Part shown: positions 1-64,000 of the stretch, one piece after another
How positions within the stretch are numbered: position 1 is the stretch's first letter
How the letters are laid out: the number at the start of each line of letters is the position of its first letter
From: Glycomyces sp. TRM65418
GTDB lineage: Bacteria > Actinomycetota > Actinomycetes > Mycobacteriales > Micromonosporaceae
Length of the DNA: 64,000 bases
NCBI RefSeq assembly: GCF_019710475.1
Contig: NZ_JAJFAX010000002.1
Span: forward strand, 372,001 to 436,000
Reading direction: 5' to 3'
Notes under the pieces: model-generated
The model's database searches: none
What the model was told of the DNA's origin: nothing
What the model saw: the letters and a program-made list of their open reading frames with translations, nothing else
Position numbers and translations under genes: made by a program

Positions 1-662
1 GCACCCGCATGGGCGCCGGGCTGCCGAAGCAGCTCCTCGACGTCGCCGGGAAACCGATCCTGCAGCACACCCTCGAGGCCTTCGAGGCCGCCGAAGGCGT
101 CGACCGGATCGTGCTCGTCATGGCCGAGGGTTTCCACGACGCCGCCTGGGCCATTGCGAAAGCCGCGAATATGACAAAACTCTCGGCAGTGATCGACGGC
201 GGCGCGACCCGCGCCGACTCCTCCGTCGCGGCCATCCGCTGGGCGCAGGCGCAACCCGATGTCGGCGACGACGCGAAGCTGCTCCTCCACGATGCCGCCC
301 GCATGCTCGTCACCGGCCGGATCATCGCCGATGTCATTGCCGCCCTCGACGAGTGCGAAGCCGTCACCGCGGCGATCCCCTCCTCCGACACGGTCGTCGA
401 AGTGCGGGACGGACGCATCGTCGACGTCCCCGACCGCTCCCGGCTCGCCCGCGTGCAGACCCCCCAGGGCTTCCGCCTCGGCCTCATCGCCGCCGCCCAC
501 GCCGAGACCGCCGATCCCGGCGCCACCCCCACCGACGACTGCTCGGTGGTCCTGCGCCGCCGCCCCGACGTGCCCGTGCGCATCGTGGCCGGCGCCGAGC
601 GCAACCTCAAGGTGACCGAACCGGCGGACCTGGCCCTCGCCGAAGCCCTGCTCCGCAGCTGA
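1..662 (+). CDS. TarI/IspD-type cytidylyltransferase (5' truncated)
   Basis: The reading frame is open from the left edge, so the start codon and the first part of the nucleotide-binding loop lie outside the window. The first visible residues, TRMGAGLPKQLL, are the end of the IspD/TarI CTP-binding signature. Also present are the GGATRADS segment, the HDAAR motif and VQTPQGF, all typical of this fold. The family makes CDP-methylerythritol (IspD) or CDP-ribitol (TarI). The neighbours are a second nucleotidyltransferase and a TagF-like polymerase, so CDP-ribitol or a related CDP-polyol for a wall teichoic acid-like polymer is the better guess. Isoprenoid synthesis is not excluded. It ends with TGA; a 156-nt gap to the next gene contains a TAAACT box at 772-777 that may be a -10 element. 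Confidence 0.8.
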   Translation, partial: TRMGAGLPKQLLDVAGKPILQHTLEAFEAAEGVDRIVLVMAEGFHDAAWAIAKAANMTKLSAVIDGGATRADSSVAAIRWAQAQPDVGDDAKLLLHDAARMLVTGRIIADVIAALDECEAVTAAIPSSDTVVEVRDGRIVDVPDRSRLARVQTPQGFRLGLIAAAHAETADPGATPTDDCSVVLRRRPDVPVRIVAGAERNLKVTEPADLALAEALLRS

Positions 663-818
663 CGGTCACTGCAGGTCGCTCTCGCGCGACAAGCCGTATC
701 AGCAGCGGTTTCGCATGTGACGCCCGCGTGAACCGCGCGTTGGTCCATGCGTCACGGAACGTTCATCTAGGTAAACTTCACCAAACCATCATCCAAACCG
801 AACGAGGTGGCACTCGAC

Positions 819-1514
819 ATGTCCACGAACATCGTGATCCTCGCGGCCGGCGTCGGCTCCCGGCTCGGCAAGCCGCACCCGAAGCCGCTGACGCCGCTGA
901 ACACCGGCGAGACCATCCTCGGCCGCTCCCTGCGCCTGCTCACCTCCCGGTTCAGCCGCCACTCGATCCACCTCGTGGTCGGCTTCAAGAAAGAGGTGAT
1001 CATGGAGGAGGTGCCCGACGTCGGCTTCATCTACAACCAGGCCTACGGCGACACCAACACCTCCAAGAGCCTCCTCAAGGCCTTCAACATCCTCGGCCCC
1101 GGCGGCGTCCTCTGGCTCAACGGCGACGTCGTGTTCGACCCCCAGGTGCTCGACGTGATCCTGCCGCACATCGCCATGGACCGCTCCTTCGTCTCCGTCA
1201 ACACCGCGAAGGTCTCCGACGAAGAGGTGAAGTACACCCTCGGCGCCGACGGCTACATCAACAAGCTCTCCAAGCAGGTCACCGAGGGCGCCCTCGGTGA
1301 GGCCGTCGGGATCAACTACGTGTCGGCCGACGACCGCGCGATCGTGGCCAAGCGCCTCGCCGAGGTCGACGACCAGGAGTACTTCGAAGGCGGCATCGAG
1401 CTGGCCATCGAGAAGGACGGCCTCAAGTTCGAGGCGGTCGACATCTCCCAGCACCAGGTCATCGAAGTCGACTTCGCCGAGGACCTCGACAACGTCAACC
1501 GGCACTTCAAATAG
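819..1514 (+). CDS. LicC/MobA-like sugar or alcohol-phosphate nucleotidyltransferase
   Basis: A 231-residue single-domain nucleotidyltransferase. The N-terminus carries the NTP-binding signature ILAAGVGSRLG followed by PKPLTPL, and NGDVVFDP supplies the metal-binding aspartate after a central beta strand. Such enzymes (LicC and relatives) activate phosphorylated choline, glycerol or sugars as CDP or UDP derivatives for surface polymers. The ATG at 819 is chosen over the in-frame GTG at 807 because GAGGTGG at 804-810 is a good ribosome site for it. It lies between a TarI-like gene and a TagF-like gene on the same strand, which supports a role in making a precursor for a polyol-phosphate polymer. 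The substrate cannot be read from the sequence. Confidence 0.75.
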   Translation: MSTNIVILAAGVGSRLGKPHPKPLTPLNTGETILGRSLRLLTSRFSRHSIHLVVGFKKEVIMEEVPDVGFIYNQAYGDTNTSKSLLKAFNILGPGGVLWLNGDVVFDPQVLDVILPHIAMDRSFVSVNTAKVSDEEVKYTLGADGYINKLSKQVTEGALGEAVGINYVSADDRAIVAKRLAEVDDQEYFEGGIELAIEKDGLKFEAVDISQHQVIEVDFAEDLDNVNRHFK

Positions 1515-1604
1515 GCAGCATCCGCACCGGCGGAGCCGGCGGGTGAGAAGCACGGGCGACACCTCGCGGTACCGCCCAGAACGACTGAGCAGAGGCACGG
1601 CGAG

Positions 1605-3311
1605 TTGAAGCAGCTCCTGAAATCCTGGCCCCTCCGATTGAACCTCCTGTCCGTCCTGGCCGTCGCCGCCGCCGTGGCACTCCAGGACCGCCCCTGGCTG
1701 ACGGTCGGACTCGCCCTCGCGGTCTTCGGCGTCGGCGCCTGGCGGTATCGCGACGACGTCGCGACCCTCCGCAGCGCCCGTGCGCTCACCGCGTTCGCCC
1801 TGCTGGTCACCGTCTGGTACGACGGCGGCCTCGACCGCTGGCCCCTGCTCCTGGCCGGGGCCGGGATGATGCTCTTCATCACCGCCGCCGACCTCGTCGC
1901 GCGGGCCCTGAACGTCGGCTACCTCCAGACCTACAACCTCAACATCGTCCGCGGCCGCCGCGAGCGGTGGACCTCCCCGCCGGCGATCGCGCGGATGATG
2001 AACGTCCTCTCCGTCCTCTACGCGCTCGCCGCGATGCCCGCCGGACGCTTCGGCTTCGCCACCGACCTGGCGTTCATGGTGATCGCCGGGGCCGCCTTCG
2101 GATGGACCAGCCTGGCCGTGCTGCGCAACTACCTGCACCGCCGCACCGTCTCCCACCCGGTCGACATCCAGGTCCTCAGCGCGGTCCGCCGTCTCCAGCC
2201 GAAGTTCGTGATTCACTTCGCCGGGACCCGCGAGTCGGAATACCAGCTCACGATGTGGCTCGACTACTTCACGGCCGTCGGCGACCCGTACCTCATCATC
2301 ATCCGCGACCAGTACCTCGTCGACGGCATCGCCTCGCGCACCGACGCCCCGATCGTGGTCGTGCCCGCCCAGTCGGTCCTCGACACGCTCCTGCCCGAGA
2401 GCGTCCGCGCCTGCTACTACGTCAACCACGCCGTCAAGAACGCCCAACTCGTCAAACTCGACAAGTACCTCCACGTGCAGCTCATGCACGGCGACTCCGA
2501 CAAGGCCATCAGCCGCAGCCCCGTCTCGCTCATGTACGACCGCGTCTTCGTGGCCGGCCAGGCCGGGATCGACCGCTACCACCGCCACGGCGTCGACATC
2601 CCGAACTACAAGTTCCGCAAGATCGGCCGCCCGCAATTGCACGACCTCCAGGTCGGCCCCCGCGACAAGCGCGAGGGGGACCGCCGGACCGTCCTCTACA
2701 CCCCCACCTGGACCGGCCTCACCGCCGACGTCAACTACTCGTCCCTCAAACAGGGCAAGAAGATCGTGCGGGCCCTCCTCAAACGCGACGTCAACATCAT
2801 CTTCCGCACCCACCCCTACACCCGCACCAACGCCGCGTACCACGCGCTGGCCGAGGACATCAAGGGCATCATCGCCGCCGACGCGGCCGCGAGCGGGCGG
2901 GCACACCGATGGGGCGAGCGGGCCGAGAGCGCCATGAGCCTCTCCGACTGCATCAATGCCGCCGACGTCGCGATCTCGGACATCAGCGGCACCGCCTCCG
3001 ACTGGCTCTACTGCGGCCGCCCGTTCGCGATGACCGACCCCAAGGGCTTCAAAGAGCGCTACCTGGAGGAGTTCCCCTTGGCCAAGGCCGCGTACCTGCT
3101 CGATCCGGACGCGGGGAACATCGAACGGGTGCTGGACGAGCTGCTGGAGCGCGACTCCAAGGCCGACCTGCGTGCCGCCACCCGCGAGTACTACCTGGGT
3201 GACATCAAGCCGGGAGACCTGGTCGACCTGTTCAAAGCCGAGGTCAAGGCCACGTACGAGCAGCCCGTGCGCAAGATCGCGACCGGCGGGTCGGCGCTGC
3301 TCGCGGCCTGA
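1605..3311 (+). CDS. CDP-glycerol/ribitol glycerophosphotransferase, TagF/TagB-like
   Basis: A 568-residue protein with a TTG start preceded by AGAGG at 1591-1595. The first ~170 residues hold several hydrophobic segments, an unusual membrane-anchoring N-terminus for this family. The C-terminal half has the family hallmarks: VLYTPTWTG, IIFRTHPYTR, SDCINAADVAISDISGTASDWLYCGRPF (given here in pieces of a longer motif around positions 2930-3030) and a terminal helix region. TagF/TagB enzymes move glycerol-phosphate or ribitol-phosphate from a CDP donor onto a lipid-linked teichoic acid chain at the inner membrane face. It follows the two nucleotidyltransferases by 90 nt, consistent with one pathway. 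The gene ends 3 nt before the convergent gene on the other strand. Confidence 0.85.
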   Translation: MKQLLKSWPLRLNLLSVLAVAAAVALQDRPWLTVGLALAVFGVGAWRYRDDVATLRSARALTAFALLVTVWYDGGLDRWPLLLAGAGMMLFITAADLVARALNVGYLQTYNLNIVRGRRERWTSPPAIARMMNVLSVLYALAAMPAGRFGFATDLAFMVIAGAAFGWTSLAVLRNYLHRRTVSHPVDIQVLSAVRRLQPKFVIHFAGTRESEYQLTMWLDYFTAVGDPYLIIIRDQYLVDGIASRTDAPIVVVPAQSVLDTLLPESVRACYYVNHAVKNAQLVKLDKYLHVQLMHGDSDKAISRSPVSLMYDRVFVAGQAGIDRYHRHGVDIPNYKFRKIGRPQLHDLQVGPRDKREGDRRTVLYTPTWTGLTADVNYSSLKQGKKIVRALLKRDVNIIFRTHPYTRTNAAYHALAEDIKGIIAADAAASGRAHRWGERAESAMSLSDCINAADVAISDISGTASDWLYCGRPFAMTDPKGFKERYLEEFPLAKAAYLLDPDAGNIERVLDELLERDSKADLRAATREYYLGDIKPGDLVDLFKAEVKATYEQPVRKIATGGSALLAA

Positions 3312-3314
3312 GGC

Positions 3315-4145
3315 TCAGCGCCACCGCGTCGGCATCGCGAGGCGTTCGGCGGCCCGCGCGGTCGCCGGGTGCGGGGCCACCTGGCCGAGCTTCTCGCGGC
3401 GTTCGCAAAGCTCCGCGAGCCGTTCGTAGGCGGCCCGCCCGAGCAGTTCGACCAGCTCGGTCGCGTAGGACCGGTAGACCGGCTCGGCCGCGGTGTGCGC
3501 CAGCGGCGAGCCGGTGCACCACCAGTCGAAGTCGTGGCCGCCGGGGCCCCAGGACGGGCGGTCGAACTCGGTGATGAGCGTGACCGAGACTTCGCGGCCG
3601 TCGGCGCGGTGGTCGGTCCTGAAGTCCCGCTTCACCGGCAGCTGCCAGCACACCTCGGGCTTGTACGCCATCGGGTGGACGCCGTCGCGCATCGCCTGCT
3701 GGTGCAGGACGCATCCGGCGCCGGCGCCGAAGCCCTCGCGGTTGTGGAAGACGCACGCGCCGTCGACGACCGCGGTCTTCTTCGCGGGCTCCTCCTCGCC
3801 GTCCTCGTTCTCCAGCGTGTCGTCCACGATGGTCTCGCCCCAGGGCCGGTGCAGCTGCCAGGTCTCGGGGGTCAGCTTCTTGACGATCTTCCTGACCCGC
3901 TTGATGTCGTCGGCGTCGGTGTAGAACGCGCCGTGCAGGCAGCAGCCGTCGGCCGGGCGCTCCAGGTCGATGCCCGGGCAGCTCGGCCGCCCGCTCCGGT
4001 CGCCGTCCCCGGACCCCCCGGTGAAGATGCAGCCCCAGCGGGAGAGCAGCCAGGTCAGATCGGCCCGCACCATGGTGTCGGGATCGTCGGGATCGAAGAA
4101 CTCCACCCACTCGCGGTCGAAGTCCAGGCCCACCTCGTCGGTCAT
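3315..4145 (-). CDS. Cysteine-rich conserved protein of unknown function
   Basis: A 276-residue cytoplasmic protein with no signal peptide or membrane segment. It contains about nine cysteines, several clustered: GCIFTGGSG, SCPGIDLE, GCCLHGAFY and, further on, ACVFHNREGFG, GCVLHQQA and VCWQLPV, with adjacent histidines. This spacing resembles Fe/Zn-chelating proteins with scattered CxxxC-type ligands, but I cannot assign a named function. An upstream in-frame start at 4241 exists. The ATG at 4145 is preferred because TACCGT lies exactly 6 nt before it, the layout of a leaderless transcript, and because the extra 32 residues would run through the promoter of the divergent gene at 4210. Confidence 0.65.
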   Translation of the reverse strand: MTDEVGLDFDREWVEFFDPDDPDTMVRADLTWLLSRWGCIFTGGSGDGDRSGRPSCPGIDLERPADGCCLHGAFYTDADDIKRVRKIVKKLTPETWQLHRPWGETIVDDTLENEDGEEEPAKKTAVVDGACVFHNREGFGAGAGCVLHQQAMRDGVHPMAYKPEVCWQLPVKRDFRTDHRADGREVSVTLITEFDRPSWGPGGHDFDWWCTGSPLAHTAAEPVYRSYATELVELLGRAAYERLAELCERREKLGQVAPHPATARAAERLAMPTRWR

Positions 4146-4151
4146 CCTGCA

Positions 4152-4157
4152 ACGGTA
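4152..4157 (-). promoter_or_regulatory. Leaderless promoter -10 box for the cysteine-rich gene
   Basis: Read on the minus strand the box is TACCGT, followed by 6 nt and the ATG at 4145. A -10 box this close places the transcription start at or next to the start codon. It faces another such box at 4198-4203, giving a compact divergent promoter pair in 64 bp. Confidence 0.55.
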
Positions 4158-4197
4158 CCCGCGCGCAAGGCCTCCAATCCGCACGCGCGACACGGCG

Positions 4198-4203
4198 TAC
4201 CCT
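4198..4203 (+). promoter_or_regulatory. Leaderless promoter -10 box for the sugar isomerase gene
   Basis: TACCCT followed by 6 nt and the GTG at 4210. No ribosome site precedes the GTG, which supports a leaderless mRNA starting at the G of the start codon. Confidence 0.55.
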
Positions 4204-4209
4204 GGTGTC

Positions 4210-5007
4210 GTGACGCACGCGCCGGTTCTGTTGTCGACCACCTCCGTCTATCCCGAGCCGACCGCGGTGGGCTTCGAACTCGCCGCCGAACTCGGTTACG
4301 ACGGAGTCGAGCTGATGGTCTTCACCGACCGCGTCTCACAGGACCCGGCGGCCGCGGCCAGTCTCGCCAAGCACTACGGCGTCAAGATCGGCGCGGTCCA
4401 CGCCCCGTGCCTGCTGGTCACGCAGCGGGTGTGGAGCGCCGACCCGTGGACGCGGCTGCGTCGCTCGGTGCAGGCCGCCGAGTACCTGGACTCGCCCACG
4501 GTGGTGATCCACCCGCCCTTCTCCTGGCAGCGGGAGTACGCCTCGAAGTTCTCCACCGTCCTCGACGGACTCAAGGCCCGCTACCCGCATGTCACGATCG
4601 CGGTCGAGAACATGTTCCCGCTCAAAGTCGGCAAGCGGAACCTCGTGCCCTACCGCCCGCACTGGGACCCGACCCGGCACGGCTACGACTCCTACACCCT
4701 CGACCTGTCCCACTGCGCCGCCTCCGGGGCCGACGCGATCGCCATGGCACAGCGCATGGGCAAGGGACTCCGGCACATCCACCTCTGCGACGGCAACGAG
4801 CCCGGCTCCGACCAGCACCTCGTTCCCGGGCGCGGCAAGCAGCCGTGCGCCGAACTGCTCGCCTCCCTCGGCAGGACCGACTGGGACGGCTCGATCACCG
4901 TCGAGGTCTCTACCCGCAAGTCGGGCAACCGCACCCGCCGCGCGGTCGACCTCGCCGAGTCCCTCAAGTTCGCCCGCGACGGCCTCGCGGCGGGCCGCCG
5001 CCCCTGA
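4210..5007 (+). CDS. Sugar phosphate isomerase/epimerase (xylose isomerase-like TIM barrel)
   Basis: A 265-residue protein of the AP endonuclease 2/xylose isomerase-like superfamily. Visible barrel features are ELGYDGVEL near the N-terminus, VHAPCLL, VVIHPPFSWQ, the metal-ligand region VAVENMFP (as IAVENMFP), LDLSHCAASG, IHLCDGNEPG and ITVEVSTRK, which follow the usual strand order with Glu, Asp and His ligands. Family members isomerise or epimerise sugars and polyols; the substrate here is unknown. The GTG start is set by the leaderless promoter box just upstream. Reading further upstream would run through the divergent gene. It is not obviously part of the polysaccharide operon, because a promoter region separates it from the aminotransferase gene downstream. 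Confidence 0.75.
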   Translation: MTHAPVLLSTTSVYPEPTAVGFELAAELGYDGVELMVFTDRVSQDPAAAASLAKHYGVKIGAVHAPCLLVTQRVWSADPWTRLRRSVQAAEYLDSPTVVIHPPFSWQREYASKFSTVLDGLKARYPHVTIAVENMFPLKVGKRNLVPYRPHWDPTRHGYDSYTLDLSHCAASGADAIAMAQRMGKGLRHIHLCDGNEPGSDQHLVPGRGKQPCAELLASLGRTDWDGSITVEVSTRKSGNRTRRAVDLAESLKFARDGLAAGRRP

Positions 5008-5090
5008 CCGCGCCGCCCGGCCCCATCGGCCGCCGGCGCGCCCCCGACCCGGTATGTGACACCTGCTCGCCGCGGGGAGTTCTCAGTGCG

Positions 5091-5116
5091 TTCACAAAGT
5101 CCCGTCTCTGTATGAT
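5091..5116 (+). promoter_or_regulatory. Candidate promoter of the aminotransferase operon
   Basis: TATGAT at 5111-5116 is a near-consensus -10 box about 49 nt before the GTG at 5165. TTCACA at 5091-5096 could be the -35 element but the spacer is only 14 nt, shorter than usual. This is the only promoter-like site before the run of genes from 5165 to 11138, which are tightly packed. Confidence 0.4.
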
Positions 5117-5164
5117 CGACGGTGCATAGAGACCGACATCCGGCGAACGTTCGGGGAGAATCAC

Positions 5165-6262
5165 GTGCCAGATCAAGACCGGGAGTTCATTCCTCCGGCG
5201 AAGCCCCACATCGGCGAGGCCGAGATCGAAGCGGCCGTCCGGGTGCTGCGCAGCGGCATGGTGGTGCAGGGACCGGAGGTGGCCGCCTTCGAGGACGAGT
5301 TCGCCAAGATCGCCGGGACCGGCGAATGCGTCGCGGTGAACTCGGGCACCTCGGCGCTCCAGCTCGCGCTCCTCGCCATGGGCGTGGGCCCCGGCGACGA
5401 GGTCATCGTCCCCTCGTTCTCCTTCGCGGCCAGCGCGAACGCGGTCCGCCTCGTGGGCGCCGACCCCGTGTTCGCCGACATCGAGCCCGGCAGCTTCTGC
5501 ATCGACCCCGAGCACGCCGCCTCGCTGATCGGCCCCAAGACCGTCGCGATCATGCCGGTCCACCTGTACGGCCACCCCGCGGACATGACCCGTCTCACCG
5601 CGCTCGCCGAGCGGCACGACCTGCGGATCATCGAGGACGCCTGCCAGGCCCACGGCGCGCAGGTCGACGGCCGTCCCGTCGGCTCCTTCGGCACCGCGGG
5701 CACGTTCAGCTTCTATCCGACGAAGAACATGCACGCGCTCGAGGGCGGCATGGTCTCCACCGACGACCCCAAGCTGGCCCGGACCCTGCGGCTGCTGCGC
5801 AACCAGGGCATGGAGGCGCGGTACCAGAACGAGATCGTCGGCGCGAACATGCGCATGACGGACGTCTCGGCCGCGATCGGCCGCGTGCAGTTGACGCAGC
5901 TGCCCGAGTGGACGGAGCGGCGCATCCGCAACGCCGCCCGTCTGGACGCGGGGCTCGCCGGCGTCGAGGGCGTCGTCGTCCCGCCGGTGTCCCCGGGAGC
6001 GCGGCACATCTACCACCAGTACACGGTGCGCGTGCCGCGGGGCCGCGACGCCGCCTTGGAGCAGCTGAAGGCCGCCGGGATCGGCAGCGCCGTCTACTAC
6101 CCGATCCCGATCCACCGGCTCGCCCCGTACGCTCACCTGGGCGCGGCGCTCCCGGAGACCGACCGGGCCGCGGCCGAGGTGCTCTCGCTCCCCGTCCACC
6201 CGTCGCTGAGCGACGACGACCTCGACCGCGTCATCGCAGCGGTCGCCGCTTTGGAGCTGTGA
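5165..6262 (+). CDS. WbpE-type sugar aminotransferase (DegT/DnrJ/EryC1/StrS family)
   Basis: A 365-residue PLP enzyme of the sugar aminotransferase family. The Schiff-base lysine is Lys187 in SFYPTKNM. Other family marks are NSGTSALQLAL (cofactor phosphate site), EDACQAHGA (pyridine-nitrogen aspartate) and RMTDVSAAIGRVQL. The N-terminal IPPAKPHIGEAEI block and the length are typical. With the adjacent dehydrogenase it most likely converts UDP-3-keto-GlcNAcA to UDP-2-acetamido-3-amino-glucuronate using glutamate. The GTG start has GGGGAG at about 5153-5158. It is the first gene of a packed block; the next gene begins 4 nt after its stop. Other 3- or 4-amino sugars are possible. Confidence 0.85.
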   Translation: MPDQDREFIPPAKPHIGEAEIEAAVRVLRSGMVVQGPEVAAFEDEFAKIAGTGECVAVNSGTSALQLALLAMGVGPGDEVIVPSFSFAASANAVRLVGADPVFADIEPGSFCIDPEHAASLIGPKTVAIMPVHLYGHPADMTRLTALAERHDLRIIEDACQAHGAQVDGRPVGSFGTAGTFSFYPTKNMHALEGGMVSTDDPKLARTLRLLRNQGMEARYQNEIVGANMRMTDVSAAIGRVQLTQLPEWTERRIRNAARLDAGLAGVEGVVVPPVSPGARHIYHQYTVRVPRGRDAALEQLKAAGIGSAVYYPIPIHRLAPYAHLGAALPETDRAAAEVLSLPVHPSLSDDDLDRVIAAVAALEL

Positions 6263-6266
6263 TCGG

Positions 6267-7289
6267 ATGACCTCCGCAAACCTGCGCGCCGGCCTGGTCG
6301 GCATGGGCGCGATGGGACGCAACCACGCCCGAGTCCTCCATTCCCTTCCCGGCGTCGACCTGGTCGGCGTCGCGGACCCGGTGGCCGATCCGGCCGCCGT
6401 CCCGGGCGGGGCCGCGCTGGTGCCGGACGTCGAGGCGCTGATCGCCCTCGGGCTCGACTACGCGGTGGTGGCCTGCCCCACGGCGTACCACGAGCAGGTG
6501 GGGCTGGCGCTCGCCGACGCCGGGGTGCACGTGCTCATCGAGAAGCCGCTGGCGCACACCACGAAGGCCGCGAAGGTGCTGGCCGAGGCGTTCGAGTCGC
6601 GCGGCCTGGTGGCCGCGGTGGGCCACATCGAGCGGTTCAACCCGGCGGTGATCGGCATGCGCGAGCGGCTGAAGGCCGGCGAGCTGGGGGACATCCTCCA
6701 GGTCGTGACGCGCCGACAGGGGCCGTTCCCGGGGCGCATCGCCGATGTCGGGGTGGTCAAGGACCTGGCGACGCACGACATCGACCTCACCGGGTTCGTG
6801 ACGGGCCAGTCGTACCGGACGGTCACCGCGCACACGGTGTCGCGGTCGGGCCGCGAGCACGAGGACATGCTGGCGTCGGTCGGGCTGCTCTCGGGCGGGG
6901 CGATCGCGAACCACTCGGTGAACTGGCTGAGCCCGTTGAAGGAGCGCACGGCCGTGGTCACCGGGGATCGGGGCTGCTTCGTGGCGGACACGCTGACGGC
7001 CGATCTGACGTTCTACGCCAACGGGGTCGAGCACACCGAGTGGGAGGCGCTGCAGGCGTTCCGCGGAGTCTCCGAGGGCGACATGGTGCGTTACGCGATC
7101 CGCAAGCGCGAGCCGCTGCTGGTCGAGCACGAGCACTTCCGCGACGCGGTGCTGGGCGAGCCGAACGACATCGTGGACCTGCGCCAGGGCGCGACCACGG
7201 TGGAGGTGTCGGAGTCGATGCTGCGGTCGGCCGCCACGGGCGAGTCGGTCGTGATCGGCGAGGGCCGGGATTCGAGCGCCTCGGCATGA
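6267..7289 (+). CDS. WbpB/WlbA-type UDP-GlcNAc(A) 3-dehydrogenase, Gfo/Idh/MocA family
   Basis: A 340-residue NAD-dependent sugar dehydrogenase. The N-terminal Rossmann fold has GLVGMGAMGRNHARVL. The catalytic EKPLA motif is present, and GHIERFNPAV is characteristic of the subgroup acting on UDP-GlcNAc-type substrates. VKDLATHDIDL provides the conserved histidine-aspartate site. The family oxidises C3 of UDP-GlcNAcA to the 3-keto sugar, which a WbpE aminotransferase then aminates; that aminotransferase lies immediately upstream, 4 nt away. The stop overlaps the ATG of the following glycosyltransferase (ATGA), so the genes are probably translated together. Confidence 0.85.
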   Translation: MTSANLRAGLVGMGAMGRNHARVLHSLPGVDLVGVADPVADPAAVPGGAALVPDVEALIALGLDYAVVACPTAYHEQVGLALADAGVHVLIEKPLAHTTKAAKVLAEAFESRGLVAAVGHIERFNPAVIGMRERLKAGELGDILQVVTRRQGPFPGRIADVGVVKDLATHDIDLTGFVTGQSYRTVTAHTVSRSGREHEDMLASVGLLSGGAIANHSVNWLSPLKERTAVVTGDRGCFVADTLTADLTFYANGVEHTEWEALQAFRGVSEGDMVRYAIRKREPLLVEHEHFRDAVLGEPNDIVDLRQGATTVEVSESMLRSAATGESVVIGEGRDSSASA

Positions 7290-8863
7290 GCACGGTTCCG
7301 GATGTCAGCGTCGTCATCCCGGTCTACAACACCATGCCGTACTTGACGGCGTGCCTCGACTCGCTGGCGGCGCAGACGCTGCGCCCGGACCGGTTCGAGG
7401 TCGTGGCCGTCGACGACGGCTCGACCGACGGCAGCGGCGCCGAGCTGGACCGCTTCGCGGCCGAGCACGCGAACGTGACCGTGGTCCACCAGGCGAACTC
7501 GGGCGGTCCGGCCGGGCCGTGCAACGCGGCGCTGGAGCTGGTGCGGGGTCGTTACGTGCTCTTCCTCGGATCGGACGACTACCTCGGGACCGAGGCGCTG
7601 GAGCGGATGACCGCCGCGGCCGACGAGTGGGGCTCGGAGGTGCTGCTGTGCAAGATGGTCGGCGTGGGCGGCCGCAAGGCGCCCCCGGTGTTCGAGCGCA
7701 CGATCCCCGACGTGGACTACCCCAACAACGACCTGGCGTGGGCGCTGTCGAACACGAAGCTGTTCTCGCGCGAGCTGATCGAGCGCGAGGGCCTGCGCTT
7801 CCCCGAGGGCATGCAAGTGCTCTCCGACGGCCCGTTCACCTTGCGGGCCATGGCGAAGGCCCGGAGGGTCTCGGTCGAGGCCGACTACGACCACTACTAC
7901 GCGGTCAAGCGTGAGCAGGGCGAGAACCTGACCTACGCGACCGCGCCCTTCGGTTGGATCGACGCCGCCGAGCGGCTGATCGCCCTCACCGTGGAGCTGT
8001 TCCCGCCCGGCGAGGGCCGGGACGACCTGATCTACCGGGTGTTCTCGCGTGAGATCCACAAGTGCCTGCAGCCGCATTTCCTCGGTGTCGAGCCGGCCGA
8101 TCGCCGCGAGTACTGGGAGGCGGTCGCGGACTTCTGCGACGAGCACCTGACCGAGCAGGTGCGCCGACGCCTCCCCACCGAGAAGCGCGTCCGCGTCTCG
8201 CTCGCGCACGCCCGCGACTGGGACCTGCTCGAGGAGTCCCTGCGCGCGGACTCGCCGACGTTCCTGGTCGAGGACGGCCGCGTGTTCGTGCGCTACCCCG
8301 GCTTCCGCGACGGACGACCCGACGAGTGGTACCTGGCCGACGCCGAGCGGGTGACGGGGCGCCTCGCGAAGGGGATCGTGCCGGTGGATCTGGCGTGGGC
8401 GGGGGACCGCAAGAGCGGTCACTTCCTCGAGTACTGGTTCCGCCTCCCGGTGGCCGGGCTGGAGCCCGACCAGGTGAGCGTCGGGGTGAAGCGGCTCGGC
8501 CAGGGCGAGCCGGCCGCTCCGCGCCACTCGCTCCCGGTCGAGGAGCGCACTCCTCTCGACGATGTGGCCGAGATCGAGCTGCGTCCTGACGGGGACACCG
8601 TGATCGTCGCGGCGCGGCTGTCGCTCGAGGCGCTCGCCGGTGGCCCGGGCCGCTGGTCGCTGCGCACGCAGCTGACGATGGGGGCGTTCGTCTACGATCT
8701 GCCTCTCAAGACCGTCCGCGGGCCGGTCCAGCGCCATGGCCGCCCGCTCGGGATGTCCGTCGACTGGGGGGCCCGGCGCAGCGTCGTGATGCACTCGGTC
8801 GGTCGGCCCTCCTTGAAACGCCGCGTGGCGAGCCTCGTCGGCCTGAATACGAGCAGGAAGTGA
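7286..8863 (+). CDS. Glycosyltransferase family 2 with long C-terminal region
   Basis: A 525-residue inverting GT-A transferase. The first ~230 residues carry VSVVIPVYNTMPYL, the DDGSTDGS nucleotide-binding motif, NSGGPAGPCNAAL and FLGSDDYL (the DXD-type metal site). The remaining ~290 residues are not obviously catalytic. They contain segments rich in beta-strand-like and charged residues and probably form an acceptor or partner-binding domain, as in many actinobacterial teichoic and capsular GT2 enzymes. No membrane segments are evident. The start overlaps the preceding stop by 4 nt. It probably adds one sugar of the repeat unit; donor and linkage are unknown. Confidence 0.8.
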   Translation: MSTVPDVSVVIPVYNTMPYLTACLDSLAAQTLRPDRFEVVAVDDGSTDGSGAELDRFAAEHANVTVVHQANSGGPAGPCNAALELVRGRYVLFLGSDDYLGTEALERMTAAADEWGSEVLLCKMVGVGGRKAPPVFERTIPDVDYPNNDLAWALSNTKLFSRELIEREGLRFPEGMQVLSDGPFTLRAMAKARRVSVEADYDHYYAVKREQGENLTYATAPFGWIDAAERLIALTVELFPPGEGRDDLIYRVFSREIHKCLQPHFLGVEPADRREYWEAVADFCDEHLTEQVRRRLPTEKRVRVSLAHARDWDLLEESLRADSPTFLVEDGRVFVRYPGFRDGRPDEWYLADAERVTGRLAKGIVPVDLAWAGDRKSGHFLEYWFRLPVAGLEPDQVSVGVKRLGQGEPAAPRHSLPVEERTPLDDVAEIELRPDGDTVIVAARLSLEALAGGPGRWSLRTQLTMGAFVYDLPLKTVRGPVQRHGRPLGMSVDWGARRSVVMHSVGRPSLKRRVASLVGLNTSRK

Positions 8864-8865
8864 AC

Positions 8866-10158
8866 ATGAGAGTCTGTGTCGTCGCATTGGGCAAGATCGG
8901 ACTGCCGCTGGCAGTCCAGTTCGCCGCCAAGGGCCACGAGGTCATCGGCGCCGACGTCAACCCGAAGGTCGTCCAGGCCGTCAACGACGGGATCGAGCCG
9001 TTCCCGGGCGAGCACCTGCTGGCCGAGAAGCTCAAGGAGACCGTCACCGCCGGGACGTTGCGGGCCACCACCGACACCGCGGCCGCCGTCGCGGCGTCCG
9101 AGGCCGTGGTCATCGTCGTGCCGCTGTTCGTGGACGCCGAGGGCGTGCCGGACTTCGGCTGGATGGACGCCGCCACCCAGGCCGTCGCGAAGGGCCTCAA
9201 GCCGGGCACGCTCGTCTCGTACGAGACGACGCTGCCGGTGGGCACGACGCGCGAGCGCTGGGCCCCCATGCTCGAGGCGGGCTCGGGCCTGAAGGCGGGC
9301 GAGGACTTCCACCTGGTGTTCAGCCCCGAGCGGGTGCTGACCGGGCGGGTGTTCGCGGACCTGCGCCGCTACCCGAAGCTCGTGGGCGGCATCGACGCGG
9401 GCTCGGCCGAGGCGGGCGTGCGCTTCTACGAGGCGGTGCTCGACTTCGACGAGCGCGACGACCTGCCGCGCCCCAACGGGGTGTGGGACCTGGGCTCCGC
9501 GGAGGCCTCGGAGATGGCCAAGCTCGCGGAGACGACCTACCGGGACGTCAACATCGGTCTGGCGAACCAGTTCGCGCGCTTCGCGGACAAGCGGGGCCTG
9601 GACGTCATGAAGGTCATCGAGGCCTGCAACTCGCAGCCGTACAGCCACATTCACCGGCCCGGCATCGCCGTCGGCGGCCACTGCATCCCGATCTACCCGC
9701 AGATGTACCTGTGGAACGACCCGGACGCCACGGTCGTGCGCGCCGCCCGCCAGGCGAACGCCGCGATGCCCTCCTATGCGGCCGACGTGCTCGCCGCCGC
9801 TTACGGCGACCTCGCGGGCGCCGCGGTGCTGGTGCTCGGCGCGGCCTACCGCGGCGGCGTCAAGGAGACCGCGTTCTCCGGTGTCTTCCCGCTGGTGGAG
9901 GACCTGAAGGCGAAGGGCGCCACGGTCTTCGTGAGCGACCCGATGTACACCGAGGCCGAACTGGAGGCCGAGGGCCTCGTCCCGCACCGGGGTGAGGCCG
10001 TCACCGCCGCCGTGGTGCAGGCCGACCACGCCGAATACCGTTCGCTGTCGGCCGCGGACCTCCCCGAGGTGCGGGTCCTCCTGGACGGGCGCCGCGTGAC
10101 GGACCCGGCCGCGTGGGCGGGGCGCCGCCACATCGTCCTCGGCGGCGGGTCGGCATGA
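8866..10158 (+). CDS. Nucleotide-sugar 6-dehydrogenase (WbpA/WecC type)
   Basis: A 430-residue UDP-sugar dehydrogenase with three regions in order: an N-terminal NAD domain starting RVCVVALGKIGLPLA, a central dimer domain with EMAKLAETTYRDVNIGLANQ, and a C-terminal UDP-binding domain (VLVLGAAYRGGVKET). Cys273 in VGGHCIPIYP is the catalytic thiol that carries the oxidation from alcohol to carboxylate. The GHCIP form and length fit enzymes acting on UDP-GlcNAc or UDP-ManNAc rather than UDP-glucose. It would make the uronic acid needed by the WbpB/WbpE pair upstream. ATG at 8866 is preferred to GTG at 8860 because AGGAAG (8855-8860) is well placed for it. The next gene overlaps by ATGA. Confidence 0.85.
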   Translation: MRVCVVALGKIGLPLAVQFAAKGHEVIGADVNPKVVQAVNDGIEPFPGEHLLAEKLKETVTAGTLRATTDTAAAVAASEAVVIVVPLFVDAEGVPDFGWMDAATQAVAKGLKPGTLVSYETTLPVGTTRERWAPMLEAGSGLKAGEDFHLVFSPERVLTGRVFADLRRYPKLVGGIDAGSAEAGVRFYEAVLDFDERDDLPRPNGVWDLGSAEASEMAKLAETTYRDVNIGLANQFARFADKRGLDVMKVIEACNSQPYSHIHRPGIAVGGHCIPIYPQMYLWNDPDATVVRAARQANAAMPSYAADVLAAAYGDLAGAAVLVLGAAYRGGVKETAFSGVFPLVEDLKAKGATVFVSDPMYTEAELEAEGLVPHRGEAVTAAVVQADHAEYRSLSAADLPEVRVLLDGRRVTDPAAWAGRRHIVLGGGSA

Positions 10159-11138
10159 GCTGGCTGGTCACCGGGGGCGCCGGCTACATCGGCTCCCACG
10201 TGGTGCGGGCGATGACCGCCGCCGGTGAGCGGGTCGTCGTCTTCGACGACCTCAGTTCGGGCAGCAGCGCCCGCGTCCCGGCCGGCGTGCCGCTCGAGCA
10301 GGGCAGCGTCCTCGACCGGGAGCGCCTGGAGCAGGTGCTGCGCGAGCACGAGATCGCGGGCGTCGTCCACATCGCCGCCCGCAAACAGGTGGGCGAGTCG
10401 GTCGAGCGCCCGTTGGAGTACTACCGGGAGAACATCGAGGGCCTGCGCACGGTCTTGGAGGCCTCCGTGGCCGCCGGGGTCCGCGGCTTCCTGTTCTCGT
10501 CCTCGGCGGCGGTCTACGGGATGCCGGACGTCGACCTGGTCACCGAGGAGACGCCCTGCGCGCCGATGAGCCCGTACGGCGAGACCAAACTGGCCGGGGA
10601 GTGGCTGGTGCAGGCCGCGGGCCGGGCCCACGGCATGGCCACCGCCTGCCTGCGGTATTTCAACGTGGCCGGCGCGGCGGTGCCGGAGCTCGCCGACGAG
10701 GGCGTGTTCAACCTGATCCCGATGGTCTTCGACCGGATCACCAGGGGCGAGGCGCCGCTCGTCTTCGGCGACGACTACCCGACCGCCGACGGCACCTGCG
10801 AGCGCGATTACGTGCACGTCGAGGACGTCGCCTCCGCGCACCTGGCGGCGGCCCGCCGCCTCGCGGCCGACCCCGAGACCCGCCTGGTGCTCAACATCGG
10901 CCGCGGCGAGGGCGCCTCGGTGGCCCAGATGGCCGCGATGATCCTCGACATCACGGGCCGCGGTGACCTCCGGCCGGAGGTCACCGCGCGTCGCGCGGGC
11001 GACCCGGCGCGGGTCGTCGCCTCCGCGGACCTGGCTCGCAAGGAACTCGACTGGGCGGCGCGGTACGGCGTGCGCGAGATGGTCCGGTCCGCTTGGGAAG
11101 GCTGGCGCCTGCGGCACCCGGAGGCCGAGCGCCGGTAG
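10155..11138 (+). CDS. galE: UDP-glucose/UDP-GlcNAc 4-epimerase
   Basis: A 327-residue extended short-chain dehydrogenase. It begins WLVTGGAGYIGSHVV (NAD-binding glycine motif). The catalytic pair is Tyr141 and Lys145 in SPYGETK, with SSSAAVYG upstream. ARKQVGESVERPLEYY and CLRYFNVAGA are GalE-type substrate segments. It interconverts UDP-glucose and UDP-galactose or the N-acetyl forms, supplying galactose-type donors. It is the last gene of the plus-strand operon starting at 5165, overlapping the dehydrogenase by 4 nt, and ends before a strong hairpin at 11166-11199. Confidence 0.88.
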   Translation: MSWLVTGGAGYIGSHVVRAMTAAGERVVVFDDLSSGSSARVPAGVPLEQGSVLDRERLEQVLREHEIAGVVHIAARKQVGESVERPLEYYRENIEGLRTVLEASVAAGVRGFLFSSSAAVYGMPDVDLVTEETPCAPMSPYGETKLAGEWLVQAAGRAHGMATACLRYFNVAGAAVPELADEGVFNLIPMVFDRITRGEAPLVFGDDYPTADGTCERDYVHVEDVASAHLAAARRLAADPETRLVLNIGRGEGASVAQMAAMILDITGRGDLRPEVTARRAGDPARVVASADLARKELDWAARYGVREMVRSAWEGWRLRHPEAERR

Positions 11139-11165
11139 CGGCACGCGTCAGCGGCGGTGAACGGC

Positions 11166-11199
11166 GGCGCCGCCCCGGCCGATCGGCCGGGGCGGCGCC
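11166..11199. terminator. Bidirectional terminator between galE and the minus-strand GT gene
   Basis: A perfect 15-bp stem, GGCGCCGCCCCGGCC pairing with its complement at 11185-11199, around a GATC loop. It lies in the 71-bp gap between two convergent genes, so it can stop transcription from both sides. There is only a short T-containing tail (TTGTTC), as is common in high-GC bacteria. Confidence 0.75.
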
Positions 11200-11209
11200 T
11201 TGTTCGCGT

Positions 11210-13321
11210 CTACCGCTGCTCGCCGAGGAACAGCCGGTCGAAGTCCGCGCTGACCACCGACCAGTCCCACGTGGACTGCGCGTATTTGGCGGCGAGGCGG
11301 GAGTGGTCGAGCCAGCTCTCCTCGGAGACGTTCACCTGGAGCACGCGCTGCGCCGCCGCCTCGGGCGTGTCGAGGACCCAGCCTTCGGGGTAGAGCGTGC
11401 GGGCGCTGTGGGCCTTGCCCGCGTAGAACGGCCAGTCGCGCACCACCGGGACCGCGCCGCTCGCCGCGCCCTCCATCAGGCCCACGTGGCAGCCCTCGCG
11501 CACCGAGGTGCTGAGGATGAAGCCGATGTCGGTGAGCTTGCCGGCGACGTCGTCGGTCGGTCCGAGCCGCAGCACGGCCCCGGCCTCGACGAGCGGTTCC
11601 AGCTCCTCCTCGAACTGCTTGGAGTACTTCTTGGAGGCCCGGCTGGCGCGCGGGTTCATGTCGCCGCCCACCAGCAGGAGCCGGTAGCGGTCGTCCCGCT
11701 CGCGGAGCCGGCGCAGGACCTCGAGCGCCCACAGCGGGTCCTTGGCGACCTGGCCGATGCCGACGAGGCCGAGGTTGAAGCGGGCGTCCGGGGTCTTCTC
11801 GCGGGCGAAGCCGCCGAGGTCCATGGCGTTGTGCAGGACGTGCATGCGCGGCGCGTGCGGGCCGCGCAGCTGCGGCACCAGCGAGGTGGTGAGGTCCTGC
11901 ACGTGGTCGGCGACGAAGACGAGGTCGTCGACGCGGGAGAAGTCGACCATGTGCGGGAAGCGGGTGAACGCCTCGTAGCTGTGGAGCCTGATGATGATGC
12001 GCGTGTCGCCGGGGTCGAGGTTCGTCAGCGCGGTGGCGGGGGCGGCGCACCAGTCGAGGAACACGGTGTCGGCCCAGTCCAGGTGCGGCCGCATGAGCTG
12101 CTCGAGCTGGGCGGCGTACGCGTCGTCGCCGCCCATCCGCTCCTGCATGACCCGCTGGTCCGACCGGGAGACCTTCTTGAGCACTTCCTCGGAGGCGACG
12201 TCCAGGTAGCGCACTTCGACGTCGGGGTGCGCGTCGTAGCGGTGGATGATGTGGCGCAGGAAGTTGGCGTTCTCGTTGGTGGTCAGCAGCAGCCGCAGCG
12301 GGCGGTCGGCCGGCGGCGGCGCGGCCGGGCGCAGCCGCCCGCGCGGCGTCATGACCGTCTGCATCGCGCGGGAGGAGTGGATCCGCTTGACGAAGCGGCC
12401 GGGGTCGGCGGTCAGCGGGGAGGTGAGCCCGTCGATGTGGGCGACGCGGTGGAAGGTCAGGAGCAGGGCATTCCGCAGGTTGCGAGCGGCCTCTTCGTAC
12501 CGACCTTCGGACTGGCGCAGGTCGGCGAGGTCGAGGAGCGCCTGCACGGCCGTGTCGAGGTGCGGCGGGACGATGCCGCGCTGGTAGTCCTGGTTCACCG
12601 CCGTCTCGAGCAGTTCGGCCTTGAGTGCGGGGTCGCTGACCTTGGAGGCGGTCAGCACGAGCGTGTACGTCGCGCCGCCGCGTCGGCCCGCCCAGTTCAA
12701 GGCCTCGGCGACCCGGCGTCCGATGGGGACGCGCAGGCCGGTCGGCACGCCCGGGACTCGCAGCGGGAGGCGCCACAGGCGCTCGCCGAGGGACCGGCGC
12801 ATGATGGGCCGGGCGGTGACGAGGCGCGCGGTGGCGTCGGGCAGCCGCCGCACGGCCCGGGCGCCGTCGCGCGCGACGAGGGACAGCGGCGGCCGGAAGG
12901 ACCCGGACGGCGCGACCCCGGTCCGCTTGAGCTCGCGCACCGCGTTGACGGCGGGGGCGAAGCCGTAGACGGCCTTGGCGGTGCGGTTGCGCTGGGCGAG
13001 CTGCCAGACGGTGTACACGGCCTGCTCGTCGAGGGCGACGAGCACGCCGGCCTTGCGGGCGCGCTCGCGCAGCCAGGAGTCGGAGCGGACGCGCAGCCAG
13101 ACCTGTTCGCCGCGCGGGAGCTGGACCGCCCGCCGCACCTTGGCCTGGACCAGGTCGTGGGTCTCGGCGAAGTCGAGCTCGTCCCGGTGCTCGCGGGCCG
13201 CGCGCGAGGGGATCAGCCCGCCGAAGACGACGCGGGCGCCTTCGGCGTTGAGCTTGTCCAGGGTGTCGGCGACCACGCTCATCGGCGGGGTCTTGCTGCA
13301 GACGAAGAGAACGTCGATCAC
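11210..13321 (-). CDS. Large two-part GT4-type glycosyltransferase with N-terminal half-Rossmann module
   Basis: A 703-residue protein. Residues ~1-130 form a Rossmann-like module opening VIDVLFVCSKTPP and ending around VLVALDEQAVYTVWQLA, resembling the small proteins at 18521, 21946 and 23803. A middle region (~130-330) includes a TPR-like stretch (EGRYEEAARNLRNALL). The C-terminal ~360 residues look like a GT-B transferase, with LLLTTNENANFL, VLHNAMD, NLGLVGIGQVAKDPL, LLLVGGDMNP and GFILSTSVREGCHVGLMEGAASGAVPV split across the nucleotide-sugar domain. The GTG start overlaps the upstream stop as GTGA. Donor and acceptor are unknown, and the assignment of the N-terminal part is inference. Confidence 0.7.
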   Translation of the reverse strand: MIDVLFVCSKTPPMSVVADTLDKLNAEGARVVFGGLIPSRAAREHRDELDFAETHDLVQAKVRRAVQLPRGEQVWLRVRSDSWLRERARKAGVLVALDEQAVYTVWQLAQRNRTAKAVYGFAPAVNAVRELKRTGVAPSGSFRPPLSLVARDGARAVRRLPDATARLVTARPIMRRSLGERLWRLPLRVPGVPTGLRVPIGRRVAEALNWAGRRGGATYTLVLTASKVSDPALKAELLETAVNQDYQRGIVPPHLDTAVQALLDLADLRQSEGRYEEAARNLRNALLLTFHRVAHIDGLTSPLTADPGRFVKRIHSSRAMQTVMTPRGRLRPAAPPPADRPLRLLLTTNENANFLRHIIHRYDAHPDVEVRYLDVASEEVLKKVSRSDQRVMQERMGGDDAYAAQLEQLMRPHLDWADTVFLDWCAAPATALTNLDPGDTRIIIRLHSYEAFTRFPHMVDFSRVDDLVFVADHVQDLTTSLVPQLRGPHAPRMHVLHNAMDLGGFAREKTPDARFNLGLVGIGQVAKDPLWALEVLRRLRERDDRYRLLLVGGDMNPRASRASKKYSKQFEEELEPLVEAGAVLRLGPTDDVAGKLTDIGFILSTSVREGCHVGLMEGAASGAVPVVRDWPFYAGKAHSARTLYPEGWVLDTPEAAAQRVLQVNVSEESWLDHSRLAAKYAQSTWDWSVVSADFDRLFLGEQR

Positions 13322-14712
13322 CGGGTGCGGCCCTTCTCGAGTTGCAGGTCGGCGGCCAGGCGCTGCACGGCCGCCGCCATGATGGTCTCGCGCCGGAACC
13401 GCTCGGCGTGCGCCAGCGCCGCGGCGCGCTGGTCGTCGGTGGCCTCCACCGCCAGGTGGGCGGCCTGCACGAACGCTTCGGCGATCGCCTCCCGGTCGAC
13501 GCCGCGCGAACCCGTCCACAGCGGGTGTCCTTTCAGGACGTTCACCGACTCGTGGTCGGCGGCGTGGGCCGACACGATCGGCAGCCCCGCGGCCATGTAC
13601 TCGTAGACCTTCCCGGAGGTCATGTAGCGGCCGCCGATGAGGATGTACACGAGCGCGTCCCACCAGGCGTAGGTGTCGGCGACGTCCGCTTTGAGCACGG
13701 GCCCGCCGTAGCTGACGCCGTCCGCCTCAGCGGCCCACAGCAGTTCGACGTGGCCTCCGGTGCCGCGGCGGGCGCCGCTGCCGATGTGGCCGCGGAACTC
13801 GAAGCGGGCGTTCGCGAGCAGCGGTTCGCGCTGGCGGGCGTCGCGCCAGGCGTCGAGGACGGTCTGCAGCAGCCCCCCGGGGAAGGTGGCGGTGCCGAGG
13901 TACCCGAACACCAGGCCCGACTCGGGGTCGGGGGCGCGCCTGCTCTGGGGGGCGCTGTCGGCGTCGTAGCCGTTGCGCACCACGTGCACGCGGTGCGCGA
14001 ACTCGGGGTAGCGGGCGCGGTAGTGCTCGGCGATCGGGTCGTTGACGACCCACAGGCTGATCGCGGAGCCGAGGATGCGCTCCTCCCAGCGGCCTTCCTC
14101 GGTGTCGCGGCCGAACGCCTCGGCGGCGCCGAGCACGTCGATCGACCAGCCGTCCCTGAAATCGACGGCGTAGGGGACCCGGGCCTCTTCCCAAAGCCTC
14201 CAGGCCGCGGCGAGGCTGGTGTACGGCACGCAGCTGGTCAGCAGCAGGTCGGCCGGCTTCGACTGGTGCACGCGCAGCACGGCCTCCTCGAGCGCGCCCC
14301 GCCAGCCGCCGAAGGTCGGCTCGGGGAAGGCCTCCAGGTTGCGTTCGCGCAGCGAGCGGATCCAGGCGGCCGGGTCGGCGGCGCGCCGCTCGCTGAAGCG
14401 TCGGATGTCCGTCTCCAGGTCCGCGCGCCGCAGTGGGAGCTTGACGACCTCGACGCGCGGATCGACCTGCTCGGACAGGGTGTGGTCCACCCCCGAGTCC
14501 AGTTCCCACGACTCGTCCTCGATCGTGACGACCGTGACGTCCCAGCCTTGGGCCGCGAACTGGTTGGCGGTCTCGCGCATCCGGTACGCGCAGCTCTTCG
14601 CGGCCGGGGGAAACCCGACGGCGACGTAGATGAGATGAGGGCGCTGCTGGCCTTCCCCCGTTTCGGGCGCTCGATCGGTTCGAGCGGCTCCGGAGGTTGA
14701 GAACGCTGACAT
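13318..14712 (-). CDS. Glycosyltransferase family 4 (type C1)
   Basis: A 464-residue GT-B transferase. The N-terminal domain starts LIYVAVGFPPAAKSCAYR and contains YAVDFRDGWS before the linker. The C-terminal nucleotide-sugar domain has VRNGYDADS, VFGYLGTATFPGG and KVYEYMAAGLPIVS, the usual place for the donor-binding acidic motif. It is clearly paralogous to the gene at 22466 (same order: FPP..., DFRD/DYRDSW, VRNGWD, KVFEYMASGKPIVS). The start ATG lacks a strong ribosome site; a TAACGT box 8 nt upstream may give a near-leaderless message. The 4-nt GTGA overlap couples it to the 703-residue protein downstream. Linkage unknown. Confidence 0.8.
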   Translation of the reverse strand: MSAFSTSGAARTDRAPETGEGQQRPHLIYVAVGFPPAAKSCAYRMRETANQFAAQGWDVTVVTIEDESWELDSGVDHTLSEQVDPRVEVVKLPLRRADLETDIRRFSERRAADPAAWIRSLRERNLEAFPEPTFGGWRGALEEAVLRVHQSKPADLLLTSCVPYTSLAAAWRLWEEARVPYAVDFRDGWSIDVLGAAEAFGRDTEEGRWEERILGSAISLWVVNDPIAEHYRARYPEFAHRVHVVRNGYDADSAPQSRRAPDPESGLVFGYLGTATFPGGLLQTVLDAWRDARQREPLLANARFEFRGHIGSGARRGTGGHVELLWAAEADGVSYGGPVLKADVADTYAWWDALVYILIGGRYMTSGKVYEYMAAGLPIVSAHAADHESVNVLKGHPLWTGSRGVDREAIAEAFVQAAHLAVEATDDQRAAALAHAERFRRETIMAAAVQRLAADLQLEKGRTR

Positions 14713-14812
14713 GATTATGGACGTTATCACGGGCGGCAGCGGCTCTGAACTGCCTAGATCCGGGCTGTGAGCCGTTCGGCCCCCTGTCGGCGGCGCCCCG
14801 CGCGAGCGCCTG

Positions 14813-15418
14813 CTAGGCGGCGGTCGCCTCGGTCTCGTGCAGCGTTCCGTCGCGCTCCTCGAACAGGGCCTCGGTGTCCGGGCAGCGCCAGCGGCCGTTC
14901 GCTTCGGCTTCGAGCCGCCGCCCGGTGCGCCCGACCCAGCCGACGCGCTTCGCGGGCACGCCCATGACGAGGGCGTAGTCGGGCACGTCCTTGGTGACGA
15001 CCGCGCCCGCCGCGACCATGGCCCACCGGCCGATGCGGACGGGCGCGACGCAGACGGCGCGCGCGCCGATCGAGGCGCCCTCGGCGACGTCGACGCCGAC
15101 GGGCTCCCAGTCGGCGGCGCTCTTGAGCGATCCGTCGGCGGCGACCGCGCGCGGGTTGTGGTCGTTCGTGAACACCACCGCCGGTCCGACGAAGACGCCG
15201 TCGGCGAGCCGCGCGGGCTCGTACACGAGCGCATAGTTCTGGATCTTGACGTTGTCGCCGATCTGGACGCCGGTGCCGATGTAGGCGCCGCGGCCGACCA
15301 CGCAGCGCTCGCCGAGCGCGGCGTGCTCGCGGATCTGGGCGAGCTCCCACACGGAGCTGCCGTCGCCGACCTGCGCCGTCTCGTGGACTTGAGCGGTTTC
15401 CTGGACTCGGTAAGCCAT
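14813..15418 (-). CDS. WbpD-type N-acetyltransferase (left-handed beta-helix)
   Basis: A 201-residue hexapeptide-repeat acetyltransferase. The chain shows successive imperfect hexapeptides (VGDGSSVWELAQIREHAALGERCVVGRGAYIG in spaced repeats), then VFTNDHNPRA, a loop motif typical of WbpD/WlbB enzymes, and VPDYALVMGVPAKRVGWVGRTG. These enzymes acetylate the 3-amino group of UDP-2-acetamido-3-amino-glucuronate with acetyl-CoA. That is the step after WbpA, WbpB and WbpE, whose homologues lie at 8866, 6267 and 5165, although this gene is on the opposite strand inside the GT arm. GAAGG precedes the ATG by about 6 nt. This is a strong family match; the exact sugar is inferred. Confidence 0.85.
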   Translation of the reverse strand: MAYRVQETAQVHETAQVGDGSSVWELAQIREHAALGERCVVGRGAYIGTGVQIGDNVKIQNYALVYEPARLADGVFVGPAVVFTNDHNPRAVAADGSLKSAADWEPVGVDVAEGASIGARAVCVAPVRIGRWAMVAAGAVVTKDVPDYALVMGVPAKRVGWVGRTGRRLEAEANGRWRCPDTEALFEERDGTLHETEATAA

Positions 15419-15477
15419 GTGCTGCCTTCAACTGGGTCGGGTTGCGATGCGGAGGGCCGGTCGGAGGGGCCGGTCCG

Positions 15478-17091
15478 TCAGCCGATGCCGGACACGCAGC
15501 GGTAGACGTCGGACAGGATCTCGGCCTGCCGCTCCCACGTCCACTCGTCGAGCCGGACCCGGCCGTCGCCGTACGCGCGGCGGTAGCGGTCGGGGTCGGC
15601 GAGCACCGCCTTGGCGGCGCGCACGAAGTCCTCGGTGTCCTCGGCGCGGAAGACCTCGCCCTGGCCGGTCGCGCGGACGGTCGCCGACATGGCCTTGACG
15701 TCGCTGACGAGGATCGGCAGCCGCGCGTGCGAGTACTCGAAGAACTTGGTGATGAGCGCGATCTCGTGGTTGGGCCAGTGGTGGATCGGAATGACGCCCA
15801 GGTCCGCGTCGGAGAGGTGCTCGACCACCCGGAAGTACTCCACATAGGGCGTGAAGTGCATCCGGTCGAGGACGCCGAGCTCCTCGCCGAGGGCCTGCAG
15901 CGCCTTCGCGTTCGGCCCGTTGGGCTTCGACACGACGAACGCCGCGTGGACCTCCGGCATCGAGGGCAGCGCCCTGACCATGATGTCGAGGCCCCGCTGG
16001 AGGCTGTCGCTGCCGCTGTAGACCATGAGCGGCACGTCGGGACCGAGCCCGCAGCGCTCGCGCAGGCTCGGGACGCCCGCGAGGGTCCCGTCCTCCTCGG
16101 CCAGGGGCGCCCACAGGCGGCGGCCGGACTTGCGGTCGTACAGCTCGAGTTCCTGGTCGGGGTCGAGCGCGGCGCCGTCGACGCCGGTGGGCGCGTTGAG
16201 GACGACGGCGGGCGGCTCGGCGAGGCCGAAGTCGCGCTGGAGCAGTTCGCCGAGCGCGGCCGAGACGGTGGTGACGGCGTCGGCGTAGGGCGCGAACTCG
16301 CGCTCGTGGGCGAGCTGCGACACGTACCAGCGCGGGTGGCTGCGCCAGGGCCGGATGCCGGGCAGGTACTCGTGCGCGTCCCACACGAGTTTCACGTCGC
16401 GCCCGCGGGCCCGGCCCCGGAGCTTGGCCCGCGCGGCGACGCCGAGCACGGGGAAGTCGTTGGCGTGGATGATGTCGGGGTCGATCTCGTCGATGGCCTT
16501 GCCGAAGGCGAGTTCGTAGCGCCACAGGTCGGGGTCGAGCCGGCGCCAGGCCCGGTCGCCCATCAGCTTGGCCCAGAACGCCGTGGTGAAGCGGTCGAGC
16601 GGGGCGTCCATCTCGGTGCGCTTGCGCGCCAGCGCTTCGCTGCGGCGCACCCGCATCCGGGTCCATTTGGTGCGGACCTTGAACCCGGTGCGCTTGGCCT
16701 GGAGCGCGGCCCACTTGGCGGTGCGCGGGACGAGCGGGCGCTCGCGGTCGACCACGGCGTACGCGGCCTTGGCCGCGATGACCTCGGCCCGCCGGGCGCG
16801 CAGGTCCTGGCGCTTCCACTCGGCCTTGGGGCCGGGCGGATAGGCGAGGGGGTCGCGCAGCCAGGCGGGGCGGAACTCGTGCGGCCGCTGCTGGATGCCC
16901 ACGGGGAGAGGGATCAGCTGGACCCGCGCCTTGCCGAGGGTGCCCTCGTAGCGGCGGCGGTCGGGGGAGATGCCGATGAGGGTCACGTCCCAGCCCAGCT
17001 CGGCGATGGAGCGCGCCTCTTTCTGGACCCTGGAATCGACGCGGACCGTGTTCGGCACCAACATGACCACACGAGAGCGCGATTCGTTCAA
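15478..17091 (-). CDS. Glycosyltransferase family 4 (type A1)
   Basis: A 537-residue GT-B enzyme with a TTG start preceded by GAGGAG. The N-terminal domain has VVMLVPNTVRVDSRVQKEA and the ISPDRR segment. A basic helical insert (~residues 90-180) precedes IIHANDFPVLGVAARAKLR and LVWDAHEYLPG. The donor half carries VYSGSDSLQRGLDIMV, DADLGVIPIHHWPNHEIALITKFFEY and TGQGEVFRAEDTEDF. It is a close paralogue of the protein at 19224, sharing long runs in every domain. Transcription runs leftward from the divergent region at 17092-17321, heading the minus arm (GT4, acetyltransferase, GT4, large GT4). Sugar and acceptor are not determinable from sequence. Confidence 0.8.
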   Translation of the reverse strand: MNESRSRVVMLVPNTVRVDSRVQKEARSIAELGWDVTLIGISPDRRRYEGTLGKARVQLIPLPVGIQQRPHEFRPAWLRDPLAYPPGPKAEWKRQDLRARRAEVIAAKAAYAVVDRERPLVPRTAKWAALQAKRTGFKVRTKWTRMRVRRSEALARKRTEMDAPLDRFTTAFWAKLMGDRAWRRLDPDLWRYELAFGKAIDEIDPDIIHANDFPVLGVAARAKLRGRARGRDVKLVWDAHEYLPGIRPWRSHPRWYVSQLAHEREFAPYADAVTTVSAALGELLQRDFGLAEPPAVVLNAPTGVDGAALDPDQELELYDRKSGRRLWAPLAEEDGTLAGVPSLRERCGLGPDVPLMVYSGSDSLQRGLDIMVRALPSMPEVHAAFVVSKPNGPNAKALQALGEELGVLDRMHFTPYVEYFRVVEHLSDADLGVIPIHHWPNHEIALITKFFEYSHARLPILVSDVKAMSATVRATGQGEVFRAEDTEDFVRAAKAVLADPDRYRRAYGDGRVRLDEWTWERQAEILSDVYRCVSGIG

Positions 17092-17113
17092 TTTCTGGTC
17101 TCCTCGGGACTGT

Positions 17114-17119
17114 TAGAAT
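17114..17119 (+). promoter_or_regulatory. Candidate -10 box in the divergent region of the GT cluster
   Basis: TAGAAT, close to the consensus, sits in the 230-bp gap between the two divergent GT arms. It would start the plus-strand arm about 200 nt before the GTG at 17322, leaving a leader that contains a small open frame (17128-17325). No convincing -35 element is visible. Confidence 0.4.
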
Positions 17120-17127
17120 CCGGCATC

Positions 17128-17325
17128 ATGGCGCTGACGGGATCGCTCGATTCGGGCCGAAGGAGCATCGGCTCCCGGAATCGCCGCGCCCTCCCGGCGG
17201 AGGGACGGGCGCTGCCCACGGTAGCGCACGGCCGGGTTCCGGAGGCGCACGCCCCTGCGGTGCGGTGCGATCCCCGGAGTCTCCGACCTGCGGAATCGGC
17301 TGCTGGGACGGGCGGTGACCTGTGA
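17128..17325 (+). other. Possible leader ORF ahead of the plus-strand GT operon
   Basis: ATG at 17128 opens a 65-codon frame rich in Arg, Ala, Gly and Pro that ends TGA at 17323-17325, overlapping the GTG start of the GT4 gene at 17322. No known family is recognisable and it may simply be an untranslated leader. The 4-nt overlap and the TAGAAT box 8 nt before its ATG are the reasons to keep it. Confidence 0.2.
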
Positions 17326-18524
17326 CTTTCGGTCCCGACCGCCGCGTAGCCGTCGTCACCCCGTGGTACCCCACCGCCCGCACCCCGTACGGGGGCACGT
17401 TCGTGCAGGAGGTCGTCAAGGCGGTCGCCGGACGCTGCGAGCGGGTCGCGGTCTACCACACCGACCCGTGGACCCTGCCCCAGGATCCCGAGCAGGCCGC
17501 CCGCGTCGAGCGCGCTCAGCGCGAAATCGCGACCCGCGCGGCCGCGGGCTTCCCCGGTGTGGCGGGCTCCGTGGTGCGCCACCTCCCGGCGATGATGCCG
17601 CCCGGCGGCGACTGGGCCGCTCAGGCGCGCGCGCACGCCGAGTGGACGGCCCTGGCACTCGGGGGCGAACCGATCCCCGAGCCGGTGGTCCACGCCCATG
17701 CGGGCATCCGCGGCGGTTACGCCGCGCTCGAGAACGCCCGCCCGGACGCGCGCGTGTTCGTCACCGAGCACGCCTCCTTCCTCGCGGACGTCCTCGCCGA
17801 ACCCGCGGCCCGCGACCTGTACGACGAGGTCGTCGACTGCGCCACGCGGTTCTTCGTGGTCGGCTCCGCCCTCGGCGCCCTGGTCGCCGAGGCCTACCCG
17901 CACCACGCCGGGAAGGTCGAGCTGATCGCCAACCCCGTCGACTTCGACGTACCGCCCAAGGCCCCGGTCGACCGGATCCGGCGCTGGCTCACCGTCGGGT
18001 CCCTCATCCCGCGCAAACGCGTCGACCACCTCATCGAATGCCTGGCGCTGTGCCGCAAGGAGGACCCGGAGCTCACCCTCACCGTCGTCGGCACGGGGCC
18101 CGAGCGCGCCCGGCTCGCCGAGTTGGCCCGGTCCCGCGGCGTCGCCGAGGCGGTCGACCTGCGCGGCGCGGTGGACCCGGCCGAGATCCCCGCGATCATG
18201 CGCGAGCACGACCTGTTCGTCCACGCCAGCCGCAGCGAGACCTTCGGGGTGGTCGTCGTCGAGGCGGTCGCGGCCGGCCTCCCGGTCATCGCCACCCGCT
18301 GCGGTGGCCCCGAGGAGCTGTTGGCCGGGGTCGAGGACGCCGCCGGGGCCGTGGTCGACGTGGACGACTCGCCCGAGCCGTTCGTCACGGCCTACCGCGA
18401 CCTGGCCGCGCGGTTCCCCGCCCGGCTCGACCTGGAACGGGCCCGAGAGTCCTTGCGCGCCAAATACTCCCATCAAGCGGTCGCCGACCGCCACGAGCAG
18501 GTCTGGTTCGGTCCGACCGCATGA
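17322..18524 (+). CDS. Glycosyltransferase family 4 (type B1)
   Basis: A 400-residue retaining GT-B transferase with a GTG start. The N-terminal half includes VAVVTPWYPTARTPYGGTFVQE, VVHAHAGIRGGYAAL and VFVTEHASFL. The C-terminal half has IANPVDF, WLTVGSLIPRKRVDHL, VGTGPERARL, HDLFVHASRSETFGVVVVEA (the EX7E-type donor site) and CGGPEELL. It is paralogous to the protein at 20741. It is the first gene of the plus-strand arm, and its stop overlaps the ATG of the small protein at 18521. It likely transfers a hexose or amino sugar from a UDP/GDP donor onto the growing oligosaccharide at the membrane; specificity is unknown. Confidence 0.82.
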   Translation: MTFGPDRRVAVVTPWYPTARTPYGGTFVQEVVKAVAGRCERVAVYHTDPWTLPQDPEQAARVERAQREIATRAAAGFPGVAGSVVRHLPAMMPPGGDWAAQARAHAEWTALALGGEPIPEPVVHAHAGIRGGYAALENARPDARVFVTEHASFLADVLAEPAARDLYDEVVDCATRFFVVGSALGALVAEAYPHHAGKVELIANPVDFDVPPKAPVDRIRRWLTVGSLIPRKRVDHLIECLALCRKEDPELTLTVVGTGPERARLAELARSRGVAEAVDLRGAVDPAEIPAIMREHDLFVHASRSETFGVVVVEAVAAGLPVIATRCGGPEELLAGVEDAAGAVVDVDDSPEPFVTAYRDLAARFPARLDLERARESLRAKYSHQAVADRHEQVWFGPTA

Positions 18525-19150
18525 GCGAACCCAGGCGCGTCGCCGTCATCGCCCCCGGCGGGGACGCCCGCCTCGCCGCCGTCGCCGCCGCCAATCGGGC
18601 CGTCCTCGACGGCTGCGCGGTCCTTGCGCTGCTCGGACCGCCCCGTCCGAACGCCGACGGCCGCTTCGACGCGGCGGTCACCGTCCGCCACGCAGACGCG
18701 ACCGTCGACGACGCCTGGAGCGCTTTCCGGAGGCGATGGCTCATCGACGTCCCCGGCCTCGCGCTGGGCCGACTGCGCCGCGGCCCGCTGCGCCGCCCCG
18801 CGGGCAGGGCCCGCCGCGCCTACGACGTCGCCGTGGCCGAGCCGCTGGAGCGGCGCCTGCTCGAGGACGCGCCGGCGCGGGCCGCCGCGGCCGACGTCCG
18901 CGGCTTCCGCCCCGACGTGGTGATCCTGGTGAGCAATGACGCCATCGTCTTCGCCGTGGCGCTCCTGCGGTGGACGGTGCGCCGCGGGGTCCAGGTCGCG
19001 TGCGTCTACCCGGGGCCGGTCGACACCGCACCGGTCGCCCCCGTCGGCGCGCCCCTGCGCGTGCGTCAGCGCGGTGCTTCGCACGATCGAGGTGAACATG
19101 CCGCCACGATTCCCCCCGAATTTGTCGAACGTTCGGAAAACGCCGGGTGA
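18521..19150 (+). CDS. Small half-Rossmann protein coupled to a GT4 (X1)
   Basis: I do not recognise a named family. The 209-residue protein starts RRVAVIAPGGDARLAAVAAANRAV (written here only to its conserved core VAVIAPGG), a beta-alpha unit like the N-terminus of GT4 enzymes. A basic amphipathic region follows (GLALGRLRRGPLRRPAG), then a second unit FRPDVVILVSNDAIVFAVALL. No donor-binding domain follows. The last ~35 residues look disordered. Two further genes (21946, 23803) and the N-terminus of the 703-residue protein share this order. Its ATG overlaps the upstream GT4 stop (ATGA), so it is probably made in step with that enzyme. It may be an acceptor-side partner or a relic of a truncated transferase. 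Confidence 0.55.
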   Translation: MSEPRRVAVIAPGGDARLAAVAAANRAVLDGCAVLALLGPPRPNADGRFDAAVTVRHADATVDDAWSAFRRRWLIDVPGLALGRLRRGPLRRPAGRARRAYDVAVAEPLERRLLEDAPARAAAADVRGFRPDVVILVSNDAIVFAVALLRWTVRRGVQVACVYPGPVDTAPVAPVGAPLRVRQRGASHDRGEHAATIPPEFVERSENAG

Positions 19151-19223
19151 ATCATTGGGTTTCGTACGATGTGACCCACCGGGAGGCCTCTCATGCGGTC
19201 CCGGTCGGAGTACGGAGGAGCGG

Positions 19224-20744
19224 ATGGCAGTACACCCCCAGCGGATCGTCATGCTGGTGCAGAACGGCGTCACCGGGGACTCGCGCATCCAGAAGGAGGC
19301 CGAGTCCGCCGCGGCGGCCGGTTACGCGGTGACCCTCCTCGGCGTCTCCCCCGACCGCAGGCCTCAGGAGTGGACCCTCGGCGAGGCCGAGGTGCGCCTG
19401 GTGCCGGTCGACCGCGTCTTCGACCGCCGCCGCCACGAGATGCGCCGCGGCTGGCTGCGATCCCCGCTCGCCTACCCGCCCGGCCCGCTCGCCGCCTACC
19501 GCAACCGGCAGGCCCGCGCCTGGCGCACCGACCTCGACACCGAACGCGACCTCCGCGGCCCGGGCCTGGGCGCGACGCTCGCACTGGCCCCCCGCGAGGC
19601 CGCGTACCGGCTGTTCTGGGGCTGGACCGGGCTGCGCCGCCGAGCGACCCGCCGCCTCGAGCAGCGCCGGGCCGCCGCGGCGGCACCGATCGACCGCGCC
19701 GCCGCGTCCTTCTGGAAGGCGGTCGCCGGCGACCGGGCCTGGCGCCGCCTGGACCCCGCCCTCTGGGACCTGGAGCTCTCCTTCGCTCCGGTCATCGACG
19801 AGCTGCGGCCCGATCTGATCCACGCCAACGACTTCCAGATGCTCGGCGTCGGCGCCCGCGCGAAGCTCCGCGCCGCCCGCCGCGGCCGGGAGATCAAGCT
19901 CGTGTGGGACGCCCACGAGTACCTGCCGGGCATGAAGGCCTGGAAGAACCACCCGTGGTGGAAGGACGCGCAGCTCGGCCACGAGCGCGAGTTCGCCCCT
20001 CACGCGGACGCGGTCGTCACCGTCTCCGACACGCTCGCCTCGATGATGCGCGAGCGCCACCGCCTCCCCGAGACACCCGAAGTGGTCATGAACGTGCCCG
20101 ACTTCGGCGACGCGGACGAGGCTCCCGACCCGAGCCTGCGCGAGCGCTGCGGGATCGGCCCCGGCACGCCGCTCATGGTCTACTCCGGGGCGCCCCTCGA
20201 ACAGCGCGGCCTCCACATCCTCGTCGAGGCGCTGCCCTCGCTCCCGGGGATCCACGCGGCGTTCATCGTCTCCAAACCGCACTGGCGGTACGTCCTGCGA
20301 CTGCAGTCCCGCGCCGCCGAACTCGGCGTGGCCGACCGCGTCCACGTGCTCGAATACGTGCCCCACCGTCAGGTCGTGCCCTTCCTCGCGGAGGCCGACC
20401 TCGGCGTGATCCCCATCCACCACTGGGGGAACCACGAGATCTCCCTCATCACCAAGTTCTTCGAGTACGCGCACGCGCGCCTCCCGATCGTCGTCAGCGA
20501 CGTGAAGACCATGTCGGCGCTGGTGCGGCGCACCGGTCAGGGCGAGGTGTTCCGCGCCGAGGACACCGAGGACTTCATCCGCGCCGTCAAAGCCGTGCTC
20601 GAGGACCCCGAGACCTACCGCAAGGCGTACGCCGAGGCCGTGCCGCTCGAGGAGTGGACCTGGGCGAGTCAGTCGACGCGCCTGATCGGCGTGTACCGGC
20701 GCCTGCTGGGCGCCGCGACCGACGAGGAGAGGCGGGCGCAGTGA
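19224..20744 (+). CDS. Glycosyltransferase family 4 (type A2)
   Basis: A 506-residue GT-B enzyme, close paralogue of the 15478-17091 product. Shared blocks are RIVMLVQNGVTGDSRIQKEA, the SPDRR segment, LIHANDFQMLGVGARAKLR, LVWDAHEYLPGM, MVYSGAPLEQRGLHI, DLGVIPIHHWGNHEIS and TGQGEVFRAEDTEDF. A basic helical insert lies between the two N-terminal subdomains. The ATG at 19224 has GGAGGAG at 19214-19220. It is separated from the preceding gene by 73 nt and overlaps the following GT4 by 4 nt (GTGA). Duplication of A- and B-type genes across the divergent arms suggests the two arms build related linkages. Confidence 0.8.
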   Translation: MAVHPQRIVMLVQNGVTGDSRIQKEAESAAAAGYAVTLLGVSPDRRPQEWTLGEAEVRLVPVDRVFDRRRHEMRRGWLRSPLAYPPGPLAAYRNRQARAWRTDLDTERDLRGPGLGATLALAPREAAYRLFWGWTGLRRRATRRLEQRRAAAAAPIDRAAASFWKAVAGDRAWRRLDPALWDLELSFAPVIDELRPDLIHANDFQMLGVGARAKLRAARRGREIKLVWDAHEYLPGMKAWKNHPWWKDAQLGHEREFAPHADAVVTVSDTLASMMRERHRLPETPEVVMNVPDFGDADEAPDPSLRERCGIGPGTPLMVYSGAPLEQRGLHILVEALPSLPGIHAAFIVSKPHWRYVLRLQSRAAELGVADRVHVLEYVPHRQVVPFLAEADLGVIPIHHWGNHEISLITKFFEYAHARLPIVVSDVKTMSALVRRTGQGEVFRAEDTEDFIRAVKAVLEDPETYRKAYAEAVPLEEWTWASQSTRLIGVYRRLLGAATDEERRAQ

Positions 20745-21949
20745 ACGCCGACAGACACGTCGCGGTGGTCACGCCCTGGTACCCCGATCCGCAGGTGCCC
20801 TACGCGGGGGCCTTCGTCGAGGCGCAGGTCGAAGCCGTCTCGGGCGGGTGCGCGCGACTGGACGTGTACCACCTCAAGAGCTGGTCCGTCGGCGCCGTGG
20901 GCCGACCGCTGGAGGCGAACCCCGAACTCCTGGACCTCCACACGCGGCTCCTGGCGCGCTCGCGGGTGCCGCTCGCGACCGCCGGAGGGGCCGTGCTCCA
21001 CCGAGTCCCCACGCTCACCCCGCGCGACACGGCCTGGGTCACCCACTCCGACGCCTCGGCCCGGTGGCTGCGCGAAGCCCTGGGCGGCGAGCCGCTGGCC
21101 GCGCCGATCGTCCACGCGCACGTGCCGATCACCGCGGGCTGGGCGGCACTCGAGAACGCCCGCCCCGACGCGAAGGTCTACATCACCGAGCACTCCTCCT
21201 TCCTCGACCGGGTCCTGGAGCAGCCGCGGGCCCGCGCCCGCTACGAGGAGGTGCTCGAACGGGCCGACGGGTTCTTCGTCGTCGGCGAGCCCCTGCACGA
21301 CCGGATCGCCGCCGAGTTCCCGCACCTGGCCGGGAACATCGAGTACCTGTCCAATCCGATCGACTTCGGCGGCCCGCGCCGCGAGGCGCCCGCGGTGCTG
21401 CACCGCTGGCTCTCGGTCGCGGCCCTGAACGAACGCAAGCGGATCGACTACCTGCTGGAGGCGTTCCGGCGCTGCCGCGACCGCGTCCCCGACCTCACGC
21501 TCACCCTCGCCGGCGACGGCAAACTCCGCAAGGACCTCGGCGCGCTCGCCCGCGACCTCGGATTGGACGACGCGGTGACGTTCGTCGGCTCCGTCGCGCC
21601 CAGAGAGGTCCCCGGGCTCATGGCCTCCCACGACCTGTTCGTCCACACCAGCCGCCACGAGACCTTCGGCGTCGTCGTGGTCGAGGCCCTGGCCGCGGGC
21701 ACGCCGGTCCTGGTGAGCCGCTGCGGCGGCTCGGACCAGGTGCTGCGCGGCATCGAATCCGAGGCCGGGCAGCTGTTCGACGTGGACGACGACCCGGACG
21801 TGCTCGTCGCCGCCTATCTCGAACTGCGCGAACGCCACCCCGACAAGACGGACGTGCCCGCCGCCCGCGAGCGCCTGCGCGCGCAGTACTCCTACGAGAC
21901 CGTGGCCGAACGCCACTTCCAGATCTGGGACGGAGGCGCCGACCGATGA
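20741..21949 (+). CDS. Glycosyltransferase family 4 (type B2)
   Basis: A 402-residue GT-B transferase paralogous to the one at 17322. It opens VAVVTPWYPDPQVPYAGAFVEA, then has VHAHVPITAGWAALENARPDA and YITEHSSFLDR. The donor half shows LSNPIDFGG, WLSVAALNERKRIDYLLEA, LAGDGKLRKDL, HDLFVHTSRHETFGVVVVEA and CGGSDQVL. The GTG start overlaps the preceding stop. Its own stop overlaps the ATG of the 179-residue X2 protein, the same arrangement as B1-X1. Donor sugar not determinable. Confidence 0.82.
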   Translation: MNADRHVAVVTPWYPDPQVPYAGAFVEAQVEAVSGGCARLDVYHLKSWSVGAVGRPLEANPELLDLHTRLLARSRVPLATAGGAVLHRVPTLTPRDTAWVTHSDASARWLREALGGEPLAAPIVHAHVPITAGWAALENARPDAKVYITEHSSFLDRVLEQPRARARYEEVLERADGFFVVGEPLHDRIAAEFPHLAGNIEYLSNPIDFGGPRREAPAVLHRWLSVAALNERKRIDYLLEAFRRCRDRVPDLTLTLAGDGKLRKDLGALARDLGLDDAVTFVGSVAPREVPGLMASHDLFVHTSRHETFGVVVVEALAAGTPVLVSRCGGSDQVLRGIESEAGQLFDVDDDPDVLVAAYLELRERHPDKTDVPAARERLRAQYSYETVAERHFQIWDGGADR

Positions 21950-22485
21950 TCGTGCTGTTCGTGGCGCCCAAGAGCGCCTGGCGGCAGGCGCTCGCCGCCG
22001 AGACCCGCGCCGCCGCCGACGCCGGGCACGAGGTCCGCGTCGTCGCGCAGGAGCACCGGGACTTCACGCTCGCTCCCCTCGACCCGCGCGTCGAGACCCA
22101 CTGGATCGCGGTGATCGACCCGGGCGAGGCCGAACCGGCCCTCGTCGGGCTCGTCCTGCGCCGCCTCCCCCTCGGGCTGCTGCGGCTGCTCGGCCGCGGG
22201 CCCCTGCACGGCCTCGCCGACCGGGCCGCCAGGCGCTGGCGGCGCACCGTCCTCGGCCCGATCGAGCAGCGCCGACTGCCCGAGCTGGAGGCGCTGCGCG
22301 AGGCCCGCCGCACCGAGGCGGTCCGCGCGGCGGTCGCCCGGTGGCGGCCGGACTGGATCGTGCTCCACGAGCCGCACGCGGTCGAGCTGGCCGTGTCCTG
22401 GCTCCCTGAACTCCTCGACGCCCGGCCGGACCTGGTGACGACCTTCTCCTTCGAGACCCGAGCGGATGCCGACCATGCGATCTGA
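21946..22485 (+). CDS. Small half-Rossmann protein coupled to a GT4 (X2)
   Basis: A 179-residue protein with no close named family. It begins MIVLFVAPKSAWRQAL and has a middle basic helix (RRLPLGLLRLLGRGPL, then RRWRRTVLGPIEQRRL). The second beta-alpha unit is WRPDWIVLHEPHAVELAVSWL, followed by ARPDLVTTFSFETRAD, where a normal GT4 would continue with its linker and donor-binding domain. Instead it stops. ATG overlaps the upstream stop (ATGA). The last 20 nt overlap the next GT4 start in another frame. It looks like the acceptor half of a GT-B enzyme standing alone. Whether it partners a neighbouring GT4 is inference. Confidence 0.55.
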   Translation: MIVLFVAPKSAWRQALAAETRAAADAGHEVRVVAQEHRDFTLAPLDPRVETHWIAVIDPGEAEPALVGLVLRRLPLGLLRLLGRGPLHGLADRAARRWRRTVLGPIEQRRLPELEALREARRTEAVRAAVARWRPDWIVLHEPHAVELAVSWLPELLDARPDLVTTFSFETRADADHAI

Positions 22486-23806
22486 CCGGCTGCGCCTGCT
22501 CTACCTGGCGTTCTTCTTCCCGCCTTCGCGCTCCAGCGGAGTCTTCCGCGCCCGCGCGACGGCGAACCACTTCGCCGAACAGGGCTGGGACGTCACCGTG
22601 TTCAAGGCCCCCGACGAGTTCTTCGAGCGGGTCACCGGTTCGGTCGACCCCGAGCTGACCGCCACCGTGGACCCGCGGATCGAGCTCGTCGCCCCTCCGG
22701 TCAGCCACTTCCAGTGGGAGACCGACCTGCGCCGCTTCGGACGTTTCCGAGGGAACTTCCCATTCCTCGCCAAGCGCCTGCACCGCTGGCAGCAGCGGCG
22801 GATCTTCCCCGACAAGTACGTCTCCTGGGGCGCCTCCTCGCTCCGCGAGGCCCTGCGCCGCCACCGCGAGCGCCCGTTCGACCTGGTCGTCGCCACCGGG
22901 AACCCGTTCGCGGCCTTCGGCGCGGCGTGGGCGTTCGGGAAGCTCACGGGCCGCCCCTACGTCGTCGACTACCGCGACTCCTGGACGCTGGACCAGTTCG
23001 CGAACGCGCCGTTCTTCCCGCCGGAGCACCCGGCGTGGAAGTGGGAGCGGCGCGTCCTCCGCTCGGCCGCGGCGTCACTGCACGTCAACGCGAACATGCT
23101 CGAGTGGCACGCCGAGCGCTATCCGGAGGCCGCCGACCGGATGCAGGTGGTCCGCAACGGATGGGACCCTGATGTGCTCCCCGAACCGGAGGCGACGCCC
23201 TCGGCGGACGAGGACCGGCCGCTCGCGTTCTCGTACATCGGCACCCTCACGCCGGTCATGCCGATCCAGGAGACCTTGGCGGGCTTCCGGCGGCTGCGCG
23301 AGACCGGCCGCCACCCCGGCGCACGACTGGACCTGTACGGCCATTTCGGATTCTTCGCGGGCAGCGAGGGCCGTCTGCGCACCGACCTGGGCCTGGACGA
23401 GCCGATCGAGGGCGTCCACTACCGAGGCGCGGTCCCCAAACCGCGGATCGGCTCCGCCTACGCCGCCAGTGACGTGCTCATGTTCGTCACCGGCGGCTCG
23501 AAGTACGTCACCACCGGAAAGGTCTTCGAGTACATGGCCTCGGGCAAGCCGATCGTGTCGGTCCACGAGCCCGGCTGCGCCGCCGAGGAGGTGCTCCGCG
23601 GCTATCCGCTGTGGTACGTCCCCGAGAGCCTCGCCCCGGACGACATCGCGGTGGCGATGGCCGAGGCGGGCGACGCGGCCCGCAAGAGCGATCCGGACGT
23701 GGCCGCGCGGGCGCGTGAGCACGCCGCCTCGTTCACCAGGGACAAGGCGCTCGAACGGTTCGAGCAGTGGTCCCGCGAGACTGTGGCGAAAGGGGGCGGC
23801 AGGTGA
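22466..23806 (+). CDS. Glycosyltransferase family 4 (type C2)
   Basis: A 446-residue GT-B transferase related to the 13318-14712 product. Features are LLYLAFFFPPSRSSGVFRAR, WDVTVFKAPDEFF, GRPYVVDYRDSWTLD, VNANMLEWH, VVRNGWDPD, FSYIGTLTPVMPIQETL and KVFEYMASGKPIVSVH. Two ATGs are possible, 22466 and 22475; both overlap the preceding gene and neither has a clearly better ribosome site (GAGCGG at 22460-22465 could serve the second). The C-terminus overlaps the next small gene as GTGA. Type C enzymes occur once in each arm of the cluster. Sugar unknown. Confidence 0.8.
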   Translation: MPTMRSDRLRLLYLAFFFPPSRSSGVFRARATANHFAEQGWDVTVFKAPDEFFERVTGSVDPELTATVDPRIELVAPPVSHFQWETDLRRFGRFRGNFPFLAKRLHRWQQRRIFPDKYVSWGASSLREALRRHRERPFDLVVATGNPFAAFGAAWAFGKLTGRPYVVDYRDSWTLDQFANAPFFPPEHPAWKWERRVLRSAAASLHVNANMLEWHAERYPEAADRMQVVRNGWDPDVLPEPEATPSADEDRPLAFSYIGTLTPVMPIQETLAGFRRLRETGRHPGARLDLYGHFGFFAGSEGRLRTDLGLDEPIEGVHYRGAVPKPRIGSAYAASDVLMFVTGGSKYVTTGKVFEYMASGKPIVSVHEPGCAAEEVLRGYPLWYVPESLAPDDIAVAMAEAGDAARKSDPDVAARAREHAASFTRDKALERFEQWSRETVAKGGGR

Positions 23807-24447
23807 CCGACACGCTCGAGACCGCCCCCGAGCGGGTGGTCGTGGTGCTCTTCCGCAGCGGCGCGGTCAAGCGCGTCAACGACTATGCGGCCGATCTGAT
23901 CCGCCGCGGCGTCGCGGTGACCGCGCTCGTCGCCGACGGCCAGGGCTGGGGTCGCGCCCTGCCGCTCCACCCCGGCATCGAGGTGTACTCGCTGGGCCGC
24001 ACCGAGAACCGCAACCCCCTGCTGTGGACGTACGTGGCGCTGGTGGAGCGCCTCCCCGGCGGGGTGCTCCGCCGCCTCCGCGAGCGGTTGCCCGGTCCGC
24101 TCGGACGGGCCGCCGGTTTCGCCGAGCGCGTCCACCGCAAGATCGCCGGGAAGCTCCGCAAGCACCTGTTCTGGCCGGTGTACCGCCCGCTGCGCTCCCA
24201 GGCGATGCGCCGTCTGGCGCTGCGCCGTCTCGACGCGCTCCGCCTCGACGGGGTCGCGCGGGTGATCTGCGCGGACGAGTCGACGATCCCGTTCGGCTGG
24301 GCCCTGGCGCGCCGCCGTCCCGACTTGGAGGTCACGCGGGCCCTGGACTCTTCAGTCTACGAGCACCGCCCCGTCGTCGCGTCCTCCGTCCCGTGGGACC
24401 CCGAGGAGCCCGGCGCGGCCGAGCGGCCGCCGTACATGCAGGTGTGA
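23803..24447 (+). CDS. Small half-Rossmann protein coupled to a GT4 (X3)
   Basis: A 214-residue protein without a recognised family. The order matches X1 and X2: RVVVVLFRSGAVKRVNDYA, then VAVTALVADGQGWG, a basic central helix region (ERLPGGVLRRLRERLPGPLG), a second unit ARVICADESTIPFGWALARRR with PDLEVTRALDSS, and a short tail of ~40 residues ending PYMQV. There is no donor-binding half. The GTG start overlaps the stop of the C2 transferase. It is the last gene of the plus-strand arm; a 178-nt gap without obvious genes follows before proline dehydrogenase. Confidence 0.55.
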   Translation: MTDTLETAPERVVVVLFRSGAVKRVNDYAADLIRRGVAVTALVADGQGWGRALPLHPGIEVYSLGRTENRNPLLWTYVALVERLPGGVLRRLRERLPGPLGRAAGFAERVHRKIAGKLRKHLFWPVYRPLRSQAMRRLALRRLDALRLDGVARVICADESTIPFGWALARRRPDLEVTRALDSSVYEHRPVVASSVPWDPEEPGAAERPPYMQV

Positions 24448-24613
24448 CGAGACAGGTCTCAGAGGCCGAACCCGCTCCCGCGAACCCCGACAACGGGGGT
24501 CGAAGCGAAACTATGCCTTGGAAACCGATGGTCATTCTCCTTTCGAAGACCGGTTTCCAATGTTGCGGCGCACGTGTTATGCCACCGTGACCTGTCGCCC
24601 GCGGGCGTCCGGC

Positions 24614-24619
24614 TACGCT
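24614..24619 (+). promoter_or_regulatory. Leaderless promoter -10 box for proline dehydrogenase
   Basis: TACGCT followed by 6 nt and ATG at 24626. No ribosome site precedes the ATG. Together with family length this sets the start. Confidence 0.55.
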
Positions 24620-24625
24620 GCAGGC

Positions 24626-25546
24626 ATGCTGCGTTCTGTCATTCTCGCCGCCGCCCGGTCATCGAAGATCGAGCGGCTCGTCGGCACCGCGCCCGTATCG
24701 CGGTCGCTCGTCCGCCGCTACGTGGCGGGCGAGACGACGGCCCACGCGGTCGCCACCGCCCGCGCCCTGGCGGCCGACGGACTGCTCGCCACGCTCGACT
24801 ACCTCGGTGAGGACACGGTCGTCGTCGAGCAGGCCGACGCCACCCGCGACGAGTACCTCGCCCTGCTCGCCGCCCTCAAAGAAGGCGGCCTCGCCAAGTC
24901 CGCCGAGGTCAGCGTCAAGCTCTCCGCCGTCGGCCAGCGCATCGACCCCGAGATCGCGTACGACCGCGCCCGGGCGATCTGCGACGCCGCCGCCGACTCC
25001 GGCACGACCGTGACCATCGACATGGAGGACCACACGGTCACCGACTCCACGCTGGAGATCGTCCAGCGCCTGCGCGAGGAGTTCGAGTCCACCGGCGCGG
25101 TGCTCCAGGCCTACCTGCGCCGCACCGAGGACGACTGCAAGGCCCAGGCGGTCCCGGGTTCGCGCATCCGCCTGTGCAAGGGCGCCTACAAGGAGCCCGA
25201 GTCGGTCGCCTACCAGCGCAGCCTCGACGTCGACCGGTCCTACGTGCGCTGCATCAACGCGCTCATGGCCGGCCAGGGCTACCCGATGCTCGCGACCCAC
25301 GACCCGCGCCTGATCGAGATCGGCATCGACCGGGCTCGCTGGTACGACCGCGACAAGGACTCCTTCGAGTTCCAGATGCTCTACGGCATCCGCCCCGCCG
25401 AGCAGCTGCGGCTGGCCGCCGAGGGCTACCGGATGCGCATCTACGTGCCCTACGGGGACCAGTGGTACGGCTACCTCATGCGCCGCATGGCCGAGCGCCC
25501 CGCGAACCTGGCGGTGTTCGCCAGGTCACTGTGGACGAAGTCCTGA
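24626..25546 (+). CDS. Proline dehydrogenase (monofunctional)
   Basis: A 306-residue FAD-dependent TIM-barrel enzyme, the usual length for Gram-positive monofunctional proline dehydrogenases. It oxidises proline to pyrroline-5-carboxylate and passes electrons to the quinone pool. Key blocks are VSVKLSAVGQ, VTIDMEDHTVTD, LQAYLRR, RIRLCKGAYKEP, EFQMLYGIRP and the C-terminal YVPYGDQWYGYLMRRMAERPAN signature, which binds FAD and substrate. An upstream in-frame start at 24518 is rejected because the TACGCT box sits 6 nt before ATG 24626. No P5C dehydrogenase gene is adjacent. A hairpin follows at 25562-25593. Confidence 0.92.
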   Translation: MLRSVILAAARSSKIERLVGTAPVSRSLVRRYVAGETTAHAVATARALAADGLLATLDYLGEDTVVVEQADATRDEYLALLAALKEGGLAKSAEVSVKLSAVGQRIDPEIAYDRARAICDAAADSGTTVTIDMEDHTVTDSTLEIVQRLREEFESTGAVLQAYLRRTEDDCKAQAVPGSRIRLCKGAYKEPESVAYQRSLDVDRSYVRCINALMAGQGYPMLATHDPRLIEIGIDRARWYDRDKDSFEFQMLYGIRPAEQLRLAAEGYRMRIYVPYGDQWYGYLMRRMAERPANLAVFARSLWTKS

Positions 25547-25561
25547 CGAGACCGTGAACAC

Positions 25562-25593
25562 GGGCCGATCCGGAGGCGACTCCGGCCCGGCCC
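25562..25593 (+). terminator. Terminator after proline dehydrogenase
   Basis: Inner stem CCGGAG/CTCCGG (25570-25575 with 25580-25585) around GCGA, extended by GGGCC/GGCCC (25562-25566 with 25589-25593) across a 3-nt internal loop, then a GCTTTCC tail. Confidence 0.6.
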
Positions 25594-25677
25594 GCTTTCC
25601 GTGCCAGGGGCTTCGCCCGGACTGGACGCCCAGGCCACAAGCGCTGCTCGTGTCTCGCGCGGTTGGCGACCGGCGAC

Positions 25678-25683
25678 TACAGT
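25678..25683 (+). promoter_or_regulatory. Leaderless promoter -10 box for the membrane peptidase
   Basis: TACAGT, 7 nt before the GTG at 25691. This fixes the start and removes 30 upstream in-frame codons. Confidence 0.5.
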
Positions 25684-25690
25684 TGCGAAC

Positions 25691-27463
25691 GTGACTCAAG
25701 CCCCCGAGGACCTCACCCCGGAACCCCCCGAGCGCGGCCACTCCGGCGAATCCCGTCCCGGTCCGGCCGGCTCGGCTCCGCGCGTCCCCGGTCAGCGTTC
25801 CGCGTCGGAGGCGTCGCGCAGTGGCGCTCCCGAGCCGATGCTGCCGCAGGCGGACACGGGCGACGCGGTGATCCCGCGGGTCGACCCGATGCCGCCGCTG
25901 CCCGAGCCCACCGCGCCGCCCTCCGCCCTGCCGGTGGAGATGCTGCCGCCGGGAGCGGTCCCGGCCGGCGCGGCCCACCATGGGCCCATGCCTCCCGCAC
26001 CGATGCCGCCGGGCGCCCCGTACGGCCGGCAGCACTACCAGGGGCCCCCCGCCGGGCCGGTCCCGCCCGGCCCCGTCCCGGTGAGCGCGATGCCGCCGTG
26101 GCCCGGCGGGCGCGTCTACTTCCCGCCCCGGCCCGAGCGGCGGCGCTCGCGCCTGGCCACGGTCCTCACCGTGGTGCTGCTCGTCTCCGCCTCCGTCTTC
26201 GGCGGCGCCCTGGTCAACGGCTGGCGTCCCGCCATGCCTGCAGCCGAGACCGGCACCATCGAGGGCCTCGCGGTCCAGCCCGGCGAGGGCACCGTCCCCA
26301 GCCCCGGCCCGAACGCGAGCGAGGCGGAGATCCTCGCCTACCTCAAGGAGCAGGCCCAGCTCGTCCTCGACGCCCAGTCGGCGTCGCTCCTCAACGGCAG
26401 CCTCGAAGGCTGGCTCGCCGCCTACGACCCGACGCTGCACCAGCAGATGACCGGCCGATTCGAGTCGCTCACGTCGATGCAGGTCTCCCGCTTCGACTAC
26501 CAGATCGCCTCGGGCCCGCTCGAGGACGCCTCCGGCGCGATCCCGCTGTACGACGTCTCCGTCGCGCTCTCCTACTGCTTCGTCGAGCCCGCCGAGACCT
26601 GCAAGGCCGCCGACATCGTCTTCGACACCCGCTGGCGCGCCGCCGACGACGGACTCGTCATGATCGAGGTCTCCGACTCCGAGTACGGGGAGGGCCCGCA
26701 CCCGTGGGAGGTCACCGACCTCGTCGCCGCCGTCGGCGAGCGCACCGTCACGGCCGTCCCGGCCTCCCTGGCGGACCGCCTCGACGAGGCCCTGGAGATC
26801 TCCGAGGCCGCCGCGGTGAACGCCGACGAGTGGGCCCACTGGGAGCGGCCCGACCGGTACGTCATCTACATCGCCAGCGACGAGGAGTTCGAGACCTGGT
26901 TCGGGGGCCTGTGGGACTCCGAGGACGTCCTCGGCTTCGCGCTGCCGCTGTCGGGCACTGTGGACGGTCAGCGCCAGCCCTCCACGTACGCCACGGTGAT
27001 GGGCGTCGACCGCACCGGCTGGGGCTACGGCCTCACGAGCGTCATCCGCCACGAGTTGGGCCACGCCGTCACACTGTGGGCCGCGCCGTCGGAGCGCTAC
27101 GCCGACGACACGTGGTGGATGGTCGAGGGCATCGCCGAGTACATCGACCACGGCGACAAGTCCTTGGACGACTACGACCGGACGCTCGACGTGAGCGAGT
27201 ACGTCGACCAGGGCGGCTGCGCCACCGACATCCTGCCGCCCGATGAGGACGACGACACGCTCGCGGGCTCGGGCAAGTACGGCTGCGGTTTCCTCGGCGT
27301 GCACTATCTCATCGAGGAGTACGGGGCCGAAGCGTTCACCGAGTTCTTCGGTACCACTGCGCGAGAAGGGACTCCGGCGGTCGACGCGGCGCAGGAGGTC
27401 TACGGGAAAAGCTATGCGGATCTCATGCAGGAGATTACGGCCTTCATTGCCCAGACCGTGTGA
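25691..27463 (+). CDS. Membrane-anchored HExxH zinc metallopeptidase
   Basis: A 590-residue type II membrane protein. Residues ~1-150 are Pro/Gly/Ala-rich and presumably cytoplasmic and disordered. One membrane helix (~154-177, LATVLTVVLLVSASVFGGAL) follows. The outer part ends in a catalytic domain with His454-Glu-Leu-Gly-His458 in RHELGHAVTLWA and Glu483 in WWMVEGIAEYI as the likely third zinc ligand, a gluzincin-type arrangement. The region between (~215-330) looks like an accessory domain of the kind that binds wall or protein partners. It stands alone between two promoters. Substrate is unknown. The similar fold of basic secretory peptidases makes extracellular proteolysis likely. Confidence 0.75.
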   Translation: MTQAPEDLTPEPPERGHSGESRPGPAGSAPRVPGQRSASEASRSGAPEPMLPQADTGDAVIPRVDPMPPLPEPTAPPSALPVEMLPPGAVPAGAAHHGPMPPAPMPPGAPYGRQHYQGPPAGPVPPGPVPVSAMPPWPGGRVYFPPRPERRRSRLATVLTVVLLVSASVFGGALVNGWRPAMPAAETGTIEGLAVQPGEGTVPSPGPNASEAEILAYLKEQAQLVLDAQSASLLNGSLEGWLAAYDPTLHQQMTGRFESLTSMQVSRFDYQIASGPLEDASGAIPLYDVSVALSYCFVEPAETCKAADIVFDTRWRAADDGLVMIEVSDSEYGEGPHPWEVTDLVAAVGERTVTAVPASLADRLDEALEISEAAAVNADEWAHWERPDRYVIYIASDEEFETWFGGLWDSEDVLGFALPLSGTVDGQRQPSTYATVMGVDRTGWGYGLTSVIRHELGHAVTLWAAPSERYADDTWWMVEGIAEYIDHGDKSLDDYDRTLDVSEYVDQGGCATDILPPDEDDDTLAGSGKYGCGFLGVHYLIEEYGAEAFTEFFGTTAREGTPAVDAAQEVYGKSYADLMQEITAFIAQTV

Positions 27464-27660
27464 GATCGGGTGTTGCCGGGTGGCGCGGACTGCCGTAACA
27501 TGAGCAACATCCCAATCGAAAGACATCAACGTCACAATCCGTGACACCGACTCGTTTCGGTTCATATGGGCATTCGCGTCCACCGCACCTCCAACACATC
27601 ACACAACCCCACGTCCTTGCATAAGTGCTCGCAACAGCCCTCGACAGAACGGTGAGACAC

Positions 27661-27864
27661 ATGAGCGAACCCGGGGACCTCCTTGACGAGGTCAAGTTCT
27701 TGACGGTGACGGAAGTGGCCGAGTTGATGCGCGTCTCGAAGATGACGGTGTACCGGCTCGTCCACAACGGTGAGATCGCGGCGGTGCGGGTGGGGCGCTC
27801 CTTCCGCGTCCCCGAGAGCGCCGTGAAGACGTACCTCTCAGAGGCACTCCAGACCGACGAGTGA
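27661..27864 (+). CDS. Excisionase/BldC-like helix-turn-helix protein
   Basis: A 67-residue MerR-type winged HTH protein: FLTVTEVAELMRVSKMTVYRLVHNG forms the HTH (split here at its two helices, TVTEVAELM and SKMTVYRLV), followed by AAVRVGRSFRVPESAV as the wing. ATG has GGTGAG just upstream. It is followed after 144 nt by the bS22 gene. The same pair (HTH gene then bS22) is adjacent in Mycobacterium (Rv0500A-Rv0500B), so this is a conserved actinobacterial arrangement. It probably binds DNA as a dimer; targets are unknown. Confidence 0.85.
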   Translation: MSEPGDLLDEVKFLTVTEVAELMRVSKMTVYRLVHNGEIAAVRVGRSFRVPESAVKTYLSEALQTDE

Positions 27865-28008
27865 CCCCGCTCGGCCCGGCAGGTCCCGCCACGCGCGAGC
27901 TGTGACGGGGCCTGCGGTTCTGCTCGCCCGGCGCGGGGGCTCCGGAAGAGTCGAGCTAGGCTTGTCGGGCTCAAAGTATCGTCTAGTGAACATCTGTGAG
28001 GAAGCTCT

Positions 28009-28110
28009 ATGGGCTCGGTCATCAAGAAGCGGCGCAAGCGCATGGCGAAGAAGAAGCACCGCAAGCTGCTCCGCAAGACCCGCGTGCAGCGTCGCAAGCT
28101 CGGCAAGTAG
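28009..28110 (+). CDS. 30S ribosomal protein bS22 (33 residues)
   Basis: A very short gene: ATG at 28009, 33 codons, TAG at 28108-28110. The product begins [19 protein letters not shown] and ends RVQRRKLGK. It is almost identical to mycobacterial bS22, the small subunit protein bound near the decoding centre, and to the domain annotated AURKAIP1/COX24. GAGGAAG at 27998-28004 is a good ribosome site. TATCGT at 27977-27982 could be the -10 box. It is too small for ordinary gene length cut-offs and is easily missed. Confidence 0.95.
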
Positions 28111-28141
28111 CCGAGACGACCGGCTTTCGAGTACCTGCGGG

Positions 28142-28147
28142 TAGGCT
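28142..28147 (+). promoter_or_regulatory. Leaderless promoter -10 box for the DUF2516 gene
   Basis: TAGGCT followed by 7 nt and ATG at 28155, with no ribosome site. Confidence 0.5.
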
Positions 28148-28154
28148 GGTCCGC

Positions 28155-28469
28155 ATGCCAGAGTTCGACGCCGCGTTCGCGTTCGAGATCCGCGACTGGG
28201 TCTCCACGATCATCAGGTACGGAGCCGCGCTCCTGTCCCTGATCGCCTGCATCCACTGCGCGATGCAGAAGCCGGACGCGTTCAACGCCCTCGGCACCCT
28301 CTCGAAAGGCGCCTGGATCGGCGTGCTGGCCCTGAGCCTGGTCTTCGCGCTGCTCTTCGGCGCGTTCGGCAGGCCGAGCCTGTTCACGCTCATCGCCATC
28401 GCGGCGGCCCTGGTGTACCTCCTGGATGTCCGCAGCGGCATCAAAGACATCGGCGGCAGCGTCTACTAG
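28155..28469 (+). CDS. DUF2516 family membrane protein
   Basis: A 104-residue protein with three hydrophobic segments: near residues 20-35 (YGAALLSLIACIHCAMQ), 52-68 (GVLALSLVFALLFGAF) and 74-90 (LFTLIAIAAALVYLLDV). Length and the C-terminal DVRSGIKDIGG match the actinobacterial DUF2516 family, whose function is unknown. It follows bS22 but has its own leaderless promoter. The start is fixed by that box. A strong terminator follows at 28517-28549. Confidence 0.8.
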   Translation: MPEFDAAFAFEIRDWVSTIIRYGAALLSLIACIHCAMQKPDAFNALGTLSKGAWIGVLALSLVFALLFGAFGRPSLFTLIAIAAALVYLLDVRSGIKDIGGSVY

Positions 28470-28516
28470 CGCACCTCGCCCGGTCGGTCCGATCGGTGCG
28501 ACCGCTTGACTCGCGC

Positions 28517-28549
28517 GAAAGCCGCGCCGGCGATGCCGGCGCGGCTTTC
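28517..28549 (+). terminator. Terminator after the DUF2516 gene
   Basis: Perfect 15-bp inverted repeat, arm GAAAGCCGCGCCGGC, loop GAT. No long U tract, the usual high-GC form. Confidence 0.8.
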
Positions 28550-28706
28550 GGAGTGCCCGGGGGCCGCCGAGGACGATGGAGGACTGCGACGCCGAAGCCG
28601 TCGGCGGGGCCGTCGACTCCGTCGAGGCCGCGTTCGGCGGCCTCGACGGTTGCGTTACGCCGCCGCGCGGCCGTATCGGACGCCGCCGTCCCGTCGCCCG
28701 TCAGCG

Positions 28707-28920
28707 CCGCACATGCGCAGGGTGCCGGGTCCCGGCGTGTGTGGTTCCTCCAGCGGTGACGCCGGTGCCGCACATGGGCGGGCCGCCGGGTCCCGGCGTG
28801 TGGTGGCTCCACCTCAGCAGTGATGCCGGCGCCGCATGCGTTCGGCGCGCCGGACACCGGCGTGTGGGGGTTCTCCCCAGCAGTGACGCCGACGCCGCGC
28901 ACACGGCGCGTCCGACCGCG
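28707..28920. repeat. Degenerate 61-64 bp tandem repeat in the gene-free stretch 28550-28983
   Basis: Units begin CCGCACATG or close variants at 28707, 28768, 28832 and 28895 (spacing 61, 64, 63 bp; the fourth is partial). Each full unit contains a CCGGGTCCCGG-like dyad and ends near GTGACGCCG. The varying period rules out a conserved reading frame. Nothing else is visible between the terminator and the end of htpX. Confidence 0.7.
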
Positions 28921-28983
28921 TACGCCTGGCTCGGCGCCATGGCCTTCAGCGCCGCACACCTGCGGCGGGTCGCCGCGGCGTCC

Positions 28984-29847
28984 TCAGCGGACGACGCCGC
29001 GGGCCATCTCCCGCAGGCGCCTCACGCGTTCGGCGGTCGGCGGGTGGGTCGAGAACAGGCTCGACAGGCCCCCGCCGCGCAGCGGCGACTCGATCATCAG
29101 GTGCGCCTCGCCCGCGATCGGGCTGTCCGAACGCGCCGGCATCCGGTCGACTCCGGCCGAGATCTTCTGCAGCGCGCTGGCGAGCGCCAGCGGGTCGCCG
29201 GTGAGCCGCGCGCCCGAGGCGTCCGCCTCGAACTCGCGCGACCGCGAGACGGCCATCTGGATCATGCCCGCGGCGAGCGGTCCGAGGATCATCGTCAGCA
29301 GCAGCACGAGCGGGTTCGGCCGGTCGTCGTCGGCGGAACCGAAGAACGGCAGGAACATCGCGAGGTTCGCGAGCATCGTGATGATGCTCGCGAGCGCCCC
29401 GGCGACCGAGGAGATGAGGATGTCGCGGTTGTAGACGTGCGACAGCTCGTGCCCGATCACCGCCCGCAGTTCCGCCGGGCTCAGCAGGCGCAGGATCCCG
29501 TCCGTGACGGCGACCGCCGCGTTCTCCGGGTTGCGGCCCGTGGCGAACGCATTCGGCTGCGGCGTCGGCGCGACGTACAGGCGCGGCATCGGCTGGTTCG
29601 CGCGCTGCGAGAGCTCGCGGACCATCGCGTACAGCTGCGGGGCCTGCGCCTCCGAGACCGGCCGCGCCCGCATCGAGCGCAGCGCGATCTTGTCGGAGTT
29701 GAAGTAGGCGTAGGCGTTCATGCCCACCGCGATGACGGTGGCGATGAGGATACCGGTGGAGCCGCCGATGGCGTATCCGATGGCGATCACGAGGGCCGAC
29801 ATCGCGCCGAGCAGCACCGCCGTTTTGAGGCCGTTGTGATGCTTCAT
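28984..29847 (-). CDS. htpX: HtpX-type membrane zinc protease (M48B)
   Basis: A 287-residue membrane protease that removes misfolded or damaged membrane proteins. The N-terminus has two closely spaced membrane helices ([21 protein letters not shown] and [17 protein letters not shown]). The active site is His133-Glu-Leu-Ser-His137 in [13 protein letters not shown], with two more membrane segments after it and the third-ligand region [13 protein letters not shown]. The C-terminus has [19 protein letters not shown], typical of HtpX. ATG 29847 is preferred to the in-frame start at 29880 because the protein then begins MKHHNGLKT, like HtpX homologues. It is a single gene, 73 nt from nuoN. Confidence 0.9.
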
Positions 29848-29920
29848 GATGCTGGGTTTCCCTTCTCGCGGGAAATGCAACGTGTTCGTTACCCCCAGTA
29901 TTTCGCCACGAGCTGGGAAA

Positions 29921-31555
29921 TCACCGAGAAAGCGACGTGAACTCCAGCACGACCTGCGGCGCGAGACTCACGACGGCCAGCGCCAGTCCGATCAGTGCGA
30001 CCGCGACGGCGAAACGCCCCTTCGAGGGCAGCGGGCCGCGCCCGACCAGGAGCGTCCGCACCAGCGGCAGATAGTAGGCGAGCCCGAGCACCGCCCCCGC
30101 GGCGACGACCACGGCGAGCCACACCGCGGAGGACGCGAGCACTTCGAGGATCGCGACCTTCGCGAACGTCCCGGCGAGTGCCGGAGGCAGCCCGGCCAGC
30201 CCGATGACCGAGAAGAGGAGGACCGCGGCGGGCAGCGGCGCGGTCCGCCAGAGTCCGGTCAGGTCCGCGATCGCGCCGCCCTCGCCGATGTCCTGCGTCC
30301 GATCCGCCGCGACCGCGGCGTCGGCTCGCGAATCGGACGCCGCCGGTTCGCGATCGGGCACGCCGGTCCGGCCAGCGCCGCCGAACGTCGAAGGCGTCGA
30401 CGGCCGGACCGCCGTCAGGGCCGCGAAGGCGCCCGCTTCCAGGAGCACGAAGAACACCGCGTACGCCAGCGCCGCCGAGGCGGCCGTGCCCGCGTCCATG
30501 CGGCCCGCCGCCGTCGCGATGACCGCCAGCGGCGCCAGCACGTACCCGGCGTGGGCGATCCCCGACCACGCCAGCAGCGGCACGGTGCGCCGCTGCGCGA
30601 GCGCGCCGAGGTTGCCGATCACGATCGAGGCGACGCTCAGCGCCGCCAGCACGATCCCCGCGCTCAGACCCGCGCTCGCCGCGAGACCGAAGTGGACGAC
30701 CCACACGATCGCGACCGCGCCGCCGAGTTTGGACGCGCTCGCCAGGTAGGTCGCCACCGGCAGGGGCGCGCGTTCGAGCACCAGCGGCGCCCAGGCGTGC
30801 AGCGGCGCCGCGGCGAGCTTGAACGCGATGCCGCCCAGCAGCAGGGCGACCCCGGCCGCGACCAGGCCCGCATGTGCCCCTTCCAGGCCGGTGGTGAGGC
30901 CTTCCAGGTGCACGGTGCCGCTCGCGGCGTACAGCAGCGCCGCGCCCATGAGCGCCGTCGCCGACGAGGTGATCGAGGCGATCAGGAACGTCACCCCGGC
31001 CTCGGAGCCGTCCCGGCCGGCCCTCGTCGGCGACGCCTGCGCGCCGTCGGTGGAGGCGTGGGAAGTGGGTGGGCCGTTGGCAGGGGTGCGCGGAGTACGC
31101 GAGCCCTCGGTAGGGGCCTGCGGAGCGGGTGAGTCGTGCATCGGCCCGGTCACCAGCACGTACAGCGGCAGCGTCAACGTCTCGAGCGCCACGATGAGCG
31201 TGATGAGATCCCGCGCCCCCGCGAGCGCGATGCCGCCCGACGCCGAGACCGCCAGCAGGAACCAGTACTCGCCCGCCCGCCGTCCGCTCAGGGCCGCGAC
31301 GAGGACGGTGAGTCCGGCGAACAGCGCCGCCGCGCCCATCGCGGCGTCATCGGCCGCATAGGAGTGCCAGTCGCCGACGCCGAACGTCGCCCGGTCCGCC
31401 CCGGCCGCGACCCACACCGCCGCGACTCCCGATGCGGTGAGGCCGATCATCATGCCGGCCTTGGCGAAGCGGCCCCCGAACAGCGCCACGACGGCCGCCG
31501 CTGCGGCGAGGTACAGCGGCAGCATCGCCGCGTGGTCGATCGCCTGCACCCGCAT
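29921..31555 (-). CDS. nuoN: NADH-quinone oxidoreductase subunit N (membrane arm)
   Basis: A 544-residue antiporter-like subunit with about 13-14 hydrophobic segments. Family marks are the conserved glutamate in [38 protein letters not shown] (lysine in a discontinuous helix, shown only in part of a longer motif) and [12 protein letters not shown]. It belongs to the proton-pumping arm of complex I. Two low-complexity loops rich in Pro, Thr, Ala and Gly are inserted, at residues ~138-186 and ~380-425, which explains the length above the usual ~480-500. It follows nuoM by 42 nt and is last in the K-L-M-N block. No soluble-arm subunits are in the window. Confidence 0.88.
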
Positions 31556-31597
31556 CTACCGCACCCCCGACCGGGTCGGCCGCACGCTCGTGTCCAT

Positions 31598-33325
31598 CTA
31601 CAGCAGCCCTTCCGCGAACAGGTCGAGCAGCGGCCCCGGCACCAGGCCGAGCAGCAGCGTCCCCGCCACGAGCGGCGCCCACACCGCGGCCTCCACGGCC
31701 GAGACGTCGCCGATCCCCGACACCGCGGGCGCGACCGGGCCGTGGCTCACCCGCTTCAGCATCCGCAGCAGGTACGCCGCCGCCAGGAACGCCCCGAACG
31801 CCGCGGCCGCGGCGAGCGCCGGCCAGGCCCCGCCGCGTTCGGCCGCCGCGTAGACGGTGAACGCCTCGCCCCAGAACCCCGCCAGGCCGGGCAGGCCCAG
31901 CGACGCGAGCGCCGCGAACCCGAACAGCCCGGCGAGTTGCGGTGCGGCCAGCCGCAGGCCGCCGAGCGCGTCGAGGCTGCCGGTGCGCGCGCGGTCCTTC
32001 AGGGCCCCGGCGAGGAAGAACAGGAGCGGCGTGATGAGGCCGTGCGCGAGATTCCCGAACAGCGCGGCCCGGATCCCGGCCTCGGTCCCGGCCGCGAAGG
32101 CGAGGACCACGAAGCCCATGTGGCCCACGGACGAGTACGCGATGAGCCGCTTGATCTCGGGCAGGCTCAGGCACACCAGGCCCGCCACGAGAATGCCCGC
32201 CGCGGCCAGCACGCCGAGCACGGGTGCCGCGTCGGCCGCGCCGTGCGGCGCGAGGCCCCCGGCGACGCGGACGAGGCCGTACGTGCCGAGCTTGAGCAGC
32301 ACGCCCGCGAGGAGGACCGACCCCACGGTGGGCGCGGCGGTGTGCGCGTCGGGCAGCCACGAGTGCAGGGGCCAGAGCGGCGCTTTGACCGCGAATCCGA
32401 TCGCGAGGAGGGTGAACACGAGCAGTGAGACGTCTCGGCCGACGCCCCCGGAGACGATGATCGCCCCGAGGTCGGCGGTCCCGGTGTCGGCGACCGCGAC
32501 GAACAGGCCGGTGGCCATGAGCAGCGACCCGGCGACGGTGAACAGCGCGAACTTCGCCGCCGCATGCCGACGCGCGGCCGGATCGCCGTAACGGTGGATG
32601 ATCGCCCACATCGGCAGCAGGACGGCCTCGAAGGCGATGAAGAAGAGGACCAGGTTGTCCGACAGGAACACGAGCGTCGAGGCGGCTTGGACGGCGAGCA
32701 GGAGCGCGGTGAGGGTGGGAGCGGCCGCGCGGTCAGCGGCCCGGATCGCCGAGGAGGGAGCGCTGGCGCCCGCGCCGGCCGCAGCCGTATCGCCGGCGGT
32801 CCCGCCCGCCGTGGAGGAGTCGGCGGGAACGCCGCCGGCGAGGCTCACCGTTGAGGCAGGGCCTCGCGTCGCAGCGGCCGCGGGAGCACCCTGAAGCGCA
32901 GTGTCGGTATTCGCGGACCGAGCCACCGCGTCACCCGAGCTCGCGGGATCCTCGGGCACGCCGCCTGCGACGCGGCCCCCGCCGCGCTCCGCGCCCAAGG
33001 CGTTGTGGACGCAGCACAGGAGCCCGAGGAGCGCCGTGAGGAGCGCGAGCGGCCATGAGACGCCGTCGATCGCGAGCGAGAAGTCCAGGTACAGCGAAGG
33101 GGCCCAGGCGACGTCGATCTGATGCCACCAGCCGCCGGTGAGTCGCCCGCCCATGCTCGACCACATGCCGTCGCCGCGCCCGATGGGCAGCACGGCGATG
33201 GCGACGAACGCGAGGGCCGCTGCGATCACGCCGATCCAATGCGCGAACGCCCGGTCCCGCCAAGCCCAGACCAGCACCGCCCCGATCAGGGGCAGTGCCA
33301 CGGCGGCGAGCAACATCAGCTCCAT
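31598..33325 (-). CDS. nuoM: NADH-quinone oxidoreductase subunit M (membrane arm)
   Basis: A 575-residue antiporter-like subunit. Recognisable parts are FSLAIDGVSWPLALLTALL, VLFFIAFEAVLLPMW (conserved glutamate), LAIGFAVKAPLWPLHSWLPDAHTAAP (part of a longer motif with the key lysine), LIAYSSVGHMGFV and FWGEAFTVYAA. About 90 residues (111-200, nt 32726-32995) are Ala/Gly/Ser/Pro-rich without hydrophobic character and interrupt the helix pair before the FEAVLLPMW segment. Standard NuoM lacks this. ATG 33325 has GGGAG upstream. A 415-bp gap separates it from nuoL, unusual in a nuo operon. Confidence 0.88.
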   Translation of the reverse strand: MELMLLAAVALPLIGAVLVWAWRDRAFAHWIGVIAAALAFVAIAVLPIGRGDGMWSSMGGRLTGGWWHQIDVAWAPSLYLDFSLAIDGVSWPLALLTALLGLLCCVHNALGAERGGGRVAGGVPEDPASSGDAVARSANTDTALQGAPAAAATRGPASTVSLAGGVPADSSTAGGTAGDTAAAGAGASAPSSAIRAADRAAAPTLTALLLAVQAASTLVFLSDNLVLFFIAFEAVLLPMWAIIHRYGDPAARRHAAAKFALFTVAGSLLMATGLFVAVADTGTADLGAIIVSGGVGRDVSLLVFTLLAIGFAVKAPLWPLHSWLPDAHTAAPTVGSVLLAGVLLKLGTYGLVRVAGGLAPHGAADAAPVLGVLAAAGILVAGLVCLSLPEIKRLIAYSSVGHMGFVVLAFAAGTEAGIRAALFGNLAHGLITPLLFFLAGALKDRARTGSLDALGGLRLAAPQLAGLFGFAALASLGLPGLAGFWGEAFTVYAAAERGGAWPALAAAAAFGAFLAAAYLLRMLKRVSHGPVAPAVSGIGDVSAVEAAVWAPLVAGTLLLGLVPGPLLDLFAEGLL

Positions 33326-33374
33326 CGGAGCCTCCCGCCGATCGACGACGATCGCCCATGAGATTCATCGGTCA

Positions 33375-33420
<46 letters not shown>

Positions 33421-33740
33421 TGCCCGCATCCCGCTTGCCGAGGGCCGCCTCGTCCGAAACGCGCGCGCCGGCCGTCGCGCTGCGATACCGGCCGCGGAGA
33501 CCGCGGCAGCACCGGGATCACCGGCTCGCCTCTCGCTCCAGCCCGGGACCCCTCGGCCGTCGGTGACCGGCAGCCGAGGCGGGCGTTCGGCCATGTCGAG
33601 CGGCGCCCTTCCAACGGCCTCCGCTCGCCTCCGGCTCGCGACGCGCCCGCGAGCGGGGTGTTCGTCCTCCCCGCGCGGCGCCGTTGCAGCGGCAGCGCCG
33701 CGCCCGTATGCGCGACCGCTTCGATGCGCCTCCACACGGA

Positions 33741-35663
33741 TCATCCGTTCCACACGCTCACCCCGATCGCCACGACCGCGATCAGCAGTGTCCCCGCCGC
33801 GCTCAACCGCAGGTATCGCACCAGACCGCCCCGGTGGCCCACCGCCGTGTCCCGTGCCGCCGCGAGCGTCGCGCGGGCCGAGCCCTCCACCGCCGTCCGG
33901 TCCACCAGCCGCTCGTCCAGCGCCCTGGCCGCCACACTGGCGGCCCTCGCCATCGAACGGGTCGCCTTGCCCGCCAAGCGCTCCGCGTACACGCCTTCGG
34001 CGAACAGCGGCCGGGCCCGGCCGAGGACGCTCGCCGGGTCGCGGTCGCCGGCCCGTCTGCCCGTGCGGTTCTTCGCGCGCGACCGGCCCCGCCACCACGA
34101 GTCCGCGATCACGGCGAAGCCGCCGAGCGTCACGAGCAGCAGCAGCGCCATCAGGTCGAGGTGCAGCGGCGGCACGTCGAACGGTCCGGTGTAGTACAAG
34201 GCCCCGACGCCGACCGTCGCGATCATCAGCGCCCACAACGCGATCGCTTCCGCGTTGGGGATCGCGCCGCGGCCCGCGGGCGAGTGGCCGCCGTCGTGCG
34301 CGCCCGGATGCCCCCGCCCGTCTCCTGCCTGGCCCGTCGCCGTGTGTTCGCTACGCGCCCCGGCCTCGGCCGCCGCGCTCGTCTTCGCCTCCCCGCGCCA
34401 GAACAGCAGCAGCCACAGCCTCGCCGCGTACGCCGCGGTCAGGATGCTCGCGCCGACTCCGGCCCAGAACACGACCACGCCCGCCGGGGTCCCGGCCTCG
34501 TAGGCCGCGCCCAGAACGGCCTCCTTGCTGTAGAACCCGTCCAGCGGCGGCAGGCCCGCCATCGCGGCGAGGCCGATCGTCATGGCCCAGAACGCCAGGG
34601 GCGAGTCCTTCGGCCGCAGCCGGGTCGCCCGCAGGGAGCCGTCCGTGCCCGCCAGCGCGATCACGACCCCCGCCGTCAGGAACAGCAGGCCCTTGAACGC
34701 CGCGTGGGAGACCAGGTGGAACAGCGCCGCGTCCGCGGCCGCGACGGCGACCGCCGCGAACATGAACCCGACCTGGCTCACCGTGGACCACGCCAGGACG
34801 CCCTTGAGATCGCGGGCCGCGAGCGCGCACAGGCCCGCGCCGACCATGGTCACCGCGGCCACGACGGCCACCACGAGCAGCAGCTCGGCCGGCCACACCG
34901 GCAGCAGCCGCGTCAGCACGTACGCCCCGGCCGCGACCATCGTGGCCGCGTGGATGAGCGCGCTCACCGGTGTCGGGCCGGCCATCGCCGGGGGCAGCCA
35001 GATCTGGAGCGGGAACTGCGCCGACTTCCCGATGCAGCCGAACAGGATCAGCAGCATCGCCGCGGTGGCGACGCCTTCGGCGACCTCGCCGCGGTTCAGC
35101 TCGCTCACCCGGAACGTCCCGGCCGACGCCCCGAGGACCATCACGCCGAGCACGAACGCGACGTCTCCGAACCGCGTCACCAGGAACGCCTTCGCCGCAG
35201 CCCCGGGAGCCTCCGGCAGTTTCGCGTAGTGGGCGATGAGCAGGTACGAGCACGCGCCCATGACCTCCCACCCGATGAGCATGAACACGAGGTCGTCGGC
35301 GGTCACGACGAGGAGCATCGCCGCGCAGAACAGGTTCACCTGCGCGGCGAACGGCGCATAGCGCGGGTCGTCGCGCAGGTACGCGGCCGAGTAGAGCTGC
35401 ACGAGCAGCGTCACGAACGCGGTCGCGATCGCCACGGCCGCGGTGGTGGGGGAGAGGTCCATCGCGAGGTCGACCCGGATCGAGCCGAAGTCGGCGAGGG
35501 TCAGCGCGAACCGCGGGTTCACGATCGCGCACAGGACGGCGAGGCACAGCGCGACCGCAGGGGCGATGAGCGCGGCCCACCGCGCCGGGCCCCGGTGCCG
35601 GAAGAGCAGCCCGGCGAGCCCGGCCGCCGCGGGGAGGCCGACGAGCAGCAGCGCGAACGTCAT
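33741..35663 (-). CDS. nuoL: NADH-quinone oxidoreductase subunit L (membrane arm)
   Basis: A 640-residue antiporter-like subunit with the long lateral-helix C-terminal extension. Marks include LIGWEVMGACSYLLI, GKSAQFPLQIWLPPAMAGPTPVSALIHAATMV (in overlapping parts), LAWSTVSQVGFMF, LFHLVSHAAFKGLLFL and DGFYSKEAVL. A Gly/His/Ala-rich low-complexity loop lies after WLLLFWRGEAKTS (~residues 430-480). The ATG at 35663 overlaps the nuoK stop. It works with K, M and N to couple quinone reduction to proton movement when a peripheral arm is present. Read from the sequence, the key lysine and glutamate residues of the channel are retained. Confidence 0.9.
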   Translation of the reverse strand: MTFALLLVGLPAAAGLAGLLFRHRGPARWAALIAPAVALCLAVLCAIVNPRFALTLADFGSIRVDLAMDLSPTTAAVAIATAFVTLLVQLYSAAYLRDDPRYAPFAAQVNLFCAAMLLVVTADDLVFMLIGWEVMGACSYLLIAHYAKLPEAPGAAAKAFLVTRFGDVAFVLGVMVLGASAGTFRVSELNRGEVAEGVATAAMLLILFGCIGKSAQFPLQIWLPPAMAGPTPVSALIHAATMVAAGAYVLTRLLPVWPAELLLVVAVVAAVTMVGAGLCALAARDLKGVLAWSTVSQVGFMFAAVAVAAADAALFHLVSHAAFKGLLFLTAGVVIALAGTDGSLRATRLRPKDSPLAFWAMTIGLAAMAGLPPLDGFYSKEAVLGAAYEAGTPAGVVVFWAGVGASILTAAYAARLWLLLFWRGEAKTSAAAEAGARSEHTATGQAGDGRGHPGAHDGGHSPAGRGAIPNAEAIALWALMIATVGVGALYYTGPFDVPPLHLDLMALLLLVTLGGFAVIADSWWRGRSRAKNRTGRRAGDRDPASVLGRARPLFAEGVYAERLAGKATRSMARAASVAARALDERLVDRTAVEGSARATLAAARDTAVGHRGGLVRYLRLSAAGTLLIAVVAIGVSVWNG

Positions 35664-35986
35664 CGGCCGCTCCGGGCGTCGGTCTCGGCGGGCGGTTCCT
35701 GCGGCAGGTCGTCGGTGTCGACGGTGGATCGCTCGCGCCACAGGTTGAGGATGAGCGCGAGCCCCACGCCGACCTCGGCCGCGGCGATGACCACGATGAA
35801 CAGCGCGAAACTCTGCCCGGTGTAGGCGTTCCGGACCAGGTCGGTGGTGACGAACACGAGGTGCACGCCGCCGAGCATGAGCTCGGCGGCGGCGAGCTGG
35901 AGGACCGCATTGCGCCGCGTCAGGACCCCGTAGAGGCCGATCGCGAACAGGCCCACGGCGATCAGATACCCGATCAGCGGATGCAC
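35660..35986 (-). CDS. nuoK: NADH-quinone oxidoreductase subunit K (membrane arm)
   Basis: A 108-residue subunit with three membrane helices: PLIGYLIAVGLFAIGLYGVL, then RRNAVLQLAAAELMLGGVHLVF, and FALFIVVIAAAEVGVGLALIL. The two buried glutamates of NuoK are present (AAAELML and IAAAEVGVG). A GTG start at 35986 is chosen because GGAGG lies 5 nt upstream; the longer frame from 36028 would add residues unlike NuoK. First gene of the block; nuoJ and the rest of the complex I genes do not precede it. Confidence 0.9.
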   Translation of the reverse strand: MHPLIGYLIAVGLFAIGLYGVLTRRNAVLQLAAAELMLGGVHLVFVTTDLVRNAYTGQSFALFIVVIAAAEVGVGLALILNLWRERSTVDTDDLPQEPPAETDARSGR

Positions 35987-36346
35987 GGGTTCCTCCACGC
36001 GGGGAGTACATCGGTCGATCGGGGCCACATGGCCTCATCTTGGACTACCGGGAGGGCTGAAGTCCAGCGTCGAGACCGTGTTGATACCGGTCGATCCGAT
36101 TCACCGCGGACCGGACGAGCGGTTGCGGCGCCGACGAAGTGGCGGCCCGCATGCCGGCCGTCGCTGTCGTCCGGTCGGATCCGGCGGCCGCAGACCGCGC
36201 CCGGCAGGCGACCGAACCGCTTCGCAGGGCACCGGAGGGGCGACCAGGAAACAGTGGCTCCGCTCCGAGCGCCACCGCCTCGCCCGCTTTTCCGCCTCGC
36301 CGCTTCCGAGCAGTGAGGATCCATCGCCGCTAAGGCCGGGGCCGCT
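35987..36346. other. Gene-free stretch upstream of nuoK
   Basis: 360 bp between the nuoK start and the AraC gene stop. It should hold the promoter of the nuoKLMN block, but I cannot point to a convincing -10/-35 pair. No reading frame, strong hairpin or repeat stands out. Confidence 0.5.
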
Positions 36347-37156
36347 TCAGCCGTCGGACTGCGCGAGGAGCCGTTTCAGCGCCGTGGGGGTATGGCCGTA
36401 ATGCTGTTTCACCGTGCGCCCCAGATGGGCTTGATCGGCGAAACCGAGCTGCGCCGCCACCGCCGCCAATCCGGTCGCCCCCTCTTCGATCAGGTCGAGC
36501 GCTCGGCCGACCCGCACCCGGTTGCGGTAGTGCGTCAGTGAAACGCCGAGGCGGCGGCTGAAAGCCCGGCTGAGCCGATACGGCGACACGCCGAGCAGCG
36601 CCGCCAACGACAGCAGGTCCCCTGAAGCGGGATGCCCGGCGCCGATGGCCTCGCAGGCCGTCGCGACCAGTCGAAGCTCGCCGCTCTCGCGCTCCGGCGA
36701 GGGCATCGTTCCGCTCACCACCTGCCGCAGCGCGCCGCTCAGCAGGCCCAGCAGCTGCTCCGCCATCGCGAAATCGATGTCGAGGCCGCAGGCCAGCACG
36801 CGACGATGCGCCAGGTCCAGGCCGGCGTCCACGTATATCGCGCTCCGACCGAGCACCGCGTCATCCCCGGCCATCACCGTCCACAGCGCGGCGCCGACCT
36901 GAATCGAGGTGCAGCTGTCGCCGCCGCTGGGATGCGCGAACTCCTCGCCCTCGCCGGGCACGCCGACATATCCCATCGACGGGTCCACGTAGGCCGCCAC
37001 CCCATTGGCGCGGCGACGGAACCGTCCCCGGCGCACCAGCACGATGCGGTAGTCCTCGCGCGCGGACTCCGCCGCCCAGCCGCGATGGTCGTCGCGGCAG
37101 GTCACCGCCGAGATGGTGAAATCGTCCCGTCGGGCCACCGTGGTCGAGGACAGCAT
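36347..37156 (-). CDS. AraC family transcriptional regulator
   Basis: A 269-residue regulator with an N-terminal cupin-like sensing domain (~1-150, including YRIVLVRRGRFRRR and VGVPGEGEEFAHP) and a C-terminal double HTH (~170-265). The latter shows SLAALLGVSPYRLSRAFSRR and LAAVAAQLGFADQAHLGRT followed by HYGHTPTALKRLL, the AraC signature. ATG 37156 is preferred over 37204 because TAGCCT stands 7 nt before it. It is divergent from a VOC-family protein with 116 bp between, so it may regulate that gene. The inducer is unknown. Confidence 0.85.
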   Translation of the reverse strand: MLSSTTVARRDDFTISAVTCRDDHRGWAAESAREDYRIVLVRRGRFRRRANGVAAYVDPSMGYVGVPGEGEEFAHPSGGDSCTSIQVGAALWTVMAGDDAVLGRSAIYVDAGLDLAHRRVLACGLDIDFAMAEQLLGLLSGALRQVVSGTMPSPERESGELRLVATACEAIGAGHPASGDLLSLAALLGVSPYRLSRAFSRRLGVSLTHYRNRVRVGRALDLIEEGATGLAAVAAQLGFADQAHLGRTVKQHYGHTPTALKRLLAQSDG

Positions 37157-37163
37157 GCGAGGC

Positions 37164-37169
37164 AGGCTA
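37164..37169 (-). promoter_or_regulatory. Leaderless promoter -10 box for the AraC gene
   Basis: TAGCCT on the minus strand, 7 nt before ATG 37156, with no ribosome site. Confidence 0.5.
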
Positions 37170-37272
37170 CGGGCCGGGTACGACAAGACCGCAAGAATGT
37201 TCAAGACGCAGCCGCGGCCCGAAAGCAGAATCGGTGACGTCCCAGACCACCGACATCCAGGAGTGTCACGCC

Positions 37273-37629
37273 ATGCCCGCGATCGCGGCCCTGTCCACCG
37301 TCATCATCGACTGCGCCGATCCCGCAGCCCTGGCCGAGTTCTACGGAAAGGTCACCGGCTGGCCGGTGACCTACCGCGACGACGATGCCGTTCACCTCAG
37401 CGACGGCTCGGTGAGCCTGGGCTTCCAACGCATCGACGGATACCAGGGCCCCGGCTGGCCCGATGCCGCCAAACACGCCCATCTCGACTTCGCGGTGACC
37501 GATGTCGACGACGCCGTCAAGGAACTGCTGTCGGCGGGAGCCACCTTGCCGGAATTCCAACCCGGCGAAGGCGAATGGACGGTGATGGCCGACCCGGAGG
37601 GCCACTTGTTCTGCATCGCCGCCGCTTAG
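37273..37629 (+). CDS. VOC superfamily (glyoxalase-like) protein
   Basis: A 118-residue protein made of two beta-alpha-beta-beta-beta units. It has STVIIDCADPAALAEFYGKV, the standard first VOC module, then HAHLDFAVTDVDDAVKEL and GEWTVMADPEGHLFCIA in the second. Histidine in HLDF and glutamate in PEGHLF fit metal ligands. Family members include glyoxalases, dioxygenases and antibiotic-binding proteins; the role here is unknown. ATG 37273 has AGGAG nine nt upstream; the in-frame GTG at 37234 is less likely. It is divergent from an AraC regulator. Confidence 0.8.
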   Translation: MPAIAALSTVIIDCADPAALAEFYGKVTGWPVTYRDDDAVHLSDGSVSLGFQRIDGYQGPGWPDAAKHAHLDFAVTDVDDAVKELLSAGATLPEFQPGEGEWTVMADPEGHLFCIAAA

Positions 37630-37779
37630 CGAACCGGCGAGTTCGGCTCATTGCAGCAACGGACGCCGGTCGGGCGCCTGCTCCCGGCGTCCGAGAGCAG
37701 ACGCACTTTCGCCGCCGTGTCAGGGGATCCGTTTCAGGTCCCGTGGCACGGCGGCGTGGTGGTGCGGCCCAGTGATGGA

Positions 37780-38187
37780 TCAGGCGGCGTTGAGGGCCTC
37801 CGTGATCTTGCGGGTCATCTCGGCCATGGTGGGGCTGGGCTCGCCCTTGTGGGCGCGGTTGGCGGCCTCGATGGCCACGGTGATCGTGGAGCGGAAGTTC
37901 TCGGCCTCGGCCCCGTCCTGGGCCTTGAGCAGCGCCACCGACTCGGTGAGGGCGGGCAGCACCTGGTCGGCGAGCGCGGCGCTGGACTTGGCGTCGAGCT
38001 TGAAGTCCTTGGTCTTGGCGGCGAGCACATGCCCCACGGTCCCGGTGGCGGAAGCGAGGGCGAGCGTGCCGTCGGTCGCGACCTTGTGCGCCGAGCCGGC
38101 GATCCCGGCGTACGACATGAGCGTGACGGCCCCGTAGGCGGCGGTGCGGATGGTGGCCTGGTCCTGAGCGGTGAGGTTGACGGACAT
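37780..38187 (-). CDS. Small Ala-rich conserved protein of unknown function
   Basis: A 135-residue soluble protein, mostly helical by composition, with no signal peptide, cysteine or membrane segment. It begins SVNLTAQDQATIRTAAYGAV and ends MAEMTRKITEALNAA. I do not recognise a functional motif. A perfect ribosome site (GAAGGAG) precedes the ATG, so it is surely expressed. Neighbours give no hint: a VOC protein convergent on one side, a repeat array on the other. Confidence 0.75.
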   Translation of the reverse strand: MSVNLTAQDQATIRTAAYGAVTLMSYAGIAGSAHKVATDGTLALASATGTVGHVLAAKTKDFKLDAKSSAALADQVLPALTESVALLKAQDGAEAENFRSTITVAIEAANRAHKGEPSPTMAEMTRKITEALNAA

Positions 38188-38399
38188 GGTGTGCTCCTTC
38201 GTGTTCGCGGTAGTGCGTTTCTCGCTGATGAAGCAACTATGTGGGCCCGTGCTGACACGGTCCTGTCATGACGCTGACGCCGTCCCTGACACCGTGTTCG
38301 GCCTGGGCTGACCTGCTCTGAACAGGGGCCTTCTTTTCTGTGCCGGCGAGGTGCGGAAGCGCCCGCCGTTCTGAGGACGACGGCATCAGGGTGAGCGCG

Positions 38400-38990
38400 G
38401 AGTCGCCGAAGGCGTACGGCTGGCGGGTCCGGTGATGGGTGGGGTTCAGGCGGGCGGCGACAGCGAGATAGGGGATTTGGGGCGAGGGCTTTCGGCTTGC
38501 CGGGCTGTGGAGGGCCACTGTTCAGGCGGGCAGTGACAACGGGGTGAGTGGTCGGGCGGCGAGCGGTTCGGCTTGCCGGATCGTGGAGGGCCACCGTTGG
38601 AGCGGGCAGCGATCACAAGGGGGATTTCGGGGGCGGGCTCTCGGCTTGCCGGGTCGTAGTGGGCCACTGTTCAGGCGGGCGGCAACAATGAGGTGGGCGC
38701 TTCCCGGGGCGGGCTCTCGGCTTGCCGGGTCGTAGTGGGCCACTGTTCAGGCGGGCGGCAACAATGAGGTGGGCGCTTCCCGGGGCGGGCTCTCGGCTCG
38801 CCGGGTCGTAGTGGGTCGCGGTTCGAGCAGGCGGCGACAACGGGGTGAGTGGTGGAGCGGCCGGGGCGGTTCGGCTTTCGGGTTCGGTGATGGCCGTTGC
38901 TCGGGCGGGCGGCGACAACGAGGTCTGTGGTTGCCTCGGTGGCGCTTCGGCCGGCGGGTTCCCACTGGATTCGGTTGCCGGGCATGGGGA
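38400..38990. repeat. Left array of 72-76 bp repeats, extending into the HNH gene
   Basis: About seven to eight degenerate tandem units. The best three begin TCGGCTTGCCGGGTCGTAG at 38641 and 38717 and with one change at 38793, a period of exactly 76 bp. Earlier units begin at about 38492 and 38568. A unit also carries GCGGGCGGCAACAATGAGG or the variant GCGACAACGAGG. The array spans the 3' end of the HNH gene (stop at 38671). The rest of the gap 38188-38670 shows nothing else. Confidence 0.8.
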
Positions 38991-40647
38991 AGTGCCCGGA
39001 CCCGTGCAGGGTCTCGGGCTGGGAGGCATGGGTGGCCATCGAGTGGGCCTGGTAATGCGCTTCCCTTCCCCGCCCTGGCCGCCGCCAGGACGGGCGTCCT
39101 AAGAAGGGCGGTGCTCCGTGATCGGGCGCAGCCATTGCGGCCTTCGCCCGTTCGGGTTCGGACTCGGCCTTCGGTTCAGGCTTGGCGAACTTCTCTCGGC
39201 ATTTAGCTTTGGCCTGCTTGATGGCGGCCATGCACCGGGTCTGCTCCAGGTGTGCAGCCCGTTCGTTGAGCAGGTCTCGGGTCTTGGGCCCTCGCTCCTG
39301 AGGGAACAGGCCGGTCGGGAAGACATTCGCAATGTCGGTCTTGAAGTCGGCATCCAGGTCCGCGTCGGTGCGCCAGTCGGAGCACCCGCACCCGGTCTCG
39401 GCCATGTCGGCGGGGGTGGCCTCGTGGTCTTCGTGGTGGGTGATGATCGCCTGGCCGGGGCCGGTCTTCTCCACGCTCCATCCGGTGGTGTGGATGCGGC
39501 CGTGGTGGAACCGGCACAGCAGGATCAGGTTCTCGGCGACCGTCTTCCCGCCATCGGCCCAGTGCCGGAGGTGGTGGGCTTCGGTCCAGGCCACGGGCCG
39601 GTCGCAGCCGTGCCAAGCGCAACCCTCAGGCTGTTCGAGTTCGAGTTTCCTACGGAGGGCCGTGTTGGGCAGCCGCATTGCCCGGCCCAGTTCGATGGCT
39701 TCGCCGGTGGCGTAGTTGAAGACGCTCGGGATGATCCCGGCCTCACAGGCGAGGAGGCGGGCTTTGGCCACTGAGATCGGTTTGCCTTCCAGGAGGGGCA
39801 GGCGGCCGGTGTCCTTGCCTTGCAACGTCTCGATGTCGACGGTGAGGTCGAGGGTGGCGGTGTGGCCGTGGCGTTTCACTGCTTCGGGGGAGGTGCCGTA
39901 GCCGGCGAGGAGTTGGTGGAGGGCTTCGGCGTGCCGGTTGGGGGCGGCCGGGAGGGTGCCGTCGGTGTCGGTCTCCTCCTGCCTCGGGGGCGGGCAGGCG
40001 GTCTTGAGGTACTTGTCCAGCAGGCGGCCGGTGGCCTCGGAGAGTTCCCCTGAGAGGGCCCACATGCCGTTGCCCTGCGGGGTGACCTCCAGCCATTGCA
40101 GGGATTCTTCACCGAGGCCGTCAAGGACTTCCGCTTCGTCGGCGAGGTTCGCCTCCAGCTCCCACAGGTGCCGCTGGAGTTCCTTGAACGTGGCCTGGGC
40201 GCAGTACTGGGCGATCAAGGCTTCGGGCGTGCCGCATTCGACGGCGGCGTCGAAGGGGGAGGCGACCGGGGCTCTGAAGGGAACCCTGGCGAACAGGCGC
40301 ATGGCCGGGGTCTTGTCCAGTTGGCGGACGGCGTAGGCGACCTGGTCGATCCGGGCCTTCCCAGTCGCTGCCGCCTGAGCCAGGAGGGTGAACTTCCCGG
40401 ACAGCCGGGCGATGGCGGCGATGTCGGCGGTGACTGCGGTGTGGAAGTCGAACTTGGAGACCAGCCAGTCCCGCAGTGCGGAGAAGCCCTCCACATCGCG
40501 GTGGAGGTTGCCTTCCTTCGCTTCGATGACTGCGGACAGGACGGCGGCGTGCTGGGCGTTGATCAGTGCGGCGGCGTCGTCAAGGGCGGATCGGATGGCT
40601 TGCGCCTGGGAGTGCTTGTCAGTCCCGGTGAGTGCTGCGGTGGCCAT
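38671..40647 (-). CDS. DUF222-HNH endonuclease, 13E12 repeat family
   Basis: A 658-residue protein. Residues ~1-330 form the DUF222 domain. The HNH nuclease domain (~360-410) has CAWHGCDRPVAWTEAHHLRH, then NLILLCRFHHGRIHTTGW, with cysteines, histidines and asparagine in place. The last ~95 residues are Pro/Arg-rich and are encoded by the 76-bp repeat array; since 76 is not a multiple of three, successive units are read in different frames. ATG 40647 has a perfect GGAGGTGAT site. This family is abundant in actinobacteria and linked in Mycobacterium to REP13E12 repeats used as phage attachment sites. Its biochemical role is not established. Confidence 0.88.
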   Translation of the reverse strand: MATAALTGTDKHSQAQAIRSALDDAAALINAQHAAVLSAVIEAKEGNLHRDVEGFSALRDWLVSKFDFHTAVTADIAAIARLSGKFTLLAQAAATGKARIDQVAYAVRQLDKTPAMRLFARVPFRAPVASPFDAAVECGTPEALIAQYCAQATFKELQRHLWELEANLADEAEVLDGLGEESLQWLEVTPQGNGMWALSGELSEATGRLLDKYLKTACPPPRQEETDTDGTLPAAPNRHAEALHQLLAGYGTSPEAVKRHGHTATLDLTVDIETLQGKDTGRLPLLEGKPISVAKARLLACEAGIIPSVFNYATGEAIELGRAMRLPNTALRRKLELEQPEGCAWHGCDRPVAWTEAHHLRHWADGGKTVAENLILLCRFHHGRIHTTGWSVEKTGPGQAIITHHEDHEATPADMAETGCGCSDWRTDADLDADFKTDIANVFPTGLFPQERGPKTRDLLNERAAHLEQTRCMAAIKQAKAKCREKFAKPEPKAESEPERAKAAMAAPDHGAPPFLGRPSWRRPGRGREAHYQAHSMATHASQPETLHGSGHFPMPGNRIQWEPAGRSATEATTDLVVAARPSNGHHRTRKPNRPGRSTTHPVVAACSNRDPLRPGEPRARPGKRPPHCCRPPEQWPTTTRQAESPPREAPTSLLPPA

Positions 40648-40870
40648 GGGATCACCTCCCTTGATACTCGAATATGCTGCTGATTTTCGCTCGTTTGTGC
40701 TGTAATTCAATGGTGACATATGGTGGTGGTGCTGTCATCGCTCGAACGGGTGAAGATTACATTGAGGAGTGTCAATATTGCTTCTTAAGGCGCTGCGCAC
40801 CAATGGAATCGGGAGAATATGCGGGCCGGACTGGGACCTGAGGCCGCCATGGGTCCGGGATGGAAGTGGA

Positions 40871-41110
40871 CCTCTGCGTCGCCGCCTCAGGGCCTTGACC
40901 CGATCGGCGCAGGCGGCCGAAAACGAGCCCTCCGCCCAAGCGACCTCGTCATCGCCGCCGAAGGCCCGCGCCTCGACGGCGCGGGCAGCCGCAGCCCCGC
41001 GACAACCGAACACCGCCTCGTTGTCGCCGCCTCGCGACCTTCACTCGATCGATCCGGGCAGCCGAAATCGGGCCGTCCGCTCAATGGACTCCGTTGCAAT
41101 GGCTCACGCC
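40871..41110. repeat. Right array of 72-73 bp repeats, inverted relative to the left array
   Basis: Units starting CCTCTGCGTCGCCGCC (40871), CCTCGTCATCGCCGCC (40944), CCTCGTTGTCGCCGCC (41016) and a degenerate fourth at 41089. Each has GGGCAGCCGAAA-like sequence later in the unit. They are the reverse complement of the left-array unit (GGCGGCGACAACGAGG...CGGCTTGCC). The remaining gap 40648-40870 is AT-richer and should hold the HNH promoter. Confidence 0.7.
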
Positions 41111-41138
41111 CCACGACCCAGACGGCCGCGACCCCGGG

Positions 41139-42032
41139 TCAGCGCAACAGGAGATCTGCCAGCGCGAACCCGAACAACGCCACCGCCACGAACCCGTTCG
41201 CGGTGAAGAAGGCCCTGTTCACCTTCGACAGGTCGTTCGGCTTCACGACCGCGTGCTCGTACGCCAGCGCCACCGCCACGACCGCCAGGCCGACCCAGTA
41301 GAGCCAGCCGTAGCCGGTCAGCACGCCGAACCAGGCGAAGGCCAGCCACGCCACCGCGTGCGTCACCGTCGAGGCGTGCAGCGCGGCCTTCACCCCCCAG
41401 CGCGCCGGGGTGGAGTGGACGCCGATCTGGCGGTCGACCTCGATGTCCTGGCACGCGTAGATGAGGTCGAACCCGCCGATCCACAGGCCGACCGCCAGGC
41501 CGAGCACGATCGCCGGGCCCGAGCCGTCGAAGCTGCTGGTCACGGCGATCCAGGCACCCACCGGCGCGACCATCTGGGCCAGGCCGAGGATCGCGTGCGG
41601 GTAGTTCGTGAAGCGCTTCGCGTACGGGTAGACGATGAGCGGCGCGACGGCCAGGGGGCTCAGGGCCAGGCACAGCCAGTTGAGGAGGCCTGCCGAGACC
41701 AGCAGGGCCGCGAGGCTCACCGCGCAGCCGATGTAGGCGGTCTTCAGGCTGACCTTGCCGGTCACCAGTTCGCGCTCGGCGGTGCGGGGGTTGAGGGCGT
41801 CGATCTTGCGGTCGATGATCCGGTTGGCGGCCATCGCGAGGGTGCGGGCGCTGACCATCGCCACGGTCACCAGGACGAGGACCCGCCAGCTGAAGGCGTC
41901 CTCCAGGACCATCACGGTGAGGGTGGAGAGGTACGCGAAGGGCAGGGCGAACACGGAGTGCTCGAAGGCCACCAGTTTCAGGAAGTCCTTGACGTGGTTG
42001 GGCTTCGGAGCGTCAATCAGCACGGCGTTCAC
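41139..42032 (-). CDS. mqnP: MqnP-type prenyltransferase (UbiA family), menaquinone synthesis
   Basis: A 297-residue integral membrane prenyltransferase with about eight hydrophobic segments. The first Asp-rich motif is ANRIIDRKIDALNPRT, the second is YACQDIEVDRQIGVHS; both bind Mg-diphosphate of the polyprenyl donor. In actinobacteria using the futalosine route, a UbiA homologue (MqnP) next to a UbiD homologue (MqnL) prenylates and decarboxylates 1,4-dihydroxy-6-naphthoate. That gene is immediately upstream here. GTG 42032 is taken as start; GTG 42023, with GGAG 8 nt before it, is an equally good choice. 4-hydroxybenzoate prenylation is the alternative, unlikely in this phylum. Confidence 0.85.
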   Translation of the reverse strand: MNAVLIDAPKPNHVKDFLKLVAFEHSVFALPFAYLSTLTVMVLEDAFSWRVLVLVTVAMVSARTLAMAANRIIDRKIDALNPRTAERELVTGKVSLKTAYIGCAVSLAALLVSAGLLNWLCLALSPLAVAPLIVYPYAKRFTNYPHAILGLAQMVAPVGAWIAVTSSFDGSGPAIVLGLAVGLWIGGFDLIYACQDIEVDRQIGVHSTPARWGVKAALHASTVTHAVAWLAFAWFGVLTGYGWLYWVGLAVVAVALAYEHAVVKPNDLSKVNRAFFTANGFVAVALFGFALADLLLR

Positions 42033-42070
42033 TCCAGTTCGGGGCGGGTGAGCGCATCGGGGGGACGGGC

Positions 42071-43543
42071 TCAGTCAATTCCGTATTCTTTCCAGCGGTG
42101 GTCCACGGTGGCCTTGATCGAGGAGCTCATGCGCATCGCCTCGGGCCAGCCGCGGGTGTAGCCCTCCTCGGGCCATTTGGTGGTCGCGTCGATCCCGGCC
42201 TTGCCGCCCCAGAACTGGTGGTAGGAGGCGTGGTCGAGGTGGTCGACGGGGCCTTCGGTGAGCAGGAGGTCCCGCGAGTAGTCGACGTTGCCCAGCGCCC
42301 GCCAGGCGACTTCGCGGTAGTCGTGGACGTCGCAGTCGGCGTCCACGACGACGATGAGCTTCGTCAGGCTCATCATCTGGAGCCCCCAGATGGCGCTCAT
42401 GACCTTCTGCGCCTGCTTGGGGTACTTCTTGTCGATCGAGACGATGACGCAGTTGTGGAAGACGCCGGCGGCGGGCATGTCGTAGTCGACGATCTCGGGG
42501 ATCATGATCTTGACGAGCGGCAGGAAGATCCGCTCGGTGGCCTTGCCGAGGCCGTGGTCCTCCTGGGGCGGGGCCGAGGTGATGATGGTGTGATAGATCG
42601 GCTGCTGGCGCATGGTCATCGCCTCGACGTGCATGACCGGGAACGGCTCGACGGGCGTGTAGAAGCCGGTGTGGTCGCCGAAGGGCCCTTCGGGGAGGCG
42701 TTCGCCGGGTTCGGCCCAGCCTTCGAGGACGATCTGCGAGTTGGCCGGGACCTGGAGCGGGACGGTCAGGCAGTCGACCATCTCGACGCGTTCGCCGCGC
42801 AGGAACCCCGCGAAGAGGTATTCGTCGATGTCGGGCGGGAGCGGGGCGGTCGCGGCGTAGGCCATGACGGGGTCGGGTCCGATGGCGATGGCGACGGGGA
42901 GGCGCTCGCCGCGCCGTTCGGCCTCGGCGTAGTGCGAGGTCGAGTTCTTGTGGATCTGCCAGTGGAGCCCGAGGGTGCGCTCGTCGTGCTGCTGGAGGCG
43001 GTAGAGGCCGACGTTGCGCTTGCCGGTCTCGGGGTGCTTGGTATGAGTGAGCCCGAAGTTGTGGAAGACGCCGCCGTCGCCGGGCCACACCTGGAGGCCG
43101 GGGAGGATGTTGAGGTCGACGTCCTCGCCCTTGAAGACCACTTCCTGGCACGGGGCCTTGCGGATCTTCTTGGGCGGGACGGATTTGAGCTGGAGGAGCT
43201 TGCCCAGGCCGTCGCGGATGCCGGCCCAGCCGATGGGGAGTTCGGGTTTGGCGAGTTCGCCGATGCGCTTGCCGATCTCGTCGAGGTCGTCGACGCCGAG
43301 GGCCTTGGCCATGCGGTCGGTGGTCCCGAAGAGGTTGATCGCGAGGGGGATGGCGCTGCCGGCCGGGTGCTCGAACAGCAGGGCGGGACCGTCCGCGCGG
43401 ACGACGCGCTGGGTGATCTCGGAGATCTCCAGGTGCGGGTCGGCCTCGGCCGTGATCCGCTTGAGGTCGCCGTCGGCTTCGAGGGCGGCCAGGAACGACT
43501 GCAGGTCGTCGTACGGGAACTTGGGTGCCACGAAGCCATTCAA
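42071..43543 (-). CDS. mqnL: MqnL-type UbiD family decarboxylase, menaquinone synthesis
   Basis: A 490-residue prenyl-FMN-dependent decarboxylase. Features are HNFGLTHTKHPETGKRNVGLYRLQ (in parts; prenyl-FMN and metal region), HKNSTSHYAEA, PVAIAIGPDPVMAYAATAPLP (in parts), the EGPFGDHTGFY motif with the conserved catalytic Glu region, and VVDADCDVHDYREVAWR. In futalosine-pathway actinobacteria the UbiD homologue removes the carboxyl group after naphthoate prenylation. A prenyl-FMN synthase (UbiX type) is needed but is not in the window. The TTG start at 43543 is uncertain; GTG 43531 is an in-frame alternative. It precedes mqnP by 38 nt, as one operon. Confidence 0.87.
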   Translation of the reverse strand: MNGFVAPKFPYDDLQSFLAALEADGDLKRITAEADPHLEISEITQRVVRADGPALLFEHPAGSAIPLAINLFGTTDRMAKALGVDDLDEIGKRIGELAKPELPIGWAGIRDGLGKLLQLKSVPPKKIRKAPCQEVVFKGEDVDLNILPGLQVWPGDGGVFHNFGLTHTKHPETGKRNVGLYRLQQHDERTLGLHWQIHKNSTSHYAEAERRGERLPVAIAIGPDPVMAYAATAPLPPDIDEYLFAGFLRGERVEMVDCLTVPLQVPANSQIVLEGWAEPGERLPEGPFGDHTGFYTPVEPFPVMHVEAMTMRQQPIYHTIITSAPPQEDHGLGKATERIFLPLVKIMIPEIVDYDMPAAGVFHNCVIVSIDKKYPKQAQKVMSAIWGLQMMSLTKLIVVVDADCDVHDYREVAWRALGNVDYSRDLLLTEGPVDHLDHASYHQFWGGKAGIDATTKWPEEGYTRGWPEAMRMSSSIKATVDHRWKEYGID

Positions 43544-43662
43544 CCACCCTGGGCGCCGCGGGGGCGGCGCACCCGATGCGGAGTGAACACGGTCTTCCGC
43601 GGTCCGTTCACGGGGGAGGCGGCTGTCGGGCCCCGGCGTTACGATTCGAGTGTGACATGCAT

Positions 43663-43684
43663 TACGATACGGTACCGTATCGTA
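43663..43684. promoter_or_regulatory. 22-bp perfect palindrome, likely TetR operator of the exporter operon
   Basis: Arms TACGATACGGT and ACCGTATCGTA meet without a spacer. It lies in the 359-bp gap before the MFS gene at 43903. GTGACA (43652-43657) could be a -35 element, with TACCGT or TATCGT inside the palindrome as -10, so a bound repressor would block the promoter. The TetR regulator at 45522 in the same operon is the obvious ligand. The rest of the gap, 43685-43902, shows no further feature. Confidence 0.75.
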
Positions 43685-43902
43685 TCGGAACGGCGTAGCG
43701 TCATTCGCGACACCACAACACGCGAGGAGCCCCGGCGCCGCCGCGTTCGCACATCCGGCGCGCCCCGGGCCCGTGTCACGAACCCCGCCCGCCGCGCGTC
43801 CTCATTGCAGCAGATCCCGCCGCGGTCGGCTCCGCGGCGAACCGACACCACCGCGCCCGTGCGCCCGCACGCCCCGCGCGATCGCAGAGAAACGGAAACC
43901 CT

Positions 43903-45507
43903 GTGAGCGAAACCCGTTCCGTCCCAGACCCGGAGGCGGCCTCCGAGGACGCAGGTCACCCCCGCCGGTGGGCGATCCTCGGCGTCCTCGTCGTCAGCCT
44001 CATCGTCGTCGTCCTCGACAACACCGTCCTCAACGTCGCCATGAAGACCCTGGCCGCGCCCGACCCCGTCGGCGTCGGCGCCAGCCAGAGCGACCTCGCC
44101 TGGATGATCAACTCCTACACCCTCGTCTTCGCCGGCCTGCTCTTCGCGGCGGGCGTCATCGGCGACCGCGTCGGCCGCAAGCGCATGCTCCTCATCGGCC
44201 TCGTCGTCTTCGGCATCGCCTCGCTGCTGTCGGCCTACTCCAGCACGCCCGACCAGCTCATCTGGTACCGCGCCCTCATGGGCGCCGGCGCGGCCATCAT
44301 GATGCCGTCCACACTCTCGCTCCTGCGCAACGTCTTCTCCGCCAAGGAGTTCCCCAAGGCCCTGGGCATCTGGACCGGCGCGGTCGGCATCGGCGGCGCC
44401 ATCGGCCCGATCGTCGGCGGCGCGCTCCTCGAGCGCTTCTGGTGGGGCTCGGTCTTCCTCATCAACGTCCCGATCGTCGTCTTCGGCATCGTCGCGATCG
44501 TGATCCTCGCCCCCGAGTCCCAGGGCGGCAAGCCGCGGCCCGACTTCGTCGGCATGGCCCTGTCCATGCTCGGCCTGGTCAGCCTCACCTACGGCATCAT
44601 CGAAGCCGGCGACGCCGGCTCCTGGACCGGCGTCGGAGTCTGGGGCACCATCGCCTTCGGCGTCCTCGTCCTCACCGGCTTCGTCCTGTGGGAGCGGCGC
44701 ATCTCCTACGCCTCGCTCGACATGAAGCTGTTCAAGAACGTCCGCTTCTCGGCCTCGTCGGCGATCATCACGCTCACCTTCTTCGGGATGATGGGCCTGA
44801 TGTTCTTCATGACCTTCTACCTCCAGCTGCTCAAGGGCTACTCGCCGCTGGAGACGGGTCTGCTCTTCCTGCCGTTCGGCGCGTCCATGCTCATCTTCGC
44901 GCCCCTGTCGAACGGCATGGTCCAGCGCTTCGGCGCCAAGACCGTCGGCATCGTCGCGATGCTCCTGGTGATCACCAACTTCGCCGTCACCGGCACCGTC
45001 TTCGACGCCGACACCCCCGTCTGGGTCGTCATCGTGCTGTTCTTCATCACCGGCGCCGGCATGGCCAACCTCATGCCGCCCGCGATGAACACGCTCATGT
45101 CCTCCGTGCCCCGCGAACAGGCCGGCGTCGGGTCCGCGCTGGCCAACACCCTGCGCCAGACCGGCGGCGCCCTCGGCGTGGCCGTGCTCGGCACCGTCAT
45201 GGCCCAGTCCTACCGCGGCGAGATCTCCGACACCGCCCCGCAGCTGCCCGAAACGGCCCGCGAGTCCTACGCGGCCACCTACGGCGCCCTCGAATCCGGC
45301 GCGGTCCCGCCGGAGGCGGCCGGATCGGTGCTGCAGGCGGCGAACGACTCGTTCGTCAACGCCCTCCACGTCACCGCCCTCTCCGCGGTCGGCGTGGGCG
45401 TGCTCGGTCTGATCATCATCGCCGCGTTCTTCCCGGGCCGGCAGGCCCGCGAGCCCGAGGCCCCGCAGGCGCGGCAGTCCTCCGAACCGGCCTACGTCGA
45501 GGCCTGA
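43903..45507 (+). CDS. MFS drug exporter, DHA2 (14-helix) family
   Basis: A 534-residue proton-coupled exporter with fourteen hydrophobic segments. Helix 1 carries LDNTVLNVAMKTL (DHA2 motif D1), the helix 2-3 loop has GVIGDRVGRKRMLL (motif A), and helix 5 has GIGGAIGPIVGGAL (motif C, antiporter signature). It likely exports a toxic compound or an antibiotic-like metabolite. GTG start with GGAAA just upstream. The TetR gene 14 nt downstream and the palindromic site upstream suggest self-regulated induction by the exported ligand. Substrate unknown. Confidence 0.87.
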   Translation: MSETRSVPDPEAASEDAGHPRRWAILGVLVVSLIVVVLDNTVLNVAMKTLAAPDPVGVGASQSDLAWMINSYTLVFAGLLFAAGVIGDRVGRKRMLLIGLVVFGIASLLSAYSSTPDQLIWYRALMGAGAAIMMPSTLSLLRNVFSAKEFPKALGIWTGAVGIGGAIGPIVGGALLERFWWGSVFLINVPIVVFGIVAIVILAPESQGGKPRPDFVGMALSMLGLVSLTYGIIEAGDAGSWTGVGVWGTIAFGVLVLTGFVLWERRISYASLDMKLFKNVRFSASSAIITLTFFGMMGLMFFMTFYLQLLKGYSPLETGLLFLPFGASMLIFAPLSNGMVQRFGAKTVGIVAMLLVITNFAVTGTVFDADTPVWVVIVLFFITGAGMANLMPPAMNTLMSSVPREQAGVGSALANTLRQTGGALGVAVLGTVMAQSYRGEISDTAPQLPETARESYAATYGALESGAVPPEAAGSVLQAANDSFVNALHVTALSAVGVGVLGLIIIAAFFPGRQAREPEAPQARQSSEPAYVEA

Positions 45508-45521
45508 GAGACAATCGACCC

Positions 45522-46163
45522 ATGCCACCCGAACTCAGCGAAGCACTGACCGCGCACGACGACGCCGCGGCGTCGGCCCCCGCCAAGGGCCGGCCCCGCA
45601 GCGAGGCGGTCAGCCAGTCGATCCTCGAAGCCGCCTTGGATCTCATCGCTGAGCACGGGAACATCGGCGACGTGAGCGTCGAGGGGATCGCGGAGCGGTC
45701 CGGGGTCTCCAAGGCCTCGATCTACCGGCGCTGGTCCTCCAAGGAGGAGCTCATCGCCGCGGCCATCGACAGCGTGAAGGCCCCGCTCCCGACGACGATG
45801 CCGCGCATCTCGCTGCGCGACGACCTCGTCTACATCGGCAACGCCATGCGCCGGAACCTGGGCCCCCGGGACCAGAAGGTCGTCAAGTGCGTGATGCTCG
45901 AGATCAAGGAACCCGACTTCCAGCGCCAGCACGACCGCCTCGTGAAGCAGCGGCGCCAGTTCGTGAAGGACACCTTCGCGTACTGGGTCGAGCACGGCGA
46001 GATGGACCCGGGGCTCGACCTCGACCTGGCGGTGGCGATGTTCGTCAGCCCGCTGCTGACGATCTTCGTGTACGGGCACTACGCGGAGATCCGTGCGGAC
46101 GACACCGTCGAACGCCTCGTCGACAGCCTGATCCGCGGACTCGGCACGGCGCTCGCCGAATGA
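45522..46163 (+). CDS. TetR family repressor of the exporter operon
   Basis: A 213-residue regulator. The HTH (~30-75) reads ILEAALDLIAEHGNIGDVSVEGIAERSG followed by SKASIYRRWSSKEELI (in parts), the TetR signature. The C-terminal ligand domain (~90-213) is helical and ends VERLVDSLIRGLGTALAE. It is 14 nt after the exporter gene. GACAAT sits 6 nt before the ATG, the leaderless-promoter geometry, so it may also have its own weak promoter. The 22-bp palindrome at 43663-43684 is the likely operator. A strong hairpin follows its stop. Confidence 0.87.
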   Translation: MPPELSEALTAHDDAAASAPAKGRPRSEAVSQSILEAALDLIAEHGNIGDVSVEGIAERSGVSKASIYRRWSSKEELIAAAIDSVKAPLPTTMPRISLRDDLVYIGNAMRRNLGPRDQKVVKCVMLEIKEPDFQRQHDRLVKQRRQFVKDTFAYWVEHGEMDPGLDLDLAVAMFVSPLLTIFVYGHYAEIRADDTVERLVDSLIRGLGTALAE

Positions 46164-46172
46164 GCGCACGAC

Positions 46173-46205
46173 GCGGCCCGGACGATCATCGATCGTCCGG
46201 GCCGC
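46173..46205 (+). terminator. Terminator after tetR
   Basis: Perfect 15-bp stem, arm GCGGCCCGGACGATC, 3-nt loop, followed by GCCCTTGTCC. It begins 9 nt after the tetR stop. Confidence 0.8.
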
Positions 46206-46227
46206 GCCCTTGTCCATGAACGGTTAC

Positions 46228-46259
46228 GACCGGGCCCCGCCGTCCCGCGGGGCCCGGTC
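46228..46259 (-). terminator. Terminator after the first GH6 cellulase gene
   Basis: 13-bp stem, arm GACCGGGCCCCGC, 6-nt loop. It lies downstream of the minus-strand gene ending at 46337, so the two convergent operons each have a hairpin. Confidence 0.7.
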
Positions 46260-46336
46260 ACCGGAAGGAACCGAGGATCTGGTCTGGAAGGGCCCGGCTC
46301 ACCGCCTCCCCGGCGAACCGGGCCCCGAACTCGCCC

Positions 46337-48103
46337 CTAGTTGATGGGCGGGTAGGCGTTCTGCAGCAGCTCCTGGAACTGCTCCGAGGACCAGTGGCCG
46401 GAGATCGGCATGTTGTCGCGAGCACCCGAGGGGTTGTTGCCGTTGCGGATGTTGCCCTGGTAGTCCGGGTCGCACATCTCGTCGAAGCCCTTGCCCTCGT
46501 CGTTGGGGATGTACTCCGAGGAGCCGTCCGACTCACCCGGGGGCTTGATCCACACGTAGGCGTCGATCCAGGGCTCGGGGTTGGCCTGCGGCCGCTCGCC
46601 GAGACCGGCACCGGCCTGGTTGCACCAGTTGCCCTTCTGGTAGCGCTGGTCGATCCGCGACTCGTCCACGAAGGTGGACGGGTCGGACGAGCTCGAGGGA
46701 CCGGTGGGCCGGTCGGCGCCGCCCCAGCCGTTGCGGCTGGTGTCGATCAGCATGCCGATGTCCTCGTTGTACCCGTTGTCGATCAGCGCCTCGCGGAAGG
46801 CCTCCGTGAAGTCCTTCTCGCCGTTGAAGTCGTTCCAGTCGACCCACTTGACGTCCGGGTTCTGGTTGATCGCCTGGCCGCCGACGACCTGGTCGACCTC
46901 CCAGTAGGGCTCTTCCAGCGCCGAGTAGTTGGCGGTGTTGGAGATGAAGCCGTGGACGTCGTCCGCGGTCATGCCGTTCTCGCCGATGAGGGAGCCGAAC
47001 AGCTCAGCCGAGGCGTTGAAGTTGTCGTACTGCGGGTTCACGTCCCCCCAACCGATCCAGCCGTGGTGGCCGGCGTCGATGTAGTTGTACGTGTTCGGCA
47101 GCGCGCCCAGCTCGGCGACCGCGTACGAGACGCCGTCGACGTAGTTGCCGTTGGCCTTCATCGTGTCGCAGTTGGCGGTCGCGGTCTCGCGGGGCGAGAC
47201 GTTGGTCACCAGGTTCGGCAGCGAGTCGATCTCGATGACGTTGACGATCTTCAGGTCCGCGTACTTGGACTGGCCCTGGATCTCGACGATCGGGTCGATG
47301 TAGTCGTTCTTGTACTTGTCGATCTCGCCCGCGGCCAGCTCGCCGTTGGAGGCGAGCGCGGCGCAGTCGCGGCCGGGCAGGTTGTAGATGACGATCTGGA
47401 TGACGTCGGCGCCCTGCTCGACGGCCTCGTCGAGGTGGTCCTCCAGGCCCATCGAGCCCGTGGTCGGCGAGTCGTTGCCGTAGATCGCGCTGGTGCGGTC
47501 GAGCCACACGCCGGTGGGCTCATCGGCGACCGCGTCGCCCCCCGGCTCCGCCGCGGCCCTGGCGGACCACTGCGGGTTCACGTAGACCTGTGCGCCCGTG
47601 TAGGGGTTGTCGACCTTGTCCCCGGGCGGGTCCGTCGGGTCGTCGGTCGGGTCATCGGTCGGGTCGTCCGACGTGGGCGGATCGCTCGGTCCGTTGCAGA
47701 CGTCGCCGTTCACGGTGAACTGGGTCGGCGCCGTGGCGGAGCCGTTGCCGATGAACCCGAAGACCTCGCGGCTCTGGCCGGAGGCGATCGACGCGTTCCA
47801 GCCGACGTCCTTGCCGGTGAAGGCGGTGCCGCTCTGGCTCCACCCCACGTTCCACGCGCTGGAGACGGTGGTGCCGGCCGGGAAGTTCCACTTGACCTCC
47901 CATCCGTTGATGGCTTCGTCGGCGGTGATGACGACGTTGGCCTGGAAGCCGCCGCCCCAGGTGCTGACGATGTTGTAGTCGACTTCGCAACCCTCTTCGG
48001 CGAGTGCCTGGTTCGCCGAAGCGAAGGTCAGCCCACCTGCAGCCAGCGCGCCAACGGCGACACTGGTGAGGGCGAGCCTCCTTCTCCTTCGATTTACTTG
48101 CAT
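46337..48103 (-). CDS. GH6 cellulase with N-terminal CBM2 (secreted)
   Basis: A 588-residue secreted enzyme. The signal peptide (1 to ~35: RRRRRLALTSVAVGALAAGG and an ALA-EEG cleavage site) is followed by a family 2 cellulose-binding module (~36-140, CEVDYNIVSTWGGGFQANVV with the paired tryptophans of WNVGWSQSG and end cysteine VNGDVC). A Pro/Asp/Thr linker (DDPTDDPTDDPTDPP) leads to the GH6 domain. Catalytic acid Asp246 lies in NLPGRDCAALASNGEL; also seen are NVIEIDSLPNL, YIDAGHHGWIGW, DTSRNGWGG and WIKPPGESDGSS. It cuts cellulose by inversion. ATG 48103 has GAAGGA upstream. A CebR-like operator stands before it. Endo versus exo action cannot be decided here. Confidence 0.93.
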   Translation of the reverse strand: MQVNRRRRRLALTSVAVGALAAGGLTFASANQALAEEGCEVDYNIVSTWGGGFQANVVITADEAINGWEVKWNFPAGTTVSSAWNVGWSQSGTAFTGKDVGWNASIASGQSREVFGFIGNGSATAPTQFTVNGDVCNGPSDPPTSDDPTDDPTDDPTDPPGDKVDNPYTGAQVYVNPQWSARAAAEPGGDAVADEPTGVWLDRTSAIYGNDSPTTGSMGLEDHLDEAVEQGADVIQIVIYNLPGRDCAALASNGELAAGEIDKYKNDYIDPIVEIQGQSKYADLKIVNVIEIDSLPNLVTNVSPRETATANCDTMKANGNYVDGVSYAVAELGALPNTYNYIDAGHHGWIGWGDVNPQYDNFNASAELFGSLIGENGMTADDVHGFISNTANYSALEEPYWEVDQVVGGQAINQNPDVKWVDWNDFNGEKDFTEAFREALIDNGYNEDIGMLIDTSRNGWGGADRPTGPSSSSDPSTFVDESRIDQRYQKGNWCNQAGAGLGERPQANPEPWIDAYVWIKPPGESDGSSEYIPNDEGKGFDEMCDPDYQGNIRNGNNPSGARDNMPISGHWSSEQFQELLQNAYPPIN

Positions 48104-48164
48104 GTGTCGATGTCCTTCGGGTCGAGTTCGCCGCACGAGGCGGCCCGGAACGGGTGGCCATCAA

Positions 48165-48220
48165 GGGAAGCGCTCCCAAGAGGTGCATTGATAATCTCCG
48201 ATATATTGACGGACTGTCAA
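48165..48220 (-). promoter_or_regulatory. Promoter and CebR-like operator of the first GH6 gene
   Basis: On the minus strand: TTGACA (-35) at 48220-48215, 18 nt, GATTAT (-10) at 48196-48191, then TGGGAGCGCTTCCC at 48178-48165. The last differs from the CebR box TGGGAGCGCTCCCA at two positions. The box lies just after the start site, so a LacI-type repressor released by cellobiose would block early transcription. Confidence 0.75.
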
Positions 48221-48364
48221 GAGGCTCGCCAGGATATTTCGCGCATCCTGCCGCGTTGGCTAGCGGTTTCGAAGGATCCTGGCCGGTCGGCAAGCGCTTG
48301 AATCAGTGAAAACGCTCCCGCGGCCTCCTCGAACGCGCTTGGAAAAATTTCTGGTCAGCGTGGC

Positions 48365-48391
48365 GGGGGCCGCGCGGATCGCGCGGCCCCC
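48365..48391 (-). terminator. Terminator after the second GH6 gene
   Basis: 11-bp stem GGGGGCCGCGC, loop GGATC, complementary arm. Downstream of the gene ending at 48558 on the minus strand. Confidence 0.6.
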
Positions 48392-48482
48392 TGGAGTGAG
48401 CGACGTGCCGGTTCGCCCGAGGCCCGGTTCTCACGGCCGGGCCGCCTACGGCGGCGACGGCCGGAGCCGAACCCCTCGGCCG

Positions 48483-48582
48483 GTCAGTTCACCGGCGGGT
48501 AGGCGTTCGCCAGCGGCTCCTGGCGGTGCTGCCGGGTTCCAGGAGCGTTCCTGCCCGTCAGTTCACCGGCGGGTAGGCGTTC
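48483..48582. repeat. 26-bp direct repeat: duplicated 3' end of the GH6 gene
   Basis: A 26-bp stretch starting GTCAGTTCACCGGCGGGTAG occurs at 48483-48508 and at 48557-48582, 74 bp apart. The second copy is the real gene end (encoding NAYPPVN and stop); the first is a non-functional copy just outside. Confidence 0.85.
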
Positions 48583-49988
48583 TGCAGCAGCTCCTGGAAC
48601 TGCTCCGAGGACCAGTGGCCGGAGATCGGCATGTCCCCGCGAGCGCCGGAAGGGTTGTTGCCGTTGCGGATGTTGCCCTGGTAGTCCGGGTCGCACATCT
48701 CGTCGAAGCCCTTGCCTTCGGGGTTGGGGATGTACTCCGAGGAGCCGTCCGACTCGCCCGGGGGCTTGATCCACACGTAGGCGTCGATGCCGGACTCCGG
48801 AGCGGCCTGCGGCCGCTCGCCGAGGCCCGCGCCGGCCTGGTTGCACCAGTTGCCCTTCTGGTAGCGGCGGTCGATCCGCGACTCGTCGACGAACGTCGCC
48901 GGGTCGGACGAGCTCGAGGGACCGGTGGGCCGGTCGGCGCCGCCCCAGCCGTTGCGGCTGGTGTCGATCAGCATCCCGATGTTCGAGTTGAACCCGTTGG
49001 ACACGAGCTCTTCGCGGAACGCCTGGGCGAAGTCGAGTTCGCCGTTGAAGTCGTTCCAGTCGACCCACTTGACGTCAGGGTTCTGGTTGATCGGCTGGCC
49101 GCCGACGACCTGGTCCACCTCCCAGTAGGGCTCCTCCAGCACCGAGTAGTTCGCGGTGTTGGTGATGAAGCCGTGCACGTCGCTCGCCGTGGCGCCGTTC
49201 ATGCCGATGAGGGAGCCGAACAGCTCGGCCGAGGCGTGGAAGTTGTCGTACTGGGGATTGGTGTCGCCCCAGCCGATCCAGCCGTGGTGGCCGGCGTCGA
49301 TGTAGTTGTAGGTGTTCGGCAGCGCGCCCAGCTCGGCGAGGGCGTAGGAGATGCCGTCCTGGTAGTTGCCGTTGGCCTTCATGGTGTTGCAGTTGTCGGT
49401 CGCGGTCTCGCGGGGAGCGACGTTGGTGATGAGGTTCGGGAGCGAGTCGATCTCGATGACGTTGACGATCCGGAGGCCGGCGTAAGCCGGGTCGTCCATG
49501 ATGTCCACGATCGGGTCGATGTACTCGCCCTTGTACCGGTCGATGGCGTCCGCCGGGAGCTCGCCGTTGGAGGCGAGCGCGGCGCAGTCGCGGCCGGGCA
49601 GGTTGTAGATGACGATCTGGATGACGTCCGCCCCCTGCGAGACGGCCTCGTCCAGGTGGTCCTTCAGGCCCATCGAACCGGTGGTGGGGGAGTCGTTGCC
49701 TTCGATGGCGCCGATCCGGTCGAGCCACACGCCGGTGGGCTGGTCGGCGATGGCCTCGCCGCCCGGCTCGGCCGCGGCCTTCTCGGACCAGACGGGGTTG
49801 ACGTAGACCTGCGCGCCCGCATACGGGTTGTCGACCTTCGCCTGCGCGATCTCGGCCGGGTCCTGGGAGGGGTGCTCCTCGGCGCCGGCGGCGTTGACCG
49901 CGACGGCGCTGACCGTCGTCGCGGCGAGGGCCGCGGCGGCGAGCAGCCCCACGCGGCGGTGCTTCCTTCGACTGAGTGACATGTGCAT
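48558..49988 (-). CDS. GH6 cellulase without binding module (secreted)
   Basis: A 476-residue secreted GH6 enzyme, nearly identical in long stretches to the neighbouring one (46337). It has a signal peptide (HRRVGLLAAAALAATTVSAV, cleavage near AGAEE), then directly KVDNPYAGAQVYVNPVW and the catalytic domain. Catalytic acid Asp134 is in PGRDCAALASNGEL. NVIEIDSLPNLITN, YIDAGHHGWIGW and WIKPPGESDGSS are preserved. There is no CBM2. The close identity and tandem position show a recent duplication; one copy gained or lost the binding module. ATG 49988 with GAAGG 6 nt upstream. Same promoter/operator design as its twin, so they are probably induced together. Confidence 0.93.
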   Translation of the reverse strand: MHMSLSRRKHRRVGLLAAAALAATTVSAVAVNAAGAEEHPSQDPAEIAQAKVDNPYAGAQVYVNPVWSEKAAAEPGGEAIADQPTGVWLDRIGAIEGNDSPTTGSMGLKDHLDEAVSQGADVIQIVIYNLPGRDCAALASNGELPADAIDRYKGEYIDPIVDIMDDPAYAGLRIVNVIEIDSLPNLITNVAPRETATDNCNTMKANGNYQDGISYALAELGALPNTYNYIDAGHHGWIGWGDTNPQYDNFHASAELFGSLIGMNGATASDVHGFITNTANYSVLEEPYWEVDQVVGGQPINQNPDVKWVDWNDFNGELDFAQAFREELVSNGFNSNIGMLIDTSRNGWGGADRPTGPSSSSDPATFVDESRIDRRYQKGNWCNQAGAGLGERPQAAPESGIDAYVWIKPPGESDGSSEYIPNPEGKGFDEMCDPDYQGNIRNGNNPSGARGDMPISGHWSSEQFQELLQNAYPPVN

Positions 49989-50057
49989 TCGTGCCCTTCT
50001 CGATGCGTCCCGTCGGGCTGACGGACTCGGGGCGCCTCCGCGGGTACCGGGTGGTCA

Positions 50058-50113
50058 CGGAAGCGCTCCCAATCTATAGATCGAAGTTTGCCGATGTCTC
50101 ACTGTGATGTCAA
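50058..50113 (-). promoter_or_regulatory. Promoter and CebR-like operator of the second GH6 gene
   Basis: Minus strand: TTGACA at 50113-50108, 17 nt, CAAACT at 50090-50085, then TGGGAGCGCTTCCG at 50071-50058. The distance from the -35 box to the operator is the same (36 nt) as before the first GH6 gene, a strong sign that both sites work. Confidence 0.75.
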
Positions 50114-50263
50114 CAGTCTCGCGACCGGAAAATGCGGAAAATTCCCATTGGCGGCATGTATGGCGACTCACGGTATTGATCCGGCTTCAGAAAGTGAACA
50201 ATTGCCCTAAAAAGGTGCAAACAATCTCCACTTTAGAAAATCATCGGACGCGGGCAGCGAGAA

Positions 50264-50304
50264 CGCCCGTGCCCCCGCCCGAACTTCGGGCGGGGGCACG
50301 GGCG
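50264..50304. terminator. Large hairpin between the GH6 promoter and bldC
   Basis: 20-bp perfect arms (50264-50283 and 50285-50304; arm begins CGCCCGTGCCCCCGCCC) with a single central base. It lies 200 nt after the bldC stop on the minus strand and beyond the GH6 promoter, so it likely insulates bldC transcription from the cellulase gene. The gap 49989-50506 contains nothing else clear besides the promoter above. Confidence 0.7.
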
Positions 50305-50506
50305 TCGGTCGAACCGCCCGGCGGCGCCTGTTCAAGGGCTGAGGCCCCGAACACGCGAAAAGCCGGTACCGGGCGCGTCCTGCCTCGGCTCTGGCCGTGG
50401 GGCGCTGCGCGGGACCGGCTTGTGCCGGACGGTCTTTCGGTTGCGGGCTTCACCTGAGGAGGCCCGATCGCGGATCGCTTCGCGGTCGCCGAGGCGACGG
50501 CTCGGT

Positions 50507-50722
50507 CTACGGCTGGGCGTTCCCGGTCTCGAATGTGGTCTGCGCGCCGGCGTCGCCCTCGAGCAGTGCCCTGACCTCGGATTCGCGGAACCGGCGATGG
50601 CCGCCGGGCGTGCGAATGCTGCCGATCCTGCCGGCCGCGGCCCAGCGTGTGACAGTCTTCGGATCGACGCGGAACAGCGAGGCGACTTCGCCGGGTGTCA
50701 GTAGGCGGTCCTCGGTCTCCAT
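50507..50722 (-). CDS. bldC: BldC-family developmental regulator
   Basis: A 71-residue MerR-type winged HTH protein. LLTPGEVASLFRVDPKTVTRW and GRIGSIRTPGGHRRFRESEVR match BldC, the small Streptomyces regulator that holds back development and binds head-to-tail on direct repeats. The C-terminus diverges. ATG 50722 has GGAGGAAG just upstream; the frame could start at 50770 but homology begins after 50722. A TTGACT-18 nt-TTTAAC promoter lies upstream. Its presence suggests a filamentous or at least Streptomyces-related lifestyle, although many actinomycetes have it. Confidence 0.9.
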   Translation of the reverse strand: METEDRLLTPGEVASLFRVDPKTVTRWAAAGRIGSIRTPGGHRRFRESEVRALLEGDAGAQTTFETGNAQP

Positions 50723-50759
50723 GATTTCTTCCTCCCCGTGATGAAGACTCACTTCGTGC

Positions 50760-50789
50760 GTTAAACCCATTACACCACTATTCAGTCAA
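50760..50789 (-). promoter_or_regulatory. Candidate bldC promoter
   Basis: TTGACT at 50789-50784, an 18-nt spacer, and TTTAAC at 50765-50760 on the minus strand, about 38 nt upstream of ATG 50722. Confidence 0.5.
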
Positions 50790-50936
50790 ACCTGCCATGA
50801 GTTCTTGGACATACTTTCGGCTGGTAGGTATTGCCTGAAAGTACCACGCGTATGGCAACGCCGCTCTGAGCTGAATCTGACGCTCTAGGAGTTCCCGGGT
50901 ATGAGGTAGGCACAGGGCGCAAGTGGCAACTCTGGT

Positions 50937-50942
50937 TATCCT
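50937..50942 (+). promoter_or_regulatory. Leaderless promoter -10 box for the Lrp/AsnC gene
   Basis: TATCCT followed by 6 nt and GTG 50949, without ribosome site. Confidence 0.55.
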
Positions 50943-50948
50943 CGACGA

Positions 50949-51407
50949 GTGGACGAGATCGACCAGACCATCGTGAACCTCTTGCGCACCGACGGACGTA
51001 CTTCGTACGCCGAGTTGGCGCGGCGGGTCGGTCTCACCGCGCCCTCCGTGCAGGACCGCGTGACCAAACTCGAGAAGAACGGCGTCATCACCGGTTACAA
51101 GGCCGTGATCGACACCGAGGCCATCGGCCTCGGCATCACCGCGCTCATCGGCATCATCCCCGACAACTCCGCCGACCACACCGACATCTGCGAACGGCTC
51201 CGCGCCATCCCGCAGATCGAATCGTGCTACTTCCTCGCGGGCCTCGAGTGCTACCAGCTCAAGGTCCGAGTGCCGAAGATGGGCGACCTCGAGCGGCTCA
51301 TCCACCGCCTCGGGGCGATTCCCGGGGTGGCCCAGACCCGAACGACGATCACGCTGTCGACCAAATGGGAGGACCGGCCCCAGCCCGTCCCCTATCAGAC
51401 GGACTGA
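50949..51407 (+). CDS. Lrp/AsnC family regulator
   Basis: A 152-residue regulator. N-terminal [25 protein letters not shown] and [19 protein letters not shown] (split), then the RAM domain (~70-150) with [30 protein letters not shown] and [17 protein letters not shown]. It forms dimers/octamers that sense an amino acid. The adjacent desulfhydrase-like gene, 32 nt downstream on the same strand, suggests cysteine as the ligand, as with DecR/CyuR regulators; that is inference. The GTG start is supported by a leaderless promoter box. Confidence 0.85.
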
Positions 51408-51439
51408 CGGCCCGCGCGCCGCCGAGGAGGACACCGACC

Positions 51440-52510
51440 ATGGAGTCGATCGACCGCACCCGCGACCGGCTCTGGGTGAACTGGGCCATCACCACTGTGG
51501 AGGCCGACGCGAACCGCTCGGCCGACACCCACCTGCTGCCGTTCCCGCTCCCGCCCGCCTGGGGCGTGGACCTCTACCTCAAGGACGAGTCCACGCACCC
51601 CACCGGCTCGCTCAAGCACCGCCTCGCCCGCTCGCTGTTCCTCTACGCGATCTGCAACGGCTGGATCGACGAGGGCACGCCCGTCATCGAGGCCTCCAGC
51701 GGCTCGACCGCCGTGAGCGAGGCGTACTTCGCGCGGATGCTCGGGCTGCCGTTCACCGCCGTCATGCCCGAGTCGACCAGCCGCGAGAAGATCGCGCTCA
51801 TCGAGTCCTACGGCGGCAAGGCCCACCTGGTGCGGGACGCGGGCGAGGTCTGCCCGACCGCCGAGCGCCTCGCCGCCGAGACCGGCGGGCACTTCATGGA
51901 CCAGTTCACGTACGCCGAGCGGGCCACCGACTGGCGGGGGAACAACAACATCGCCGAGAGCGTGTTCGAGCAGATGCGGCTCGAACGGCACCCCGTGCCG
52001 GCCTGGATCGTGGTCGGCGCGGGTACCGGCGGCACCTCGGCGACCATCGGCCGGTACGTGCGGTTCCGCAAGCACGCCACGCGGCTGTGCGTGGTCGACC
52101 CCGAGCATTCGGCGTTCTTCACCGGATGGCGCGACCGCGACGGCGGCGCGACCGCCGATCGCGGTTCGCTCATCGAGGGCATCGGCCGGCTGCGCGTCGA
52201 GCCCTCCTTCATTCCCGACCTGGTGGACCGGATGGTGAAAGTGGACGACGCCGAGTCCGTGTACTGCCTGCGCTGGGCCTCCGAGCGGCTGGGGCGCCGC
52301 CTGGGCGGGTCGACGGGCACGAACCTCGTCGCGGCGCTGGGGATCATCGCCGAGATGCGCGACCGCGGCGAGGGCGGCAGCATCGTGACGCTGCTGTGCG
52401 ACTCGGGGCAGCGCTACGGCGGCACCTACTTCGACGACGACTGGGTGGCCGCCCAGGGCCTCGACCTGGAGGCGGCGGCCGAACGCCTCGCGCCGCTCCT
52501 GCCGGCCTGA
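51440..52510 (+). CDS. Cysteine desulfhydrase-like PLP enzyme (Cds1 type)
   Basis: A 356-residue fold-type II PLP enzyme of the cysteine synthase superfamily. PLP lysine is Lys59 in [24 protein letters not shown] is the substrate loop, [16 protein letters not shown] binds the cofactor phosphate, and [14 protein letters not shown] is the C-terminal block. The pattern, with [11 protein letters not shown] near the N-terminus, matches actinobacterial Cds1 (Mycobacterium Rv3684), which degrades cysteine to pyruvate, H2S and ammonia. GAGGAGG precedes the ATG by 9 nt. An Lrp regulator precedes it. Cysteine synthase activity is less likely. Confidence 0.82.
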
Positions 52511-52637
52511 GTCCGCTCGGCGCGGCCGCGGCGCCGCTCCTGCCGATCGGCGGCGATCACCGACACCCGTCTCCGGCTCCTGAGCCCGACCCGCGCGCCT
52601 GCAGCGGCGGTGCCGCCGGGTCGGGGCCACACGATCG

Positions 52638-53383
52638 GGTGACAGCGGGGCCGCGGGGCCGTCAACTCCTCGGCCCAACCGATGACCGGCTGGGGCCAGA
52701 AGCTCGGCGGCCACTTCGACGCGAACACGAGCGTGGCCAACCACGCGATCGGCGGGCGCTCCTCGCGCTCCTTCGTCGAGCGGGGCCGCCTCGACGCGAT
52801 CCCGGACGCCATCCGACCGGACGACTACCTGTGCGTCCGGTTCGGACACAACGACGCGAGCACCGGCGACCCCGAGCGCTACACCTCGCCCGAGGACTGC
52901 AAGCGGTGCCCGCGGGACCGCCACATGAAGGGGGCGACCGACCGCGGGGCGATCCCGGTGCTGCTCATCCCCGTCAACCGCCTGGACCACCACTCGTCCA
53001 CCGGGCGGTTCAACGAGTCCTTCGCGACCTATGCGGCCAAGGTGCGCGAACTCGTCCGGGAGACCGGCGTGGCCCTGATCGACCTCGGCGCGCGTTCGCG
53101 GCCCTACCTCGACGGCATCGGGCCGGAGGCCGCGAAGGGCGTCTGCATGCACCTCGCCGCGGGGCAGTACCCGACCTGCCCGAACGGCCTGGCCGACTCC
53201 ACGCATTTCCAGGAGTACGGCGCGGACCAGACGGCCCGCCTGGTCGCCGAGGGCGCCAAGGCCCTCGCGCTGCCGATCGCCGACCACGTCCGATGGCGCC
53301 GAACCGGGCGGCGGCTTCGCATCCGCGCCGGCGGCAGGCCCCGCCGAGGGGATCCGCCGCCCGAAGACATCGACATGTATTGA
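52638..53383 (+). pseudogene. Decayed rhamnogalacturonan acetylesterase (CE12), N-terminus lost
   Basis: The frame from 52682 encodes MTGWGQKLGGHFDANTSVANH, then GGRSSRSFVERGRLDAIPDA, FGHNDASTGD, ADSTHFQEYG and more, matching the esterase domain of the gene at 53509 over ~190 residues. The catalytic serine block is missing from this frame. A GDS triplet appears at 52638-52646 in another frame, 41 nt before the GWGQ motif, where the intact copy has 39 nt; this fits a frameshift. There is no signal peptide. The tail after 53280 is unrelated Arg-rich sequence. It looks like a relic of a tandem duplication rather than an active enzyme. Confidence 0.7.
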
Positions 53384-53450
53384 CTTTTCAAGATCTCCTC
53401 GGTACGGTCCCCTAGGTAGAAACCGCTTGCCCGGCAATCGTCCCCGGAAT

Positions 53451-53462
53451 TGAAACGATTCA
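53451..53462. promoter_or_regulatory. Candidate LacI-type operator before the RG-degrading gene
   Basis: TGAAACGATTCA, near the TGAAAC-GTTTCA pattern of many LacI-family sites, 46 nt before ATG 53509. Confidence 0.35.
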
Positions 53463-53508
53463 TATCCGTATGTCGGGCAAGTGCCCTCCTCTCACTACGG
53501 AAGTGACC

Positions 53509-56500
53509 ATGAGGCCCATGACTCCTCCACCTCGAACTCCTCGATGGCGGCGCGCCCTCGCGGTCGCCGCCGCCGGGGCCACCGCGCTCGCGGGCGTGCT
53601 CACCGCGGGCGCCCCCGCCCAGGCCCAGGACGACGGCATCACCGTCTACCTCGCCTCCGACTCCACCGTCCAGACCTACGACCCCTACTGGGAGCCGCAG
53701 GCCGGATGGGGCCAGGTGATCGACCGCTACTTCGACGAGAACGTCACCGTCGCGAACCACGCGATCGGCGGGCGCTCCTCGCGCTCCTTCGTCGAACAGG
53801 GCCGCCTCGACGCGATCCTGAACGAGATCCAGCCGGGCGACTACCTGTTCGTCCAGTTCGGGCACAACGACGCCACCGCCTCGGTCCCCGAGCGGTACAC
53901 CCCGCCCGACGACTACAAGACGTACCTGCGGGACCACTACATCGCGGGCGCGGTCGAGAAGGGCGCGATCCCCGTCCTCGTCACGCCGGTCTCCCGCCGC
54001 AGCTTCAACGCCGAGACCGGCGAGTTCAACACCTCCTTCCCCGAGTACGTCCAGAAGGTCTACGAGCTCCACGAGGAGACCGGTGTCGCGATGGTCGACC
54101 TCTCGGCCTCCTCGCGCGCTTACCTGAACGAGATCGGCCCCGAAGAGGCCAAGTCGGTGTTCCTGCACGTCCCGGCCGGGGTCTACCCGAACCGGCCGAA
54201 CGGCACCACCGACGACACGCACTTCCAGGAGTACGGCGCCATCCAGATGGCCCGCCTGGTCGCCGAGGAGACCGCCACGCTCGACCTCCCGCTCGCCGAG
54301 CACGTGGTCGACGTCGCACCGCCGGCCGACGTGCCCGCCGCGCCGACCGGCCTCACCGCCGCCACCGTCGCGAACGCGAGCGTCACCCTCAACTGGACCG
54401 CCGGTGAGGACGCGGACATCTATCGCGTCTACGTCCGTGAACCCGGCGGCGACTGGCGCCTCGGCACCACCGCCACCGTCGGCGTCGGCCGCGTCTCGGG
54501 CCTCGCCGAGGACACGGCCTACGAGTTCGCCGTCGCCGGCGTCAACGCCAAGGGCGAGTCCGCCAAGTCGGCGACCCTGACGGTGACCACCGCGACCGCG
54601 GGCTTCAAGTTCGACTTCGGCCCGGCGTCGCAGACCGTCGCCCCCGGATACGCCGAGGTCAACCGCGGCACCGCCTACACCGCCGAGCGCGGCTACGGCT
54701 TCACCACCGACATGACCGGCGCGATCGACCGCGACCGCGGCGGCGACGCCGACCCGGTGGGCCGCGACTTCGTGGCCTGGTTCGGCGGCTCCTACGACTT
54801 CGCGGTGGACGTGGCAGACGGCCTGTACTCCGCGCGGGTCATCGTGGGCGACTACGTCGGTTCGGCGCGGCAGAACTTCAAGTTCGAGGGCGTCGACTAC
54901 GGCGCGGCCAACGCCGGATCCCGGTCGATCCTCACCAAGGACTTCGAAGGCATCGTGGTCGAGGACGGCCAGCTCACCGTCACCGTCTCCGGCCAGACCG
55001 GCCACTTCAACGGCCTGGAGCTCACCCGCATCGGGGACGCGCCCGGATCGGGCGACGACGGCCCCGACGAGCCGTGCGCGGACTGCGCCGAGCAGGTCGA
55101 GAACCTCGACCGCGCGCCGGTCGCCGTGAGCGTGGACGGCGGGAACTTCGTCAGCTGGCGCAGCCTCCCCCTCGACCCCGAGGGCACGGCGTTCAACGTC
55201 TACCGCGACGGCCGGCTCATCACGCCGGAGCCGACGCAGCTGACGAACCTCACCGACCAGGGCGGCACCCCGAACGCGACGTACTGGATCAGCACGGTGA
55301 CCGAGGGCGTCGAGACCGGGTTCACGAAGGCCTTCGAGGTCTGGGACGAGCAGTACATCGACATCGACATGGACCGCCCCGAAGGCGGCACCACCCCCGA
55401 CGGGGTCGAGTACACGTACTCGCCGAACGACGCCACGGTGGCGGACCTGAACGGCGACGGCGTCTACGAGATCGTCCAGAAGTGGGACCCGTCGAACGCG
55501 AAGGACAACTCCCGCAGCGGCTACACCGGGAACGTCTACGTGGACGCGTACACGCTCAGCGGTGAGCGGCTGTGGCGCATCGACCTGGGCGTCAACATCC
55601 GGGCCGGGGCGCACTACACGCAGCTGGTCGCCTACGACCTCGACTCCGACGGCAAGGCCGAGGTGGCGCTCAAGACCGCCGACGGCACCGTCGACGGCGA
55701 GGGCACGGTGATCGGCGACGCCGACGCGGACTGGCGCGGCACCGACGGCCGCATCCTCCAGGGCCCCGAGTTCCTCACGATCTTCAACGGCCAGACCGGC
55801 GCCGCCATGGAGACCGCGGACTTCGCGCCCGCGCGCGGCGATATGTGCTCATGGGGCGACTGCTACGGCAACCGCGGCGACCGGCTCATGGCCGCCGTGG
55901 CCTATCTCGACGGCAAGACCCCCTCGCTCATCACCAACCGCGGCATCTACGCCAAGTCCGAGATCACCGCGTGGAACTGGGACGGCGACAACCTGCCGCA
56001 GGTGTGGAACTTCAGCTCCGACCGCTGGGGCGGTGCGTACGCCGGCCAGGGCAACCACCAGATGTCCATCGCCGACGTGGACGCCGACGGGCGCGACGAG
56101 ATCGTGTTCGGCGCGATGACGGTCAACGACGACGGGACCCCGTTGTACTCGACGGGCCTCGGCCACGGCGACGCGCTGCACGTCTCGGACTTCGACCCGT
56201 CCAACGACGGCCTGGAGATCTTCAGCCCGTTCGAGTGCATGAGCTGCTCGGGCGACAAGGCCGCGGCGATGCGCGACGCCGACACCGCCGAAGTGCTCTG
56301 GTCGGTCCCGGGCACGCGCGACACCGGTCGCGGCACGTGCGGCGACATCGACCCGAACCACGCCGGCGCCGAATGCTGGGCCGTGAGCACCACGGGCGCG
56401 TGGGACTCGCGCGAAGGCGCGCTGCACGCGGCCGACGGCACGCTCATCGGGAACACGATCCCGTCGGCGAACTCGATGGTGTGGTGGGACGGCGACCTCG

Positions 56501-57249
56501 GTCGCGAGATCTTCGACCACGAGTTCAACGAGCCCGACTACGTGCCGGTCCACCCGTTCATCGCCGAATGGGACCCGGAGACGGGCCAGCAGGAGGAGAT
56601 CTTCACTCCCGAAGGCGTGCACACGAACAACGGCACCAAGGGCAACGCGGTGATCACCGGCGACCTGCTCGGGGACTGGCGCGAGGAGGTGGTCCTGCGC
56701 AAGGAGTCGAACGACGGCGTGCGCCTGTTCACCACCACGCACGCCAGCGACCACGCGCTGCCGACGCTGATGAACGACCCGCAGTACCGCCTGGCGGTGT
56801 CCTGGCAGAACGTCTCGTACAACCAGCCGCCGTGGCCGAGCTTCTTCCTCGGCTACGACATGGAGGCCCCGCAGTGGGAGGCGATCACCACGACCGGCCC
56901 GGCCAGGGACGCCGAGGCGCCGCCGTACGCCGGCGCGTCCTGCGAGGTCGCCTACCGAGTGGTCTCGGACCACGGCCGCGGTTTCGTGGTCCAGATCAAG
57001 GTGACCAACACCGGTGACGCGCCGATCGGGGAATGGGACCTGGTGTGGAAGTCCGGCGGGGTCGAGACGGTCGCGCACGCCTGGGGCGGGGACATCGCGA
57101 TCGACGGCGACGCCATGCGGGCGGACCCGGCGTTCTGGAACTCCCCGTTGAAGTCCGGCCACACGAAGCAGATCGGCTTCCAGGGCACGGGCGACCCGGG
57201 CGACCCGGGCATGTTCCTCATGAACGGCCAGGTCTGCGCCAGGGCCTGA
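53509..57249 (+). CDS. Secreted CE12-FnIII-PL11-CBM2 rhamnogalacturonan-degrading enzyme
   Basis: A 1246-residue multidomain protein. Order: signal peptide (~1-38); CE12 acetylesterase (~40-267) with Ser52 in LASDSTVQTY, FGHND, and Asp236/His238 in DDTHFQEYG; fibronectin type III (~274-363); malectin-like beta-sandwich (~364-510, FKFDFGPASQTVAPGY to FNGLELTRIG); PL11 rhamnogalacturonan lyase (~525-1130, ADLNGDGVYEIVQKWDPSNAKDNS in parts, GNRGDRLMAAVAYLDG, IADVDADGRDEIVFGAM, GDLLGDWREEVVLR); and a C-terminal CBM2 (~1142-1246). The first half deacetylates, the second cleaves rhamnogalacturonan I, and the CBM2 binds cellulose. ATG 53509 has GGAAG upstream. Confidence 0.92.
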   Translation: MRPMTPPPRTPRWRRALAVAAAGATALAGVLTAGAPAQAQDDGITVYLASDSTVQTYDPYWEPQAGWGQVIDRYFDENVTVANHAIGGRSSRSFVEQGRLDAILNEIQPGDYLFVQFGHNDATASVPERYTPPDDYKTYLRDHYIAGAVEKGAIPVLVTPVSRRSFNAETGEFNTSFPEYVQKVYELHEETGVAMVDLSASSRAYLNEIGPEEAKSVFLHVPAGVYPNRPNGTTDDTHFQEYGAIQMARLVAEETATLDLPLAEHVVDVAPPADVPAAPTGLTAATVANASVTLNWTAGEDADIYRVYVREPGGDWRLGTTATVGVGRVSGLAEDTAYEFAVAGVNAKGESAKSATLTVTTATAGFKFDFGPASQTVAPGYAEVNRGTAYTAERGYGFTTDMTGAIDRDRGGDADPVGRDFVAWFGGSYDFAVDVADGLYSARVIVGDYVGSARQNFKFEGVDYGAANAGSRSILTKDFEGIVVEDGQLTVTVSGQTGHFNGLELTRIGDAPGSGDDGPDEPCADCAEQVENLDRAPVAVSVDGGNFVSWRSLPLDPEGTAFNVYRDGRLITPEPTQLTNLTDQGGTPNATYWISTVTEGVETGFTKAFEVWDEQYIDIDMDRPEGGTTPDGVEYTYSPNDATVADLNGDGVYEIVQKWDPSNAKDNSRSGYTGNVYVDAYTLSGERLWRIDLGVNIRAGAHYTQLVAYDLDSDGKAEVALKTADGTVDGEGTVIGDADADWRGTDGRILQGPEFLTIFNGQTGAAMETADFAPARGDMCSWGDCYGNRGDRLMAAVAYLDGKTPSLITNRGIYAKSEITAWNWDGDNLPQVWNFSSDRWGGAYAGQGNHQMSIADVDADGRDEIVFGAMTVNDDGTPLYSTGLGHGDALHVSDFDPSNDGLEIFSPFECMSCSGDKAAAMRDADTAEVLWSVPGTRDTGRGTCGDIDPNHAGAECWAVSTTGAWDSREGALHAADGTLIGNTIPSANSMVWWDGDLGREIFDHEFNEPDYVPVHPFIAEWDPETGQQEEIFTPEGVHTNNGTKGNAVITGDLLGDWREEVVLRKESNDGVRLFTTTHASDHALPTLMNDPQYRLAVSWQNVSYNQPPWPSFFLGYDMEAPQWEAITTTGPARDAEAPPYAGASCEVAYRVVSDHGRGFVVQIKVTNTGDAPIGEWDLVWKSGGVETVAHAWGGDIAIDGDAMRADPAFWNSPLKSGHTKQIGFQGTGDPGDPGMFLMNGQVCARA

Positions 57250-57268
57250 CCCGGATGAACGCATAGTG

Positions 57269-57302
57269 GAGCGGCCCGGACTCGCACGAGTCCGGGCCGC
57301 TC
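57269..57302. terminator. Bidirectional terminator between convergent genes
   Basis: 16-bp perfect stem, arm GAGCGGCCCGGACTCG, with only a 2-nt centre (CA). It lies in the 57-bp gap between the lyase gene and the YihY gene. Confidence 0.8.
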
Positions 57303-57306
57303 GCGT

Positions 57307-58284
57307 TCACGGCGACCCGGACCCGAAGAGCCGCTTGGACTCGTTGGGGATCGCGGCCCGCTGGTAGAGGTCGATCGCGCGCCCCCGCAGGGAGGTGGCC
57401 GTCCACGCGGCGGCCAGCAGCAGCATCACGTTGAACAGGTAGAGGAACACGAGCAGGCCGACCGCGGTGGTGACCGCCTGGTAGGCGGGCCGGTCCGAGA
57501 CGTGCAGGACGTAGATGCGGCCGGCGGTCTTGAGCAGCTCCACGCCGATCGAGACGGCCACGGACGCCCACGCGACCCGCCGCAGCGGCATGACGACGCG
57601 GGGGAGCGCCTGGAGCAGGACCATTGCGAGCAGCGCGTTGGCGATGAGGCCGACCAGGACCGAGACGGCGCGGACGAGGAGCGCGAGGTTGCCGGTGGCC
57701 TCGTCGAGGTCGAACCAGGCGAGCACCCATTCGGCGCCGGCGGTCGCGCCGATGGTGGTGAGCAGCAGCACCGAGACGCCGATGAGGATCAGGAAGTCGA
57801 TGGCCCACCGCAGGAACGGGTTGCCCGGCTGCGCGTCGAGGCCCCACACGAGCCTGATGGCGGCGCGCACCGACTGGACCCAGGCGACCCCGGCGACGAC
57901 GAGGGCCACGGCCGCGAAGATCGTCACGGACTGGCGCGAGTTCTCGAGGACGCCGATGTCGATGACCGGCAGGTTGGTCTCCAGCCAGGTCTCGACGGTC
58001 GTGTAGATGTTGGGGCTGTTCAGGAGGTAGCCGAAGATCGCCAGGCCGAGCAGCGACATGGAGAACGCCGCGAAGAAGGCGTAGTAGGAGATCGCGGCGG
58101 CGAGCTGGCCGCCGTGGACCTCGAAGTAGCGCTCTTGGGCGCGCCAGGAGTGGTCGATCAGGTTCGACCGCTTGCGGGACGCCAGGAGCACGCGGTCCCA
58201 CCACGCCCCCAGGTCAGGGAACTTCACCCCCACGATTCTGTCAAAGGCCCCGGGCGGAAGTTCGTCGGAGCGCAAGTCGGCCAT
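57307..58284 (-). CDS. YihY/BrkB family inner membrane protein
   Basis: A 325-residue membrane protein with six hydrophobic segments in the YihY pattern. Typical parts are GGQLAAAISYYAFFAAFSMSLLGLAIFGY (in pieces), VAWVQSVRAAIRLVWG, the second half PRVVMPLRRVAWASVAVSIGVELLKT (in pieces) and VGLLVFLYLFNVMLLLAAAWT. It was once named RNase BN by mistake. Its function is unknown, perhaps lipid or ion export or virulence resistance in BrkB. TAGTTT 14 nt before the ATG could be its -10 box. It is convergent with the lyase gene and divergent from the broken RHH gene. Confidence 0.85.
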   Translation of the reverse strand: MADLRSDELPPGAFDRIVGVKFPDLGAWWDRVLLASRKRSNLIDHSWRAQERYFEVHGGQLAAAISYYAFFAAFSMSLLGLAIFGYLLNSPNIYTTVETWLETNLPVIDIGVLENSRQSVTIFAAVALVVAGVAWVQSVRAAIRLVWGLDAQPGNPFLRWAIDFLILIGVSVLLLTTIGATAGAEWVLAWFDLDEATGNLALLVRAVSVLVGLIANALLAMVLLQALPRVVMPLRRVAWASVAVSIGVELLKTAGRIYVLHVSDRPAYQAVTTAVGLLVFLYLFNVMLLLAAAWTATSLRGRAIDLYQRAAIPNESKRLFGSGSP

Positions 58285-58303
58285 AGTCGATGCCGTACAA
58301 ACT

Positions 58304-58518
58304 ATGAAACAAGCGTCGACCTAGCTGACCGCCGAAGAGCTGGCGCAGCTCGACCGGCAGGCCCGTGTACGTGGCATCTCACGTGCGGCATTGCTCCACG
58401 AGCTCGTGACCGAGTTCCTGCAGAAGCGGGGGACGAAGCCGCCGCTCAGGCCGCTCTCCGGGGACGGAGCCGGTTTCGACCACTTCCGGATCCCGCCGAC
58501 CGACCGGCAACGGCCCCC
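58304..58518 (+). pseudogene. Ribbon-helix-helix gene broken by an in-frame TAG
   Basis: ATG 58304 begins MKQAST, then TAG at 58322-58324, and the same frame continues LTAEELAQLDRQARVRG and ISRAALLHELVTEFL. That order is the CopG/Arc-type ribbon-helix-helix DNA-binding module, where a tyrosine codon (TAC) is usual at the stop position, so a single C-to-G change would explain it. The frame then runs into the gene on the other strand with no good end. No toxin-like gene is next to it. The 234-bp gap 58285-58518 holds nothing else clear. Confidence 0.55.
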
Positions 58519-58980
58519 TCAGGCGCCGCGGATGACCCAGGCGTCAGGGTCCTCGAGGAGCTTGGTGACCGAGGTCGGGAGGTCGTCGTTCGCGACGGCC
58601 GCGAGGGACACCGATTCGAGGATGTGGCGTTCGGAGACGCGCAGCGCGATCCACACGTTCGTCAGCGCGGTCGCGGTGCCGCTGTAGGGGACCTGCTCGG
58701 GGCGTTCGCCGCGGACGCCGACGAGGGGGCCGTCGACGGCGCGGATGACGTCGGCGAGGCTGATCTGGTCCCCGGGCCGGGCCAGCTGGTGGCCGCCTTC
58801 GGAGCCGCGCTTGGAGGTCGCGATGCCGCCGCGCCGCAACTGCAGCAGGATCGACTCGAGGAACTTGCGGGGGATCCCCTGGTCTTCGGCGATCTGCTCG
58901 GCCGACACCCACCGCTCGCCGTAACCGGCGAGGGCCACGGCGGCTCGCAGCGCGTAGTCGACGCGGGCGGACAGGCGCAT
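58519..58980 (-). CDS. Rrf2 family regulator without cysteine cluster
   Basis: A 153-residue winged HTH regulator: RLSARVDYALRAAVALAGYG, the HTH AEQIAEDQGIPRKFLESILLQLRRGG (in parts), then SKRGSEGGHQLARPGDQISL. The three cysteines that bind Fe-S in IscR/NsrR are absent (the protein has none), so it is more like CymR-type or other apo-Rrf2 proteins. GGAAGGAG precedes the ATG by 4-5 nt. The target is unknown. It is adjacent to a FadR-type regulator gene in the same direction. Confidence 0.85.
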   Translation of the reverse strand: MRLSARVDYALRAAVALAGYGERWVSAEQIAEDQGIPRKFLESILLQLRRGGIATSKRGSEGGHQLARPGDQISLADVIRAVDGPLVGVRGERPEQVPYSGTATALTNVWIALRVSERHILESVSLAAVANDDLPTSVTKLLEDPDAWVIRGA

Positions 58981-59067
58981 GGGGACTCCTTCCGCTGTGG
59001 CGGTGCACAGCTCGCAGGCTCGTCGTGCCCGTTCGGGCGGCAGTACCGACTCTAGCCCCCGAAAGCG

Positions 59068-59081
59068 GCCTCCCGGGAGGC
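59068..59081. terminator. Short palindrome after the FadR-type gene
   Basis: GCCTCCCGGGAGGC, a 14-bp perfect palindrome 27 nt after the FadR gene end on the minus strand. Weak as a terminator because it has no loop. Confidence 0.3.
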
Positions 59082-59107
59082 TCGCGGAGGGCGGTGGGTC
59101 GGCGGGA

Positions 59108-59776
59108 TCAGTCGTCGATGAGCAGGCGCAGGTAGGCGGCGGTCTCGGCGGCGGCCAGGTCGGCGTCCCCGGCGATGATCGCCTCGATGGCGGTGCTGTG
59201 GTCGATGTGCGGCTCCTCGGCGAGGTTCGGGCCGAGCCCGGCCCAGAGGGTCTCGCGCAGCGAGTCGGCGAGTTCGGTGTACAGCTCGGCGAGGAGCTTG
59301 TTGTGGCTGGCCTCGGCGACGGCCTGGTGGAGGGCGATGTCGGCCGCCACGAACGCCTCGATGTCGCCGACCTCGTGCGTCGCCTCGCGCTCGGCGAGGA
59401 GGATCCGCAGGCGGGTGATGTCGGCGTCGTCGCGGCGGTGGGCGGCCAGGCGCGCAGCCTCGACTTCGAGGCCCCGGCGGACCTCCATGGCGTCCGAGGC
59501 GGGGCTGGCGGCGATGCGCCGCCGCACGGCCGCGGTGACCTCGCTGCGGCCGACGACGAACGTCCCCGCGCCTTGGCGGATCTCCAGGAGCCCGGCGTGG
59601 GCGAGGGCCCGGACGCCTTCGCGGATGGTGTTGCGGCCGACGCCGAGCAGCTCCGCCAGTTCGCTCTCCGTCGGGATGCGCGAACCCAGCCCCCACTCGC
59701 CGTCGCTGATCTGCTGGCGCAGCTGCTCGATCACCTGATCGACGAGGGCGGACTTGCGTGTCGACTGCAGTGCCAC
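59108..59776 (-). CDS. FadR-type GntR regulator (FCD domain)
   Basis: A 222-residue regulator with an N-terminal GntR winged HTH (~10-75: RIPTESELAELLGVGRNTIREGVRALAHAG, in parts, then EIRQGAGTFV) and an all-helical FCD ligand domain (~95-215) with VRRGLEVEAARLAA, VAADIALHQAV and DHSTAIEAIIAGDAD, which carry the usual metal-binding Asp/His residues. The GTG start at 59776 begins ALQSTRKSALVD. It is divergent from an MFS transporter; a double dyad in the 255-bp gap may be its operator. The ligand is probably a small organic acid or CoA-related molecule. Confidence 0.85.
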   Translation of the reverse strand: MALQSTRKSALVDQVIEQLRQQISDGEWGLGSRIPTESELAELLGVGRNTIREGVRALAHAGLLEIRQGAGTFVVGRSEVTAAVRRRIAASPASDAMEVRRGLEVEAARLAAHRRDDADITRLRILLAEREATHEVGDIEAFVAADIALHQAVAEASHNKLLAELYTELADSLRETLWAGLGPNLAEEPHIDHSTAIEAIIAGDADLAAAETAAYLRLLIDD

Positions 59777-59884
59777 TGACGGACCTGACCTCTCCGGAGC
59801 GCTTCCACGGCGTGCAGGGGCCTGCCGCGGGGTGCGTGTTTCCCAACACTCGAAGGATTAAAGCAGACAGCCGCCGCGATACCG

Positions 59885-59917
59885 TTGACAGGCCGTCAAT
59901 TCATCCCATGAATTGAC
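59885..59917. promoter_or_regulatory. Overlapping dyads between the FadR-type gene and the MFS gene
   Basis: GTCAATTCAT and its complement ATGAATTGAC flank CCC (59895-59904, 59908-59917), a 10-bp-arm palindrome. Overlapping it is TTGAC-N5-GTCAA (59885-59899). TTGACA at 59885-59890 could also be a -35 box for the MFS gene, with the palindrome covering its -10, so regulator binding would block it. Confidence 0.6.
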
Positions 59918-60031
59918 TCGATTCTATCCGGGCTGTTCGGAGCGCACCAGCGGTCGCCCAACAGCTGGACAACGGTGACACGGGAGGCCTCGCCGGCCTC
60001 GCCGACACGGCCCTCGGAAGGAGTCCTTCGC

Positions 60032-61330
60032 GTGACGACCGACGCGACCGCCGCCGTCGAGTCCGAACACGACGGTCCCCGCACGGACGCGTCGCCCGAG
60101 CCTTCCGAACCGCCGCCGCGCGCCGAGGTCCCCCCGGCGCCGGCGACCTCGAGCGTACACCTGGCCTGGCTGCTCGTCATCGGCGTCGTCCTCGCCGCCT
60201 TCAACTTCCGCACCGCCGTCACCAGCGTCGGCGCGATCCTGGCCGAACTGCGCACCGGCCTGGGCATGCCCGAGGCCGTCGCCGGGCTCCTCACGAGCCT
60301 CCCGGTCCTCGCCTTCGCGGGCCTGGGCGCCTTCGCCCCGCGACTGGCCCGCCGCTTCGGCCCCCGCGCGCTGCTCACCGGTGCGCTGCTGTGCATGAGC
60401 GTCGGCCTCGTCGCCCGCGCCTGGGCCCCGAACGCCGCGCTGTTCCTGTGCTTCAGCCTCCTGGCGCTCGCCGCCGGGGCGGTCGGGAACGTCGCGGTGC
60501 CCGTGATCGTCAAGCGCTACTTCCCCGACCGCATCGGCGTCATGACCACCGCGTACTCGACCATGCTCGCGGTCGGCGCGGCCGTCGCCGCCGCGACCAC
60601 GGCCCCCATCGACCGGCTCACCGGCGACTGGCGCCTCGCGATGGCCGTCTGGGCCGTCCCGGCGCTCCTCGCGACCGTCCCGTGGCTGCTGTGGCGACCG
60701 GCCGCCGCGGCGGGCGGGCCCGAGCCGGTCGGCCGCCTCCACGGCGTCCGGCGCTCGCGCCTGGCGTGGATGATGCTGGTGGTCTTCGGCTGCCAGTCGG
60801 CCATCGCCTACATCCTCATGGGCTGGTCGACGACGATCCTCGTGTCGGACGGCATGGGCGCGGCCGCCGCCGGGACCATGCTCGGCCTGCTCACGATCGT
60901 GCAGATCCCGCTCTCGGTGGCCGTCCCGATCCTCACCGTCCGCTGGGGGCCGCGCCCGGTGTTCCTCATCCTCATGGCCTGCTACCCGCCCGCGATCGCG
61001 GGCCTCTGGCTCGACGGCGGCGGCCCGCTCACGTGGGCATGGATGGCGCTGTTCGGCATCGGCACCTCGGTGTTCCCGCTGGTGCTCACCCTGTTCGGAC
61101 TGCGGGCGCGCACGCCGGCCGGGACCAGCGCGCTGTCCTCCTTCGCCCAGTCCGGCGGGTACCTCATCGCCGGGGCCGGGCCGCTCGCCGTCGGCTGGGT
61201 CTACGGCCTCACCGGCTCGTGGTCCCTGCCGTTCGGGTTCGTCGCCGCCCTCACCGCGGTGCTGTTCGCCGCGGGCCTGTACGTCATCCGCGAGCGCTAC
61301 ATCGAAGACGAGCTCCCGAGCGCCGCATGA
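60032..61330 (+). CDS. CynX/NimT-like MFS transporter
   Basis: A 432-residue, 12-helix transporter. After a ~45-residue hydrophilic N-terminus, helix 1 has LLVIGVVLAAFNFRTAVTSVG (the NFRTAVTSV motif of the CynX/cyanate-type family), then the helix 2-3 loop with APRLARRFGPRALL. The C-terminal half shows WMMLVVFGCQSAIAYILMGW and LFGLRARTPAGTSALSSFAQ. The family carries small molecules such as cyanate or nitroimidazole-type drugs. GTG 60032 is chosen for GGAAGGAG at 60016-60023. It is divergent from the FadR-type gene and probably under its control. Substrate unknown. Confidence 0.82.
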   Translation: MTTDATAAVESEHDGPRTDASPEPSEPPPRAEVPPAPATSSVHLAWLLVIGVVLAAFNFRTAVTSVGAILAELRTGLGMPEAVAGLLTSLPVLAFAGLGAFAPRLARRFGPRALLTGALLCMSVGLVARAWAPNAALFLCFSLLALAAGAVGNVAVPVIVKRYFPDRIGVMTTAYSTMLAVGAAVAAATTAPIDRLTGDWRLAMAVWAVPALLATVPWLLWRPAAAAGGPEPVGRLHGVRRSRLAWMMLVVFGCQSAIAYILMGWSTTILVSDGMGAAAAGTMLGLLTIVQIPLSVAVPILTVRWGPRPVFLILMACYPPAIAGLWLDGGGPLTWAWMALFGIGTSVFPLVLTLFGLRARTPAGTSALSSFAQSGGYLIAGAGPLAVGWVYGLTGSWSLPFGFVAALTAVLFAAGLYVIRERYIEDELPSAA

Positions 61331-61444
61331 CGATCCGATGCTCTGGACAAACAGGGCAAACGATCCCCCGCGGGCGCGACCGAACCTGAGGCGTGCCACG
61401 ATAGTGCTGTAGACCACACTGTTGTGGAATCCCGGGAGGCGAAC

Positions 61445-63367
61445 GTGACCAACGAGGTGCTGTGGCTGCCGCGACCGGACGCGGTGGAGACGACGAACAT
61501 CGGGCGATTCGGCCAGTGGCTGTCCCGCAGAGAGGAACGCGACCTCACCGCATACCCGGCGCTCTGGCAGTACTCCGTCGATCACCTGCGGCCGTTCTGG
61601 GGCGCGGTGTGGGAGTACTTCGGCCTCGGGAAGACCGTGCCCGAGCACCGGGTCCTCGCCGACGAGACCATGCCCGACACCGTCTGGTTCCCCGACGAGA
61701 CCTTCAACTACGCGCGGGCCGTCCTCACCGCCCCCGGCGTCGACGAGGACGACGTGCTCGTGCGCGCCTACTCCGACACGCGCGACCCCGTCGAATGGAC
61801 CCTCGCCGACCTCCGCGAAGCGGTCGCGCGCGCCCGCGCGGGGCTGCTCGCGCACGGCGTGCACCGCGGCGACCGCGTCGCCGCGTGGATGCCGAACATC
61901 CCCGAGACCTTCGCGCTCATGCTCGCCTCCGCGAGCCTCGGCGCGGTCTTCTCCAGCTGCGCGCCCGAGTTCGGGGCCAAGGCCGTCCTCGACCGCTTCG
62001 CGCAGATCGAGCCGAAGGTCCTCGTCGCCGTCGACGGCTACCGGTACGGCTCGAAGACGATCGACCGCACCGCCGACCTCAAGCGCGTGGTGCGGGGCCT
62101 CGAAGGCCTGGGCGCGGTCGTCACGCTGCCCTACATCGGCTCCGAGGACGTCGAGGGCGAGACCTGGGACCGCTTCTGCGCCTACGACGAGGGCGTCGCG
62201 TTCGAGCCGCTCACGTTCGACCACCCGCTGTACATCCTGTACTCCTCGGGCACCACGGGCCTGCCGAAGGCGATCGTCCACTCCCACGGCGGCATGGCGA
62301 TCGAGCACGCCAAGATGCACGCCCTCCACCACGACCTCGGCGTCGGCGACCGGTTCTTCTGGTACTCCACCACGGGCTGGATGATGTGGAACTACCTCGT
62401 GTCCGCGCCGATCGTCGGCGCGGGCGTGGTCCTGTTCGACGGGGCCCCGGACCCGGCCGGCATGTGGCGCCTCGCGGAGGAGTCGGGCACGACGTTCTTC
62501 GGGACGAGCGCGCCCTTCCTCATGGCCTGCCGCTCGCGGGGGATCAAGCCCAAAGAGGAGGCGGACCTGTCGAAGGTCCGCGGCATCGGCTCGACCGGCG
62601 CGCCGCTGCCGGCGGTCGGCTTCGACTACGTGTACGAACAGATCAGCCCGACCGCGCAGCTCCAGTCGCTCTCGGGCGGCACCGACCTGTGCACCGGGTT
62701 CATCGGCGGGGCGCCGACGGTGCCGGTGTGGCGCGGCGAGCTGTCGTGCCGCTGCCTCGGCGCGGACGTCCAGTCCTTCGATCCCGAGGGGCGGCCGGGG
62801 ATCGGCCGCGAAGGCGAACTGGTGATCGCCTCGCCGATGCCGTCGATGCCCGTGGGCCTGTGGGGCGATCCGCTCAAGCACCGCTACCGCGACACCTATC
62901 TCACCGACTTCCCCGGGATCTGGCGGCACGGCGACTGGATCACCATCTCCGAGCGCGGCTCGGCGGTCATCTCCGGGCGCAGCGACGCGACCCTGAACCG
63001 CGGCGGCGTGCGCATGGGCACCGCCGAGTTCTATGCGGTGGTCGAGGCCGTCGAAGGCGTCGCGGACTCGCTCGTGGTGCACCTGGACGAGGGCCAGGAC
63101 CGCCTGCTGCTGTACGTCGTCTGCTCGGAGGGCGTGGAGCTCGACGAGGACCTGCGGCGGCGGATCACGGCGGGGCTGCGCGAGCAGCTGTCGCCGCGGC
63201 ACGTGCCCGACGAGGTGCGGCAGGTGCCGTCGATTCCCAGGACGTTGAGCGGGAAGAAGGTCGAGGTCCCGGTGAAGAAGATCCTCAAGGGCGTCCGGCC
63301 CGAGGAGGCGATCGCCCGCGACGCCCTCGCGAACCCGGACGCCCTGAAGGCCTTCATGCGGCCTTAG
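61445..63367 (+). CDS. Acetoacetyl-CoA synthetase
   Basis: A 640-residue adenylate-forming enzyme that activates acetoacetate with ATP and CoA. The N-terminal region includes YPALWQYSVDHLRPFW and ARAVLT; the AMP-binding core has LYILYSSGTTGLPKAIVHSHGG (in parts) and GSTGAPLP; the SLSGGTDLCTGF, GDWITIS and SDATLNRGGVRMGTAEFY blocks follow. The CoA-step lysine is Lys604 in LSGKKVE. Length and SVDHLRPFW separate it from acetyl-CoA synthetases. GTG 61445 has GGGAGG 6 nt upstream; an upstream GTG at 61424 is less likely. It enables use of ketone bodies or leucine-derived acetoacetate. Confidence 0.9.
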   Translation: MTNEVLWLPRPDAVETTNIGRFGQWLSRREERDLTAYPALWQYSVDHLRPFWGAVWEYFGLGKTVPEHRVLADETMPDTVWFPDETFNYARAVLTAPGVDEDDVLVRAYSDTRDPVEWTLADLREAVARARAGLLAHGVHRGDRVAAWMPNIPETFALMLASASLGAVFSSCAPEFGAKAVLDRFAQIEPKVLVAVDGYRYGSKTIDRTADLKRVVRGLEGLGAVVTLPYIGSEDVEGETWDRFCAYDEGVAFEPLTFDHPLYILYSSGTTGLPKAIVHSHGGMAIEHAKMHALHHDLGVGDRFFWYSTTGWMMWNYLVSAPIVGAGVVLFDGAPDPAGMWRLAEESGTTFFGTSAPFLMACRSRGIKPKEEADLSKVRGIGSTGAPLPAVGFDYVYEQISPTAQLQSLSGGTDLCTGFIGGAPTVPVWRGELSCRCLGADVQSFDPEGRPGIGREGELVIASPMPSMPVGLWGDPLKHRYRDTYLTDFPGIWRHGDWITISERGSAVISGRSDATLNRGGVRMGTAEFYAVVEAVEGVADSLVVHLDEGQDRLLLYVVCSEGVELDEDLRRRITAGLREQLSPRHVPDEVRQVPSIPRTLSGKKVEVPVKKILKGVRPEEAIARDALANPDALKAFMRP

Positions 63368-63713
63368 GCGGGATGCCGGTACGCGGGTGCCGCACGTGGT
63401 TCGGGGTCAGGCGCGAGGCGTGTGCGGCGCGTGCGGTGCCTGAGTGACGAGGGGCGCTCAATAACCCGATTTCCTTCTGCGGCAAGGGAATTCAGTTAGG
63501 TGTGTGCCCGATCGCAGCCACCCGGTAGTTAGTATGTTTCGTGTCGCCCCGGTCGGTTTCCCCCGTAGCCGCCGGGGCGGCCCTGTGTCCGCGGACCGCT
63601 GCCCGCGCCGGCGAGGGCAGCGCTCGCCGCACGCCGCGATCGCGCTTGCCGGACCCGGGAGCGGCGGGTCGCGACCGCCGGTGCGCCCTCGCCGCTGTGC
63701 TCCAATAGTCGGC
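63368..63713. other. Gene-free stretch between acetoacetyl-CoA synthetase and the RNA methylase
   Basis: 346 bp without a convincing frame. TAGTAT at 63530-63535 could be a -10 box for the next gene. GCCCCGG (63546-63552) can pair with CCGGGGC (63572-63578) across a 19-nt loop. Neither is strong. Confidence 0.4.
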
Positions 63714-64000
63714 GTGACTGACGAGGAGACCGCGCCCGGCGCGGCCGACGACGCGATCGCCCCCGAATCGGTGGGCGTCGGCCCCTGGGAGGGCCCGTGG
63801 CCGGCCGACGAGCGCTACGACCCGGACCTGCTGCGGCTCGGCGACCGCCGCAACGTCGTGGACGAATACCGGTACTGGCGCCGCGAGGCGATCGTGGCCG
63901 ACCTCGACGCGCGCCGCCACGACTTCCACGTCGCCATCGAGAACTGGCAGCACGACTTCAACATCGGCACCGTCGTGCGCAACGCGAACGCGTTCCTCGC
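63714..64000 (+). CDS. SpoU/TrmH-family RNA 2'-O-methyltransferase (3' truncated)
   Basis: The first 95 residues of a longer protein running off the window. After a ~30-residue acidic N-terminus come WPADERYDPDLLRLGDRRNVV and AIENWQHDFNIGTVVRNANAFL (in parts). The NxGxxxRxANAF element is motif 1 of the SpoU superfamily, which binds S-adenosylmethionine in a knotted fold and methylates ribose in tRNA or rRNA. GTG 63714 is the best start seen, without a good ribosome site; AATAGT stands 4 nt upstream. The target nucleotide cannot be decided from this fragment. Confidence 0.8.
   Translation, partial: MTDEETAPGAADDAIAPESVGVGPWEGPWPADERYDPDLLRLGDRRNVVDEYRYWRREAIVADLDARRHDFHVAIENWQHDFNIGTVVRNANAFL

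Follow-up and report, generated by a model that had tools for sequence, protein, structure and literature searches.

To our knowledge, how cytoplasmic glycosyltransferases cooperate in building regular polymers is poorly understood. A gene block of Glycomyces sp. TRM65418 raises one aspect of this problem: what are the short, glycosyltransferase-like proteins encoded between its complete GT4 enzymes? The block lies within a stretch of 64,000 nucleotides, called here the window, and holds three GT4 subfamilies (A, B and C) in two copies each, both halves of which are recognized by Pfam, in some cases below threshold. On the minus strand are a 703-residue glycosyltransferase (11210..13321), the C-type C1 (13318..14712, with the ATG at 14712 as its likely start by eye) and the A-type A1 (15478..17091, start uncertain), which has no short gene behind it. 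On the plus strand follow the B-type B1 (17322..18524), with both halves and intact TEH and EX7E motifs, X1 (18521..19150; 209 aa), the A-type A2 (19224..20744), the B-type B2 (20741..21949), X2 (21946..22485; 179 aa), the C-type C2 (22466..23806, start at 22466 or 22475), X3 (23803..24447; 214 aa), and then a proline dehydrogenase gene (Pfam). X1 and X2 are half-glycosyltransferase proteins of the XB type and X3 of the XC type, as defined below. The initial annotation had noted that X1, X2, X3 and the 703-residue protein all start inside the stop of an upstream GT4 gene, and this is the case (ATGA for X1/B1 and X2/B2, GTGA for X3/C2 and 703/C1). As a hallmark of X the coupling fails. The start of B2 lies within the stop of A2 (GTGA) and C2 overlaps the end of X2, and overlapping starts and stops were therefore rejected as X-specific evidence.

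Judged from their sequences, X1, X2 and X3 are real proteins of one family, designated X. Pairwise BLASTP among them gave weak matches (E 0.026, 0.072 and 0.64), and X2 showed no similarity to the 703-residue protein (E 1.0). Although these single comparisons are weak, profiles based on relatives link the three, and they are alike beyond composition. Specifically, an X2 profile from a small sequence set matched X1 at 2.4e-10 and X3 at 1e-8, the XB-type and XC-type profiles matched each other with a probability of 99.2 over 182 columns, and profiles also connect the three with the X proteins of other genera. In an alignment of 20 rows, only two columns are invariant and three nearly so. The pattern originally proposed as common to the small proteins, xVxxxExxAVxxAVxxL, does not extend to all of them, its E being absent from X1. 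The impression that the family has no name was borne out, since Pfam, NCBIfam and PDB sequences gave isolated weak matches only: the GT4 N-domain models of Pfam matched two of the 20 members scanned (best E 0.011), the NCBIfam scan of 20 members yielded four families, each seen in one member (best E 0.0048), and the best PDB match had an E of 0.072. No paper on the family was present among the literature matches listed, and the available passages of two papers on Actinoplanes polysaccharides do not mention it (PMC13390465, PMC12691653). Among 121 genomes searched, including that of the strain itself, orthologues of X3 were found in 16 of 22 genomes of the genus (50-66% identity), and those of X2 in the same 16 (39-65% identity, with one partial match at 71%). 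X1 is divergent: its branch is long, and none of the 21 other genomes of the genus yielded a close orthologue.

Profile comparisons further indicate homology between X and the N-terminal half of the C-type GT4s, the acceptor half, with X ending after the fifth strand. A profile of 100 X domains matched the C N-half with a probability of 95.3 (E 2e-8, 137 columns; hhalign), the alignment covering columns 2-155 of the 224 in that half. The match to the A N-half reached 20% over 35 columns only, and similarity to the B N-half was not detectable (0.2%). Values did not exceed 6% against the GT4 C-terminal halves and 2% for reversed controls, and they were below 2% against seven unrelated families from the same loci; all these hhalign values are single comparisons. 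The small proteins had been described as running to the point where a GT4 enters its linker. Instead, X stops about 70 residues short of it, and as an N-terminal GT-B half it is partial, with the end of the half missing. The claim that no donor-binding half follows stands: X1-X3 end at 179-214 aa, and no Pfam glycosyltransferase C-domain was found in them or among the 20 family members. Because X has neither a donor-binding half nor EX7E, it cannot be a stand-alone GT4 enzyme.

The Rossmann fold anticipated for X was checked by structure prediction of X2. The AlphaFold2 model (15 rows; pLDDT 81.7, pTM 0.72) has five strands, with a helix of 46 residues between strands 3 and 4, and predicts a half-Rossmann fold. 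With this model as the query, Foldseek returned nothing at E <= 0.001. Its leading matches were GT-B glycosyltransferases (best E 2.1e-3, query TM 0.37, the matched half not given), mostly of the GT1 type and not GT4 according to our own labelling. Together, profiles and model support the assignment of X as an N-terminal GT-B half. By eye, A1 and A2 also carry a long basic insert in their N-halves that resembles the X helix, yet X was behind none of 54 A-type genes in the loci examined.

Homologues were sought in other genomes, and X adjoins GT4 genes there as well. Strong X matches and B-type GT4s occur in an identical set of 63 among 354 Micromonosporaceae genomes (Fisher value 2e-71, which ignores relatedness), and a C2-type GT4 is present in 62 of these 63. 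Fourteen genomes with weak X matches only (E 4e-5 to 8e-4) were excluded from the 63, and the searches scored few first-look candidates per genome. A sample of the phylum gave X matches in 5 of 346 genomes, namely the strain's own and four others at E 1e-6 to 7e-4. A weak match in a further locus (G050:C6, L054) was unsupported on re-search. The loci examined include some picked as X carriers and another set chosen mostly as carriers of C1-type genes. In them, free X lies directly behind B (40) or C (28) in all 68 cases, with a 4-nt overlap at 50 of the 68 junctions, and every one of 56 B genes has X behind it or fused to it. Three C2-type genes (L055, L150, L151) are without an X immediately downstream. 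Within the genus, B2-X2-C2-X3 are consecutive in all 15 loci examined besides the window, and proline dehydrogenase adjoins the block in 13 of the 15. Variants include an additional A-type gene upstream of B (L039, L040, L042), a duplicated B-X (L043) and a second unit (L044 and L046, that of L046 being cut by the contig end).

In a midpoint-rooted tree of 107 X domains, from sets assembled by score thresholds, the grouping follows role. Free X behind B forms one group of 40 (95/87), and free X behind C (28) together with the fused C-terminal X (16) makes up one side (100/97). On the B side, the fused N-terminal X (16; 100/98) and the N-terminal domains of 703-type proteins (7; 100/99) are each a single group. 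There are two X lineages, XB and XC, distinct by role. The dN/dS ratio was about 0.16-0.67 in nine X pairs, all below 1. Five pairs of B or C genes gave 0.17-0.28, and a single pair of altered fused B gave 0.50. By this measure selection on X is purifying, if somewhat relaxed. Mirror-tree correlations from 25 gene sets (B-XB 0.85, C-XC 0.84, XB-XC 0.87, XB-C 0.83, B-C 0.81, B-XC 0.77) did not single out the cognate pairs of X and GT4.

Outside Glycomyces, X·B·X is a single open reading frame in 16 loci, in 12 of which it lies directly behind a C gene; three further single frames of this kind were seen (L179-L181). Given the sorting of the X tree by role, the fusion flanks B with an XB-like domain in front and an XC-like domain behind, while C remains separate. 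Its N-terminal X has no long helix and a lower median net charge (+5.5), so the helix is not a requirement for every X. All 40 free B retain TEH and EX7E. In contrast, 6 of the 16 fused B depart from the TEH motif (L051, L165, L149, L152, L158, L163), and four of these six have also lost an EX7E glutamate (L051, L165, L149, L152), while both EX7E glutamates are kept in L158 and L163. Both X domains are retained in all six. The altered fused B may possibly be a catalytically dead scaffold, and this loss of active-site residues with retention of X leads us to infer a scaffold role in some lineages. A model of the X·B·X fusion (pLDDT 76.7, pTM 0.58) is informative on domain content and not on packing. 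Five of the six loci with an altered fusion also have a free B-X pair. In another locus (L185, ~7037-8524, minus strand) there is a fusion of the N-terminal X with B (XN·B) without the C-terminal X, and the C gene is absent from the locus; search results suggest similar XN·B fusions in other genomes of its genus.

The 703-residue protein consists of an N-terminal domain (N703, residues ~1-135), a linking region and a GT-B glycosyltransferase (C703). Its N-terminus had been thought to share the architecture of the small proteins, which holds for profile-to-profile comparison and not for ordinary HMM search or for BLASTP with X2. A profile of 26 N703 domains matched all X with a probability of 95.8 over 129 columns (13.5 against XB alone, 81 against XC and 92 against the fused XN), with reversed controls below 1% and seven unrelated families at or below about 1%. 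The X HMMs matched 0 of 19 N703 segments in an ordinary search. Because the match appears only from profile to profile, N703 is graded as a probable, divergent X-like domain. An N703·C703 protein lies behind each of the 19 additional C1 genes whose downstream sequence could be seen (L166-L183), and most of these genes come from genomes that have neither B nor X. The C1-[N703·C703] pair also occurs in L038, L039, L040, L042, L048 and L159. Three loci (L146, L157, L164) have a C703-type glycosyltransferase without the X-like N-domain that the Glycomyces C703 carries. The fused form had also been likened to a Rosetta stone. The 703-residue protein is a weaker one than supposed, since it joins the X-like domain to C703 and not to the upstream C1; the X·B·X fusions fill this place better.

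Overall, it is well supported that X is an accessory partner of B and C, a case that rests on co-occurrence, position and fusion. Because B and C are complete GT4s, X is an extra N-half. This differs from the closest systems of half enzymes. In Alg14/Alg13 and EpsE/EpsF, as described in passages of PMC8993221, a separate polypeptide corresponding to a GT-B N-terminal half works with a partner, fused versions exist, and the role of Alg14 is membrane association. X resembles Alg14 and EpsE as a separate N-terminal half beside its partner with known fusions. However, according to the same passages, their partner is a C-terminal half only and the two make one enzyme, whereas B and C hold both halves. 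In addition, Alg14-type family models were absent from the Pfam and NCBIfam scans of the 20 X members and from the Pfam scan of the window. Compared with the GT4 family itself (CAZy), X is homologous to the N-half but is without the donor-binding half and EX7E.

The charge of X and its neighbor genes suggest what such a partner might do. The median net charge is +12 for X behind B, +15.5 for X behind C and +16 for the fused C-terminal X, compared with -8.5 for B and -1 for C. The window (5165-7289, 8860-11138 and 14816-15418) contains genes for a DegT aminotransferase, a Gfo/Idh oxidoreductase, a UDP-sugar dehydrogenase, an epimerase and a hexapeptide acetyltransferase, which look like an amino-uronic acid nucleotide-sugar pathway and resemble UDP-2,3-diacetamido-uronic acid synthesis. 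Among the genes scanned in the window, L097, L146 and L171, the DegT aminotransferase was found in all four and the Gfo/Idh oxidoreductase in all but L146. The acetyltransferase and the UDP-sugar dehydrogenase were seen in the window and in L097; L097 and L146 each have a UDP-GlcNAc 2-epimerase.

On balance, we favor X as a non-catalytic subunit, derived from a GT4 half, that docks a paired GT4 machine to the membrane or acceptor in the synthesis of an amino-uronic polymer. X would have arisen by duplication of the acceptor-side (N-terminal) half of a C-type GT4, and XB and XC would be made by translational coupling directly after the complete B and C. X, B and C would probably form one membrane-associated complex, in which the activities of B and C add two sugars to a lipid-linked polymer of the cell wall, likely one with an N-acetylated amino-uronic acid in it. 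X could stabilize or position B and C and provide an extra surface for docking to acceptor or membrane, chiefly via the long helical insert, which is strongly basic. The docking model also draws on published work. GT4 N-terminal halves are generally acceptor-binding, as stated in passages of PMC12691653, and the teichuronic acid synthetase of Micrococcus luteus, also an actinobacterium, is a membrane complex of two glycosyltransferases that makes a polymer of Glc/ManNAcA disaccharides (PMC3005890, in part). Here only the gene context, namely B, C and the sugar genes close by, hints at a comparable function. The two systems are compared by description, and the passages of that paper report two subunit sizes, ~52.5 and 54 kDa, and no half-glycosyltransferase subunit.

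A bolder and rather unlikely extension of the docking model would treat B, C, XB and XC as a four-part polymerase, in which the duplicated, catalytically empty acceptor halves serve as a second track for acceptor docking and hand the growing chain between two alternating GT4s. X·B·X proteins that have lost catalysis, in some lineages, would then persist purely as a docking scaffold for C, and the X-like domain joined to a glycosyltransferase behind C1 would be a second use of the same principle.

Other readings of X were weighed against docking. The one that fares best, possible but clearly less probable, is a stabilizer or allosteric activator like EryCII, with which B and C would fold or be activated and which would make no contact with acceptor or membrane. 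The gene overlap and exact co-occurrence suit an obligate stabilizer, and the persistence of X domains where the fused B has an altered active site suits a structural role. The EryCIII/EryCII pair is a complete glycosyltransferase with a non-catalytic partner, as proposed for X, and EryCII both stabilizes and allosterically activates its enzyme, binding close to the putative acceptor site but outside it (PMC3391682, in part). However, EryCII is homologous to P450s. X is instead GT4-like, an acceptor half whose insert is strongly basic, and no P450 family appeared in the Pfam scans of the window proteins and the 20 X members. The likeness to a GT4 acceptor half and the basic insert favor a membrane or acceptor surface over this role.

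Many Rossmann domains bind nucleotides. The predicted Rossmann-like half fold of X would thus fit an independent enzyme or sensor, for instance a binder of nucleotide sugar or polymer that regulates the pathway outside the glycosyltransferase complex. This is improbable, given the missing donor half, the few conserved columns (two invariant and three nearly invariant in 20 rows) and the position of X beside or fused to B or C in all loci examined. Truncation relics of duplicated GT4 genes, the alternative named in the initial annotation, would accord with homology to the C N-half without a donor half and with the isolation of X1, but this reading was rejected as very improbable because two lineages are kept across genera with open frames, fusions, exact co-occurrence, role-sorted trees and dN/dS below 1.

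The docking model concerns unnamed GT4-like acceptor halves that are inherited strictly with complete GT4s and naturally fused to them, and it makes clear predictions about subunits. It also carries a warning for annotation, as short glycosyltransferase-like genes between GT4s may be maintained subunits and not debris. At the start of the window (9-3311) are genes for an IspD-type cytidylyltransferase, an NTP transferase and a CDP-glycerol glycerophosphotransferase-domain protein, a set that is teichoic-acid-like.
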